NCBI RefSeq assembly: GCF_011764545.1
Contig: NZ_AP022870.1
Location: 790,001 to 854,000 of the forward strand
DNA length: 64,000 bases
Direction of reading: 5' to 3'
From: Phytohabitans flavus
Lineage (GTDB): Bacteria > Actinomycetota > Actinomycetes > Mycobacteriales > Micromonosporaceae
The notes under the pieces were generated by a model, which worked only from the letters and a program-made list of their open reading frames with translations, had not been told where the DNA came from and made no database searches. The stretch's first letter is position 1. Every line of letters starts with the position of its first letter. This document shows positions 1 through 64,000 of the stretch, one piece after another. Position numbers and translations under genes: made by a program.

Positions 1-1577
<1,577 letters not shown>

Positions 1578-1657
1578 CAAAGCTGCTACGCGTCCACTAT
1601 GCGAATCTGAACCAACAACCAAACCCGGTTTTTGTGGGTGGTTGACAGGTTTATAGT

Positions 1658-1776
1658 GTTACGGCGGTCATGGCGGAGGGGAAACGCCCGGACACATTCC
1701 GAACCCGGAAGCTAAGCCTTCCAGCGCCGATGGTACTGCACTCGGGAGGGTGTGGGAGAGTAGGACACCGCCGGAC
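1658..1776 (+). rRNA. rrf: 5S ribosomal RNA
   Basis: About 119 bases starting GTTACGGCGGTCATGGCG and ending CACCGCCGGAC form the classic 5S molecule. The two ends pair as helix I, and CCGAACCCGGAAGCTAAG lies in the loop region. It sits directly downstream of the 23S gene and upstream of a strong hairpin, as expected for the last gene of the rRNA operon. End positions are accurate to a few bases. Confidence 0.95.
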
Positions 1777-1784
1777 TTCTTTTA

Positions 1785-1815
1785 GTGAAGGCCACCCCGC
1801 CGGGGTGGCCTTCAC
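1785..1815 (+). terminator. rRNA operon terminator hairpin
   Basis: GTGAAGGCCACCCCG at 1785-1799 pairs perfectly with CGGGGTGGCCTTCAC at 1801-1815. The sequence just before the stem is T-rich (CTTCTTTTA). The position immediately after 5S fits a transcription terminator. It separates the rRNA operon from the gene starting at 1838. Confidence 0.85.
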
Positions 1816-1837
1816 TGCGTATTGGGAGGATGGAACC

Positions 1838-5070
<3,233 letters not shown>

Positions 5071-5074
<4 letters not shown>

Positions 5075-6069
5075 GCGAGCGGCTGGTCGACGCGTACGAC
5101 CTGGTGATCTTTGACCTGGACGGCGTGATCTACCTGATCGACCGGCCTATCGAGGGCGCGGTCGAGGCCGTGGGCGAGCTGCACCGGGCTGGTGTGCCGC
5201 TGGCGTACGCGACGAACAACGCCTCGCGCCGCTCCAGTGAGGTCGCCGACCTGCTGAACGGCCTCGGCGTACCAGCTGATGCGGGTGAAGTGATCACCTC
5301 AGCTGGCGCGTCGGCGGCCGTGTTGGCGCAGCGGCTGCCGACGGGTTCTCGGGTCCTGGTCGTGGGTGCTGAGGCGCTTCGCGCCGAGGTGCGCGACGTG
5401 GGGCTGGAGCCGGTGGTGCGGGCCGAGGAGCTGCCGGTGGCCGTGGTGCAGGGGTACGGGCCGCAGGTGGGCTGGTCCGATCTGGCCGAGGCCGCCGTCG
5501 CGATCCGGGGCGGCGCGGAGTGGGTCGCCACCAACACCGACCGCACGCTGCCCAGCCCGCGGGGGCCGCTGCCGGGGAACGGTTCGCTGGTGGCGGCGCT
5601 GCGCACCGCGCTCGGGCGGGAGCCGGACCTGGTCGTGGGCAAGCCGGAGCCGGAGCTCTTCGCGACCGCCGCGCGCCGGGTGGGCGCCCGGCGTCCGATC
5701 GTCGTGGGCGACCGGCTGGACACCGACATCGAGGGCGCGGTGCGGGCCGGGATGGACAGCCTGCTGGTGCTCACCGGCGTGAGCGGGCCGGCGGAACTGC
5801 TGGCGGCGCCGGCCGAGCAGCGGCCGACGTATGTGGCGGCGGACCTGAGCGGGCTCTTCGACGTGGCCGAGACGGCCACGGTGCCGCCGGACCGGGTCGA
5901 GGGCTGGCGGCTGGAAGACGGCGCCGGGCCGAGGCTGGCCGGCGAGGGCACCACGATCGACGCGCTGCGGCTGCTGTGTGGGCTGGCCTGGTCGGGCGGG
6001 GACGCCACCAGGGTCGAGCCCGACTCGCCCGCCGCCCGGGACGCCCTCCACGCGCTCGGCCTGGCCTGA
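5071..6069 (+). CDS. HAD-IIA family sugar/glycerol phosphatase (NagD-like)
   Basis: This 332-aa protein has the HAD motifs in order: FDLDGV with catalytic Asp15 and Asp17, ATNNAS (motif II), the lysine of VGKPEPE (motif III), and [12 protein letters not shown] (motif IV). The cap domain between motifs II and III is the C2a type of NagD-like enzymes. Such proteins dephosphorylate small phosphates in the cytosol. The mycobacterial protein in the same neighbourhood, Rv1692, is a glycerol-3-phosphate phosphatase, which is the best guess for the substrate. GTG at 5071 overlaps the stop of the preceding gene, so the two are translationally coupled. Confidence 0.9.
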
Positions 6070-6411
6070 GGCCAGCCAGCGCCCAAAAGCGGACGCCACC
6101 AAGGCCGAGCCCGGCCAGCGACTAGATCTTTCAAGGTCGAGGTCACATTCGATTTTTTGAGTTGGGTATTTGCCCCGGTCCGCGTCAGTGGCGGACCGTA
6201 TGCTCCCGCGGGCACCGCGCAGGTCGGCGGCTCGCTAGCGCTCGCCGAGATCCCCGACCTGCGCTGCCGGGTCCGCGGTCCACGCCCCAACCCCCGAGGT
6301 ACCGCGACCTGTCGAACGGGGCGCGTCGACCTGGGATCGCTGTCGGACGAGGGGGTAAGAGGTGGGTGCGCGGGCGCATTTGCTCTGCTTCCCTAGAGTG
6401 GCGGCGCTGGT

Positions 6412-6441
6412 GACCAGCGGCGAATTGACCAGCGGCGAATT
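6412..6441 (+). repeat. 15-bp direct tandem repeat
   Basis: GACCAGCGGCGAATT occurs twice back to back (6412-6426 and 6427-6441), inside the extra sequence that lengthens copy A of the dispersed repeat. No function is evident. Confidence 0.7.
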
Positions 6442-6513
6442 CGCCGCCGGGTGGGTCCTTTGGTCCTGGGTGAGGCTGGTCCCGCAACGACCGCGCAGAC
6501 GCGTTTTCTGAGG

Positions 6514-6561
6514 GATCGTGGTATCGAGTTGCCCCGGTAGGGGCAGCTCGATACCACGATC
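6514..6561. other. Long hairpin of repeat copy A
   Basis: The arms 6514-6535 and 6540-6561 give a 22-bp stem with one G-T wobble and a 4-base loop. The outer 15 bp are perfect (GATCGTGGTATCGAG and its complement). It could act as a bidirectional terminator between the convergent genes ending at 6069 and 6863, but it is also the core of a repeat found twice more in the window. Confidence 0.85.
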
Positions 6562-6862
6562 TGCCAGAGGGACATCGAGCGGCCTACAGGCGTATGTCTG
6601 CCTTGGACGGACCCGCACCCAACCACCGATCGAGGTCAAGGTCGGGCCGGAGCCCGGACCCGGGCAGCGAGGATCGTGGTCGACCGACAACGATCCGGGG
6701 GTGAGCTTGGCCAGCCGCGAAGGGTGAGGCCGCGGGAGCGACGGTCCGGACCACGACGAACATCGCGGTAGCTCGATTTTCTTGATTTTGGATCTTTGTC
6801 CGCGACATGGCGCCGAGCGGACGCCACGCGGGCCTCAAGCGGGCCGGCACCGGCCCGCGGGC

Positions 6863-7201
6863 CTAGATCAGCTTGCGGAGCTTGAGCAGGTCGAACGGGC
6901 TGGCGCTGATCGACACCCGTCGGGCGCCCAGTGCGCGGGCGAAGTCCAGCTCGCCTCGCACCATCGCTACGAGGTCGTCACTCGTCGTAGTGAGGGCGAT
7001 TTTGGCGTTCGGGTTGTCGCCATCCACGATGTCGACGAGCTGGCCGTCGGTGATGCGACCGTTGAAGGCCACACCCAGGTCGCTGATGCGGCAGGCCAGC
7101 GTGCGGTCGAGGTTGAGCCGCTTGCGGGCGTCCTCCGCGTTGGCCGCCAAGCGCTTGGAGAGCTCGTCCAACGCCTGCCGGCACTCCTGCACGGTGGCCA
7201 C
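6863..7201 (-). CDS. Small SCP2-like (sterol carrier protein type) domain protein
   Basis: This 112-aa protein starts at GTG 7201, with GGAGG 5 bases upstream; the longer open frame upstream has no such site. The sequence resembles the SCP2 lipid-transfer fold. It has an N-terminal helix (VQECRQALDELSKRL), then a segment reading LACRISDLGVAFNGRITDGQ, then the typical SDDLVAMVRGELDFARAL and a C-terminal SPFDLLKLRKLI. Proteins of this family bind lipids in the cytosol. The gene is divergent from the phasin-like gene at 7317 and convergent with the HAD gene. Family assignment is from pattern only. Confidence 0.75.
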   Translation of the reverse strand: MATVQECRQALDELSKRLAANAEDARKRLNLDRTLACRISDLGVAFNGRITDGQLVDIVDGDNPNAKIALTTTSDDLVAMVRGELDFARALGARRVSISASPFDLLKLRKLI

Positions 7202-7316
7202 ACCAACCTCCGATCGACACCACACCAGGTCCACCGCACCGTACCTCACGGAAGTGGCGCGCCGGCCCGGTAGCGTGTGAGGTTGTACATCGGGCGTAGG
7301 TCGGAGGGATCTTGTA

Positions 7317-8054
7317 ATGCAGGATGCGTGGCGGGCGTACCTCGAGCTTGCCCTGGGACTTACCGAGACGTCCCGGAAGAAGGCGCAGAAGGTCGCCAAG
7401 AAGCTCGTCGGCAAGGGTGGCGTGACGGCGGGTCAGCTCCAGTCGCTCGCCGAGGACCTGGTCTCCACCAGCCGCGCCAACCGCGAGTCCCTGTCGAAGC
7501 TGGTCCGTTTCGAGGTGGACCGCACGCTCGGCCGGGTCGGCCTGGCGACCGCGGAGGAGGTCGCCGATCTGACCACCCGCGTGCGCGACCTGGAGGAGGA
7601 GCTGCGGCAGGCGCGGGCCGCGGCCGCCGTGAGCGCGCCGGTGGAAGACGGCGTCCCGGTGCCTGACGGCGTGACGGAGGCCGCGGTCACCGCGCCGCCC
7701 GTCAAGAAGGCCCTCGCGAAGAAGACGGTGGCGAAGAAGACCGTGGCCAAGAAGGGGGCGGACGCTCCTCTGCCGGCGGCGGCCACCGCACCGGTCAAGA
7801 AGGCCGTGGCGAAGGCAGTCGCGAAGAAGGCGGTCGCGAAGAAGGTCGCCGCTGTCGCGCAGCCCATCGCCGAGGCGGCCACAGCGGCCGCCGAGACCGC
7901 GAAAAAGGCCGCCGAAGCAGCCACGGCAGCCGCCGAGCCAGCCGCGCCAGCGAAGAAGGCCGCCGCCAGCAAGACGGTGCCGGCCAAGAAGGCGGCCGCA
8001 CCGCGCAAGACCGTCGCCAAGAAGGCGGCGCCGCCCGCAGGTGAGGAATCCTGA
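7317..8054 (+). CDS. Phasin-like protein with lysine/alanine histone-like tail
   Basis: This 245-aa protein begins with a helical region (residues 1-105) resembling polyhydroxyalkanoate granule-associated proteins, ending in a coiled-coil stretch (VADLTTRVRDLEEELRQ). The rest is Ala/Lys/Pro-rich with many KKAVAKK-type repeats, like histone H1 tails and PhaF. Such proteins coat storage granules or bind DNA through the basic tail. ATG at 7317 has GGAGGG 8 bases upstream. Its stop overlaps the next start (ATGA), so it leads a tightly packed set with the 74-aa gene, tlyA and nadK. Whether the organism makes PHA granules cannot be seen here. Confidence 0.75.
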   Translation: MQDAWRAYLELALGLTETSRKKAQKVAKKLVGKGGVTAGQLQSLAEDLVSTSRANRESLSKLVRFEVDRTLGRVGLATAEEVADLTTRVRDLEEELRQARAAAAVSAPVEDGVPVPDGVTEAAVTAPPVKKALAKKTVAKKTVAKKGADAPLPAAATAPVKKAVAKAVAKKAVAKKVAAVAQPIAEAATAAAETAKKAAEAATAAAEPAAPAKKAAASKTVPAKKAAAPRKTVAKKAAPPAGEES

Positions 8055-8278
8055 TGCATCCCGTACCGGGACCGTACCGCCCGCCGGTGCCGGCGCCCAC
8101 TGTGGAGTCCCCGGTCGCGCCCACAGTGGAGGGTGGCGGCACGGGCCACCCCGCTGTGGACGCCGTGGTCCAGGCGCTCGCGAACGCCGCGGACCTGCCA
8201 CCCCGGGACCAGATCGCCGAGTACGAGGCGGCGCACTCCACGCTCCAGGAGACGCTCGCCACCATCGACCAGGCCTGA
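8054..8278 (+). CDS. Conserved small protein upstream of tlyA (function unknown)
   Basis: This 74-aa protein has a proline-rich N-terminus (residues 1-30) and an acidic helical C-terminus (PAVDAVVQALANAADLPPRDQ followed by a second helix). Both ends overlap neighbours by the ATGA arrangement, which argues strongly that it is translated. A small unknown gene in the same place before tlyA is also present in mycobacteria (Rv1693). No motif reveals a function. Confidence 0.8.
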   Translation: MHPVPGPYRPPVPAPTVESPVAPTVEGGGTGHPAVDAVVQALANAADLPPRDQIAEYEAAHSTLQETLATIDQA

Positions 8279-9063
8279 TGGCACGCCGCGCCCGCCTCGA
8301 CGCGGAGCTGGTCCGCCGAGGGCTGGCCCGCTCCCGCGAGCAGGCCGCCGAGCTTGTCGAAGCCGGCCGGGTGCGGGTGCAGGGGGTGCCGGCCCGCAAG
8401 GCCGCCGCCATGGTCGACCCGGCCGACGCGGTACTGGTGGTCGGCGACACCGTCGAGTACGTGTCGCGCGGCGGCCACAAGCTCGCCGGCGCGCTCGCGG
8501 CCTTCGAGAAGCTGACCGTCGAGGGGCGGCGGTGCCTCGACGCGGGCGCCTCCACGGGCGGCTTCACCGACGTGCTGCTGCGCGCCGGGGCCGCCGAGGT
8601 GGTCGCCGTCGACGTCGGGTACGGGCAGCTCGCCTGGTCGCTGCGGAACGACCCGCGGGTACACGTATTCGAGCGCACCAACGTCCGTACCCTCACTCCG
8701 GAGGCGATCGGCGGGCAGGTGGGGCTGACGGTGGCCGACCTGTCGTTCATCTCGCTGCGGTTGGTCCTGCCGGCCCTGGCCGTCTGCACCGCGGCGGACG
8801 GCGACCTCGCGCTGATGGTCAAGCCGCAGTTCGAGGTGGGCAAGGAGCGGGTCGGCGCCGGCGGCGTCGTGCGCGACCCGGCACTGCGCGCGGAGGCCGT
8901 GCTCGACGTGGCCGAGGCCGCGCGCGGCGAGGGGCTCGGCGTGGCCGGCGTGGCGGCGAGCCCGCTGCCGGGGCCGAGCGGAAACGTGGAGTTCTTCCTG
9001 TGGCTGCGCCGCGACGCGCCCGAGGTCGAGCGGGAGCGGGTACGGGAAGTGGTGGGCGCATGA
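8278..9063 (+). CDS. tlyA: TlyA family rRNA 2'-O-methyltransferase
   Basis: This 261-aa protein has an N-terminal S4 RNA-binding domain (residues 1-60, RLDAELVRRGLARSREQA) and an FtsJ/RrmJ-type SAM-binding domain with DAGASTGGFTDVLL near residue 88. TlyA methylates the 2'-OH of specific cytidines in 16S and 23S rRNA; loss gives capreomycin/viomycin resistance. The ATG at 8278 overlaps the upstream stop; the longer frame upstream of it is not used. The stop overlaps nadK. The length is typical for the family. Confidence 0.95.
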   Translation: MARRARLDAELVRRGLARSREQAAELVEAGRVRVQGVPARKAAAMVDPADAVLVVGDTVEYVSRGGHKLAGALAAFEKLTVEGRRCLDAGASTGGFTDVLLRAGAAEVVAVDVGYGQLAWSLRNDPRVHVFERTNVRTLTPEAIGGQVGLTVADLSFISLRLVLPALAVCTAADGDLALMVKPQFEVGKERVGAGGVVRDPALRAEAVLDVAEAARGEGLGVAGVAASPLPGPSGNVEFFLWLRRDAPEVERERVREVVGA

Positions 9064-9950
9064 GCCAGCACAGGGCGGCGTTACTCGTCACCCACACCGG
9101 GCGGCAGGACAGCACCGAGCACGCGCGGACGGTCGCGACCGACCTGATCGCGGCCGGCTTCGAGGTGCGGGTGGTGGCCGAGGAGGCCGCCGACCTCGAC
9201 CTGCCCGAGGTCAAGCCGGTGAGCGGGCTGACGGCCGCGGACGGTGTGGAGATCGTGTTCGCGCTGGGCGGCGACGGGACGTTCCTGCGCGCGGCCGAGC
9301 TGGCCCGCCCGGTGGCCGCGCCGCTGCTCGGCATCAACCTCGGCAAGGTCGGCTTCCTCGCCGAGGCGGAGATCAGGGACCTCGACCAGGCGGTACGCGA
9401 CGTGGTCGCCAGGGCGTACACAGTGGACTCCCGGCTCACCCTCGACGTGCTGGCCGAAGTGGACGGTGAGCCGATCGCGGAGTCCTGGGCGCTCAACGAG
9501 GTGAGTGTCGAGAAGGGACAGCGGGCGCACATGCTCGAGGTGCTCGTCGACGTCGACGGGCGGCCGCTGTCGCGGTACGGGTGCGACGGCGTGATCTGCG
9601 CGACGCCGACCGGCTCGACCGCGTACGCGTTCTCGGCCGGCGGGCCCGTCGTCTGGCCCGAGGTGGAGGCGCTGCTGCTGGTGCCGATCAGCGCGCACGC
9701 GCTCTTCAGCCGCCCGCTGGTCACCGCGCCGACGTCCACGTTCGTGATCACTGTGGACCCGTACACCTCGTTCGCGGCGCTCTGCTGCGACGGGCGGCGC
9801 GTCTTCGACCTGCCGCCCGGGGCGCGGGTGACTGTGCGGCGGGGGGCGTTGCCGGTCCGGATCGTCCGCTTGCGGGACGAACCGTTCACAGATCGGCTGG
9901 TAGCGAAGTTCGAGCTGCCGGTGGAGGGATGGCGCGGCACCCGGCGCTGA
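9060..9950 (+). CDS. nadK: NAD kinase
   Basis: This 296-aa ATP-NAD kinase phosphorylates NAD to NADP in the cytosol. The GGDGT motif is at about residue 69 within FALGGDGTFLRAAEL, followed by NLGKVGFLAE and the conserved CDGVICATPTGSTAY. ATG at 9060 overlaps the tlyA stop, giving a coupled pair as in mycobacteria. Codon 8 (9081-9083) is TTA, a leucine codon that is rare in high-GC actinobacteria and depends on the bldA-type tRNA. In mycobacteria recN follows; here it does not. Confidence 0.95.
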   Translation: MSQHRAALLVTHTGRQDSTEHARTVATDLIAAGFEVRVVAEEAADLDLPEVKPVSGLTAADGVEIVFALGGDGTFLRAAELARPVAAPLLGINLGKVGFLAEAEIRDLDQAVRDVVARAYTVDSRLTLDVLAEVDGEPIAESWALNEVSVEKGQRAHMLEVLVDVDGRPLSRYGCDGVICATPTGSTAYAFSAGGPVVWPEVEALLLVPISAHALFSRPLVTAPTSTFVITVDPYTSFAALCCDGRRVFDLPPGARVTVRRGALPVRIVRLRDEPFTDRLVAKFELPVEGWRGTRR

Positions 9951-9968
9951 GGACCTACGCTGGGCCGC

Positions 9969-11105
9969 GTGTCCGATACCCGGCGGGAGTCCGCGGCCGA
10001 GAGCGCGGTGCGCGTCAGCACGCTGGAGCTCTTCTTCGACCTCGTCTTCGTCTTCACGCTGACCCAGCTCACCCGGCTGCTCGCCGACGAGCTCGACTGG
10101 ACTGGCGCGGCGCGGGTGGCGCTGATGCTCGGCATCATCCTGTGGATGTACGGCGGTTTCGCCTGGCTGACCAACGCCGTCATCCCGAACAACCGCCTGC
10201 GCCGCACGCTGATGCTCGTCGGGATGGGCGGCTTCCTCACCATCTCGCTGGCGATCCCGGACGCGTTCGGCGACTCGGGGTGGGCGTTCGGCGTGGGGTA
10301 CTTCGTCGTCAACGCCGTGCACAGTGGACTCTTCGTGCTCGCCGGCGGCCCCGGCTCGGCGCGTGCCATGCTCCGCCTCGCGCCGGTCAACCTGACCAGC
10401 GCCACCCTCGTGCTCGCCGGCGGGTTCGCGCCCGATGAGTGGCGGTGGGTGCTGTGGGGGCTGGCGTTCGCCGTATGTGTCGCGGCGCCGTACCTGCGGC
10501 CGATCGGCGGCTTCTCCATCTCGCCGTCGCACTTCGTGGAGCGGCACGGGCTGGTGGTCATCATCGCGCTCGGGGAGTCCGTGGTCGCGATCGGTGTCGG
10601 CGCGGCCGGCCTCGACGTCGACCCGGCTCTGGTGCTTGTCGCCGCGCTGGGGCTCACCCTCTCGTACCTGATGTGGTGGGTCTACTTCGGCGACGGTGAC
10701 GAGGCCGCGGAGCACGCGCTGGCCTCGGTGCCGGAGAGCCGGCGGGCGATGGTGGCGATGCGCGCGTACGGGTACGCCCACTTCGTCCTGCTGCTCGGCA
10801 TCGTGGTCGTGGCCGCCGGTACCAAGAAGGTCATCGGGCATGCGGGCGACGAGCTCAAGCTCGCCGAGGCGGTCGCGCTCGCCAGCGGCCTGGCGCTGTA
10901 CCTGGCGGGCGATGCCGCGTTCCGCCGGGTGCTGGCCCTGGGCAAAGTGGAGTACCGCGCGGCCGGCGTGGTGCTGGCGCTTGCGACCATCCCGCTGGGG
11001 CTGGTGGTCGCGGGCTGGCAGCTTGTCGCCCTGGTCGTGGTCCTGCTGCTGGTGCTGGCGGCGGAGGCGCGAGGCCCGGCTCCGCACACGGCGAAAGCCC
11101 GGTGA
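9969..11105 (+). CDS. LtrA-family (low temperature requirement A) membrane protein
   Basis: This 378-aa polytopic membrane protein has the family's N-terminal signature (VSTLELFFDLVFVFTLTQL) and many hydrophobic segments along its length. It also has FSISPSHFVERHGL followed by a glutamate-containing helix (ALGESVVAIG), typical of LtrA. The molecular role of the family is not established. GTG at 9969 follows nadK by 18 bases without a clear ribosome binding site. A hairpin overlaps its last codons. Confidence 0.85.
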   Translation: MSDTRRESAAESAVRVSTLELFFDLVFVFTLTQLTRLLADELDWTGAARVALMLGIILWMYGGFAWLTNAVIPNNRLRRTLMLVGMGGFLTISLAIPDAFGDSGWAFGVGYFVVNAVHSGLFVLAGGPGSARAMLRLAPVNLTSATLVLAGGFAPDEWRWVLWGLAFAVCVAAPYLRPIGGFSISPSHFVERHGLVVIIALGESVVAIGVGAAGLDVDPALVLVAALGLTLSYLMWWVYFGDGDEAAEHALASVPESRRAMVAMRAYGYAHFVLLLGIVVVAAGTKKVIGHAGDELKLAEAVALASGLALYLAGDAAFRRVLALGKVEYRAAGVVLALATIPLGLVVAGWQLVALVVVLLLVLAAEARGPAPHTAKAR

Positions 11106-11132
11106 ATTCCTCGACGCTGAGGAAACACCGGG
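11098..11132. terminator. Hairpin at 3' end of the LtrA gene
   Basis: CCCGGTG (11098-11104) pairs with CACCGGG (11126-11132), and TTCCTC pairs with GAGGAA inside. It lies between convergent genes and overlaps the stop codon of the LtrA gene. Confidence 0.6.
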
Positions 11133-11174
11133 TCGATAGGATCGCTTTACGTACCTGAAACTGCCGCCGCTGGC

Positions 11175-11405
11175 CTATTCGGCGATGCGGGTGCGGCTGG
11201 TCCAGCGGTAAACCACCGCGCCGCTGTCGGGCAGGCCGGAGAGTTCGTCGGTGCGCTCGAAGTGTTCGTACCCACCGCGGTGCTCGACCTTGATTTTGTA
11301 AACCTCGTTAGTGGCCAGGCAGGTGCGGAGCTCGTCGGGAAAATCGCTCGGGCCTCCCTCCAGCCGCACCGGCGCACTTATCGCATTGTCGAGACGTTGA
11401 GTCAT
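11175..11405 (-). CDS. Small unknown protein, DUF5988-like
   Basis: This 76-aa protein starts at ATG 11405 with GGAG about 8 bases upstream; a longer frame to 11510 lacks such support. It ends VYRWTSRTRIAE and contains VYKIKVEHRGGYEHFERTD. The pattern resembles the small actinobacterial DUF5988 proteins, a match made from memory. It is acidic in the middle with no membrane segment. It is divergent from the carboxylase gene at 11760 and may be the left edge of the biosynthetic cluster. Confidence 0.6.
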   Translation of the reverse strand: MTQRLDNAISAPVRLEGGPSDFPDELRTCLATNEVYKIKVEHRGGYEHFERTDELSGLPDSGAVVYRWTSRTRIAE

Positions 11406-11759
11406 GGTCGGATCTCCGTCCACCCTCGACGATATTGCTGGCTGATCCCAGGCTATGGACAGCCGCGACCGGCGGCAGCCCCTACCGACCCTTAAGCCCG
11501 GTTTACGCAATGCTCGTCGGCCCGCGCTGGGCGAAGACGGCGACCGTGGGTATGGCGATCACGGCACTGTCAACGATTCGAGTGGGGTGTGTCGATCCGC
11601 CGGTTGGGCCGCCGGATTGCTTGGCAACGATCCGGAAATGGCGTCGTAGGGGTCGATACGGGTTGGCGCCGAATAGCGGGAAACCTAGCCTCGAACAGGA
11701 GTCTGTCGAGCTCGACGAGTCGCTGAACGCGTTGCCGTCTAGCAGAGCGGTGGGGATGG
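11406..11759. promoter_or_regulatory. Divergent intergenic region with CCCCTA motif pair
   Basis: This gene-free stretch of 354 bases separates the DUF5988-like gene from the carboxylase gene. It contains CCCCTA at 11479-11484 followed by ACCCTTA at 11488-11494, the same pair of motif variants seen upstream of other cluster genes. No convincing coding frame is seen in the rest. Confidence 0.45.
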
Positions 11760-13235
11760 ATGTCGACACCAACGATCGTATCGGAGACCGTTTCCGGGGC
11801 AGGTCCCTTGGCCGGTCCGTTAGCCGGCAAAGAGGTGCAACAGCCCGACTTCCGTGATCCGGCGGTGCGCCTGGCGCAGCTGCTCGACGCCGGCACGGTG
11901 GTCGCGCTGCATTCGCCGGACCGCAGCGGCGTCACGGCCGTGCGGGGCCAGATCCAGGGCCGCAAGGTGTACGCGTACTGCACCGACGCCACCAACATGG
12001 GCGGCGCCATGGGCACCGAGGGATGCCAGCACATCGTGCGGACCATCGACCTCGCCGTCCGCGACCGGGTGCCGGTCGTCGGGCTGTGGCACTCGGGCGG
12101 CGCGCGGCTGGCCGACGGGGTCGAGTCGATGGACGGTGTCGGCCAGGTCTTCGCGGCGATGACCCGCGCCTCCGGCCGGGTGCCGCAGATCTCGGTGGTG
12201 CTGGGCCCGGCCGCCGGTGCCGCGGCGTACGGACCGGCACTGACCGACGTCGTGATCATGTCTGAGGCCGGACGGATGTTCGTCACCGGCCCAGACGTGG
12301 TCAAGACGGTCACCGGCGAGCAGATCGACATGGCGGCGCTCGGCGGTGTCGAGGCGCACGGCCGCAAGTCCGGCGTGGCGCACATGGTGGTCAACACCGA
12401 GGCCGAGGCATACGTGAAGGCGCGGCGGATCACCGAGCTCTTCGCCCGCCCGGGTGCCTTCAACCTCTCCAGCGTGCAGGAGGAACGTGACCTGCGGGCG
12501 CTGCTGCCGGAGTCGTCCCGCCGCGCGTACGACGTGCGGGGGCTGGTGCGCGCGGTGCTCGACGCCGAGGTGGACGCGGCGCCGTTCGAGGAGTTCCAGC
12601 CCCGCTGGGCGGCGAACGTCGTGATCGGCCTCGGTCGTCTCGCCGGCCGTGCGGTCGGCGTGATCGCCAACAACCCCTCGCGCAAGGGTGGCTGCCTTGA
12701 CTCGCTCAGCGCCGAGAAGGCGTCCAGGTTTGTCCGCATGTGTGACTCGCAGGGCATCCCGCTCGTCGTGATCGTCGACGTGCCCGGCTACCTGCCCGGC
12801 GTCGGTCAGGAGTGGGACGGCGTGATCCGGCGCGGCGCGAAGCTGCTGCACGCGTTTGCCGAGGCGGCGGTGCCGCGGGTCACGCTGGTCACCCGCAAGT
12901 CGTACGGCGGCGCGTACATCGCGATGAACTCCCGCTCGCTCGGCGCCACCGCGGTCTTCGCGTGGCCCGACGCGGAGGTCGCGGTGATGGGCGCGGAGGC
13001 GGCGGTAGGGGTGCTCTTCCGCAAGCGGCTGGCGGCCACGCCTCCCGAGGAGCGTGAGGCCCTGCGCCAGCAGCTGATCGCCGAGCAGACCCGGGTGGCG
13101 GGCGGCGTGGCCAGGGCGGTCGCGCTCGGTGTCGTCGACGAGGTCGTCGAGCCGGTGCACACCCGCCGGCGCCTGGCCGAGGCGATGGCCGAAGCCCCGG
13201 CGGGCCGCGGTCACCACGGAAACATCCCGCTCTGA
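11760..13235 (+). CDS. Acyl-CoA carboxylase, carboxyltransferase (beta) subunit
   Basis: This 491-aa protein has the two-lobed carboxyltransferase fold of AccD/PccB. The N-terminal half shows GGAMGTEGCQHIVRTIDLA, LWHSGGARLADGVES and GPAAGAAAYGPAL. The C-terminal half shows NNPSRKGGCLDSLSAEKASR, VDVPGYLPG, KSYGGAYIAMNSRSL and WPDAEVAVMGAEAAV. The glycine-rich oxyanion-hole regions are intact. With a biotinylated alpha subunit encoded elsewhere, it would make malonyl-CoA or methylmalonyl-CoA, extender units for the PKS at 41-64 kb and for DpgA. The ATG at 11760 has the purine-rich GGTGGGGATG just upstream. Substrate choice is not assigned. Confidence 0.9.
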   Translation: MSTPTIVSETVSGAGPLAGPLAGKEVQQPDFRDPAVRLAQLLDAGTVVALHSPDRSGVTAVRGQIQGRKVYAYCTDATNMGGAMGTEGCQHIVRTIDLAVRDRVPVVGLWHSGGARLADGVESMDGVGQVFAAMTRASGRVPQISVVLGPAAGAAAYGPALTDVVIMSEAGRMFVTGPDVVKTVTGEQIDMAALGGVEAHGRKSGVAHMVVNTEAEAYVKARRITELFARPGAFNLSSVQEERDLRALLPESSRRAYDVRGLVRAVLDAEVDAAPFEEFQPRWAANVVIGLGRLAGRAVGVIANNPSRKGGCLDSLSAEKASRFVRMCDSQGIPLVVIVDVPGYLPGVGQEWDGVIRRGAKLLHAFAEAAVPRVTLVTRKSYGGAYIAMNSRSLGATAVFAWPDAEVAVMGAEAAVGVLFRKRLAATPPEEREALRQQLIAEQTRVAGGVARAVALGVVDEVVEPVHTRRRLAEAMAEAPAGRGHHGNIPL

Positions 13236-13286
13236 CCTGCGCCGCCGGGGGTCTGGAGAGCTTTTCGGGTCAGGGTGGCCTCTGCG

Positions 13287-13660
13287 CATGTCTCGGATAA
13301 AGATCCAAAACCAAGGAAATCGAGCTACCGCGACGTCCGCGGTGGTCCAGACCGCTGCTCCCGCGGCCTCACCCTTCGCGATTCACAACCCCCGGCAGAT
13401 CGTGGTACCGAGCGGCCCCGCTGGGGGCCGCTGTGTACCACGATCGCTACTCCTGCTGGGCGCGGCCACGCGCCCAGGTCGACAGCTCGCGGAAACAGGA
13501 ACCCTAGGGGGTTGGGGCTTGGACCGCGGACCTGGTAGCGCAGGTCGGAGATCTCGGCGAGCGCTAGCGAGCCGCCGACCTGCGCGGTGCCCGCGGGAGC
13601 ATACGGTCCGCAAGTGACGCGGACCGGGGCAATACCGATCTTAAGAAATTGAATGTGACC
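13287..13660 (+). repeat. Dispersed non-coding repeat, copy B
   Basis: Module order on the plus strand: a conserved block (13287-13384), a hairpin with ends GATCGTGGTAC/GTACCACGATC (13398-13445), then a block (about 13490-13660) with the stem GCGCAGGTCGG/CCGACCTGCGC. Copy A matches it throughout in inverted orientation; by eye the shared blocks are about 90 percent identical. Copy C at 32190 shares only the first two modules. It lies between convergent genes and fills most of the gap 13236-13709, with an AT-rich patch TATATATAA near 13681. Confidence 0.8.
13398..13445. other. Hairpin of repeat copy B
   Basis: There are 11 perfect outer base pairs (13398-13408 with 13435-13445), a 2-by-2 mismatch, then 9 inner pairs (13411-13419 with 13424-13432) around a short loop. 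The outer ends match copies A and C. The inner stem (AGCGGCCCC) differs from C while still pairing. Confidence 0.85.
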
Positions 13661-13700
13661 CGGGGCCTACAGCGGCCGTCTATATATAAGGTGTCAGCTC

Positions 13701-13745
13701 CGCGACCAGCTATCCGGCCCCTGAGCCGTTGGGTAGCTGGTCGCG
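13701..13745 (-). terminator. Hairpin spanning the MatB-like gene stop codon
   Basis: CGCGACCAGCTA (13701-13712) pairs perfectly with TAGCTGGTCGCG (13734-13745). The 12-bp stem covers the last codons and stop of the minus-strand synthetase gene and may terminate its operon. Confidence 0.55.
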
Positions 13746-15230
13746 TCGCTCCCGGCCGGCGTCGGGGCGCTTGCCGCCGACCTCCTGCGGCAGGCTTTCG
13801 GTGAGGTGCACCGTGCGCGGCCGCTTGTAGGCGGGCAGCCGCCGGGCCACGAAGTCGATCAGATCCTGTGCCGTCGCCCCGTCGTCGGCGACCACGTAGG
13901 CGGTTACCTGTTGTCCGAGGTCGGGGTGGGGCGTGGCGGTCACCGCCGCGTCCCGGACCATCGGGTGTTCCATCAGGACCTGCTCCACCTCGGTGGCGCC
14001 CACCCGGTGGCGGCCGCTCTTGATCAGGTCGACGGAGGCGCGACCGACGATCCGGTGGCGCCCGCCCGGCCCGATGGTGGCCAGGTCTCCCGTGGAGAAC
14101 CAGCCACCGTGGCGGCCGCCCTCCCGATCGTCGGTCAGGTAGCCGTCGAAGAGGGTCGGCCCGTGCACCTGTAGCTCGCCGACGGACGCGCCGTCGGCCG
14201 GCACCGGCACGCCCCGCCCGTCGACGACCCGGGTGGCCACGCCGCCGACGGGGGTGCCGACGTAGCCGGGCAGCCGGTCACCGAGTGCCCGGCTTGTCGT
14301 GACCACCATCGCTTCGGCCATCCCGTACCACTCCACGGGGCGGTGCCCGGTGAGCTCGGCGAGGCGGACGAACTCGCGGGCGGTCAGCGGTGACTCGCCG
14401 GAGACCAGCAGCCGGGCCGAACGCAGGGCCCGGGCCGCCTCCAGGGTGCTGGTGACTGAGTTCCACGCGGGCGGATCGCCCAGGTAGAGCGTGCCCTCCG
14501 CGGCGGCGAAGGTGGTGGGGCTGGGCCGGCCGGTGTAGACCAGCGGCGACCCGATCCGCAGCGACGCGATGATCCCCAGGATCAGGTTGCACGGGCGGGT
14601 CATCGGTAGCCCGTGCACCACCACGTCGTCCGGGCCCCAGGCCCACGCGTCGGCCACCGCGTCGATGCTGGCCGCGATCGCCCCGGCGGAGAGCCGCACC
14701 GCCTTGGGCGGCCCGGTGGTGCCGCGGGTGTAGCCGATCAGCGCGATGGCATCCGGCGAGACCGCGGGAAAGCTGGCCGACGAGCGGCGCCGCAGGTCGA
14801 CGGCGAGCCGCGGCCGGTCGGTCGGCTCGAACCGCCGGCCCGTTGTCAGCACCGCCGCCGCCCGCGTCTCGCGCAGGATCCGATCCCACGTCGCCTGGGT
14901 GAACGCCGGCGACAGCGGCACCACCGGTGTGCCGGCGATCAGCGCACCGGTGATCGCCACGACCGTTTCCAGGGAGACGGTCGCGTGTACGGCCACTGCC
15001 TCCATGCCCTGCACCTGCTTCGCGACCGCACCCGCACAGAGTCTCAGCTGCTGGCGGGAGATCCCTCGGTCGGCCACCTGGATCACGTTGGGATGGTCCC
15101 TGAGCCCGTCGCCGGAAACCTCGAGCGCGCTGAGCAAACGGTTACCGACCCTTCCAGGAAAATGACGTGGAGGCGGCGAGGGGCGGCCTGGCAGCGTGTC
15201 CACCATCGGGTGCGACGCGAGCGTGGTCAT
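13710..15230 (-). CDS. MatB-like malonyl/acyl-CoA synthetase with altered motifs
   Basis: This 506-aa AMP-forming synthetase most resembles MatB, which makes malonyl- or methylmalonyl-CoA from the free acids. Supporting stretches are GWFSTGDLATIGPGGRHRIV, GRASVDLIKSGRHRVGATEVE and the C-terminal LPQEVGGKRPDA with the catalytic-type lysine. Several signatures differ from consensus: YTRGTTGPPKA instead of YTSGTTGxPKG, and YGMAE instead of YGMTE. Activity may be changed or weak. The ATG at 15230 is 3 bases after the ABC permease stop, so it is the last gene of the ATPase-permease-synthetase operon. A role in feeding PKS extender units is inferred. Confidence 0.75.
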   Translation of the reverse strand: MTTLASHPMVDTLPGRPSPPPRHFPGRVGNRLLSALEVSGDGLRDHPNVIQVADRGISRQQLRLCAGAVAKQVQGMEAVAVHATVSLETVVAITGALIAGTPVVPLSPAFTQATWDRILRETRAAAVLTTGRRFEPTDRPRLAVDLRRRSSASFPAVSPDAIALIGYTRGTTGPPKAVRLSAGAIAASIDAVADAWAWGPDDVVVHGLPMTRPCNLILGIIASLRIGSPLVYTGRPSPTTFAAAEGTLYLGDPPAWNSVTSTLEAARALRSARLLVSGESPLTAREFVRLAELTGHRPVEWYGMAEAMVVTTSRALGDRLPGYVGTPVGGVATRVVDGRGVPVPADGASVGELQVHGPTLFDGYLTDDREGGRHGGWFSTGDLATIGPGGRHRIVGRASVDLIKSGRHRVGATEVEQVLMEHPMVRDAAVTATPHPDLGQQVTAYVVADDGATAQDLIDFVARRLPAYKRPRTVHLTESLPQEVGGKRPDAGRERRDQLPNGSGAG

Positions 15231-15233
15231 CGC

Positions 15234-17707
15234 CTAGGCCCTCCCCAGCGCCCGGCGCAGCGCGACAGCGGCCGGCACCACGCTCGCGGTAAACGAGATC
15301 ACTCCACATGAGACGATGACCACCAGCAGGATCAGCCAGGGCACCCGTACGGCCACCGAGTCGGAGAGGCCACTGAGTGCGGCCGTCACCACGATCAAGG
15401 TGGCCCCGGTGACCAAGGCGCCGATCACCGCGCCCACAGCGCCGACGGTGATCGCCTCCCGGCCGACGAGCCGCAGGATCTGCCGGCGGGTCGCCCCGGC
15501 CAGCCGTAGGGTGAGCAGCTCCCGGATCCGTCCGGTGGTCGCCATCAGCTGCGTGTTGGCGATGGAGATGGCTGTGTACACGAGTGCCATGCCGAGGATC
15601 GCGAGGAGCGAGAGCCGGCTGAGCCGGTCGAACTGCTCGTCCAGCGTGGCCAGGTGCGTCTTCGTCTCCGCCACCGCACCGCCCTGCGGGGCAACCGCGG
15701 CCGCGATGCTCGCCCGGTCGGCGCCGGGTGCCAGGCTCAGGTAGACCGAGTCCGGCAGCGGCACCGCGGTGTGCGCGGCGGCCTGCGCCCAGGGCAGGAA
15801 TACGTTGGGCAGGCCGAGCCGGTCGTCGACGATCGCGACCAGCCGCAGCGAGGCCTGGGAGCCGTCACCGAGCCACAGCTCCGCCTGGTCACCGAGCTTC
15901 CACCCGTGTGCGTCGGCCATCGCCGCGCTGACCGCGACGGTCTCGCCGGTGAGATCGTCGAACGTTCCGGCGGTCAGCGGCAGGCGCAGCACCTGGTCGG
16001 CGCTGGGCCCGTCGATGTACCACGCGGTGCGCTGCTGCATCATGTTCCGCACGCTGTCGAAGACTCCGCTGGTCTTGGTGCGTGCCGTGGCGTTGACCCC
16101 GGGCACGCCCTTGGCCACGTCGGCCACCGTCTCGGGCAGCTGGGCGTCGCCTGCCGGCACCACGAGCAGCGGGGCGGTGAGCTGGGCGCGCAGGCTGGCG
16201 GCCTGGGTGGCGGAGATGGTCTCGGTGCCGGCGAGCGAGGCGCCGGCCAGCCCGATCGTGATGAGGACCGGGGCGATCGTCGACGCGTACCGCTTGCTCT
16301 CGGTGCGCACGCCCGACCTGGCCAGCACCGCGACCACGCCGCTGCCGAGCGTCATCGTCCAGGCGAACGGCCTCATCATTACGGGCAGCAGGAGGGTGCA
16401 GCCGAGGATCAGCGCCATCACCACGACCAGCAGGTAGGCGCTCCCCTCCGGAGTGGACAGCAGCGGTGCGAGCGGGAAGATGCCGCCGATGCAGGCCAGC
16501 CCGAGCACCCACCGCAGGATCGTCATGCTCCGGCGGTCCACTGTGGCCTCGCGCAGCGCCTCGATCGGGCGTACCTTGCCGGCCCGCCGCGCGGCGAACC
16601 AGGCACCGACCAGCGCGACGATCAGGCCAAGCCCGCCCGCCGCGAGCACCGGCCACCACACGAACTCGGCGGTGAATCCGGCCGGCGCCAGCTCCTTGTC
16701 GGCCAGCCAGCGGGCGAACACCGGGGCGAGCACGACGCTCAGCGCGCCGCCGGCGGCAGCGGCGAGCACGCCGACCAGCGCGGCCTCGTTGATGACGATC
16801 CGGCGTACCTGCCGGGGTGTGGCACCGGCGGTGCGCAGCAGCGCGAACTCGCGCCTGCGCTGGGCGACCGTGAAGGCGAACGTGCCCGCGACCACGAACG
16901 TGGAGACGAAGCCGGCGAGGCCGGCGGTGCTGCCGACCAGCGAGACGGTGGCGATCAGGAGCCCGGCCTCCGGGTCGGCCTCGGCGGTGCGCCGTGCGTC
17001 GCCGGTCACCACGCGCAGCTGCGGAAACTGGCCGCGCAGTGCCGACTTGGCCCGATCGCCGATCGCGGCCGGGTCGGCGCCGGGCGCGGCGAGCAGTGCC
17101 ACCGCCGACACGCGACCCTTGGCCAGCTGCTCGGCGGTGGCCTCCGACACGTACACGGCGGGCTCGGCTTCGGTCTCGATGACACCGCTGACCGTGAAGT
17201 CGCGCGGACCGTCGACTGTGGAGAGTGTGACCGTGTCGCCGGGCTTCTGGTCGGTGGGCGCGGTCAGGACGACCTGGTTGTCGCTGGTCGGCCGATCGCC
17301 GGCCACCATCCGGTGCGGGTGCAGGGCGCTCGCCGCCCACGGGTGGGCCTCGGTGGCACTGCCGAAGCTCGCGTAGCCGGCCCGGTCGACGACCACGCCG
17401 GAGACGCCCTCGATGCCGGTGAGCGCGGCGGCGGCGCCGTCCGGCACGTAGCCACGCTCGCCCGGGGCAGGCCGGGATTGGCCGCCGGACCGTCGGGATC
17501 CGCGGCGGTCACGCCCGCGCCGTCCGGCCCGGCGACCACCACCGACGGGCTGACGAACCAGCGCGGCGGCTCGTCGGGTCCGCTGAGGACCGCGGCGAGG
17601 GTGAGGCCGGCCGTGGCGAAGAGCGCCACACCCAGCGAGAGCGCCAGAAACGAGCCGACGAAGCTCGCCCAGCGGGCTTTGAGGGTGTGCCGGGCGAGGG
17701 TCATCAT
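15234..17707 (-). pseudogene. FtsX-type ABC permease, frameshifted by one base
   Basis: Two overlapping frames together encode one FtsX/MacB-like permease of about 824 residues. The N-terminal part begins at ATG 17707 ([20 protein letters not shown], first membrane segment). The rest runs in another frame from about 17460 to the stop at 15234 and has the two FtsX permease domains, for example RRREFALLRTAGATPRQVRR and RELLTLRLAGATRRQ. Restoring one C in the run CCCC near 17461-17466 joins them as ...NPGLPPGERGYVPDG. Everything else is intact, so sequencing error is more likely than decay. The start overlaps the ATPase stop (ATGA). Exports or extracts a hydrophobic compound by family precedent. 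Confidence 0.8.
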
Positions 17708-18468
17708 TTGGTCGTCCCGATGGACGCGACCTCGAGGAGGGTCATCCGCTCGGCGACGGCCTGCGGCGTCGGGTTCTGAAGCTCACCGGCGAGCCGGCCG
17801 TCGGAGAGGAAGACCACCCGGTCGGCGAACGACGCGGCCACCGGGTCGTGCGTCACCATGATCACTGTCTGACCGTGTTTGTCGACGACCGACCGCAGCA
17901 GCACGAGGATCTCGCGCCCGGTGGTCGAGTCGAGGGCGCCGGTCGGCTCGTCGGCGAAGAGCACCTCCGGCTTGGTGATGAGCGCCCGTGCGATCGCGAC
18001 CCGCTGCTGCTGGCCACCGGACATCTCGCTGGGGCGGTGCTTGGTGCGCTCGCCGAGGCCGAGCGAGGCCAGGACGCCGCGCGTCTCGGACCGCTTGGGA
18101 CGCCGGCCGGCCAGCATCAGCGGCAGCGCCACGTTGAGCTCGGCGGTCAGGGACGGCAGCAGGTTGAACTGCTGGAACACAAAGCCGATCTTCTGACGCC
18201 GCAGCAGCGTCAGCTTGGTCTCGCTGAGATCGTTGAGCCGGGTGGTGCCGATGAACACGTCACCCGAGGTGGGGCGGTCGAGTCCGGCGGCACACTGGAG
18301 CAGCGTGCTCTTGCCGGATCCGGACGGACCCATCACCGCGGTGAAGGTGCCGACCCCGAAATCGATCGACACGCCATCCAACGCGTTGACCGTGGCACCC
18401 TTGCTGCCGTAAACCCTTCGCACGTCGTGCAGTCGCACGGCTTGCTCGCTAGTCGTCGTCACGCTCAT
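17704..18468 (-). CDS. ABC transporter ATP-binding protein (LolD/MacB type)
   Basis: This 254-aa ATPase has Walker [11 protein letters not shown]-loop [10 protein letters not shown], signature [15 protein letters not shown], Walker [14 protein letters not shown] and the H-loop VTHDP. This is the type that pairs with FtsX-like permeases. The ATG at 18468 is preferred; 10 more codons upstream are open but not needed. It heads the minus-strand operon with the permease and the MatB-like gene. It is divergent from a two-component system at 18588, a common arrangement in which the kinase senses the exported compound. Confidence 0.92.
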
Positions 18469-18587
18469 AAGCGTCGCGGAGCGGCGGGCCCCCGTCACTG
18501 GCGCAGGCTTACCGCAAGGGGGTAGAGCTAGCGTTACCCCACCCCGCGCGGCGCCGTGCGGGCCGGTGATCGACGCCCGTAGTCTTG

Positions 18588-19887
18588 GTGTCCGTGGCGG
18601 AGATCCGGCTCCAGCAGACGTTGCCTGGCGCGGTCGCCGCGCGTACCGCCAGACACGCGCTTACCGGCCACCCCCTGCGATTTCTGCGCTCGTGGTGGCC
18701 GTGGCGGTCATTCGCCTACCTGCTGTCCGGCGTGTTCGTCGCGTTCGCGTGGCTGGCCAGCGTGCTGCTGCTGGTGTTCGTACCGGTGCTCGGGCTCGTG
18801 GCGCTGCTGGCCGGCATCCCGCTGAGCCGGGTGGAGCGGTGGCGGCTGCGCCTCGTCGACCGTACGCCGGCGCTGTCGACGCACCACCGTCCCGCCCGGC
18901 CCGGCGTGTGGGCCTGGCTCAGCACCCGCTTTCGTGAGGCGAGCACCTGGAAGGAGCTCGGGTACGCGCTGCTGTTCTCGTTCGGGCTCGCCTGGGTCGA
19001 CCTCTCCGTGGCGCTGCTGGTGCTGTGTGTGCTGTACCTGCTCGCGTTTCCGCTGGTGGTGTTCACGATCCCGGACGAGTACCTGCCGATCGAGGTGCTC
19101 TGGCTCGACGTGTCCGGCCCCCGGAGTCGCTGCTCGCCGCCTTCGCCGGACTGGTGACCCTGCCGGTGATGCTCTACCTCGCGACCGCGTACGCGGCGGC
19201 CCGCGCGGCGCTGACCCGGTCGCTGCTGGCCCTGCCGCTGGACGACTCGCTCCGCGCCGAGATGGTCGAGCTGAGCCGCTCCCGGGCGCGCATCCTGGAG
19301 GCGTTCGACGCTCAGCGCCGGCGGATCGAGCGCGACCTGCACGACGGCGCCCAGCAGCGGCTGACCGGTCTGATCATGACGCTGGGTCTGGCCCGGCTGG
19401 AGCTCGACGGGGCCCCCGCACCCGCCCGTGACCTGGTCGCTCGGGCGTATGACGAGGCCAACCAGGCGCTGGTGGAGCTGCGCGACCTGGTGCACGGCAT
19501 CCACCCGCAGGTGCTCACCGATCGGGGTCTCGGCCCGGCGCTGGACGAGCTCGCCGAGCGCTGCGCGGTGCCGGTAAACGTGACGGTGCGGCCGGCGGAG
19601 CGGCTGCCGGAGCCGGTGGAGGCGGCGGTGTGGTTCACCATCGCCGAGGCGCTCACCAACGTCGTCCGGCACAGCCGCGCCACGCAGGCGTCGGTGACGA
19701 TCGAGCGGCACGGCGACGAGCTGGTGGTCGAGGTACGCGACGACGGGGTGGGCGGCGCCGACGCGAGCGGGGCAGTGGCCTGCTGGGCCTCGCCGACCGG
19801 GTGTCGGTGCTGGACGGCAGGATCATGTTGAGCAGCCCGCTGGGCGGGCCGACCGTGTTGAGGGTGGAGTTGCCGTGCGGATCGTGA
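18588..19887 (+). pseudogene. Sensor histidine kinase (HisKA_3 type), two one-base frameshifts
   Basis: Three frames together encode a membrane sensor kinase. The first part has two pairs of membrane segments (around 18700-18810 and 18960-19070). The second has the dimerisation/phosphoacceptor box RDLHDGAQQRLTGL and the ATP-binding N box (AEALTNVVRHS). The last supplies the G box (GLLGLADRVSVLDG) and the end. Adding one C in CCCCC at 19118-19122 and one G in GGGG near 19769-19772 restores one frame. Both losses are in homopolymers, so read error is likely. The exact start among TTG 18585, GTG 18588 and GTG 18594 is uncertain. It is divergent from the ABC operon it probably controls. Confidence 0.8.
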
Positions 19888-20512
19888 TCGCCGAAGACTC
19901 CGTGCTGCTTCGGGAGGGTCTGGACCAGATCCTCACCCGTTTCGGCCACGAGGTGCGGGCGGTCGGTGACGGCGACGGGCTGCTGGCCGCGGTCGCCGAG
20001 GAGGTGCCCGACGTGGTGGTGACGGACGTTCGCATGCCGCCCGGCTTTCGCGACGAGGGCCTGCGTGCCGCGATCGAGCTGCGCCGCCGGTACGAGGGGC
20101 TGCCGGTGCTCGTGCTGTCGCAGTACGTCGAGCAGACCTACGCCGCCGAGCTGGTCAGCACCGGCGCGGGGTGGGTTACCTGCTCAAGAACCGGATCGGC
20201 GACGTGACCGAGTTCGTCGACGCGCTCGCCCGGGTGGCCGGCGGTGGTACGGTCGTCGATACCGACGTGATCCAGCATCTGCTGAGCCGCCGGCGTGCCA
20301 GCACCTCGCTGGAGCGGCTTACCGCGCGCGAGCGGGACGTGCTCGAGTTGATGGCGGAAGGCCGGTCGAACGCGGCAGTGGCGCGGCGGCTGGACATCTC
20401 TCAGGCGGCAGTCGCCAAGCATGTCAATAGCATTTTCACAAAGCTGAGCCTGCCTCCCGCGGCCGACGACCACCGTCGGGTGCTCGCGGTCCTGGCCTAT
20501 TTGCGAACGTGA
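19875..20512 (+). pseudogene. NarL/LuxR-family response regulator, one-base frameshift
   Basis: GTG at 19875 overlaps the kinase end by 13 bases. The receiver domain shows the acidic pair in IAEDSVLLREG, the phosphoacceptor in VVTDVRMPP and, after the shift, the lysine of GYLLKNRI. The C-terminal LuxR helix-turn-helix reads LTARERDVLELMAEGRSNAA followed by SQAAVAKHVNSIFTKL. One G missing from GGGG near 20168-20171 breaks the frame; with it the sequence reads STGAGVGYLLK. It is probably functional in the organism. It pairs with the kinase just upstream. Confidence 0.8.
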
Positions 20513-20742
20513 GTCGCGTTTGAGCATCCCCTTTCCGGGCCGGTAGCGTGCCCAAAGCCGACCCCTATACCGAGGAACTACTAGTTTCCCGAGACTTAAC
20601 ACTGTTACGCCGCCGTTTCTGTGCACGTCAGGGGTCTTGTACTGGTGTTGGTAGGGGTGGCCAACGCCATGGTGGCCGATTGCGCCAGATCAACCGCGCT
20701 GCAACACTGGCGTGATCCGGGCACTGTCGGAGGTCTATGTTG
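20513..20742. promoter_or_regulatory. Upstream region of the LAL regulator with TAGGGG/CCCCTA motifs
   Basis: No gene is seen in the stretch between the response regulator and the LAL gene. It contains ACCCCTATACC at 20561, CATCCCCTTTCC near 20525 and TTGGTAGGGGTGG near 20649. These belong to the motif family found before other cluster genes. Confidence 0.4.
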
Positions 20743-20771
20743 TTGACATAGGACATGACGCGTGGTAGGAG
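20743..20771 (+). promoter_or_regulatory. Sigma-70 type promoter for the LAL regulator
   Basis: TTGACA at 20743-20748 and TAGGAG at 20766-20771 are separated by 17 bases, a near-consensus housekeeping promoter. Transcription would start about 20778, which supports translation from ATG 20834 rather than from the upstream GTG at 20762 inside the promoter. Confidence 0.55.
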
Positions 20772-20833
20772 GCCGAGTCTTCGGCACACAGCAGGGCCGC
20801 AATGGGGAGAGTCGCTACGGGGAGGCGAACGCC

Positions 20834-23641
20834 ATGGCATTGATCGAACGTGAGCTGGTCGAACGAGACCACGAACTGAAATATCTCGAGTCGCTGTACG
20901 GGGAGAGCGCGACAGGGCGCGGACGGGTGGCCGTCATCAGCGGCCCCGTCGCCACCGGCAAGACCCAGCTGCTGCACAACTTCGCCGAGCGGGCTGCCGC
21001 TTCGGGCGCGCTCGTGCTCTGGGCGGTGGCATCGCCCTCTGAGCAGACGCTGCCGCTCGGCGTCATCGACCAGATGTTGCACAGCGCCCAGCTGCCGGCC
21101 GAGGCGGCTGAGCAGATCAACCAGTTGCTCGACAACGGCTACCGCACCTACTGGCAGAGCGGCGCACCGGAGCTCGCCTGGCGGGAGAGCGCCGCCGTCC
21201 TCCGTGGCCTGTCGAAGGCGCTGCTGGAGGTGACCGAGCGGACGTCGCTCGTGATCTGCGTCGACGACGTGCACTACGCCGACCTTCCGTCGTTGCAGTG
21301 CCTGTCGTCGGTGGCACGCCGCCTGCGAAACACGCGGGCGATGATGGTGCTCACCGAGAGCGCCCGCTTGCAGCCGGCATACCCGCTGTTCCAGGAGGAC
21401 GTGCTCCGCAACTCGCACCGCCGGGCGGTGCAGCTGGAGCCGCTGACCCGCTTCGGCGTCGCGCGGGTGCTCGCGCCGTCCCCGGAGCTGTCGGGGCCGC
21501 ACGTCGCGGCCGAGTGCCATGCGCTCACCGGGGGCAACCCGCTGCTGCTCCAGTCGCTGATCGAAGACTCTCGCCTGTCGGCGGCGACGACTGGCCGGGT
21601 GATCGTCGGCGACGCCTTCGCCGAGGCGGTGCTGAGCTGCTTGTACCGCTGCGAGGCGCCGATGCTCCAGGTGGCCCGTGGCCTCGCGGTCGTCGGCACG
21701 GCGCTGCCGGCGGCGACCCTGGCCCGGCTGCTCGACCTGGACACCGAGATCGCCAGCAGGGCGGTGCACCTGCTCAACCGGGCAGGGCTGCTCGACGCCG
21801 GCAGGTTCCGCCACCCGAGGGTCCGCAACGCGGTGCTGGCGAGCATGATCCCGGAGGCGCGCGCGGCGATGCACGGCCAGGTCGCCAAGCTGTTGCACAG
21901 CGCCGGCGAGCCGGCGTCGGTCGTGGCGGGGCATCTCGTCGAGGCCGACTGGGTCGATGCGCCGTGGGTACTGTCCACATTGAAGGAAGCGGCCGAGATC
22001 GCCCTGTCGGGCGGTGACTTCGCCTTCGCCTCGACGTGCCTGCGCACGGCCCGCGGGGCGTGCCTCGACGACCGCCAGCGAGCCGAGATCACGTCGATGC
22101 TGACGCAGGCGAAGTGGCGGGTCGACCCGGCCGACGCGCTGCCGCACCTGTCCGAGCTCGTCGCCGCCGCGCGCAGCGGCCTGATCGACTGCCGGCACTC
22201 GGTCACGCTCGTCGGCTACCTGCTGTGGCACGGCCGGCTCGACGAGGCGATCGAGCTGCTCGACCGCATCTGCACGGCGGACTCGATCGACGCGGAGGCG
22301 GCCGACGGCATCTACGCGTCCTTACTGTGGCTCGCGTCCAGCTTTCCCGAGTACGCCGAGCGCGTGCGGGGCTACTGGACCGAGCTGGAGCGACACTGGT
22401 CCACGCCGACGGCGCAGACGCTGCCGTTGCAGGCGGCACGCGTGCTCAGCGCGATCACCGAGCACGGCCCCAACGAAGAGGCGGTAAGCGCGGCGGAGCA
22501 GGTGTTGCAGCGCACCCACCTCAACGACAAAAACCTCATGCCGGCGTCGGTCGCGCTCAGCACGCTGATCCTGGCCGACCGGCTCGGCTCGGCGGCGGCC
22601 TGGTGCGACTCGCTGTTGGGCGAGGCGGCCGCGGGCAACGCGCCGACCTGGCAGGCGGTGCTCTTCAGCCTCCAGGCCGAGATCGCGCAGCGGCAGGGCG
22701 ACCTGACCGGTGCCGAGGAGCACGCACAGAGCGCGTTGCGGGCGATCTCCATGCGCGGGTGGGGCGTGGTCATCGGCCGCCTGCTCTCCACCCTCGTACA
22801 CGTCAACACGGCGACCGGCCGATACGAGGAGGCCGCCAACTTCCTCAGCGAGCGGGTCCCGGCGGAGATGTTCCGCACCTCGTACGGCCTCCAGTACCTC
22901 TACGCCCGGGGCAACTACTACCTGGCCACCGACCGGCCGCGGGCCGCGCTGAGCGACTTCCAGACCTGTGGCGACACGGCGAACGTGCTGGGGCTCGAGC
23001 TGCCGGAGCTGGCACCGTGGCGGCTCGGCCTGGCCCAGGCGTACCTGGCGCTCAAGGGTCCGCGGCAGAGCCGTGCGCTGGTCGGCGAGCAGTTGCGCCT
23101 GCTGGGGGAGGAGGGGCAGCAGTGGGTACGCGGCGTCGCCCTGCGCGTGCTCGCCTCGGTGAGCGAGCCGGCCCGCCGGCTGCCGCTGCTGAAGGAGTCC
23201 GTCGAGCTGCTCGAAGCCGGCGGTGACAGGTTGGAGACCGCGCTGGCGCTCGCCGACCTGAGCGACGCGTTGCGCGATGCCGGCGATCCCAGCCGGGCGC
23301 GCCTGACCCTGCGCACCGCGCGCTACTTCGCCAAGCAGTGCCAGGCACACGCGTTGCTGCGCCGCCTCCAGCCGGAGGTGTCGTCGATCGAGCAGTCGAC
23401 GACCGCGCTGGTGCGTGCGGTCCCCAACAACGTGGAGGGAATCACGTCGCTCAGCGAGGCGGAGCGGCGGGTGGCCGCGCTGGCGGCGATCGGCCACACC
23501 AACAGGGAGATCGCCGGCAAGCTCTACATCACGGTCAGCACCGTCGAGCAACACATGACCCGCATCTTCCGGAAGCTGCGCGTCAAGCGCCGCAGCGACC
23601 TGCCGCCGGGGTTGCACGTCGGGATCGCCGACACCGCCTGA
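20834..23641 (+). CDS. LAL-family LuxR transcriptional regulator (probable cluster activator)
   Basis: This 935-aa large ATP-binding LuxR regulator has Walker A GPVATGKT at residues 37-44 and Walker B SLVICVDDVHYAD near 140. A long helical-repeat middle (about 300-850) and a C-terminal LuxR helix-turn-helix (LSEAERRVAALAAIGHTNRE, then STVEQHMTRIFRKL) follow. Such proteins are cytosolic activators common in macrolide and polyene clusters. The ATG at 20834 has GGGGAGG 8 bases upstream. Codon 497 (22322-22324) is TTA, so expression probably depends on the bldA-type leucyl-tRNA. It is convergent with the MFS gene, 30 bases apart. Confidence 0.92.
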   Translation: MALIERELVERDHELKYLESLYGESATGRGRVAVISGPVATGKTQLLHNFAERAAASGALVLWAVASPSEQTLPLGVIDQMLHSAQLPAEAAEQINQLLDNGYRTYWQSGAPELAWRESAAVLRGLSKALLEVTERTSLVICVDDVHYADLPSLQCLSSVARRLRNTRAMMVLTESARLQPAYPLFQEDVLRNSHRRAVQLEPLTRFGVARVLAPSPELSGPHVAAECHALTGGNPLLLQSLIEDSRLSAATTGRVIVGDAFAEAVLSCLYRCEAPMLQVARGLAVVGTALPAATLARLLDLDTEIASRAVHLLNRAGLLDAGRFRHPRVRNAVLASMIPEARAAMHGQVAKLLHSAGEPASVVAGHLVEADWVDAPWVLSTLKEAAEIALSGGDFAFASTCLRTARGACLDDRQRAEITSMLTQAKWRVDPADALPHLSELVAAARSGLIDCRHSVTLVGYLLWHGRLDEAIELLDRICTADSIDAEAADGIYASLLWLASSFPEYAERVRGYWTELERHWSTPTAQTLPLQAARVLSAITEHGPNEEAVSAAEQVLQRTHLNDKNLMPASVALSTLILADRLGSAAAWCDSLLGEAAAGNAPTWQAVLFSLQAEIAQRQGDLTGAEEHAQSALRAISMRGWGVVIGRLLSTLVHVNTATGRYEEAANFLSERVPAEMFRTSYGLQYLYARGNYYLATDRPRAALSDFQTCGDTANVLGLELPELAPWRLGLAQAYLALKGPRQSRALVGEQLRLLGEEGQQWVRGVALRVLASVSEPARRLPLLKESVELLEAGGDRLETALALADLSDALRDAGDPSRARLTLRTARYFAKQCQAHALLRRLQPEVSSIEQSTTALVRAVPNNVEGITSLSEAERRVAALAAIGHTNREIAGKLYITVSTVEQHMTRIFRKLRVKRRSDLPPGLHVGIADTA

Positions 23642-23671
23642 CGCACTGCACGTCAGTCCGGCCGATAGGGG

Positions 23672-25561
23672 TCAGTCCCCGGTCAATCCGAGCAGGTCGA
23701 CGATCCGGTCCAGCGGCATGAGCCGCAGCGCCTGACGGGCCAGCATCAGCGTCCAGCTCGGTAGATCACCGCGGCGGTCCGCGTCGTCGAGTGCACGATC
23801 GATGGCGGCGCGGACCGCCCGCTCGACTGTGGCGTCGTCCCAGTCGACCGGTGCGAAACCGGGCTGGTCGGCGAGCGCGAGCACCAGGCGCTCCGCCGAC
23901 ATGTCCAGCTCGCAGGCGGCACCGTAGAGCGCGCTGTACGCGATGCGCTGGACCAGCGCGTCGAAGTCGTCGCCGGGGTAGGGGTCGGCCGGCGCGTCAC
24001 ACGGCTGGGTCTCGGCATACCGGCCGTAGCCGCCCGCGCCGGCCGCGGCCTCCGCACCGAGGAGACCGGCCGACAGCAGGACCGTCACCGCCAGGGTCGC
24101 CGCCGCCCCACCGCGGGCGGTGGTCCCGGCGGCGGGTGGCCGGTCTTGCCGCCGGCCCCCCAGCGCACCGCAGGCGAGCAGCGTGAGCAGCGTGACGCCG
24201 GCGGCCAGCTCGAACGCCGGCCGGAAGGCGCGGGTCAGGGTCGCCCGCAACCGCGCGTCGACCTCGGTGAGCAGGGCGGTCGTCTGCGCATCGCGCTTGT
24301 CGGGGGGCACGCTCTTCGCCACCTCGGGCACGGATCCGCGCGGACTGCCGGACACCGCGTCGCGCACGGTCAACGCCAGATCGATCTTCTCCTGTACCGG
24401 CAGCTTTGCCTCCAGCAGCACACCGGTGCCGGCGAGCAGGGCCCGTTCGCTGCCGTCCTCCAGCGAGCCGGCGAGCAGCGGGGCGATGAGGGCAAGACCG
24501 AGCACGAGCCCGGCGTGCTTGGCGGCGACGACCGAGGCGCCGGCGGGTACGAGCGGGGTGGCCGGGTGGAACGCGAGGGTGGCCAGCACCGCGACCACCA
24601 TGCCGGAGCCCGCGCCGCAGACGAAGAGCGCGACGGCCGCCCAACCCGGGTGCGCGGCCGGCAGGTAGCCGAGCGCGAGCAGCCCCGCGCAGAGACCGAG
24701 CACCCCGACGACGATCCTGGCCGCCCGGCTCGCCCGCGCGGTGAGCCGGGCGGCGAGGAGCGTGCCGGCGGGCAGGGCCATCATCACGACCGCGGCGTGC
24801 AGCGGGCCGAACCGCCAGACCTCCACGAGCATCAGCACGCCGAGGAAGAGGGCACCGACCAGGCCGGCGAAGAGCGTGAGATAACCGAGGTGGGCCAGGA
24901 TCAACGCGCCCCGATCGCGGATGGTGAGGGCCGCCGGGCCGAAGACCCCGGTACGTGGGTCGAGCGCGAGCGTGAGCGTGTCCGGCTCCTCGGAGCCGGC
25001 GCTGGTACGGGCGCCGCGCGCCGGCCGCCACAGGGCGGCGACGGCCACGACAAGCAGGCCCAACACCGCTGCGGGTACCTGGCCGAGGAAGATCATCTGC
25101 CAGTCGAACGCCTCGGTCAGGGTGCCGCCCAGAGCGGGACCGACTGCCAGCCCGACCGTCGCCGCGGCGCTCCACCACCGCCGCCCGCGCTCGGGGCCGA
25201 TCTCGTCGCAGAGCACCGCGAGAGCGCCGGCCAGCAGCGCCGCCGCGCCGATGCCCTGCACCACGCGACCGGCCATCAGCTGGGTCAGCGACGCGGCGAC
25301 CCCGCACCACGCCGAGCCCCCGGCGAAGAGCAGCAGCCCGCCCAGCGTCAGCGCCGTCGGGTGCAGCCAGCGGCGGAACGCGAAGACAAGCCCGGCCGCG
25401 ACGGTGACCGCGATCGCGTAGCCGGTCAGCACCCACGACACCCCGACCACCGTGGTCTCGAACCGGCTATAGATGGCGGGCAGCGCGAGCACGACGATCG
25501 ACGCGTCGGCGAAGGCGAGCGCGACTATGGCAGTCAGTACGATCGTCGACAATCTGCGCAT
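23672..25561 (-). CDS. MFS drug exporter with extra C-terminal domain
   Basis: This 629-aa protein has about 14 hydrophobic segments in the pattern of DHA2-family drug/proton antiporters. Motifs include GRVVQGIGAAALLAGALAVL after the fourth segment and ADASIVVLALPAI in the first, matching the family's DxTIVNVALP. A further hydrophobic segment near residue 510 is followed by about 110 soluble residues containing two cysteines (QPCDAP, AACELD). That is longer than usual, and the tail is likely extracytoplasmic. It probably exports the cluster product or another toxic compound. It is divergent from the P450 gene. Confidence 0.85.
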   Translation of the reverse strand: MRRLSTIVLTAIVALAFADASIVVLALPAIYSRFETTVVGVSWVLTGYAIAVTVAAGLVFAFRRWLHPTALTLGGLLLFAGGSAWCGVAASLTQLMAGRVVQGIGAAALLAGALAVLCDEIGPERGRRWWSAAATVGLAVGPALGGTLTEAFDWQMIFLGQVPAAVLGLLVVAVAALWRPARGARTSAGSEEPDTLTLALDPRTGVFGPAALTIRDRGALILAHLGYLTLFAGLVGALFLGVLMLVEVWRFGPLHAAVVMMALPAGTLLAARLTARASRAARIVVGVLGLCAGLLALGYLPAAHPGWAAVALFVCGAGSGMVVAVLATLAFHPATPLVPAGASVVAAKHAGLVLGLALIAPLLAGSLEDGSERALLAGTGVLLEAKLPVQEKIDLALTVRDAVSGSPRGSVPEVAKSVPPDKRDAQTTALLTEVDARLRATLTRAFRPAFELAAGVTLLTLLACGALGGRRQDRPPAAGTTARGGAAATLAVTVLLSAGLLGAEAAAGAGGYGRYAETQPCDAPADPYPGDDFDALVQRIAYSALYGAACELDMSAERLVLALADQPGFAPVDWDDATVERAVRAAIDRALDDADRRGDLPSWTLMLARQALRLMPLDRIVDLLGLTGD

Positions 25562-25822
25562 GCCCGAGTATGTGCAGCCAGTTCAACCAAGGGCATCCCC
25601 TATAACAATCCTGAGAAGCCGCTCAGTCGTCGCCCCGGCATCGGGGTGGAAGTGTCGGCGAGGCGGCGGCGGACCCCTATGCCCGGTACCCCTAACCTGC
25701 GGTGATTCCCTTGCTGAGGGCGCGCGGGCTCACCTAGGTTGAGGCGACGGCGCTGCGCGGCGAGTGGTCAAATACCATTCGCCCACTTCTGTTCCAGAAA
25801 TGAATGCAGGGAGTTGCGTGCC
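25562..25822. promoter_or_regulatory. Divergent promoter region, MFS exporter / P450, with CCCCTA repeats
   Basis: CCCCTA occurs at 25597-25602, 25674-25679 and 25689-25694, the last two as direct repeats 15 bp apart (ACCCCTATGCCCGGTACCCC). Downstream is a possible promoter for the P450: TTGCTG at 25711-25716, 18-base spacer, TAGGTT at 25735-25740. The repeats end 16 bases before the -35 box, a typical activator position. Confidence 0.5.
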
Positions 25823-26989
25823 ATGGTGCTTGTGGGTACCGATGAGCTGTTCCAAATCTACGACTGGGCCCGTGAGCTGCGCGAATCGGGGCCGGTGCAC
25901 CCGGCTGAGGATGGCACGTGGAAGGTTGTCCGGCACGCCGAGGCGCGCAAGGTCATGATGGACCACAAAATCTTCTCGTCGGATCTGCGGCCGCTATTCG
26001 GCAAAATCGGCGACGACGACTTTCCGCTGTTGTCGCAGAGTGACCCGCCGCGTCACCGCGAGCTGCGAAACATGATGTCGGCCGCGTTCACCGCGCATAA
26101 GATCGCGTCGCTCGAGCCGCAAATCGAGGCCGTCTCGGCGGAGCTCGTCGACTCGGTGCTCGAGCGCGGCGAAACCGACGTGGTCGCCGATCTGGCGATG
26201 CCGCTCCCGCTGATCGTAATCGCCGAGCTGCTCGCGATCCCGGCCGAGCGGCGGGAAGACTTCAAGCGGTGGTCCAACGCGTACATCAGCACCCTCGGCA
26301 TGCACGGCGAAAAGCCGCCGGAGATCGCCAAGGAGCTCGCCGAGCTCGAGGTCTACATGATGGGCTTGATCGCCGAGCGGCGACCCAACCCGAGTGACGA
26401 CCTGGTCAGCGTGCTGTGCCACGCCGAGCTCGACGGCAAGGCGCTGCCCGACAAGATCGTCATCGGCTTCTGCACCGCGCTTCTCGTCGCCGGGTACGTC
26501 ACGACGACCAACCTGCTGTCCAACGCGGTGCTCTGCCTCAACCGCTACCCCGAAGCCCTCCAGCTGATCCGCAAGCAGCCGGAGATCCTGCCCAATTTCG
26601 TCGACGAGGTGATGCGGTTCACCTCGCCGGTGCAGAGTTCGGTGCCGCGGCTCACCCGTGTCGAGACGACCCTCGGTGACCATGTCATCCCGGAAAAGGC
26701 GCTGGTGTTTCCGTACATCGGCGCGAGTAACCGCGACGAGCTCGTATTCGAGAAGGCCGACCAGTTCGACCCGACCCGCGACCCCAACCCGCACCTGGGC
26801 TTCGGGCACGGCGTGCACTTCTGCCTCGGCGCGCCATTGGCCCGGATGGAGGCGCGCATCGGGATCGGCATGATGGCGGAGCGCCTTCGTGGTGAGTGGC
26901 GAGTGCCGGAAGACGTCCAACTGGAGGTCGAACCCCCGCCCGCGTTCCTGTTCGGGCCGAAGGCGCTGCCGCTCAAGTGGGGTGAGTAG
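25823..26989 (+). CDS. Cytochrome P450
   Basis: This 388-aa bacterial P450 has the heme-binding loop FGHGVHFCLGAPLARME with Cys334, the ExxR motif EVMR (262-265), and the I-helix AGYVTTT (from 223). The usual acidic residue before the I-helix threonine (AGxE/DT) is Val here. ATG at 25823 is chosen because GCAGGGAG lies about 9 bases upstream; the longer frame to 25739 starts at the -10 box. A soluble monooxygenase of this kind would hydroxylate the polyketide or its aromatic ring, but the substrate is unknown. A strong terminator follows. Confidence 0.92.
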   Translation: MVLVGTDELFQIYDWARELRESGPVHPAEDGTWKVVRHAEARKVMMDHKIFSSDLRPLFGKIGDDDFPLLSQSDPPRHRELRNMMSAAFTAHKIASLEPQIEAVSAELVDSVLERGETDVVADLAMPLPLIVIAELLAIPAERREDFKRWSNAYISTLGMHGEKPPEIAKELAELEVYMMGLIAERRPNPSDDLVSVLCHAELDGKALPDKIVIGFCTALLVAGYVTTTNLLSNAVLCLNRYPEALQLIRKQPEILPNFVDEVMRFTSPVQSSVPRLTRVETTLGDHVIPEKALVFPYIGASNRDELVFEKADQFDPTRDPNPHLGFGHGVHFCLGAPLARMEARIGIGMMAERLRGEWRVPEDVQLEVEPPPAFLFGPKALPLKWGE

Positions 26990-27010
26990 CGCCGGCTGCC
27001 CGGTGGAGGG

Positions 27011-27050
27011 CCCCCTAACTGCCGGAAACCCCCGGCCGGCAGTTAGGGGG
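27011..27050 (+). terminator. Terminator after the P450 gene
   Basis: CCCCCTAACTGCCGG (27011-27025) pairs perfectly over 15 bp with CCGGCAGTTAGGGGG (27036-27050) around a 10-base loop. It lies 22 bases after the P450 stop. Confidence 0.85.
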
Positions 27051-27118
27051 TGCCTCGCTTTCCAACACTGGCTGGTAGGGGTGCCCAGGTGCTCGGGGCT
27101 TAGTAAGGATCAGATCGT

Positions 27119-28114
27119 ATGACGATGCAGATCGTGCGGGCACACTCGTACGGCGGGCCGGAGGTCCTGGCGGTCGAGGAGCTCAAACTCAGCCCTCCCG
27201 GCCCCGGCCAGGCCCTCGTTGAGATCGCGGCCGCCGCCGTTACTTTCTACGACGTTTGCAACCGGCGTGGTGACTTCGCCGACCGCGACTACTACAAGGA
27301 CGAGGCGGTGCTGCCGCTCTCGCCGGGTTACCAGGGCGCCGGCGTCGTCGTCGAGGTCGGCCCCGATGTCACCGACGTGCGCCCCGGCGACCGGGTCGTG
27401 TGGATCTGGGGCAGCGGCGCGTACGCGACGCACGTGGTGGTCCCCACCGCGAGCCTGATCCCGGTGCCGGACGACATCGACATGGAGCAGATGGCCGGCG
27501 CCCTCATCCAGGCCTTCGTCGCGCTGAAGCTCACGTCCGAGACCTACCCGGTCGCGGCCGGCGAGTGGTGCCTCGTGCAATCCGCCGCCGGCGGTGTGGG
27601 GTCGCTGCTCTGCCAGATGGCCAAGCTGCGCGGCGCCAAGGTGATCGGTGTCGCCTCGACCGAGGAGAAGGCCGCGGTCGCCCGCGAGGCCGGCGCCGAC
27701 GAGGTGATCGTCTCCACGACCGCCGACGTGCCCGCCGAGGTAAAACGGATCACCGGCGGTCCGGGCGTGCGCGTGGTCTACGACGGGGTCGGCAAGGACA
27801 CCTTCGACGACAACCTCGACAGCATCGCGCCGCGCGGCTACCTGATCGTGTACGGCCAGTCGAGCGGGTTCGTGCCGCCGCTCGACCTGATGACGTTGCA
27901 GAACAAGGGCTCGCTGTATCTCAACCGGTTCACGATCGACTACTACTTCACCTCGTGGCCCGACCAGGACTACCTGGAGAAGCTGTACGGCTGGATGCGC
28001 AGCGGCGACGTGTCGGTCCGCATCGACCGGCGCTATCCGCTGGAGCAGGCGGCCGAGGCACACGCCGCCGTGGAGTTCCGCAAGTCGGCCGGCCGGGTGC
28101 TGCTGGTGCCGTAA
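27119..28114 (+). CDS. Zinc-free MDR oxidoreductase (NADPH:quinone reductase-like)
   Basis: This 331-aa protein of the quinone oxidoreductase group has an N-terminal GroES-like domain ([32 protein letters not shown]). The NADPH-binding Rossmann motif SAAGGVGSLLCQMAKLRGA follows near residue 155. Zinc-ligand cysteines of alcohol dehydrogenases are absent. It probably reduces a quinone or enone in the cytosol; a quinone derived from the dihydroxybenzoate-primed polyketide would fit but is inferred. The ATG at 27119 is weakly preceded by AAGGAT. A TAGGGGT motif lies at 27076-27082, about 36 bases upstream of the start. Confidence 0.88.
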   Translation: MTMQIVRAHSYGGPEVLAVEELKLSPPGPGQALVEIAAAAVTFYDVCNRRGDFADRDYYKDEAVLPLSPGYQGAGVVVEVGPDVTDVRPGDRVVWIWGSGAYATHVVVPTASLIPVPDDIDMEQMAGALIQAFVALKLTSETYPVAAGEWCLVQSAAGGVGSLLCQMAKLRGAKVIGVASTEEKAAVAREAGADEVIVSTTADVPAEVKRITGGPGVRVVYDGVGKDTFDDNLDSIAPRGYLIVYGQSSGFVPPLDLMTLQNKGSLYLNRFTIDYYFTSWPDQDYLEKLYGWMRSGDVSVRIDRRYPLEQAAEAHAAVEFRKSAGRVLLVP

Positions 28115-28135
28115 GCGGAGGGGTCCGCGCGTGGT

Positions 28136-28170
28136 GCGGGTCGGGGAGCGTTGTACGCGCCCCGACCCGC
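28136..28170. terminator. Bidirectional terminator hairpin
   Basis: GCGGGTCGGGG (28136-28146) pairs with CCCCGACCCGC (28160-28170). It sits between the convergent oxidoreductase and serine hydrolase genes. Confidence 0.75.
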
Positions 28171-28176
28171 TCGCGT

Positions 28177-29562
28177 TTAGCTGGGCTCGCCTTCGAAACA
28201 GGGGGCGGAGAAGCTGACGCCGTCGAAGGTCTCCTGGGCGCGGGTGAAGCGGTAGGTCGCCCAGTGCAGCCGCGTGACCGTGCCGCTGGGGTCTCTGGTC
28301 AGCCGCAACAGCTCGCCCGCCTCCCGGCCCGACGTCGTGCGCAACACGTCGGGGGTGCCCGGCAGCGGCGCGAAGACGGCGGGTGGGCGGTCGGCAGGGT
28401 CGTCGGCGCCGCGGGCGATCAGCCGGCCGCCGCGCCACGAGAAGACGTACTCGAAACCCTCGCCCCACCAGCGGCCGAGCACCGACCGGTATGGCTCGGG
28501 GGCGGCCGGACCCGGGCGCCAGACCGGGATGGGCGCCGGCGCCTCGGCCACCACGGCCGGCAGCAGGCGGTGTGCCAGGCCAAGCACCGAGGCCGCGGTG
28601 CCGGACGAGCCGAGCACCGCGCAGCCGAGGCCGGCGGGGGTGTCGATACCGCCCCGCTGACCCAGCACGCAGGCCCAGAAGCCGGGCATGGCGCCGTAGT
28701 GACCAAGGTGCATGGCCCGATTTTCCTGCGGCACGACCATCACGCCGAGGCCGAAGCCAGCCCGCCACACGGTCTGGTCCGGCACGGACATCGGCCAGCG
28801 CATCTCGTCGAGCGTCGACGCGGCGAGCACGGTGCCGGACGGGTCGACGGTCTCCGGGTCGGCCAGGAAGGCGGCCCAGCGCGCCATGTCGCCGGCGGTG
28901 CTCCACAGTCCCGAGGCCGGACCGATCGCGCCGAGCTCGATGGGGGGCTCCGGCCTGGCGAGGTCGGAGTGCGCGTCGACGAGGTAGCCGGTGACCGCGT
29001 GCGGCCCGGGCTCGAGCGACGTGCCGGTCATGCCGAGCGGGCGCAGGATCCGCTCGGCGAGCACGTCGGCCCAGGGCGCGCCGCGCAGCTCGGAGACGAG
29101 ATGGCCGAGCACGGCGAACGAGAGGGTGGAGTAGTGGTACCGCGGCGGCCCGGTCACCACCCGCTCGGCGTTGGCGAGGTCGGCGAGCAGCTGGTCTATG
29201 TCGGGCGCCTTGAGCGAGTCCCACATGTCCCCGTACGGCTCGCGCTGTAGCCCCGCGGTGTGTGACAGCAGGCCCCGCACGGTGAGGCCGCGGTGGGCCG
29301 GCACGTCCAGGTGCTTGCCGATCGGGTCGTCGAGGTCGAGGAGCCCGTCGTCGCGGCACTGCATGACCAGTGTGGCGGTGACCGTCTTGGTGACGGATCC
29401 GACGCGAAACATGCTGCCGGCGCCGAGTGGTGTCTCGCCGTCGCTCTCACCGACCTGGCAGGTCCATAGAGGACGGTCTGCCTGATGCACGGCCACCGAC
29501 AGCGCGGGGATCCGCGCGTCGGCCTGGGTCCGTCGGACCATCCGCTCCAGTCGTGGACTCAT
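28177..29562 (-). CDS. Serine hydrolase of the beta-lactamase / esterase (class C) family
   Basis: This 461-aa protein has the SxxK nucleophile motif SVTK at residues 56-59 within FRVGSVTKTVTATL. A tyrosine motif YST at 144-146 stands where YxN is usual, and a later HLGHYGAMPG fills the third-motif position. Family members include class C beta-lactamases, D-aminopeptidases and esterases such as transacylating tailoring enzymes. ATG at 29562 is preferred, with GGAGGG about 12 bases upstream; further upstream codons are open but unlike the family. No signal peptide is seen from this start, suggesting a cytosolic esterase or acyltransferase. Role in the cluster is unknown. Confidence 0.82.
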   Translation of the reverse strand: MSPRLERMVRRTQADARIPALSVAVHQADRPLWTCQVGESDGETPLGAGSMFRVGSVTKTVTATLVMQCRDDGLLDLDDPIGKHLDVPAHRGLTVRGLLSHTAGLQREPYGDMWDSLKAPDIDQLLADLANAERVVTGPPRYHYSTLSFAVLGHLVSELRGAPWADVLAERILRPLGMTGTSLEPGPHAVTGYLVDAHSDLARPEPPIELGAIGPASGLWSTAGDMARWAAFLADPETVDPSGTVLAASTLDEMRWPMSVPDQTVWRAGFGLGVMVVPQENRAMHLGHYGAMPGFWACVLGQRGGIDTPAGLGCAVLGSSGTAASVLGLAHRLLPAVVAEAPAPIPVWRPGPAAPEPYRSVLGRWWGEGFEYVFSWRGGRLIARGADDPADRPPAVFAPLPGTPDVLRTTSGREAGELLRLTRDPSGTVTRLHWATYRFTRAQETFDGVSFSAPCFEGEPS

Positions 29563-29862
29563 CCGTTCGCTCGTCCCTCCGCTGATAAGGACTCTGCCGG
29601 GAAAACCGCTGTCCGAGCACGTTATCGCATTCCAGCATAGCTTCGTCAGGGTGTAAAAGAACCGTATGAACTCTCGCGCTAAAAGACGTTTGTTGGACTG
29701 GTGACGCCGACCCTTAATGCCCCCTATCAGCCCCTGAATCGCGGATGTGACCGCCCCGCCCACCCCTATTACCGGTGGTGTTCATTGTCCGTGGAGACGT
29801 CGGGCTTCTAGATTTACCGTGCACGGCGTAGCGGGTGGAGCAATCGAGGGAGCGCGTGGCCG
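29563..29862. promoter_or_regulatory. Divergent promoter region with triple CCCCTA-type direct repeat
   Basis: From 29710 the units ACCCTTA, CCCCTA and CCCCTG follow each other at steps of 11 and 10 bases, with another CCCCTA at 29763-29768. A possible promoter for the gene at 29863 is TTGTCC (29785-29790), 18-base spacer, TAGATT (29809-29814). No gene is seen in the 300 bases. Confidence 0.55.
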
Positions 29863-30360
29863 ATGACCGATGACACGGGGATCACCGAAGCCGAGAAGGT
29901 CACCCCCAGCGGCCCTCCACCAGCGCCTGAGCAGCTGCACCAGCTGGACTTCCTGCTCGGCCGGTTCGAGTGCGTCTTCAACAACGTGGTCGTCGACCCG
30001 CCCACGACGGTGGTCACATACTGGGAAACCCGAAAGACTCTCAACGGGCATTACTACGAGATGGACATCACCATGCCAACGGGTCAGTTTTCCGCCCGAT
30101 GGATCTTCGGGTGGAACGATGTCGAGGCGGGCTTTCTCTCGTACTATTACGACGACATCGGCAGCCAGGGCACCTCGATCGCGCCGGGATGGCAAGACGG
30201 GCACCTTGTGTTCACCGGTCAGTCAAACTACTTCGGTCATCGCATCACCAATCGCGACGACTTCGTCATCGTCGACGAAAATCACGTGCTCGACACCTCG
30301 TACGTCCTGGAGGACGGCGAGTGGGAGCTGGCCGGCACCTACGACTGCCGGCGGATCTGA
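29863..30360 (+). CDS. Unknown protein, cytosolic member of a paralogue pair
   Basis: This 165-aa protein has no signal peptide or membrane segment. It contains PPPAPEQLHQLDFLLGRFEC, LNGHYYEMDITM and SYYYDDIGSQGTS. The same blocks occur in the exported protein at 32919-33584 (PPAPAQLAELNFLLGTYKC, LSGHYYEMEY, YYYDDHDNKGT), so the two are related. The mainly beta-strand pattern resembles lipocalin-like/DUF1579-type proteins, but that is a weak match and no function is assigned. The ATG at 29863 has GAGGGA about 10 bases upstream. The DrrA-like gene begins 5 bases after its stop, so it probably shares that operon. Confidence 0.8.
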   Translation: MTDDTGITEAEKVTPSGPPPAPEQLHQLDFLLGRFECVFNNVVVDPPTTVVTYWETRKTLNGHYYEMDITMPTGQFSARWIFGWNDVEAGFLSYYYDDIGSQGTSIAPGWQDGHLVFTGQSNYFGHRITNRDDFVIVDENHVLDTSYVLEDGEWELAGTYDCRRI

Positions 30361-30365
30361 GAGTG

Positions 30366-31367
30366 ATGGACTACGCGATCCAGACCGAGGGTCTGGTGAA
30401 GCGGTTCGGGTCGGTGACCGCCCTCGGTGGGGTGGACCTCGCCGTGCCGGCCGGGACGGTGCTGGGGCTGCTCGGTCCCAACGGCGCCGGCAAGACGACG
30501 ACGGTGCGCATCCTCAGCACCCTGATGGCACCCGACGGCGGCACCGCCCGGGTCGCGGGACACGACCTGGTCAAGGAGCCCGGCCGGGTGCGCGAGCGGA
30601 TCGGCCTCACCGGGCAGTACGCGGCCGTGGACGAGGAGCTCACCGGCTACGAGAACCTGATCCTCATCGGCCGGCTGCTCGAGCTGTCCCGCCGGGAGGC
30701 CAAGCGCCGCGCCGGCCTGATGCTGGAGCACTTCAGCCTGGTCGAGGCGGGCAGCCGCTCGGTCAAGACGTACTCGGGTGGCATGCGGCGCCGGCTCGAC
30801 CTGGCGATGAGCCTGATCGGGCGGCCGCAGGTGCTCTTCCTCGACGAGCCGACCACCGGCCTGGACCCGCGGTCGCGGGGAGACGTGTGGGACCTGGTCC
30901 GGGGGCTGGTGGCCGACGGCGCCACGGTCCTGCTGACCACGCAGTACCTTGAGGAGGCCGACAGGTTGGCCAGCGAGATCGCGGTGATCGACCGCGGGCG
31001 GGTCATCGAGAAGGGCACGCCGGCGCAGCTGAAGTCCAAGGTGGGCGGGCAGAGCCTCGACGTGCGCCCGACCACGCGAGACGACCTGACCGCCGTGGCC
31101 GACCTGCTCTACGACGTGGTGGGTGTCAACGCCACGTACGACGGGGACGGCGGGGTGGCCTCGGTGGCGCTCGACGCCACCCGCTCGGGCACCGAGACGC
31201 TGACCACCGTGGCGCACAAGCTTGACGCGGCCGGCATCGAGGTGACCGAGCTGGGGCTGCGGCTGGCCAGCCTCGACGAGGTGTTCCTGGCACTGACCTC
31301 CCGTCCCGCAGACGAGCCGGCCGAGCCGCCGGCCGGCCGGCGAACTCGAATGGGGCAGAGCGCATGA
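30366..31367 (+). CDS. DrrA-type ABC exporter ATP-binding protein
   Basis: This 333-aa ATPase has Walker A GPNGAGKTTT, signature YSGGMRRRLDLAMSL, Walker B VLFLDEPTTGLD and the switch TTQYLEEADRLA. A C-terminal domain of about 100 residues is typical of daunorubicin-resistance (DrrA) proteins. ATG at 30366 is preferred, with an in-frame GTG 3 bases earlier possible. The stop overlaps the permease start (ATGA). With DrrB it would pump the product out and give self-resistance, a role inferred from family and position. Confidence 0.92.
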   Translation: MDYAIQTEGLVKRFGSVTALGGVDLAVPAGTVLGLLGPNGAGKTTTVRILSTLMAPDGGTARVAGHDLVKEPGRVRERIGLTGQYAAVDEELTGYENLILIGRLLELSRREAKRRAGLMLEHFSLVEAGSRSVKTYSGGMRRRLDLAMSLIGRPQVLFLDEPTTGLDPRSRGDVWDLVRGLVADGATVLLTTQYLEEADRLASEIAVIDRGRVIEKGTPAQLKSKVGGQSLDVRPTTRDDLTAVADLLYDVVGVNATYDGDGGVASVALDATRSGTETLTTVAHKLDAAGIEVTELGLRLASLDEVFLALTSRPADEPAEPPAGRRTRMGQSA

Positions 31368-32128
31368 CCCCGGTGCGTGCCGCACGGCACAGTGCGACCC
31401 TGGCCTGGCGCGGCCTTATCCGGCTCAAGCACGCGCCGGACGAGCTGCTTGACGTGCTGCTGATGCCGATCACGTTCGTGCTGATGTTCGTGTTCCTGTT
31501 CGGCAACGCGATCGCCGGCGACTGGCGCGACTACCTGCAATTCGTGCTCCCCGGCATCGCCGTGCAGGCGCTGATGTTCACGTCGCTCGGCACCGCCCTG
31601 GCGCTCAACACCGACATCCGCACCGGCGTCTTCGACCGGTTCCGGAGCATGCCGATCGCCCGTTCCGCGCCGCTCGTCGGCCACCTGCTCAGCGACCTCG
31701 TCAAGTACGTGGTCTCGCTGGTCGTGGTCTTCGGGTTCGGCACGGTGCTCGGGTTTCGGACGTCCGGCTCCGCGCTGGCGGTGATCGTGGGCGGGGCGAT
31801 GATCGTCCTGTTCGCCTTCACGATCTCGTGGATCGCCGCGCTGATCGGCCTGGTGGCGAAGAGCCCGGCCAACGTGCAGGCACTCGGGCTGCTGCTGGTC
31901 CTGCCGGTGACGTTCGGCAGCAACGTCTTCGTGCCCACTGACGAGCTGCCCGGCTGGCTCCAGACCTGGGTGAAGATCAATCCGGTCACCCAGCTCTCCG
32001 ACGCGGTCCGCGCCTTCATGCTTGACCAACCCGCGCACGACGCGCCACGCAACGCTCTACTGTGGATGGTCGGTCTGATCGCCGTTTTCGCGCCGCTCGC
32101 CATCAGGGCCTACCGCCGCCAAGCCTGA
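31364..32128 (+). CDS. DrrB-type ABC exporter permease (ABC-2 family)
   Basis: This 254-aa permease has six hydrophobic segments and the ABC-2 pattern LMPITFVLMFVFLFGNAI, FRSMPIARSAPLVGHLLSDL and VFVPTDELPGWLQTWVKINP. It is translationally coupled to the ATPase. The pair is a complete drug exporter. After it the plus-strand operon ends, and a 790-base gene-poor stretch follows. Confidence 0.92.
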   Translation: MTPVRAARHSATLAWRGLIRLKHAPDELLDVLLMPITFVLMFVFLFGNAIAGDWRDYLQFVLPGIAVQALMFTSLGTALALNTDIRTGVFDRFRSMPIARSAPLVGHLLSDLVKYVVSLVVVFGFGTVLGFRTSGSALAVIVGGAMIVLFAFTISWIAALIGLVAKSPANVQALGLLLVLPVTFGSNVFVPTDELPGWLQTWVKINPVTQLSDAVRAFMLDQPAHDAPRNALLWMVGLIAVFAPLAIRAYRRQA

Positions 32129-32189
32129 GCGACAGGGTCTCCTTGGCGCATGGTTCTGCGCCTCGGGTTCATCGGATCTGTCCACAGTG

Positions 32190-32440
32190 GTGGTCGCAGA
32201 ACCTTTCAAAATTGGAGATTTGAGCTGCCGCGGCGTCCGTCGTGGTCCGGACCGCTGCTCCCGCGGCCTCACCCTCCGCGGTTCCACAACCCAACCCGGC
32301 CGGCATCGCCGGCGGGTGAGGCCGCGACCCCCGCCCATCCGCGCACTGATCAGAGCCGGCCGAATCGTGAACGCTATCCGGCAGATCGTGGTATTTAGCT
32401 GTTGTTATAACAACAGCTAAATACCACGATCTGCCGGCGT
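32190..32440 (+). repeat. Dispersed non-coding repeat, copy C (3' module missing)
   Basis: The first block (about 32200-32290, including GGTCCGGACCGCTGCTCCCG) matches copies A and B closely. The hairpin module at 32378-32437 has the same ends. The third module with the GCGCAGGTCGG stem is absent. It lies downstream of the plus-strand drrAB-like genes. An open frame here is broken by a stop relative to A and B, so it is not a protein gene. Confidence 0.75.
32378..32437. other. Perfect 60-bp palindrome
   Basis: Arms 32378-32407 and 32408-32437 are perfect reverse complements without a spacer. The outer part (GGCAGATCGTGGTA) is shared with the other two copies; the inner part (TTTAGCTGTTGTTA) is AT-rich and unlike them. 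As RNA it would form a very stable hairpin; as DNA it could form a cruciform. Confidence 0.95.
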
Positions 32441-32534
32441 GCTCCCGACTGGCATGCGGACAAACGAGCTAAAGCGCCCGACCAGCCCTGTCTTTGTGGC
32501 CCGCGATACCCGGCGCACGGCACCCCGACGGGGT

Positions 32535-32683
32535 GTCATACCGAACGGTGAGGCCGGGCGGTCGCCCAGACCGCGTCGATCAGGCGCCAGGCCGAGCGGG
32601 GGCGCAGGTGGGTGCCCGCCCGCCTCGATCGGTGTGCCGGCGTCGGCGCGGACCTCCAGTGGGCTCAGCAGCGCGATACGGAC
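32535..32683 (-). pseudogene. Remnant of a SARP/AfsR-type regulator N-terminus
   Basis: On the minus strand from 32683 the frame reads VRIALLSPLEVRADAGTPIE, the typical first strand region of SARP/BTAD regulators (RxxLLGPLEVR...GxPxxxGG). After AGG the homology continues in another frame with RLIDAVW, matching the helix-turn-helix part (LIDALWG). There is no start codon (GTC in place of GTG) and no BTAD domain. It looks like a decayed fragment. It lies among the 480 bases between repeat copy C and the promoter of the gene at 32919. Confidence 0.55.
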
Positions 32684-32739
32684 CCGTCCAGCCTCGCGCG
32701 GTGGCGGCCGCCAGCGTGCGCGCGGGCAGGTGGCGGAGT

Positions 32740-32842
32740 CCCCTGTGGTGACCCTTGGTAACCCCTAGCGGTTTATTGGCGACAATCTCACCCCTAGATC
32801 GTCACCGTTTTCTTGACCGGCCTTCCTCGCGGCCCATACCGT
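32740..32842 (+). promoter_or_regulatory. Triple CCCCTA-type direct repeat and promoter of the exported-protein gene
   Basis: CCCCTG (32740), ACCCTTG (32751) and ACCCCTA (32761) are spaced exactly 11 bases apart, and a further CCCCTA lies at 32791-32796. Downstream are TTGACC (32813-32818) and TACCGT (32837-32842) with an 18-base spacer, a plausible sigma-70 promoter. Confidence 0.6.
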
Positions 32843-32918
32843 CGTGACGGGCATGCGTTTTCTGTATTTGTGCCGCTGATTTTTCCCATGATGACCCGTC
32901 CTAATCCCGCGGAGCTGG

Positions 32919-33584
32919 ATGATGCGAACACCGAAACTCCCGTCCGTATTCGGCACCGGTAAAAAGTCGAAGTGGATCAGCCGTGCCGCCGCCGGCGCGG
33001 CCGCGCTGGCACTGACCGTCACCGCCCTCGCACCGGCCGAGGCCAGCGCCAACCGCGTGCCCAGCCCGACTGACGCCACCGCGGCCGACGCCGCTTTCCG
33101 GCCGAAGTCGGACGCCCCGCCCGCGCCCGCGCAGCTTGCGGAGTTGAATTTCCTTCTGGGGACGTACAAGTGCGTGGTGACCGCGGTCGCGCCGGGTGAG
33201 CCGTCGACCTCGGTTATCGTGTGGATGCGCACGAAGCCGATTCTGAGCGGTCACTACTATGAGATGGAATACGTCCAGGAAGCAATTCCCGGCGTCATCG
33301 GCAAGGTGACTGGAAAGTGGGTGTGGGGTTACACCCCGAGCGATTCCACCTACTCTGCGTACTACTACGACGACCACGACAACAAGGGCACCGCGTTTTC
33401 GGCGGGTCGCAACGCCGAGGGCAAGTTCGAGTTCGTCGGCGACTACACGGTGCTCGGCGACGTCGGCACCGGCCACGACGTCTTCACCGTGGTCAACAGC
33501 CGCAAGTTCACCGACCACAGCTACGTCAAGATCGACGGTGAGCTGATCCCGATCAGCGTGTACAACTGCACGAAGCAAGGCTGA
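32919..33584 (+). CDS. Unknown exported protein, paralogue of the 29863 gene product
   Basis: This 221-aa protein has a Sec-type signal: basic N-terminus (GKKSKWISR), hydrophobic core (AAAGAAALALTVTAL) and an AEASA-N cleavage site near residue 44. The mature part contains PPAPAQLAELNFLLGTYKC, LSGHYYEMEY and YYYDDHDNKGT, shared with the cytosolic protein at 29863. Two ATGs adjoin (32919, 32922); GGAG at 32911 fits the second slightly better. No lipobox is present. Function is unknown; binding of a small molecule would suit a lipocalin-like fold but is a guess. It has its own promoter with the cluster motif and is convergent with the dpg operon. Confidence 0.82.
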   Translation: MMRTPKLPSVFGTGKKSKWISRAAAGAAALALTVTALAPAEASANRVPSPTDATAADAAFRPKSDAPPAPAQLAELNFLLGTYKCVVTAVAPGEPSTSVIVWMRTKPILSGHYYEMEYVQEAIPGVIGKVTGKWVWGYTPSDSTYSAYYYDDHDNKGTAFSAGRNAEGKFEFVGDYTVLGDVGTGHDVFTVVNSRKFTDHSYVKIDGELIPISVYNCTKQG

Positions 33585-33603
33585 GCCACACGCTCCACAA
33601 CGG

Positions 33604-33639
33604 ACAGCGGCGGTAGGGGAGTGCCCCTGCCGCCGCTGT
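33604..33639. terminator. Bidirectional terminator between the exported-protein gene and dpgD
   Basis: Arms 33604-33619 and 33624-33639 form a 16-bp stem with one G-T wobble and an AGTG loop. It separates convergent genes. The TAGGGG within it is part of the stem rather than an operator. Confidence 0.85.
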
Positions 33640-33656
33640 TCAGTCTCCGGACCCGC

Positions 33657-34466
33657 TCAGCGCCCCTGCCACTTCGGCGAGCGCTTCTCGACGAACGCCA
33701 GCGGCCCTTCACGCGCGTCCTGGCTCCGCACTCGCTCCTCCTCCCACACGTACCGGGTGGCGAAGGCCTGTGGCAGCGACAGGTGCGCGGAGGACGAGGC
33801 GGCTTCCTTGACCGCGCGCACCGCGAGCGGCGCGCAGCGCAGGATGTCCTCCACCCACCCGTCGACACAGTCGTCGAGGCGGTCGGCCGGCACGACCTCG
33901 TTGACCAGCCCCAGCTCGTACGCCCTCGCGGCGCTCAACGGCCGGCCGGTCATCAGGTGCCCCATGGCGGTCTTGAGCGGCAGCTGCCGGCTGAGGCGAA
34001 ACACCCCGCCCGCCCCGGCGACCAGGCCCAGCTTGGCTTCCGGCAGCGCGAAGGTGGCGTGCTCGGCGGCGATCGCGATGTCGCAGGCGAGCACCAGCTC
34101 GAAGCCGCCCCCGAACGCGTACCCGTTGACCCTGGCCACCACCGGCTTCGACAGCGTGAACCGCTCGGTGAGCCGCGGCCAACCGGGCTTGCCCCGGCTG
34201 CCGAACGAGGTCGGTGGCTCGCCGCTGTCGACGCGCCGTACCAGCTCCTTGAGGTCCTGCCCGACCGAGAACGCGCGGTCACCGGCGCCGGTCAGCACCC
34301 CCACCCAGACGTCGTCGTCGCGCTCGAAGTCGTCCCACACCGCTGCCAGGCTCGCGTGCATGGCGAGGTCCATCGCGTTGAGTACGGCGGGCCGGTCCAG
34401 CGTGATGTACGCCGCGTGGCCCCGCTTCTCGTAGCGCACACCGGCGCCGTCCACTGTGGAGTCCAC
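33657..34466 (-). CDS. dpgD: DpgD-like enoyl-CoA hydratase (crotonase family)
   Basis: This 269-aa crotonase-fold protein has the oxyanion-hole motif [19 protein letters not shown] and the active-site region [20 protein letters not shown]. DpgD works with DpgB to improve conversion of the DpgA product to 3,5-dihydroxyphenylacetyl-CoA by dehydration/aromatisation. GTG at 34466 is one base after the aldehyde dehydrogenase stop, so it is the last gene of the six-gene operon. The symbol is based on family and context; crotonases are hard to tell apart by sequence alone. Confidence 0.85.
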
Positions 34467-34467
34467 G

Positions 34468-35928
34468 TCAGAACGGGTACGGTGCCGGGGCGGAGCGCAC
34501 GGTCAGCCACTGCCACTGGGTGAACTCGTCCCAGCTCTGCTGCGCGCCGTAGCGGCTGCCGTTGCCGGAGGCGCCCCGCCCGCCGAAGGGTACGAAAGCC
34601 TCGTCGTTGATGGTCTGGTCGTTGACGTGCACGATGCCGGTGCGCAGCCGGTCGGCCAGCGCGGTCCCGCGTTCGACGTCGCCGGTCTGCACGGCCGCCA
34701 CCAGCCCGTACTCGGTGCGGTTGGCGACGGCGACCGCCTCCTCGTCGTCCTTGACCACGATGACCGGGGCGACCGGCCCGAAGATCTCCTCGCGAAACGC
34801 GGGCATCTCGGTGGTGACCTCGGCAAGCACGGTGGGCCGGTAGAAGAGGCCCTCGTGGGTGCCACCGGCCCGCAGTTCGGCGCCGGCGGCGACGGTGTCC
34901 CGGACGATCCGGTGCACCCGGTCGCGCTGGGCCGCGTTGATCATCGGTCCGAGCGCCACCTTCTCGGTCCACGGGTTGCCGACCGGCAACTTCTCGGCGC
35001 GGGCGGCGAGCCGGTCGAGGTACTCGCCGGCCACCGACTCGAGCACGATGTGCCGCCCGGCGGTCATGCAGATCTGGCCCTGGTGGAAGAACGCGCCCCA
35101 GGCCCCCGCCGAGCTGGCCAGGTCGAGGTCGGCGTCGTCGAGCACGATCAGCGCGTTGTTGCCGCCGAGCTCCAGCGAGACCCGCTTGAGGGCGCGGCCG
35201 GCCGCCTCGCCCACCTGCCGGCCGACCGCGGTCGAGCCGGTGAACGAGATCATGGCGATGTTGGGATCGGTGGCCAGCGCCCGCCCCGGCTCGGCGTCGC
35301 CGGCGAGGACGTGCAGCACGCCCTCCGGGAGGCCGGCCTCCTCGAAGAGACGGGCGAGCACGAGACCCCCGCTGACCGCGGTCTGCACATCGGGCTTGAG
35401 GACCACCGCATTGCCGAGAGCCAGGGCGGGTGCCACCGCGCGCATCGCCAGCAGCAGCGGCACGTTCCACGGCGTGATCACGCCGACGACGCCGAGCGGG
35501 ATGCGGCGGCCGATGCTCTGCCGGCCCGGGGTGGAGGGCAGCAGCTGTCCGAACGGCTCCGCGGGCAGCCCGGAAGCGACCCACAACTCGTCGAGCACCG
35601 ACGAGACCTCGTGCTCCGCCTTGCCAGGTACGCCGCCGCCCTCGCGTACCAGCCATCCCACGACCTCGTCGCGGTGCGCCTCCAGGATCTGGGCGGCCCG
35701 CCGCAGCACCGCCGCGCGTTCGGTGTGCGCAGCGGCGGCCCACGCGGGCTGGGCGAGCGCGGCCGCCGAGGCCGCCGAGGCGATGTCACCGGCGTCGGCC
35801 AGGCCGACGGTGGCCAGAGTCTTCCCGGTCGCCGGCTCGGTGACGTCGACCGTGCCGCCGGCCGGCTCCCGCCAGCCGCCGCTGAATACCTTGCCGGCGA
35901 GTGCGACCGGGTCGATCAGGGGAAGCAT
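34468..35928 (-). CDS. Aldehyde dehydrogenase (predicted 3,5-dihydroxybenzaldehyde dehydrogenase)
   Basis: This 486-aa NAD(P)-dependent aldehyde dehydrogenase has the substrate-entry motif [12 protein letters not shown], the cofactor motif [16 protein letters not shown], the general-base region SLELGGNN, the catalytic cysteine in [10 protein letters not shown], and [10 protein letters not shown]. It is closest in pattern to benzaldehyde/vanillin dehydrogenases. ATG at 35928 has AAAGGAA 6 bases upstream; the open frame upstream is an antisense extension. It follows the decarboxylase gene by 11 bases, so the natural reading is oxidation of the resulting 3,5-dihydroxybenzaldehyde to 3,5-dihydroxybenzoate. 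The substrate is inferred. Confidence 0.88.
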
Positions 35929-35939
35929 CGGCGTTCCTT

Positions 35940-37589
35940 TCACGAGTGTCCGGTGATCGGCACGTCGATCAGTAGCGGTGTGGGGGATTCGGTGGCCTTC
36001 GCGACCACGTCGACGAGGTGGTCGGCGTCGGTGATCCGGACCGCTTCGATGCCGAAGAACTCGGCGACCCGGGTGAAGTCCAGCACCGGCGGATCCAGGT
36101 CGAGCCCGATGTACTGGCCGGTCCGGGTGGATCGGCTCTGCCACGAGTCGAGGGTGTTCTTGAGCGTGCGGTACTCGCCGTTGTTCATCACGACGAACGT
36201 GACCGGCACCCGGTAGCGGGCGGCGCTCCACAGCCCCTGTAGGCCGAAGAGCGTGCAGCCGTCGCCGAGCACCGCGACTACCGGCCGGCTCGGGTCGCCC
36301 AGCCGGGTGCCGATCGCGGCGCCGATACCCGAGCCGAGGCCGCCACCGACGGTGTGTACGAGCGAGCGGGGCCGGTCGAGGGTGAGCACCTCGCGCAGCA
36401 GCACGCCGCTGGTGATCGCCTCCTCGACGACGACCGCGTCGGCGGGCAGCCCGGCGGCGACCGCGTGTGCGGCGGCGAGCGGATCGAGCGGCGCCGGCCC
36501 GTACGCGGCCCGCGCCATCGCGTCGACCTTGGCGCGGCGGGCGGCGGCGATCGCACCCGCCGCGGTGGCCCGGTCCGGGGCGTCGGGCACCGTGCCGGCG
36601 AGCCGGTCGGCGAGCGCGGCGAGGGTGGTGCGGATGCCGCCGGCGAGGCCGACGTCGACCCGGAAGTTTCGGCCGATCTCGTGCTGGTCGGAGTCGAGCT
36701 GCACCACGGTCGCGTCGGGCGGCACGGGCGCCACCGGCGTGTAGTGGTGTGCCATGAAGGCGTGGCAGCCGACCACGAAGACCACGTCGTGCGGGGTGAG
36801 CCGCTCCCGGATCGCGGCGTTGACCGGTGGCAGCGCGCCGCCGTGGAGCGGGTGCGAGCCGGGGAAGTCGACGCCGTCGTGCATCGGCTGGTGGTAGGTG
36901 ACCGCGCCGAGCGCCTCGGCGACGGCGACGAGCTCGGCGACCGCACCGTCGCGGCCGACGCCGTCACCGGCCACGATCGCCGGCCGGGTGGCCGCGGCGA
37001 GCACGGCGACGGCCCGGTCGAGGTCGGCGGCGCGTCCCCAGGCCGGGCGGTGCGACCGCTCGGCGACCTCCACGGGCGCCTGCTCGGCGAGCAGGTCCAT
37101 CGGGATGGAGAGGAAGACCGGCCCGGCCGGCGGGGCGGCGGCGATCGCGAAGGCGCGGCGCAGCATGATCGGCAGGTCGTGGCCGTGCTGTACGTCGAAC
37201 ACGTGCTTGGCGACCGGCTTGGCCAGCCCGACGAGGTCGCCGGAGAGCATCGGATCCTGCACCATGTGCCGGCGGTCCTGCTGCCCCGCGGTGATCACCA
37301 GCGGGGTGCGCGACCGGGTCGCGTTGAGGAAACCGACGAGGCCGTTGGCGAGCCCGGCCGCCACGTGCAGGCTGACGAAGGCGGGGCGGCCGGTGGCGCG
37401 GGCGTACCCGTCGGCCATTGCCATCACCGAGCCCTCGTGGACGCCGAGGACGTACTCGATGTCCGGGGCCTCCGCGAGGGCGTCGGTGAACGGCAGCTCG
37501 GTCGTACCCGGGTTGCCGAAGACGCGGTCCACGCCCTCGTCGCGAAGGATGGCCAGCATCGCCTGCACCGGCGTCGTCAGCGTGCCCAC
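35940..37589 (-). CDS. ThDP-dependent decarboxylase, benzoylformate decarboxylase-like
   Basis: This 549-aa thiamine-diphosphate enzyme has the activating glutamate in VLGVHEGSVMAMADGYARAT, FGNPGTTELPF at the N-terminus, LHVAAG with the active-site type histidine, and the ThDP motif from VLGDGCTLFG to MNN. It resembles benzoylformate decarboxylase. The gene overlaps dpgC by 13 bases: GTG 37589 lies inside the dpgC 3' end. Context predicts decarboxylation of 3,5-dihydroxyphenylglyoxylate, the DpgC product, to 3,5-dihydroxybenzaldehyde. In glycopeptide clusters an aminotransferase acts on this keto acid instead. Confidence 0.88.
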   Translation of the reverse strand: MGTLTTPVQAMLAILRDEGVDRVFGNPGTTELPFTDALAEAPDIEYVLGVHEGSVMAMADGYARATGRPAFVSLHVAAGLANGLVGFLNATRSRTPLVITAGQQDRRHMVQDPMLSGDLVGLAKPVAKHVFDVQHGHDLPIMLRRAFAIAAAPPAGPVFLSIPMDLLAEQAPVEVAERSHRPAWGRAADLDRAVAVLAAATRPAIVAGDGVGRDGAVAELVAVAEALGAVTYHQPMHDGVDFPGSHPLHGGALPPVNAAIRERLTPHDVVFVVGCHAFMAHHYTPVAPVPPDATVVQLDSDQHEIGRNFRVDVGLAGGIRTTLAALADRLAGTVPDAPDRATAAGAIAAARRAKVDAMARAAYGPAPLDPLAAAHAVAAGLPADAVVVEEAITSGVLLREVLTLDRPRSLVHTVGGGLGSGIGAAIGTRLGDPSRPVVAVLGDGCTLFGLQGLWSAARYRVPVTFVVMNNGEYRTLKNTLDSWQSRSTRTGQYIGLDLDPPVLDFTRVAEFFGIEAVRITDADHLVDVVAKATESPTPLLIDVPITGHS

Positions 37590-38917
37590 GCCCGCCCCAC
37601 CTTGGCGAGCACGTCCTCGCTGTACAGGCGGCGGGCCTGCCGCACCGCGAACTCGGCCAGGTAGGCGTGGAAGCGGTCGACCGGCTCGTCGGCGAGGTTG
37701 AGCATGGCGCGGTTGGCGACGACGGCCGGGCTGTCGAGCCGGTCGACGCCCGCCTCGACGGCGGAGTCCATCGAGGACGGCTCCACGACCTCGTCGCGGA
37801 AGGCCGCGCCCGCCGCCTCGTGCGCGTAGATCTTGCGGCCCCAGAGGATCACCTGGCGTGCCAGCCGCCCACCGCCGTGGCGGCTCAGCCGGAGGTTGGA
37901 GACGCCGGGCACGATGCCCTCCTGCGCCGCCGGGAGGCTGAAGTAGGCGTCGGCGGCCGCGATCACCCGGTCGAAGACCGTGAGCAGCTGCGCGCCGCCG
38001 CCGATCGCGAACGTGTCGACCGCGGCCAGCCAGGGCTTCTGGACGGTACGCTGCGGCCACGCCGCCGGATCGGGGTCGACGAGCAGGCCCCGCAGGATCT
38101 TGTTGATGTAGCCGATCTCGCGGCGGAGCAGGAAGTCGACGTACGAGATCTGGCCGTGGTGCAGGTCGGTGAGGTTGATGCCGGCGCTGAACACCCGCCG
38201 CCCGTGGTAGCGCGGATGGGTCATCGGCCCGCCCCGCAGCACCCCGACCCGGATGTCGTCGTCGAGCAGCACGAGGTCGACCGCGGTCTCCATGTCGCCG
38301 ACCGACGGGTCGTCCTCGGCGTTGAGGCACTTGACGTTGGACATCGTGATGTGGCCGGCCGCGCCGCGCCGCTCCACCGTCACCGAGCCCAGGGTGACCG
38401 AGCCGGCGCGGCGAAACTCGCCGAGCAGCCGCCGCGCCTGCTGCGTCGGCAGCTGCATCGCTTCGGTCAGGTGGGTGGCCACCTCTGTACGGCGCAGCAG
38501 CGACCCGAAGAAGATGCCCTGGTCGATCTCCCGGCCCTCTTTTGCCGCCTGGACGCGTTCCCGCTCCTGCGCGACCTGTGCCCTCGTGGGCACCAGGCCG
38601 GTGAAGAGCTCGGCCGCGCCGTACACCAGCTCGGGTAGGCGCAGGTGCAGGGTCTGGCCTTCGGTCAGCTCCGCGTACACCTGGTCGCCGTGGATGTGCA
38701 TGAAGCGCGCCCGCTGCCGCCGGGCCGCCTCGTGGATGTCGCCGGCCCGCACCTGCTGCTCCGCGGTGCGCTCGGGCTTGGCGGGCAGCTCCTCCAGCAG
38801 CTCCTCGACCCGCTCGGTGTACTGCGCCAGGGCCTTCGCGTCCGTTGCCAGCTCGCCGCCGAACGTGGGCGGCTCGATGGCCGCCCGCTGCGGCGCGGCG
38901 ATCCCCGTGGCCTCCAT
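37577..38917 (-). CDS. dpgC: DpgC, cofactor-free 3,5-dihydroxyphenylacetyl-CoA dioxygenase
   Basis: This 446-aa protein has a helical N-terminal third (about 190 residues) and a crotonase-like C-terminal part with FAIGGGAQLLTVFDRVIAAA and PAAQEGIVPGVSNLRLSRHG. This is the DpgC architecture. DpgC uses O2 without metal or cofactor to cleave the thioester and oxidise the alpha carbon, giving 3,5-dihydroxyphenylglyoxylate. ATG at 38917 is 4 bases after the dpgB stop. Its length is close to known DpgC proteins. Confidence 0.93.
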   Translation of the reverse strand: MEATGIAAPQRAAIEPPTFGGELATDAKALAQYTERVEELLEELPAKPERTAEQQVRAGDIHEAARRQRARFMHIHGDQVYAELTEGQTLHLRLPELVYGAAELFTGLVPTRAQVAQERERVQAAKEGREIDQGIFFGSLLRRTEVATHLTEAMQLPTQQARRLLGEFRRAGSVTLGSVTVERRGAAGHITMSNVKCLNAEDDPSVGDMETAVDLVLLDDDIRVGVLRGGPMTHPRYHGRRVFSAGINLTDLHHGQISYVDFLLRREIGYINKILRGLLVDPDPAAWPQRTVQKPWLAAVDTFAIGGGAQLLTVFDRVIAAADAYFSLPAAQEGIVPGVSNLRLSRHGGGRLARQVILWGRKIYAHEAAGAAFRDEVVEPSSMDSAVEAGVDRLDSPAVVANRAMLNLADEPVDRFHAYLAEFAVRQARRLYSEDVLAKVGRAWAR

Positions 38918-38921
38918 CCGA

Positions 38922-39677
38922 CTACCCGGCGACCGTGTGGACCGAGCCGCCGAGGACCATCGGCACCGGGTCGGAGACGGCCTGCCGCGCCTTGATCAGG
39001 GAGCGGTCGCAGGCGGACAGGTGGGCACCGAGCGCGTCCTCGAAGGTCGTCGCGGTCGCGTCCAGGAGCAGCCGCCGGCGGATCGCGAGCTCCGGCCCGG
39101 CCGCGCCGCGCAGCGCGGCGACCCGTTCCTGCGTGCTGGCGACCAGGTCTCCGGCGACCTCGTCGACGAGGCCCACCTGCTCGGCCTTCGCCGCCGGCAC
39201 CTCGCGCGCGAAGAGGGCCAGCGGGCGCGCCCGGGCCACGCCGAGCTGGTTGGCCAGCCGGTAGAGCAGCATGCTCGGCCAGAGCGCGCCGCTGTGCCAA
39301 GGCTGGAGCAGGCGCAGGTCGTCGGCCGCGATCCGGTAGTCGGTGGCGAGCAGCACCTCCAGGGCCGGCCCGCCGCAGCTGCCCTCGGCGACCGCGATGG
39401 TGATGGCGTTCAGCCGCTCCAGCCGCCGTAGCGCGCGCTCCCAGTGGTTGACGAGGTGGACGCCGACCTCGCCGGGCCAGCTGTCCGCCCGGTCGGTCGA
39501 GGGCGTCGACGACGCCAGGTGCACGACCGCGACACGATGCTCTCCGGCGTCTTCGACGCGCTCGCAAAGTGCGGTGATGGTGCCGATCAGCTCTTGGGAA
39601 AGGGGAGCGGCACAGTCAATTCCCAGATAGGCGTCGGCGACCTCTTCGAGTTTCGAGCCGCCGCTATTCGATGACAC
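38922..39677 (-). CDS. dpgB: DpgB-like enoyl-CoA hydratase
   Basis: This 251-aa divergent crotonase has AEGSCGGPALEVLLATDYRI as the oxyanion-hole region and a following LWPSMLLYRLANQLG. Both are typical of DpgB, which helps DpgA release and dehydrate the tetraketide to 3,5-dihydroxyphenylacetyl-CoA. The GTG start at 39677 has a GGGGGC about 9 bases upstream. It is the second gene of the operon, 60 bases after dpgA. Confidence 0.88.
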   Translation of the reverse strand: MSSNSGGSKLEEVADAYLGIDCAAPLSQELIGTITALCERVEDAGEHRVAVVHLASSTPSTDRADSWPGEVGVHLVNHWERALRRLERLNAITIAVAEGSCGGPALEVLLATDYRIAADDLRLLQPWHSGALWPSMLLYRLANQLGVARARPLALFAREVPAAKAEQVGLVDEVAGDLVASTQERVAALRGAAGPELAIRRRLLLDATATTFEDALGAHLSACDRSLIKARQAVSDPVPMVLGGSVHTVAG

Positions 39678-39737
39678 GATGTGTTGCCCCCGTTCCGGAG
39701 CGGAGTCTGATTGCCAGAAGATGCGCGAGCGAACTGT

Positions 39738-40847
39738 TTACCAGCGGACCAGGACGGTCTCGATGGTCGACCCGGGACCCATTGTCATGAGGATGCCGTA
39801 GTCACCGGGACTCACCGTGCCCTCGTCCAAAAGGCGACGGTAGGAGAAAAGGAAGGAACCGCTCGAGAGATTGCCGTAGTCACGCAACACGCTGACGGTG
39901 TGCCGGACGTCGTGCCGGGTCAGCCCAAGATTGATCATGACGGAGTCGATGACCTTCTTGCCGCCCGAGTGGACAATCCAGTGCTCGATGTCCTTGCGCC
40001 GCAGGCCGGTGCCGGACAGCAGCGAGTCGATCACCAGCTCGGCGTGCGCACCGACCACGTACGGCACGTCGCGGTCCAGGTAGAAGCTGAACTTGCCGTG
40101 GTCGTCGTCCCAGTCGAATCGCATGGCGTCGATCGACTCGGGGATCATGAAGCTGGACGACTTGAGCACCGTCGGGCCCGGCTGGCTCTGCCGCGGGTCG
40201 GCGATCACCAGCGCCGCCACCGCACCGTCGCCGAACAGGCTGTTGACGACCGAGGTGCGCATGCTGCCGTCGAAGACGTACGCCGCGGAGCAGGCCTCGA
40301 TGCAGAGCAGGATCGCCAGCTCGCCCGGGTGGGTGCCGGCCCAGCCGGTCACCGCGTTGAGCCCGTTGAGCCCGGCGTTGCACCCCATGCCGACGACGTC
40401 GAGGCGCGCGGTGTCGGGGTTGAGGCTCAGCTCGCGGACGAGCAGTGCGCTCAGACCTGGCGTGAGCAGGCCCGTGGAGGTCACGCAGCACAGGAACCGC
40501 ACGTCGCTCAGGTCGGCGTTGGCCTCCTTGAGCGCGGCCTGAAGCGCCCGCACCCCCATGTCGACGCCCTGGTTGCGGTGCTTGCGCAGCAGCTCGCCCT
40601 GCGTCTCGGTGGTGCGGGTGCCGTCCGGCCCCTCGGGTGGGAGGGAGAGGAAGCGGCGCTTGATGGCGCTGTTGCGGAACACCGAGGCGATCCGCTGGTC
40701 GTCGATGTTGAAGAGATCCAGCAGGTCGTCCTGCGAGTAGGCGTCCGGCGGCACGGCGGTGCCGACGCTGACGATCCGCGGTCGCACTGTGAATGGCGCT
40801 CCACGGACGCCGATTGGGACCTTGACCGGTGTTGGTGTTTGTGTCAT
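39738..40847 (-). CDS. dpgA: DpgA, type III PKS (3,5-dihydroxyphenylacetyl-CoA synthase)
   Basis: This 369-aa type III polyketide synthase has the catalytic triad Cys156 (VGMGCNAGLNG), His293 (WIVHSGGKK) and Asn326 (DYGNLSSGSF), and ends with MTMGPGSTIETVLVRW. It condenses four malonyl-CoA into the precursor of 3,5-dihydroxyphenylacetyl-CoA. ATG at 40847 has GGGGGA 5 bases upstream. It leads the six-gene minus-strand operon. Here the pathway appears redirected to 3,5-dihydroxybenzoate instead of dihydroxyphenylglycine. Confidence 0.94.
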   Translation of the reverse strand: MTQTPTPVKVPIGVRGAPFTVRPRIVSVGTAVPPDAYSQDDLLDLFNIDDQRIASVFRNSAIKRRFLSLPPEGPDGTRTTETQGELLRKHRNQGVDMGVRALQAALKEANADLSDVRFLCCVTSTGLLTPGLSALLVRELSLNPDTARLDVVGMGCNAGLNGLNAVTGWAGTHPGELAILLCIEACSAAYVFDGSMRTSVVNSLFGDGAVAALVIADPRQSQPGPTVLKSSSFMIPESIDAMRFDWDDDHGKFSFYLDRDVPYVVGAHAELVIDSLLSGTGLRRKDIEHWIVHSGGKKVIDSVMINLGLTRHDVRHTVSVLRDYGNLSSGSFLFSYRRLLDEGTVSPGDYGILMTMGPGSTIETVLVRW

Positions 40848-41161
40848 CTGTCCCCCAGGTGACCTTATCGACGTCGTTTACACCCCGGTGAACTTGCTCA
40901 TTTCTATTTGACTCTACGGCTCGTCTCCCGAGCCAACGTGTAGTACCTTACCTCCAGTGCGAGCCAAAGCTATCGATCGAATGTGAAGTTTTGGTCACAC
41001 GGCAGGTAGGGGCGCATAGGGGTTCCGTCAAGGGTTGTAGGGGACCTTCTCCGATGTAGGCTCGTACACATCTCACAGCTCACTAACCCGACTGCTTCGT
41101 GCGCCGGAATGGGCTATGTTCCGCCATAGAAGGCACCAAAAAAATTAAACGGGGGTGCTGA
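40848..41161. promoter_or_regulatory. Bidirectional control region between dpgA and the PKS gene
   Basis: This 314-base gap is the only control region for both halves of the core. TAGGGG occurs at 41007-41012, 41017-41022 and 41038-41043, with the variant CAAGGGT near 41029, giving four units about 10 bases apart. Read toward dpgA they are CCCCTA/ACCCTTG, as upstream of other cluster genes. A small inverted repeat GGCTCG/CGAGCC lies at 40918-40934. The PKS start has GGGGG at 41151-41155. Individual -10/-35 boxes are not clear. Confidence 0.6.
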
Positions 41162-44100
41162 ATGCTGCGCACTGACCTGATCCGGCCGGTGCCTGAGATG
41201 CTTCGCGCGCAATCCGAGAAGTACGGCGACAAGGTCGCCTTTCTCGACGAGCGGCGCGGTGTGAGCTACCGGGAGCTTGAGCGACGTACCGCCCGGCTGG
41301 CGGGACACCTCGCCCGGCTCGGCCTCGGTCCGGGCGAGTGCGCGGCGATCTACCTCAACAACTGTGTCGAGGTCGTCGAGAGCTACTTCGCCATCAACCG
41401 GGCCGCCGGCGTGGTCGTACCGATGAACCCCCGCTCGTCCAACGCCGAGCTGGCCTACCTCCTCGAGCACTGCGCCGCGCGGGTAGTGATCACCGACGGC
41501 GGCCACCTCGACCAGGTGCACGCCGTGCTGGCCGGGCGCGACGGCATCACGGTGATCGTGGTCGGCGACGAGGCCGGCGGTGCCGAGCACTCGTACGAGG
41601 CGCTGGCCAACACCGAGCCGGCCACCCCGAGCCGCGACTCCCTCGGCCTCGACGACGTGTCCTGGATGCTCTACACGTCTGGCACCACGGGCCAGCCCAA
41701 GGGTGTGCGGTCCACCCAGCGCAACGTGCTCTGGTCGGTCGCCGCCTGCTACGCCCCGATCCTCGGGCTGTCCGACACAGACCGGGTGCTGTGGCCCCTA
41801 CCCCTGTTTCACAGCCTCGCCCATGTGCTCTGCGTTCTCGGCGTGACCTCGGTCGGCGCGACCGCCCGCATCATGCCCAACTTCGCCACTGACGAGGTGC
41901 TCGACGCGGTCCGCCAGGACGACTACACGTTCCTGGTCGGCGTGCCGACGATGTACCACTACCTGTTGCGCGCCGCGGAGGCCTCGGACGCCTCGGAGCT
42001 CGCCCCCGCGCTGCGCGCCTGCCTGGTCACCGGCTCGGTCGCCACCGCCTCGCTGCGGGAGTCGTTCGAGCTGGCGTTCGGCGTTCCGCTGCTGGACAGC
42101 TACGGCAGCACCGAGACATCCGGCGCCATCACCATGAACTGGGCCACCGGGGCGCGGGTACCCGGCTCGTGCGGCCTGCCCGTGCCCGGCCTGGCGGTGC
42201 GGCTTGTCGACCCGGACACCGAGCGTGACGTCGAGGCCGGCGCCGAGGGCGAGGTCTGGGTCAGCGGCCCCAACGTGATGCTGGGCTACCACAACAATCC
42301 GGATGCCACCGCCGCCGCGCTGCGCGGCCGCTGGTACCGCACCGGCGACCTGGCCCGCTTCGACGACAACGGGTACCTGAGCATCACCGGGCGGATCAAG
42401 GACCTGATCATCCGGGGTGGCGAGAACATCCACCCCACCGAGGTCGAGGACGTGCTCCTCGCCATCGACGGGATCGCCGAGGCGGCCGTGGTGGCCAAGC
42501 CGCACGAGGTGCTCGGCGAGGTGCCCGCGGCGTACGTCGTGCCGGCCGCCGGCGTGCCGCTCGACCCGGAGCGCGTATTCGCGATCTGCCGCGAGCAGCT
42601 CTCCTACTTCAAGGTCCCCGAGGAGCTGTACGAGGTCGAGGAGATCCCGCGCACCGGATCCGGCAAGATCATCCGGCACCGCCTGCTGGAGCGCCCGGCC
42701 CGGCTCCGCGGCGTCCGGGGCAACCACCTCGATCTGCTCTACCGGGTCGACTGGAGCCCGCTCGCGACGGCCGACGCCACGGCCGAGCCCTCCTGGCAGC
42801 TGGTCGACCACCGCCACGACCTCGGCGCGCTGGAGCCGATGCCGGACCTCGTCGCGGTCCGGGTCCCCGGCGCCGAGGACGGCGCCGACCCGACGGTCGC
42901 GGTGCGGCAGGCCGTGTCCGGGGCCCTCCGGCTGGTGCACGGCTGGCTGACGGCGGCCGGCACCGGCGAGAGCCGGCTCGTCCTGGTCACCCGGCACGCG
43001 GTCGAGGTCGACGGCCACATCACCGACCCGGCCGGCGCCGCCGTGTGGGGGCTCATCCGCTCCGCCCAGGCCGAGCACCCGGGCCGCTTCGTCCTCGCCG
43101 ACGTCGACGACGAGCCCGAGTCGCTCGCCGTCCTGCCCGCCCTCGCCGCCGGCGACGAGCCGCAGATCGCGATCCGGCGGGGCGAGGCGCGGGTGCCGCG
43201 GCTCGCCCCGGTCCGGACCACCGGCGGCGGCACCGACTCGGTCAGCGCCGCCGGGTGGAATCCCGACGGCACGGTCCTGATCACCGGCGGGACGGGTGGG
43301 CTCGGCGCCGCCGTCGCCCGCCATCTTGTCGCCGCCCGCGGTGTCCGGCATCTGGTACTCGTCAGCCGCTCCGGCCCGGCCGCCGAGGGCGCCCAGCAGC
43401 TCGGCGAGGAGCTCACCGCGCTCGGCGCGCAGGTGAGCGTCGCCGCCTGCGACGCCGCCGACCGCGATGCCCTCGCCGCCGTGCTGGCCGGCATCCCGGC
43501 CGCGCACCCGCTCACCGCGGTGGTCCACGCCGCCGGCGTCCGCGCCGACGGCCTGGTCGAGGGGCAGAGCCCAGACCAGATCGAGCCGGTACTGCGCTCC
43601 AAAGTGGACGCCGCCTGGCACCTGCACGAGCTCACCCGCGACAAGGACCTGTCGGCGTTCGTGCTCTTCTCCGCCTCGTCCGGGCTGCTCGGCACGGCCG
43701 GCGAGGCGGGCTGGGCAGCCGCGAACGCCGGCCTCGACGCGCTCGCCGGACTGCGCCGCCAGCAAGGGCTGCCCGCTGTCTCGCTCGCCTGGGGACGGTG
43801 GAACGAGCCGGCCGGCATGGGCGGCCGCATGAGCACCGCCGACGTGCGGCGGGCCGCGCGTACCGGACAGCTCAGCATGGCCACCAGCGAAGGGCTCGCG
43901 CTGCTCGACGCCGCCGGCGCCGTCGACGAGGCTGTGCTCGTACCGGCGCGGATCGAGGTCAACAACATCCGGTCCGCGGCCGACCTGCCACCGCTGCTGC
44001 GCGGCCTGGCCCGCGCCCGCACGGCCGCCGAGGGCGACGCCGCCCTTGTCGACAGCCTCGCCGACCTCGACGCCACGGACCGGTCCCGGGTCCTGCTCGA

Positions 44101-47100
44101 TCTGGTACGCGACGAGGTCGCCACGGTCCTCGGGCTCGACAGCGGCAACGCTGTCGACGAGGACCGCACCCTGAAGGACTTCGGCTTCGAGTCGGTCACC
44201 GCCGTGGAGCTGCGCAACCGGCTGGCCGGGCGCACCGGGCTGCGGCTGCCGGCCACCATCGCGTTCGACCACCCCACCGCCACCGCCCTAGCCAAATACC
44301 TGAAGGGCCGGCTCTTCGGCGACCGCGCCACCGCCGTACGCGCCGTGGTGCCGGCCGCCCCCGACGAGCCCATCGCGATTGTCGGCATGAGCTGCCGGCT
44401 GCCCGGCGGGGTGGCCAGCCCCGACGAGTTCTGGACGCTGGTGGCCGCCGGGGTGGACGCCGTCTCTGGCTTCCCCACAGACCGCGGCTGGGACGTCGAG
44501 GAGCTTTTCGACCCGGACCCGGACCGGGCCGGCAAGAGTTACGTGCGGGAGGGCGGTTTCCTCTACGAGGCGGCCGAGTTCGACCCGGCGTTCTTCGGGA
44601 TCAGCCCGCGCGAGGCGCTCGCCATGGACCCGCAGCACCGGCTGTTGCTGGAGACCGCGTGGGAGGCGGTCGAGCGGGTCGGCATCGATCCCGGGTCGCT
44701 GCGCGGCAGTAACACGGGCGTCTTCGCCGGCGTGATGTTCCGTGACTACGCGGCTCGCCTCGGCCAGGTGCCGGACGACGTCGAGGGATACCTCGGCATC
44801 GGCAACGCCGGCAGTGTCGCCTCCGGCCGCGTCTCGTACACCCTCGGTCTGGAAGGGCCGGCGGTCACGGTCGACACGGCGTGCTCGTCGTCGCTGGTGG
44901 CGTTGCACCTGGCGGCCCAGTCCCTGCGGCAGGGGGAGTGCTCGCTCGCGCTGGCCGGCGGCGTCGCGGTCATGGCCACCCCGGACGTGTTCGTCGAGTT
45001 CTCCCGGCAGCGCGGTCTGGCAAACGACGGGCGCTGCAAGTCGTTCGCGGCGGGCGCCGACGGCACCGGCTGGGCCGAGGGCGTCGGGATGCTCGTGGTG
45101 GAACGGCTTTCCGACGCGCGCCGCAACGGGCACCAGGTGCTGGCGGTGCTGCGGGGGAGTGCGGTCAACCAGGACGGTGCCAGCAACGGACTGACCGCGC
45201 CGAATGGTCCCTCGCAGGAACGGGTGATCCGCCAGGCCCTCGCGAACGCCCGCCTCACGACGTCCGATGTGGACGCGGTGGAGGCGCACGGTACCGGCAC
45301 GAAGCTTGGTGACCCGATCGAGGCGCAGGCGATCCTGGCCACCTACGGGCAGGGTCGTGAGCGTCCGTTGTGGCTTGGTTCGGTGAAGTCGAACATCGGT
45401 CACACTCAGGCGGCGGCGGGTGTCGCGGGTGTCATCAAGATGGTGATGGCGATGCGGCATGGCATGTTGCCGCGGACGCTGCACGTGGACGCCCCGACAC
45501 CTGAGGTGGACTGGACGGCCGGCAGCGTCGAGCTGTTGACCGAGCCGGTCGAGTGGGCCGCCAACGGGCACCCACGCCGGGCCGCGGTATCGGCCTTCGG
45601 GGTCAGCGGCACCAACGCGCACGTGATCCTCGAAGAGGGCGACGCGCCGGAGCCGGTGGCGGAGGATTCGGCACCGGTTGTGCCGTGGGTGCTGTCGGCC
45701 AAGAGTGAGCCGGCCCTGCGGGCTCAGGCCGCGCGGCTGGCTCGCTTCGCGGCGTCCGATGAAGGCCTGCGGCCGGTGGATGTGGGCTGGTCGCTGCTGT
45801 CCCGGTCGCGGATGCCACACCGGGCGGTGGTCACCGGTCCCGATGCGGCGGGGCTGGCCGCGGCGTTGACGGGCTTCGCCGGTGGCGACCCGGAGTCGGC
45901 GGCGGCCGTCGTGTCCGGACCGGGTGGCGGCGCGGGCACTGGCGTGGTCTTCGTCTTCCCGGGCCAGGGCTCGCAGTGGCCGGGGATGGCGGTGGAGCTG
46001 CTGGCATCGTCGCCGGTGTTCGCGGCGGCGTTCGACGACTGCGCGCTCGCGCTGGCGTCCTTCGTGGACTGGGATGTGCGGGCCGCGCTGACCGATCCGG
46101 TGCTGCTGGAACGGGTCGACGTGGTGCAGCCGCTGCTGTGGGCGGTGATGGTGTCGCTCGCCGAGGCGTGGCGCGCGTTCGGCGTGGTCCCCTCGGCCGT
46201 GGTGGGCCACTCACAGGGTGAGATCGCCGCCGCGTGTGTCGCGGGTGCACTGTCCCTACAGGACGGCGCGCGGGTGGTGGCCCTGCGGTCGAAGGCGCTG
46301 CGGGAGCTGGCCGGCGGGGGCGCGATGATCTCCGTGGCGGCGACCGTGGAGCAGGTGCGGGAGCTGCTGGCCGGGCACGACGGCGTCTCGATAGCGGCGG
46401 TCAACGGCCCGGGATCCGTGGTGGTCGCCGGGTTGACCGGTCCGGCGGACGGCTTCGTCGCCGCCCTGGACGCGGCCGGTGTGCGTAACCGGCGGATCGC
46501 CGTGGACTACGCCTCCCACTCGGTGCAGGTCGAAGCGATCGAAGCCCAGCTCGCCGAGGTGCTGGCACCGGTTCAGCCTCGGGCGGCACGGATCGCCTGG
46601 TACTCCACTGTGGAGCGATCCTGGATCGACGGTACGCAGGCTGATGCCGGCTACTGGTACCGGAACCTGCGGCAGACAGTGTGGTTCGCCACCGCGACCG
46701 AAGCGCTGCTCCACAGCGGATACCACGGGTTTGTCGAGGTCAGCGCCCATCCGGTGTTGACCGTGGGGGTGCAGGAGAGCATCGACGCGGCGGGGGCACC
46801 GGCGTGGGTGACCGGCACGCTGCGGCGCGACGAGGGCGGCCTCCAGCGGCTCTTCACGAGCGTCGGCGCGGCGTTCGTCAACGGGGTAGGGGTCGACTGG
46901 GCCGCCGCGTACGCCCAGCTCCAGCCCCGTACCGTCGGCCTGCCCACGTACGCGTTCCAGCACAGCCGGTACTGGCTCGACGTCACCGGCAGCACCGCAG
47001 GCGACGTGACCGGCGCCGGTCTGACCGCCGCCGAGCACCCGATCCTCGGCGCGGCGGTCGCGTTGGCCGACGGTGACCGGGTCGTGCTCACGGGCAGGAT

Positions 47101-47698
47101 CTCCCTCAAGACCCATCCGTGGCTCGCCGATCACGCGGTCATGGGCTCCGTGCTCATGCCCGGCACCGCCTTCGTGGAGCTCGCCATCCGGGCCGGCGAC
47201 GAGGTCGGGGCGGGTCACCTCGAAGAACTCACGATCCAGTCCCCGCTCGTACTGCCCGAGCGCGGCGGCGTACAGGTCCAGGTCACTGTCGGTGTGGCGG
47301 GCGAGACCGGCCGGCGCGAGCTGGCGGTCTGGTCCCGCCCCGAGGGGCCCGAACGCGAGTGGACGCAGCACGCCGCGGGTGTGGTGTCGGCCGATAGGGG
47401 TGTAGCTGCTTCCGATCCGGGGCTCATGCAGTGGCCGCCGGTCGGCGCCGATGTGGTGCCGGTGGACGGCTTTTACGAGCAGCTTGCCGCCGAGGGTGTG
47501 GAGTACGGTCCGGCGTTCCAGGGTTGGGGCAGGTGTGGCGGCGGGGCGAGGAGGTCTTCGCCGAGGTGGCGCTGCCTGAGGGCGAGCGGACGGCCGGGTT
47601 CGGTTTGCATCCGGTGTTGTTGGATGCGGCGTTGCAGGCGTGGTTCCGGGTGCATGCGGATGGGCAGTTGCGGATGCCGTTCGCGTGGAGCGGTGTGA
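41162..47698 (+). CDS. Modular type I PKS, 5' part: CoA-ligase loading module and module 1 up to DH (frameshifted)
   Basis: This is the start of an 18-kb gene of about 6028 aa. Domain order: CoA-ligase (41162-42690; [11 protein letters not shown] from residue 171, GWYRTGDLA-like [10 protein letters not shown]); KR (43260-43830) with Trp851 for the catalytic Tyr and Ala838 for Ser, so inactive; ACP (Ser1011 in GFESV); KS (44360-45640, Cys1241, EAHGTGT, NIGHTQ); AT (45940-46860, GHSQGE, YASH at 46508: methylmalonyl); DH (from 47030, [10 protein letters not shown]). Real homology ends at about 47523. Here TT stands where the duplicate module has TTT, shifting the frame, and the last 58 residues are out of frame. 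The loading ligase should activate the 3,5-dihydroxybenzoate made by the divergent operon. ATG 41162 has GGGGG 6 bases upstream. Confidence 0.93.
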
Positions 47699-50600
47699 GC
47701 CTGTTTGCTGCGGGCGCCCGGGCGTTGCGGGTGCGGTTGGCTGCGGCGGCTGACGGCGGTGTCGCCGTGAGCGTGGCTGACCACAGTGGAGCGGTTGTTG
47801 CGGCGGCGGAGTCGTTGGTACTGCGGCCGGTCTCGGCGGAGCAGCTGGACACGGCCCGGCGTAGCGACGACGGTTTGCACGTCGTCGACTGGGTGACGGT
47901 GGCGGCGGGATCTGGTCCGCGGTTGCCTGTGGTGTCTGACCTGTCGGTGTTTGACGAGGTCGAGCGGGTGCCGGCGACGGTGGTCTACCGGCCGGCGCCG
48001 GTGGAGTCGACTCTGCCGGAGGATGTGTGGCGGTTCAGCGCGGTTGTGCTTGCGTCGCTTCAGGCGTGGCTGGCCGACGAGCGCTGTGCTGGTGGCCGGC
48101 TGGTGGTGGTCACGGGCGGTGCTGTGGCGGTGTCGTCGCAGGAGCCGGTGACGGACCTGGCGGCGGCGGCGGTGTGGGGTCTGGTGCGGGCGGCCCAGTC
48201 GGAGCATCCGGGCCGGTTCGTCCTGGCCGATGTGGACAGCGATCCCGGGTCGGTGGCGGCCCTGGATGGCCTGGTTGGGCTTGACGAGCCGCAGTTGGCG
48301 GTGCGCGGCGGCGTCGGGTACGCGCCTCGGTTGGCGCGGTTGACGCAGACGACTTCGCCGTTGGAGTGGGATCCGGACGGCACTGTGCTGGTCACTGGTG
48401 CGACCGGTGGTCTGGGCGTGCAGGTGGCTCGGCATCTGGTCAGTACTCGTGGGGTTCGGCGGCTGTTGCTGGTCAGCCGCTCCGGTCCGGCCGCTCCGGC
48501 TGCTGCGGAGCTTGTCGAGGAGCTGGCCGCGGCTGGTGCGCAGGTCGAGCTTGTCGCCTGTGACGTGGCGGACCGGGAGGCGCTTGCCGCGTTGCTGGCT
48601 GGTCGTTCCTTGGCGGCGGTGGTGCACACGGCGGGTGTGGTCGACGACGGTGTGATCGAGTCGATCACCGCGGACCAGCTCGCGAACGTGTTCCGTCCGA
48701 AGGTGGACGCTGCCTGGAATCTGCACCAGCTCACCCGCGACATGCCGCTTACCGCCTTCGTGGTCTATTCGTCGGCCGCCGCGATCCTCGGATCTCCCGG
48801 TCAGGGCGCGTATGCGGCCGGCAACGCCTTCTTGGATGGGTTGGCCGCGGTTCGTCGGGGGCTGGGTTTGCCGGCGGTGGCGTTGGCGTGGGGCATGTGG
48901 CAGGCCGAGTCCGGTGGGATGGCGAGTCGGTTGTCGGAGGCCGACCGTCGCCGCTTGCAGCGGGCTGTGGTGGGGATGAGTGCCGAGCAGGGTTTGGCGT
49001 TGTTCGACGCCGGTCTGGCCAGTGGGCGGGCGGCGGTGGTGCCGGCCCGGTTCGATCTGGCGGCGGTACGTGCCCAGGCGGCGACCTCGGGGGTGCCGTC
49101 GATGCTGCGCGGCCTGGTCCGGGCACCGCGTCGTGCCGCTGTTGAGGTGGGCACGGCCGGTGGTGGTTCGTCGTTGGCGCAGCGGCTGGCCGGGCTGGAC
49201 GTCGTGCAGCGGCAGCAGGCGCTGCTGGATCTGGTACGTCGTCATGTGGCGGCTGTGCTCGGGCACGATTCGGTCGAGACCGTCGAGCCCGGCCGGGCGT
49301 TCAAGGAGCTTGGGTTCGACTCGCTCACCGCTGTCGAGCTGCGTAACAACCTCAGCACCGCCACCGAGCTACGCCTACCCGCCACCCTGACCTTCAACCA
49401 CCCGACGTCCAACGCGCTCGCCGACTACCTGGGCAAGCAACTCCTCGGCACCACCGGCGAGACCGTGGTACGCGCACCGGTGGCTGTCGCCGCCGACGAG
49501 CCGATCGCGATCGTCGGCCTCGCCTGCCGCTTCCCCGGCGACGTCCGCTCACCCGACGACCTGTGGCAGATGCTCGTCACCGGCGGCGACGGCGTCTCGG
49601 CCCTGCCCGACAACCGGGGCTGGGACGTCGAGGAGCTGTTCGACCCGGACCCCGACCGGGCCGGCCGCAGCTACGTACGCGAGGGCGGCTTCCTCTACGA
49701 CGTCGCCGACTTCGACCCGGCGTTCTTCGGGATCAGCCCGCGCGAGGCGTCCGCCATGGACCCCCAGCAGCGGCTGCTCCTCGAAGTCTCTTGGGAAGCG
49801 CTCGAACGGGCCGGCCTCGACCCGACTGCCCTGCACGGCAGCCAGACCGGCGTCTTCACCGGCACCCACGGGCAGGACTACGCCGGCCTCCTCGACCAGG
49901 CACCCGAAGGCGCCGAGGGCTACCTCGTCACGGGCAGCGCCGGCAGCGTCATGTCCGGCCGCGTCTCGTACACGTTTGGCTTCGAAGGTCCCGCCGTCAC
50001 CGTCGACACCGCCTGCTCGTCGTCTCTCGTCGCGTTGCACCTGGCGGCACAGGCACTGCGGGCCGGCGAATGCTCGCTCGCCCTAGCCGGCGGCGTGTCC
50101 ATCATGTCCACGCCCGAGGGCCTGATCGCGTTCTCCCGGCAGCGCGGGCTCGCCGCCGACGGTCGCTGCAAGGCGTTCGCCGCCGGGGCCGACGGGTTCG
50201 GCATGGCCGAAGGCGCCGGCATCGTGGTGGTCGAGCGGCTCTCCGACGCCCACGCCAACGGCCACACGGTCCTTGCCGTGCTCCGGGGGAGTGCGGTCAA
50301 CCAGGACGGTGCCAGCAACGGCCTCACCGCACCGAACGGTCCCTCGCAGGAACGGGTCATCCGCCAGGCCCTCGCGAACGCCCGGCTCACGGCGTCCGAT
50401 GTGGACGCGGTGGAGGCGCACGGTACCGGCACGAAGCTCGGTGACCCGATCGAGGCGCAGGCGCTGCTAGCCACGTACGGCCAGGACCGGTCCACACCAC
50501 TCAAGCTCGGGTCGGTGAAGTCGAATATCGGCCACACCCAGGCCGCCGCGGGCATCGCCGGCGTGATCAAGATGGTGCTGGCCATGCGGCACGGGCTGCT

Positions 50601-53600
50601 GCCGCGGACGCTGCACGTCGACGCCCCGACACCTGAGGTGGACTGGACGGCCGGCAGCGTCGAGCTGCTGACCGAGCCGGTCGAGTGGGCCGCCAGCGGG
50701 CATCCGCGCCGCGCCGGTGTGTCGGCCTTCGGGGTCAGCGGTACCAACGCGCACGTGATCCTTGAAGAGGGCGACGCGCCGGAGCCGGTGGTGGAGGATT
50801 CGGCTCCGGTTGTGCCGTGGGTGCTGTCGGCCAAGAGTGAGCCGGCCCTGCGGGCTCAGGCCGCGCGGCTGGCTCGCTTCGCGGCGTCCGATGAAGGCGT
50901 ACGGCCGGTGGATGTGGGCTGGTCGCTGCTGTCGCGGTCGCGGATGCCACACCGGGCGGTCGTCGCCGGTCGTGACGTGTGGGAGCTGAGCGCGGCGTTG
51001 CGGGGTTTCGCTGACGCCGATCCTGAGGCGGCGGGTGCTGTTGTCTCCGGTCCGGGTGTGGGTGCGGGCCGGGGTGTGGTGTTCGTTTTCCCGGGTCAGG
51101 GTTCGCAGTGGGCCGGGATGGCTGCCGAGCTGCTTGAGGATTCGCCGGTGTTCGGGGCGGCGTTCGACGAGTGCGCGGCGGCTCTGTCGTCGTTTGTGGA
51201 CTGGGATCTGCGGGAGGCCGTAGCCGACCCGGTGTTGTTGGAGCGGGTCGATGTGGTGCAGCCGGTGCTGTGGGCGGTGATGGTCTCCCTGGCACAGGTG
51301 TGGCGGTCCTACGGCGTCGAGCCGGCTGCGGTGGTGGGTCATTCGCAGGGTGAGATCGCGGCGGCGTGTGTCGCTGGTGCGCTGTCCCTGCGGGACGGTG
51401 CGCGGGTGGTTGCGCTGCGGTCGAAGGCGTTGCGGGAGCTAGCTGGTGGCGGGGCGATGGTGTCGGTGGCGGCGTCGGTGGAGCGGGTCGAGGAGCTGCT
51501 CGAAGGCCACGACGGGGTGTCCATCGCCGCGGTCAACGGCCCGGGATCCGTGGTGGTCGCCGGCCTGACCGGGCCGGTGGACGGCTTCGTCGCCGCCCTG
51601 GACGCGGCCGGTGTCCGCAACCGGCGGATCGCCGTGGACTACGCCTCCCATTCGGTGCAGGTCGAAGCGATCGAGGCCCAGCTTGCCGAGGCGCTGGCGC
51701 CGGTAAAGCCGCAGGCCGCGCACACCGCCTGGTACTCCACTGTGGAGCGGTCCTGGGTCGACGGGACCCAGGCGGACGCTGGCTACTGGTATCGGAATCT
51801 GCGGCAGACGGTGTGGTTCGCGGCCGCCACGGAAGCGTTGCTGGATGAGGGTTTCCGGGGTTTCGTGGAGGCCAGCGCGCATCCGGTGTTGACGATCGGC
51901 GTCCAGGAGAGCATCGACGCAGCGGGTGCGCCGGCGTGGGTGACCGGGACGCTGCGCCGCGACGAGGGTGGCGCGCAGCGTCTGTTCACGAGCCTTGGGG
52001 TGGCGTACGCCAACGGGGTCGACGTCACCTGGAACGACGCGTTCACCGGGATCCAGCCGCAGACCGTCGAGCTGCCCACGTACGCCTTCCAGCACAGCCG
52101 GTACTGGCTCGACGTCACCGGCAGCACCGCAGGCGACGTCACCGGCGCCGGTCTGACCGCCGCCGAGCACCCGATCCTCGGCGCGGCGGTCGCATTGGCC
52201 GACGGTGACCGGGTCGTGCTCACGGGCAGGATCTCCCTCAAGACCCATCCGTGGCTCGCTGAACACGCGGTCATGGGCACTGTGCTCATGCCCGGCACCG
52301 CCTTCGTGGAGCTCGCCATCCGGGCCGGCGACGAAGCCGGAGCCGGACACCTCGAAGAGCTCACCATCCAATCACCGCTCGTGCTGCCCGAACGCGGCGC
52401 CGTCCTGCTACAGATCAGCGTCGGCCAGCCGGACACCGCCGGGCGTCGCGAGATCGCCATCTGGTCGCGGGCGGACGACGGCGGCCACTCCGAGTGGACG
52501 CAGCACGCCGCGGGCGTGGTGTCGGCCGAGAGGGGTGTAGCTGTCTCCGATCCGGGGCTGACGCAGTGGCCGCCGGTCGGCGCCGATGCGGTGTCGGTGG
52601 ACGGCTTCTACGAGCGGCTTGCCGCGGACGGTGTGGAGTACGGTCCGGCGTTCCAGGGTTTGCGGCAGGTGTGGCGGCGGGGCGAGGAGGTCTTCGCCGA
52701 GGTGGCGCTGCCTGAGGGCGAGCGGACGGCTGGGTTTGGTCTGCATCCGGTGTTGTTGGATGCGGCGTTGCAGGCGTGGTTCCGGGTGCATGCGGATGGG
52801 CAGTTGCGGATGCCGTTCGCGTGGAGCGGCGTGAGCCTCTTCGCTGCGGGCGCCCGGGCGCTGCGGGTGCGGTTGGCTGCGGCTGCTGACGGCGGTGTCG
52901 CCGTTAGCGTGGCTGACCACAGTGGAACGGTCGTTGCCGCGGCGGAGTCGTTGGTGCTGCGGCCAGTATCGGCGGAGCAGCTAGGCACGGCCCGGCAGGC
53001 CAACGACGGCTTGCACATCGTCGACTGGGTGCAGCTGGCGGTGGCGGCGTCCGGTCAGCCGTTGCCCGTGGTGCCCGATCTGTCGGTGTTTGACGAGGTC
53101 GAGCGAGTGCCGGCGACGGTGGCCTACCGGCCGGCGCCGGTGGAGACGAGCCTGCCGGAAGATGTGCGGCGCTTCAGCGCAGCTGTGCTGGCGACCCTTC
53201 AGACATGGCTGGCCGACGAGCGCTGTACCGGTGGCCGGCTGGTGGTGGTCACGAGCGGCGCTGTCGCCGTGTCGCCGCAGGAGCCGACCACGAACCTGGC
53301 CGCGGCGGCGGTGTGGGGTCTGGTGCGGGCGGCCCAGTCGGAGCATCCGGGCCGGTTCGTCCTGGCCGATGTAGATAGCGATCCCGGGTCGGTGGCGGCC
53401 CTGGATGGCCTGGTCGGGTTGGACGAGCCGCAGTTGGCCGTACGTGGCGGCGTCGGGTACGCGCCTCGGCTGGCGCGGTTGACGCAGACGGCCACGCCGC
53501 TGGAGTGGGATCCGGACGGCACCGTGCTGGTCACCGGTGCGACCGGCGGTCTGGGCGTGCAGGTGGCCCGGCACCTGGTCAACACCCGTGGGGTACGGCG

Positions 53601-56600
53601 ACTGTTGCTGGTCAGCCGCTCCGGCCCGGCCGCTCCGGGCGCTGGCGAGCTTGTCGAGGAGCTGGCCGCGACCGGTGCGCAGGTCGAGCTCGTCGCCTGC
53701 GATGTAGCCGACCGGGAGGCACTCGCCGCACTGCTGGCCGGCCGTTCCTTGGCCGCTGTGGTGCACACGGCGGGTGTGGTCGACGACGGTGTAATCGAGT
53801 CGATCACCGCGGACCAGCTCGCCAACGTGTTCCGCCCGAAGGTGGACGCCGCCTGGCACCTGCACCAGCTCACCCGCGACATGCCCATCAAGGTGTTCGC
53901 GCTCTTCTCGGGCGCGGCCGGCGTGCTCGGCAACGCGGGCCAGGGCGCGTATGCGGCCGGCAACGCCTTCTTGGATGGGCTTGCCGCGGTTCGTTGGCAG
54001 CAGGGTTTGCCGGCGGTGGCGTTGGCGTGGGGCATGTGGCAGGCCGAGTCCGGTGGCATGGCAAGCCGGCTGTCGGAGGCCGACCGCCGCCGCTTGCAGC
54101 GCGCTGTGGTCGGGATGAGCGCCGAGCAGGGGTTGGCGTTGTTCGACGCCGGCCTGGCCAGCGGGCATGCGGCGGTGGTGCCGGCCCGGTTCGACCTGGC
54201 GGCGGTACGTGCCCAGGCGGCCACCTCGGGGGTGCCGTCAATACTGCGCGGCCTCGTACGGGCACCGCGCCGCGCCGCCGCTGAAGTGGGCACGGCCGGT
54301 GGTGGTTCGTCGTTGGCGCAGCGTTTGGCTGGGCTGGACGTCGTGCAGCGGCAGCAGGCGCTGCTGGATCTGGTACGTCGTCATGTGGCGGCTGTGCTCG
54401 GGCATGACTCGGTCGAGACCGTCGAGCCCAGCCGGGCGTTCAAGGAGCTGGGTTTCGACTCGCTCACCGCTGTCGAGCTACGCAACAACCTCAGCACCGC
54501 CACCGAGCTACGCCTACCCGCCACCCTGGTCTTCAACTACCCCAACGCGGCCAGCCTCGCCGCCCACCTCGGCGACCAGCTCTTCGGCACCGTCGAGGCG
54601 ACCTCGGCCCAAACCGTCGCGGCGACCGGCACCAGCGACGAGCCGATCGCGATCGTCGCGATGGCCTGCCGCTTTCCCGGCGCCGTGTCCAATGCGGACG
54701 AACTCTGGGCGCTCGTCGCCGAAGGGCGCGACGTGCTCTCCGGCTTCCCCCGCGACCGAGGCTGGGACGTCGACGGGCTCTTCGACCCGGATCCCGACCG
54801 GGCCGGCAAGAGCTACGTGCGCGAGGGCGGCTTCCTCTACGAGGCAGCCGACTTCGACCCGGCGTTCTTCGGGATCAGCCCGCGCGAGGCGTCCGCCATG
54901 GACCCCCAGCAGCGGCTGCTCCTCGAAGTCTCCTGGGAAGCGCTCGAACGGGCCGGCCTCGACCCCACCGCCCTGCACGGCAGCCAGACCGGCGTCTTCA
55001 CCGGCACCAACGGCCAGGACTACGCCGCGCGGCTCACCAACACCCCGGACAGCGTCGAGGGATACCTCGGGATCGGCAGCGCCGCCAGCGTGATGTCGGG
55101 CCGGGTCTCGTACGCGTTCGGCTTCGAAGGTCCCGCCGTCACAGTGGACACCGCGTGTTCCTCGTCGCTCGTCGCCATGCACCTCGCCGCCAACGCGCTG
55201 CGCCAGGGCGAGTGCACGCTCGCGCTCGCCGGCGGCGTCACGGTGATGTCGACCCCGGCCGGGTTCATCGCGTTCAGCCGGCAGCGCGGTCTGGCAAACG
55301 ACGGGCGCTGCAAGTCGTTCGCCGCCGCGGCCGACGGCACCGGCTGGGGCGAGGGCATCGGCGTCCTCGTCATGGAACGCCTCTCCGACGCGCGCCGCAA
55401 CGGGCACCAGGTGCTGGCGGTGCTGCGGGGGAGCGCGGTCAACCAGGACGGCGCCAGCAACGGACTCACCGCGCCGAACGGTCCGTCGCAGGAACGAGTG
55501 ATCCGCCAGGCCCTCGCGAACGCTCGCGTGTCCGCCGCCGAGGTCGACGTGGTGGAGGCGCACGGTACCGGCACAAGGCTTGGTGACCCGATCGAGGCGC
55601 AGGCCATCCTGGCCACCTACGGGCAGGGCCGTGAGCGTCCATTGTGGCTCGGCTCGGTGAAGTCGAACATCGGCCACACGCAGGCGGCGGCCGGTGTCGC
55701 GGGTGTGATCAAGATGGTGATGGCGATGCGGCACGGCATGCTGCCGCAGACATTGCACGTCGACGCCCCGACACCTGAGGTGGACTGGACGGCCGGCAGC
55801 GTCGAGCTGCTGACCGAGCCGGTGCGGTGGGCCGCCAACGGGCACCCACGCCGGGCCGGTGTCTCCTCGTTCGGGGTCAGCGGCACCAACGCACACGTGA
55901 TCCTGGAGGAAGGCGACGCACCCGCGCCAGCGCCCGTGGAGGAGCCGACGCCGGTCGTGCCGTGGCTTGTGTCGGCCAAGACCGAGGAGGCGTTGCGCGC
56001 CCAGCTGCTCCGGCTGGCGGACTTCGCCACGGAGTCCGGCGTACGGCCGGTGGACGTGGCGTACACGCTGGCAACCGCCAGGGCCCGCTTCGGACGCCGG
56101 GCGTTCGCGACCGGGTCCACTATGGACGACATCGCGGACCGGTTGCGGATGCTCGCCGAGCGCACCATCCCCGGCGTGACCTCCGACAGCGCCGGCCGGA
56201 TGGCGGTGATGTTCACCGGTCAGGGCTCGCAGCGCCTCGGCATGGGCCGTGAGCTGCACGGCGTCCTGCCGGCGTTCACTGCCACGTTCGACGAAGTGTG
56301 TGCCGCGTTCGACGGTCTGCTGCCGCGCCCGCTGGCGGAGGTGATGTGGTCCGACGCCGACGCGTTGGGCCAGACCTTGTACGCGCAGCCGGCCATTTTC
56401 GCGGTCGAGGTGGCCCTGTTCGCGCAGTTCGAGGCGTGGGGTGTCAGCCCGGACTTCGTGGCCGGTCATTCGATTGGCCAGATCGCGGCGTCCTATGTGT
56501 CCGGTGTCTTCGATCTGGCGGATGCGGCGCGGTTGGTGGCGGCGCGGGCGTCGTTGATGCAGGCATTGCCGTCTGGTGGGGCGATGCTCGCGGTGCGGGC

Positions 56601-59247
56601 GACCGAGGCGGAAGTGTTGCCGCACCTGACTGACCTCGTGTCTGTGGCGGCGGTGAACGGGCCGGCGTCGGTGGTGGTGGCCGGTGACGGTGCTCAGATC
56701 GACGCGCTCGAAAGCTTCTTCAGGGGTGAGGGTCGGAAGGTCAAGCGGCTGACGGTCTCGCACGCGTTCCATTCGCCGTTGATGGATCCGATGCTGGATG
56801 ACTTCGCCGCCGCCCTGGCGGACGTCACGTTCCGGCAGCCGCTGCTGCCCTTCCCGGAAAGCGAGCCGGTCACGACCGGCGCCTACTGGGTCGAGCACGT
56901 CCGCCGGCCGGTACGGTTCGCCGACACCGTGGAGTGGCTGGTCGGGCAGGGAGTCGACACATTCCTGGAGATCGGCCCCGACGGTGTGCTCAGCGGGATG
57001 ATCCCCGAGTGCCTGCCGGAGAGCAGCCAGGACGCCGTCATCGTGGCGTCCCTGCGCGCCGACCGCCCCGAGCCCGACACGCTCATCACCGCGGCCGCCG
57101 CCCTCGACGCGCACGGCACCGGCGTCGACTGGCCGGCCGTCTTCCGCCCCTGGCGACCGCGCGTCGTCGAGCTGCCGACCTACGCGTTCCAGCACAGCCG
57201 CTACTGGCTCGACGAGACCGGCGCGGAGCAGGGCCTCGCCGGCCCGACGGTCGAGTCCCGGTTCTGGGAGGCGGTCGAGAGCGAAGACCTGGACACGTTC
57301 ACCCGCGTCCTCAACATGGACGGCGACGCACCGCTCAGCGCGGTCCTCCCTGCCATCTCGCTGTGGCGCCGCGAGCAGCGCGCCGCCAGCACGATCAACG
57401 GCTGGCGGCACCGGGAGCAGTGGACGCTGCTGCCGGAGCCCGCCACGGCCCGAGTCAGCGGTCACTGGCTGCTGGTCATCCCGACCGAGCTGATCGACAG
57501 CGAGCTCGTCCGGGAGATCCGGGGCTCGCTCAGCGCCACCATGCTGCCCGTACCGGACGACGCCGACCGGGTCACCGTCGCCGACGCGCTCACCGCGGCC
57601 GTCGCCGACGATCCGGTCACCGGCGTGCTGTCCCTGCTCGCGTTCCGCGACGGCGTCCACCCCCGACACTCCGAGCTGGACGGTGGCCTGGCTGGCACCG
57701 TCGTACTCGCCCAGGCGCTGCACGACGCGGGCCTGGCGGCTCCACTGTGGTGCCTCACCCACGGCGCGGTGGCGGTGCGGGAAGGTGAGGCCGCAAGCGC
57801 GTCCCAGGCCGAGATCTGGGGGCTCGGCCGGACCATCGCCGCCGAGCTGCCGCAGAGCTGGGGAGGCCTGCTCGACGTGCCCGAGGCGGTCGACGCGCGT
57901 CTGGCCACCCGGATCCGCGACGTACTGGCGAGCGCCGCCGGGAGCGAGGACCGGCTCGCCGTACGCGACACCGGTGTCTTCGCGCACCGGCTCGTACCGG
58001 CGCCACTCGACGAGGCCGGCCAGACACCGCCCGCCTGGCACCCCGAGGGCACGACACTTGTCATCGGAGGTACCGGCGAGGTCGGTGCCCACATCGCCCG
58101 CGAGCTGGCCCGGGCCGGCGCCCAGCGGCTGGTGCTCGCGAGCCGGCCAGACACGGACACCGGCCCACTGCGCGACGAACTCGCCGCGCTCGGCGCCGGT
58201 GACGTGCGCGGCGTCGACTGCGACGCGACCGACTACGCGGCACTGGCATCCCTGGCGGACCGGCTGGCGCAGGACGGGCCACCGCTGTCGACCATCGTGT
58301 ACGCGGCGGCAGCCGGCGACCCGGTGGCGCTCGCCGACCTTGACCTCGCCACCTTCGCCACGGCCATCGGCGTCAAGACGGCCGGCGCCCGAAACGCCGT
58401 CGCGCTCGCCCAGGAGCGAAACGTCGACACGCTCCTGCTCGTCTCCTCCGGCGCCGACCTCTTCGCCGAACGGGGACAGGCGGCGAACGCCGTGGGCGAC
58501 GCATACCTGCGGGCCGCCGGACCGTCGATCTCCGTGGCCTGGTGCCGGCCCTGGTCCGGCCTCCGCGCCCTCTCGCCCGACCTCGCCGCGCTCGCAGTGG
58601 TCCGTACGATCGCCGCGGGCGGACCGGACATCGTGCTGGCCGACGTCGAACCGGTCACCGCGACAGCCGCGACGGCCGACGAGGGGGAGGCACCGGACGC
58701 CGGCGAACAGTGGCGGGCCGCCGCGCTATGGCGAAACGCCGAAGACCGCGGCGCCGCACTCCTCGACCTCGTACGAGACCTGGCCGCCCAGGTGCTCGGC
58801 CACTCCACAGTGGACGGCATCGAAGTCGAGCGCGGCTTCCTGGAGCAGGGCTTCGACTCCCTCACCGGCGTCGAGCTGCGCAACCGGCTCAAGCAGGCGA
58901 CCGGTCTGGCCATCCCGTCGACGCTCATCTTCAACTACCCGGCGCCGGTCAACGTCGCGCAGTACCTCGCCGACGTCCTGAAGCACCAGGAGGCGGCCGA
59001 CGCGCCGGGCGCTGCCGAGCTCGACCGGCTCGAAAGCGTCCTCACCAGCGCCGACCCGGACGCCGCCGAGCGGGTCGTCGCGCGCATGCAGGACCTCCTC
59101 GCGAAATGGAGAGCCGTGCCAGATCTGGAGATCGGGGGCGTCCCGGAACGGGATCTCCAGTCCGCCACCGTCGACGAGGTCTTCGACTTCATCGACGAGG
59201 AACTCGGGCTGTCGCTACGCCACGCCAACGACGCCGACCCTGCCTGA
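47431..59247 (+). CDS. Modular type I PKS, 3' part: rest of module 1, modules 2 and 3
   Basis: Authentic sequence begins about 47524, continuing the DH of module 1. KR1 (48370-48960) has [12 protein letters not shown] (B-type) and Ser/Tyr/Asn intact; ACP1 Ser at 49321. Module 2: KS (49498-50765, Cys at 50014), AT (51070-51985, YASH at 51640: methylmalonyl), DH (52160-52970), KR2 (53510-54100) with FSGAAG, Gly at 53911 in place of the catalytic Ser; ACP2 Ser at 54460. Module 3: KS (54640-55905), AT (56200-57140, HAFH at 56761: malonyl, GHSIGQ), no DH, KR3 (58040-58600) with Asn at 58486 for Tyr and Asp at 58498 for Asn, so inactive; ACP3 Ser at 58858. The C-terminal 85 residues are a helical docking domain ([15 protein letters not shown]). 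There is no thioesterase, so the chain passes to the next protein. Confidence 0.93.
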
Positions 59248-59263
59248 CCGCCGAGGTGCGCAA

Positions 59264-62200
59264 ATGAGTAAAGAAGAGAAGCTCGTCGACTACCTGAAGG
59301 TCGTCACCGCGGACCTCCAGCGCACCCGCCGGCGGCTCAAGGAGCTCGAGTCCGACGACCAGGACCCGATCGTGGTCGTCGGCATGGGTTGCCGCTTCCC
59401 CGGAGACGTGCGCAGCCCCGAAGACCTCTGGCAGCTCGTCGCCACCGGCGGCGACGGCGTGACCGAGTTTCCGCCCGACCGGGGCTGGGACGTCGACGCC
59501 ATCTACGACCCCGACCCGGACCAGCTCGGCAAGACGTACGTGAAGGAAGGCGGCTTCATCCACGGCGCCGGTGAGTTCGACGCGGACTTTTTCGGTATCA
59601 ACCCGCGCGAAGCCCTGGCCATGGACCCCCAGCAGCGGCTGCTGCTGGAGACCTCGTGGGAGGCGTTCGAGCAGGCCGGGATCGACCCGGCCGGGATGCG
59701 CGGCGAGGCCGTCGGCGTCTTCGTCGGCACGAGCATGCAGGACTACGGCGCGCTGGTGAAGACCGCCCCGCAGGGCATCGAGGGCTACTTCACCGTCGGC
59801 AACGCCGCCAGCGTCATGTCGGGCCGGCTCGCGTACACGTTCGGGTTCGAGGGCCCGGCGATGACCGTCGACACCGCCTGCTCCTCGTCACTGGTGGCCC
59901 TGCACGTCGCGATCCAGGCGCTGCGCAAGCGGGAGTGCTCACTCGCTCTGGTCGGCGGCGTCGCCATCATGGCCACACCCGCCGGCTTTGTGGAGTTCAG
60001 CCGGCAGCGCGGGCTCGCCGCCAACGGCCGCTGCAAGTCCTTTGCCGCCGCCGCCGACGGGACCGGCTGGGGCGAGGGTGTCGGCGTCATCCTCGTCGAG
60101 CGCCTCTCCGAGGCCCGCAAGCACGGCCACCGGGTCCTCGCGATCGTCCGGGGCACCGCGGTCAACCAGGACGGTGCCAGCAGCGGCCTCACCGCGCCGA
60201 ACGGTCCCGCGCAGGAACGGGTCATCCGGCAGGCCCTGGCCGAGGCCCGGCTGACCGCCGCCGACATCGACGTCGTGGAGGCGCACGGCACCGGCACCAC
60301 CCTCGGCGACCCGATCGAGGCAGAGGCGCTGCTGGCCACGTACGGGCGGGGTCGGGAAAAGCCGCTGTGGCTCGGCTCGATGAAGTCGAACATCGGCCAC
60401 ACCCAGGCCGCCGCCGGCGTCGCCGGGATCATCAAGATGGTCATGGCGATGCGGCACGGCATGCTGCCACGGACGCTGCACGTCGACGCCCCGACACCCG
60501 AGGTCGACTGGACGGCCGGCGCGATCGAGCTGCTGACCGAGCCGGTCGAGTGGAGCCCCAACGGGCATCCGCGCCGGGCCGGTGTCTCCTCGTTCGGCGT
60601 GAGCGGCACCAACGCGCACGTGATCCTCGAAGAGGGCGACGCCCCGGAGCCGGTGGTGGAGGATTCGGCCCCGGTGGTGCCGTGGGTGCTCTCGGCCAGG
60701 AGCGAGGCGGCGCTGCGCGGCCAGGCCGCGCGGCTGGCGTCGTTCGTCGCCGGCGGCGAGTCGAAGCCGGTGGACGTGGGCTGGTCGCTGCTGTCCCGGT
60801 CGCGGATGCCGCACCGGGCGGTGGTCGCGGGTCGTGACGTGGCGGAGCTGAGCGCGGCGCTGCGGGGTTTCGCCGACGCCGATCCCGAAGGTGCGGGTCC
60901 GGGTGGGGGTGCTGGTCGGGGTGTGGTGTTCGTGTTCCCCGGTCAGGGCTCGCAGTGGGTCGGCATGGCCGTGGAAATGCTTGAGGACTCGCCGGTGTTC
61001 GCGGCGGCGTTCGACGATTGCGCGTCCGCCCTAGCGCCCTTCGTGGACTGGGATCTGCGGGACGCCGTCGCCGATCCGGAGCTGCTGGAGCGGGTCGACG
61101 TGGTCCAGCCGGTGCTGTGGGCGGTCATGGTCTCCCTGGCCCAGGTGTGGCAGTCCTACGATGTCAAGCCGGCCGCAGTCGTTGGTCACTCGCAGGGTGA
61201 GATCGCCGCCGCCTGTGTCGCGGGTGCGCTGTCGCTTGAGGACGGTGCGCGGGTGGTTGCGCTTCGGTCGAAGGCGTTGCGGGAGCTGGCCGGCGGCGGC
61301 GCGATGGTGTCGGTGGCGGCGTCGGTGGAGCGGGTCGAGGAGCTGCTCGAAGGCCACGACGGTGTGTCGATCGCAGCAGTCAACGGCCCTGGTTCGGTGG
61401 TGGTGGCTGGCCTTGTCGCGCCGGTGGACGAGTTCGTCAGGTTCCTGGACGCGCGGGAGGTACGCAACCGGCGAATCGCGGTGGACTATGCGTCGCACTC
61501 GGTGCAGGTGGAGGCGATCGAAGCTCAGCTCGTCGAGGTGCTGGCGCCGGTAAAGCCACGGGCCGCCCAAACAGCTTGGTACTCCACTGTGGAGCGCCGT
61601 TGGGTCGACGGTACGCAGGCGGATGCCGGTTACTGGTACCGAAACCTGCGCCAGACGGTGTGGTTCGCGGCCGCCACGGAAACGTTGCTGGACGAGGGTT
61701 TCCGGGGTTTCGTGGAGGCCAGCGCCCACCCGGTACTGACGATTGGCATCCAGGACAGCATCGACGCGGCCGCCGCGCCGGCGTGGGTGACCGGCACGCT
61801 GCGCCGCGACGAGGGCGGCCCGCAACGCCTGTTCACGAGCCTCGGCGTGGCGTACGCCAACGGGGTCGACGTCACCTGGAAGCACGCGTTCGACGGCGTG
61901 CAGCCACGGACCGTCGAGCTGCCCACGTACGCGTTCCAGCACAGCCGCTACTGGCTCACCCCGCCCGCCGGCTCCGGCGACGTCACCGCCGCCGGCCTCG
62001 GCAGCGCCGGCCACCCGCTGCTCGGCGCGGCCGTCACCCTCGCCGACGGCGACGGGGTGCTGCTCACGGGCAGGATCTCCCTCAAGACCCACCCGTGGCT
62101 CGCCGACCACGCCGTCATGGGCACCGTGCTGCTGCCCGGCACCGCCTTCGTCGAGCTGGCCGTCCGCGCCGGCGACGAGATCGGCGCCGACCACCTCGAA

Positions 62201-64000
62201 GAGCTCCTCATCCAGGCCCCGCTCGTGCTGCCCGAGCGCGGCGGCGTACAGGTGCAGATCAGCGTCGGCCAGCCCGGCCCCGCCGGCCGCCGCGAGATCG
62301 CCATCTGGTCCCGCGTCGAAGACGGCGACCCGGAGTGGACCCGGCACGCCGAGGGCGTCCTCGCCACGACCCGGACCACCCCGGCCAGCACCGACGAGCT
62401 GGCGACCTGGCCGCCGCCGGGCGCCGAACCGGTCGCCATGGACGGCTGGTACGAGCGGCTCGTCCCGCTCGGCTTCGAGTACGGGCCGGTGTTCCAGGGC
62501 CTGCGGGCGGTGTGGCGCCGCGGCGAGGAGGTCTTCGCCGAGGTGACGCTCCCGGAGAGCCACCGCGCCGACGCGGCCCGCTTCGGGCTCCACCCGGCCC
62601 TGCTCGACGCCGCCCTGCATGCCTCCGGCGCCGGTGACTGGCGGGGCAACGGACTCGAAGGCCTCCCGTTCACCTGGAACGGGGTCCGGCTCAACGCCGC
62701 CGGCGCCGCCACCCTGCACGTCCGCCTCAGCCCGGCGCCCGGCGGGGGCATGGCCCTGCTCGTCGCGGACGCGTCCGGTGCACCGGTTGCGCAGATCGAC
62801 TCGCTCGTGCTGCGCCCGGTCTCGACGCAGCAGCTCGACACCGCCCGCGCCGGCTCCGACGCGCTCTACCGGATGGACTGGGTCACCCTGCCCACCCCTG
62901 AGCGCCCGGTCAGCGGCGACACCTGGGTCCTCGCCGGAGCCGGCACCACCGACCTGGCCGCCCGCCTCACCACGGCCGGCATCCGGGCCTTCTCCTACCC
63001 CGACCTGGCCACCGCCGCCGCCCAGCACCGCGACAAGCCCGCCACGGTCGTCCTCGCCACGCCCGCGGTACACGGCAACGCCGGCCGCCCGGCACTGCCC
63101 GACGAGGTACGCGCGGCGACCGCCCATGCCCTGGACGGACTCCGGACCTGGCTGGACGAGCAGCCCTGGCCCGACCTGCCGCTCGTCGTGCTGACCTGCG
63201 GCGCGGTACCCGCCACGGCCGGCGAACCCGTCACCGACCTGGCCGGCGCCGCCATCTGGGGCCTCGTCCGCTCGGCCCAGGCGGAAAACCCGGACCAGTT
63301 CGTGCTCGCCGACCTCGACGCCGCACCCGCCTCGGCGGCCACGCTCGCCGCCGCCGTCGACGGGGGCGAACCGCAGCTCGCCGTCCGGCAGGGGACGCTC
63401 GTCGTACCCCGGCTCGCCCGCGCCAACGCCGGCGGGCTGCTCGTACCACCGATCGGCTCGGCGGCTTGGCGGATCGAGACCACCGGCCGCGGCACGCTCG
63501 ACGACGTCCACCTCGCCGACGCGCCGGCCGCCGCGGCGGCACTGGAGCCCGGCCAGGTGCGCATCGCGGTCCGCGCCGCCGGCCTCAACTTCCGCGACGT
63601 CCTCGTCGCCCTCGGCATGTACCCGGACAAGGCGGCACTGGCCGGCTCCGAGGGCGCCGGCGTCGTGGTCGAGGTCGGGCCGGACGTCACCGGCCTCGCC
63701 CCCGGCGACCGGGTCATGGGACTGCTCACCGGTGGCTTCGGCCCGCTCGCCGTCACCGATCAGCGGATGCTCGTGCGGATGCCGGACGGCTGGACGTTCG
63801 AGACCGCCGCGTCCGTGCCGATCGTCTACCTCACCGCCATGTACGGCCTCGTCGACCTGGCCGGCCTCCGGTCCGGCGAGACCGTGCTGATCCACGCCGG
63901 CACGGGCGGCGTCGGCATGGCCGCCACCCAGCTCGCCCGGCACCTCGGCGCCCGGGTACTGGCGACGGCGAGCCCCGGCAAGTGGGACACGCTGCGAGAC
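59264..64000 (+). CDS. Modular type I PKS, module 4 (runs off the window)
   Basis: Open from ATG 59264 to the window end (1579 codons) with no stop. It starts with an N-terminal coiled-coil docking helix ([20 protein letters not shown]), the partner type of the docking tail at the end of the previous PKS. Then KS (59369-60635, Cys at 59879), AT (60915-61830, GHSQGE, YASH from 61487: methylmalonyl), DH (62020-62850, [10 protein letters not shown] and LLDAALH intact) and an ER beginning about 63480 ([25 protein letters not shown]). KR and ACP must follow outside. A full reducing loop is predicted. It lies 16 bases after the previous stop in the same operon. Confidence 0.93.

Follow-up and report, generated by a model that had tools for sequence, protein, structure and literature searches.

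The region analysed (the window) is a 64,000-nucleotide stretch, bases 790001-854000 of the one-contig, 9.6 Mb genome of Phytohabitans flavus; coordinates above 64000 extend the window numbering past its end. A minus-strand run of six genes at 33657-40847, arranged head to tail with spacings of -19 to 60 nt, encodes DpgA-D, a benzoylformate decarboxylase (BFD)-like enzyme and an aldehyde dehydrogenase (Table 1). A type I PKS starts divergently at 41162, 314 nt away, and a promoter scan of the 314-nt region between dpgA and the PKS gave no match. This is the t1pks/t3pks cluster that Komaki and Tamura (2020; PMC7692728) catalogued in strain NBRC 107702 (AP022870): it matches in a 369-aa type III PKS and in PKS ORFs whose sizes (2178, 3045 and 4076 aa) and domain orders, ending in ACP/TE, are identical. 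DpgA has the size of Pflav_008030 (369 aa).

Table 1. Features of the cluster in window numbering. MM, methylmalonyl-specific AT; M, malonyl-specific AT; PKS protein limits allow for frameshifts.
Feature	Coordinates	Strand	Description
LAL-type LuxR regulator	20762-23641	+	AAA_16 and GerE domains; candidate cluster activator (compare VemR, Kmy4)
Cytochrome P450	25739-26989	+	Pfam p450 E 3.8e-31; only C-terminal half matches in frame; candidate tailoring enzyme
ABC exporter pair	29970-32128	+	ATPase 29970-31367 (DrrA-like C-terminus), permease 31364-32128; candidate efflux
dpgD	33657-34466	-	Enoyl-CoA hydratase, dihydroxyphenylacetyl-CoA formation; NCBIfam EnCoAhydt_DpgD 476 bits (cut-off 400)
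Aldehyde dehydrogenase	34468-35934	-	Pfam Aldedh E 3.5e-155; predicted 3,5-dihydroxybenzaldehyde to 3,5-dihydroxybenzoate
BFD-like enzyme	35940-37589	-	ThDP-dependent; three TPP_enzyme Pfam domains; GTG start by inspection
dpgC	37577-38917	-	3,5-dihydroxyphenylacetyl-CoA 1,2-dioxygenase; NCBIfam DpgC 594 bits (cut-off 530)
dpgB	38922-39677	-	Enoyl-CoA hydratase; NCBIfam DpgB 240 bits (cut-off 140)
dpgA	39738-40847	-	Type III PKS (3,5-dihydroxyphenylacetyl-CoA synthase); NCBIfam DpgA 622 bits (cut-off 425)
PKS1	41162-59247
PKS2	59264-80595
PKS3	80623-103138
PKS4	103149-124660
PKS5	124704-138850
PKS6	138897-157007
PKS1 loading module	41162-44320	+	CoA ligase 41162-42706, KR 43256-43831, ACP 44084-44320
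Module 1	44366-49449	+	KS-AT(MM)-DH-KR(B type)-ACP; frameshift near 47525, within the DH
Module 2	49498-54588	+	KS-AT(MM)-DH-KR(B type)-ACP
Module 3	54640-59247	+	KS-AT(M)-KR(predicted inactive)-ACP, C-terminal docking region; end of PKS1
PKS2 start	59264-64000 (window end)	+	N-terminal docking helix, module 4 KS-AT(MM)-DH-ER
PKS2 remainder	past window, to 80595		Module 4 KR-ACP and modules 5-7
Module 4			MM DH ER KR
Module 5			M DH(predicted inactive) KR
Module 6			M DH KR
Module 7			M DH KR
Module 8			MM KR(A type)
Module 9			M KR(A)
Module 10			MM DH KR
Module 11			M
Module 12			MM DH KR
Module 13			M DH(predicted inactive) KR
Module 14			MM DH KR
Module 15			M DH(predicted inactive) KR
Module 16			M DH ER KR
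Module 17			MM DH KR
Module 18			M KR(A)
Module 19			M KR(A)
Module 20			M DH(predicted inactive) KR
Module 21			M DH ER KR
Module 22			M DH ER KR TE

The four Dpg proteins, called with NCBIfam equivalog models, all score above the curated cut-offs and are linked, as expected for a 3,5-dihydroxyphenylglyoxylate pathway. Residues 29-444 of DpgC align to the solved DpgC structure 2np9 (E 1.1e-137). The BFD-like enzyme has the NCBIfam BFD model as its best match, at 404 bits and thus below the cut-off of 493, and it matches solved BFD structures in the PDB at E 3e-78. In an alignment to Pseudomonas BFD it retains the equivalents of the catalytic residues E47, H70 and H281, with Thr in place of S26. 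Both it and the aldehyde dehydrogenase belong clearly to their superfamilies. The aldehyde dehydrogenase has an alternative ATG start at 35919. DpgA, DpgB and DpgD would together turn four malonyl-CoA into 3,5-dihydroxyphenylacetyl-CoA, which DpgC would convert to the glyoxylate, the BFD-like enzyme would decarboxylate this to the benzaldehyde, and the aldehyde dehydrogenase would yield 3,5-dihydroxybenzoate (3,5-DHBA). At the gene level, the full set known from the ken, kmy and vem clusters is thus present, and a preliminary description of the sequence had correctly placed this predicted route next to a PKS primed by a CoA ligase, the arrangement also found for kendomycin B (PMC8708025) and venemycin (PMC5132015). 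The same enzymes together with a ligase-primed PKS make 3,5-DHBA for kendomycin B, where a type III PKS mutant regained production on 3,5-DHBA feeding (PMC8708025); for venemycin the same set has been proposed (PMC5132015).

Among the matches listed, dpgA-C and BFD genes occur together at at least 17 other loci, at least 12 of which also carry the aldehyde dehydrogenase; where the dehydrogenase accompanies BFD at another dpg locus, its identity is 64-73%. BFD-like proteins of 60-67% identity also occur widely in Actinomadura (loci L047, L050 and L054, among others), with no dpg genes nearby in the matches listed; this family has another role there, because those genes are absent. Streptomyces venezuelae did not appear among the listed matches of the BFD-like protein in the contig scan.

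The PKS is far larger than its visible part. Only modules 1-4 lie in the window, the fourth of them cut, and the interval given in the preliminary description stops inside the PKS, which runs uninterrupted to 157007, ~93 kb past the window end. The whole line is a cis-AT modular type I PKS of KS-AT-ACP modules, with six proteins bearing docking domains, 22 extension modules and a terminal thioesterase (Pfam E 1.2e-15; Ser within GRSAS, His within GNHFS). We counted 22 KS domains with DTACSS and 22 AT domains. In modules 1-4 the AT motifs read YASH, YASH, HAFH and YASH, and the predicted extenders, protein by protein, are MM,MM,M / MM,M,M,M / MM,M,MM,M,MM / M,MM,M,M / MM,M,M / M,M,M. With 22 modules, not 4-8, the product would not be small. 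The docking ends agree with the gene order, the pair between proteins 2 and 3 being of a distinct type when class is judged by eye; proteins 4 and 5 share one type of docking end and might in principle trade places.

Alignments indicate that four DH and two KR domains are probably dead. In the KR of module 3 the catalytic positions read Asn for Tyr and Asp for Asn, and in the loading KR the catalytic Tyr is Trp. DH5, DH13, DH15 and DH20 lack the YGPxF stretch and have Glu in place of Asp, and DH5 and DH20 also lack the His. These DHs (68153-69030, 105861-106720, 116121-116990 and 141649-142560) have in common a shortened middle and a change of LLDA to LLEA, as if one inactive type had been copied among modules 5, 13, 15 and 20. 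Modules 1 and 2 are near-duplicates after the AT: a DH piece is 95% identical in DNA (47521-47820 vs. 52657-52956), and over 48364-49449 vs. 53503-54588 the KR and ACP are 90% and 86% identical in protein, which suggests recent duplication or gene conversion. The module 3 KR (region 57070-59244) is highly divergent, with 34% identity to that of module 1, and for the region after its AT no close relative was found in the dpg-bearing genomes tested (best 48%).

Downstream of the thioesterase lies a class A flavin monooxygenase (FMO). It has GxGxxG, DG and GD motifs, and its final portion is read in a different frame. Next come an IS110-type transposase and, by inspection, housekeeping genes including recN. 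This FMO would hydroxylate the resorcinol ring, possibly towards a quinone. Strong relatives of it are present in ten of the 12 genomes with both dpg genes and a PKS loading CoA ligase (CAL), vs. one of 19 that have a CAL but no DpgA (Fisher p 1.5e-5, ignoring the kinship of the genomes); at a looser threshold of 1e-30 the latter count becomes three (p 4.5e-4). In at least eight of the dpg and CAL genomes the relative shares a contig with the CAL or dpg genes, and its usual place is next to the CAL gene or at the PKS end. This points to the family as a marker of dpg-primed PKSs. On the other side, the gene for a serine beta-lactamase-family protein (28177-29763; Pfam Beta-lactamase and DUF7586) separates the ABC exporter genes from that of a zinc-type dehydrogenase. 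An acyl-CoA carboxyltransferase (11760-13235) and a free-standing acyl-CoA ligase (13710-15230) possibly supply extenders at the cluster edge.

About 20 frame changes occur inside the PKS proteins, so that some domain calls were made on pieced frames; the first PKS gene is broken by the one at ~47525, whose junction falls within a stretch of four G. If they were real, the cluster would be a decaying, silent array of pseudogenes and its type I PKS truly ~21 fragments, a reading that the number of changes invites and that the authors of the genome leave open (PMC7692728). Against it, identical one-base losses recur at identical motifs: relative to intact sister KS genes, KS12 and KS13 lack the same G from CAGGGGGAGTGC, and KS14, KS17 and KS20 have lost a base at the same position of a CACCGC/CCC/AACGG stretch. 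Runs of at least four identical bases are found at nine of the 11 finely placed junctions, where ~0.2 per 30 bases would be expected, the active-site motifs of the KS domains are intact, and the completeness estimate is just 89% although the genome is one contig. Because of the recurring losses and the base runs, the splits are most likely homopolymer errors of long-read assembly, as most likely are the many split PKS genes reported for this genome, and we consider decay improbable.

The N-terminal order of the line is AMP-binding ligase, KR, ACP and KS, with the ligase domain (Pfam AMP-binding E 9.4e-93) at the very start of the divergent PKS, as had been described. This ligase would activate 3,5-DHBA onto its ACP, the adjacent KR being dead, although the substrate is suggested mainly by gene linkage and the ligase sequence alone is no proof. 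The closest dpg-linked CAL has 68% identity, and CALs from PKSs of genomes without DpgA reach 66-67%; since such relatives exist, the ligase is not diagnostic, and we discarded its sequence as proof of the starter. These relatives would also suit another aromatic starter, such as 3-amino-5-hydroxybenzoate or 3-hydroxybenzoate, with the dpg genes serving another product, and Komaki and Tamura report an AHBA-type loading ligase at another site in the genome (PMC7692728). We think this unlikely, given that the dpg genes adjoin the PKS, that BFD and aldehyde dehydrogenase would be superfluous for a glycopeptide route, that no NRPS is adjacent among the annotated genes, and that the divergent dpg/PKS layout is seen again in Streptomyces antioxidans and Kutzneria. 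The CAL tree places the CALs of Phytohabitans and of Dactylosporangium sucinum, whose genome carries dpg genes, as sisters (support 89/96). CALs from dpg-bearing genomes also cluster (5 changes vs. 10.9 in shuffles; none of 500 as low). The FMO association is a stronger sign of the starter than this tree.

A third reading assigns the cluster to the kendomycin type, its product being an analogue of kendomycin whose ansa ring is carbocyclic. Like the kendomycin B (kmy) and ken clusters, judged from published module descriptions, the P. flavus cluster has the type III PKS with DpgB/C/D-like, BFD and aldehyde dehydrogenase enzymes for 3,5-DHBA, together with CAL loading and a dead KR, a LAL regulator, a class A flavin monooxygenase and a thioesterase. 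AT1, AT2 and AT4 of kendomycin B select methylmalonyl and AT3 malonyl (PMC8708025), as here; the order MM, MM, M, MM in the preliminary description is thus borne out by the AT motifs, but it is not without match, as had been thought. The two lines differ in reduction and in everything past module 4. The module 2 DH, dead in kendomycin B, has an intact motif and looks active in P. flavus, while the module 3 KR, of A1 type in kendomycin B, is dead here. Kendomycin B has eight modules (MM,MM,M,MM,MM,MM,MM,M), whereas P. flavus has 22 and its module 5 is malonyl-specific, which rules out identity beyond module 4 and makes a kendomycin analogue very improbable. The kendomycin E chain, with CH2 at C10 and C11 beside the C12 methyl (PMC8620246), fits a fully reducing module 4 like that of P. 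flavus.

The venemycin cluster (PMC5132015) shares the six starter enzymes (vemA-F), the LAL regulator VemR and the 3,5-dihydroxybenzoic acid primer, but its short PKS line consists of two proteins of 2236 and 1325 aa, and it differs further in its halogenases and biaryl product. Neither two short type I PKS proteins nor, among the annotated genes, a halogenase was seen in P. flavus. Quinolidomicin is a quinone macrolide. Its cluster (qnm, PMC8698034), likewise a CoA-ligase-primed giant macrolide PKS from the Micromonosporaceae, was our first idea given the giant PKS, and was ruled out by module count and order (33-34 modules; M, MM, M, M...). The full module order is therefore not identical to that of kendomycin, venemycin or quinolidomicin. 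In this family, DpgA is missing from most of the genomes that have a CAL-PKS.

We judge it likely that this hybrid type III/type I cluster encodes a 3,5-DHBA-primed, 22-module line to a large macrolactone with an FMO-oxidised ring. The six proteins would add 22 extender units, eight of them methylmalonyl, to the starter, and the thioesterase would release a large macrolactone with an aryl-diene-ketone tail. Domain logic under strict collinearity predicts, from the starter side, an aryl group, two trisubstituted alkenes, ketone, CH2-CHMe, OH, diene, OH/Me, OH, alkene and ketone, followed by alkene, OH, alkene, OH, CH2CH2, alkene, three OH, two CH2CH2 pairs and the carboxyl. The predicted free acid is C59H90O14 and the lactone C59H88O13, 1004.6225 Da before tailoring by the P450, the monooxygenase and possible sugars. 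The ring would have 30, 32 or 38 atoms for attack by the C29, C31 or C37 hydroxyl, from modules 9, 8 and 5, respectively. Because four DH and two KR look dead, we predict a polyol with mostly isolated double bonds rather than a long polyene; a conjugated tetraene at modules 12-15, in our first skeleton, was withdrawn after the DH alignment. We give even odds to a more specific proposal: a giant (~1 kDa) aryl-tailed macrolactone class, unreported so far, in which a separate polyol line of 18 modules has been attached to a kendomycin-like front end (starter and modules 1-4) and a monooxygenase family common to 3,5-DHBA-primed PKSs takes the resorcinol to hydroquinone or quinone.

The 2020 report lists 21 type I PKS proteins and predicts a large polyene with a chalcone-like starter; it reports no compound for the cluster and notes poor growth, and the text covered gives no description of the DpgB-D/BFD/aldehyde dehydrogenase route (PMC7692728). 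Our reading is instead of six proteins, 22 modules, 3,5-DHBA and a polyol. The 3,5-DHBA route, the evidence for homopolymer errors, the dead DH and KR domains and the association of FMO with dpg are new here, the cluster itself having been catalogued in 2020. The suggestion of a new resorcinol- or quinone-type polyketide stands in that the product may be either. There is a small chance that the compound is already known, because many giant PKS products have no deposited clusters and the literature covered was open-access. Known products of type I PKSs primed with 3,5-DHBA are few (we found the kendomycins and venemycin), and the P. flavus line would be by far the longest; the predicted mass and the aryl dienone UV chromophore make its compound searchable.

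CAL searches of 355 genomes of the family and 395 drawn from the class gave a top identity of 68% and no orthologous line. The readable front ends of the CAL relatives differ, leaving out D. sucinum, whose contig stops within the first KS. Streptosporangium saharense and Streptomyces sp. CB02056 share the dpg, BFD and aldehyde dehydrogenase genes, CAL-KR-ACP loading, an FMO of 47-49% identity and modules 1-3 (MM DH KR, MM DH KR, M without KR), but have nine modules and another order past module 3. Their clusters (genome G362, C8:215129-275128, and genome G368, C3:211114-271113, respectively) have the same domain order as each other, with the FMO and two ER-like genes, and Streptomyces mangrovisoli (genome G359, C90:52336-92335) has a seven-module dpg-primed PKS with an FMO.
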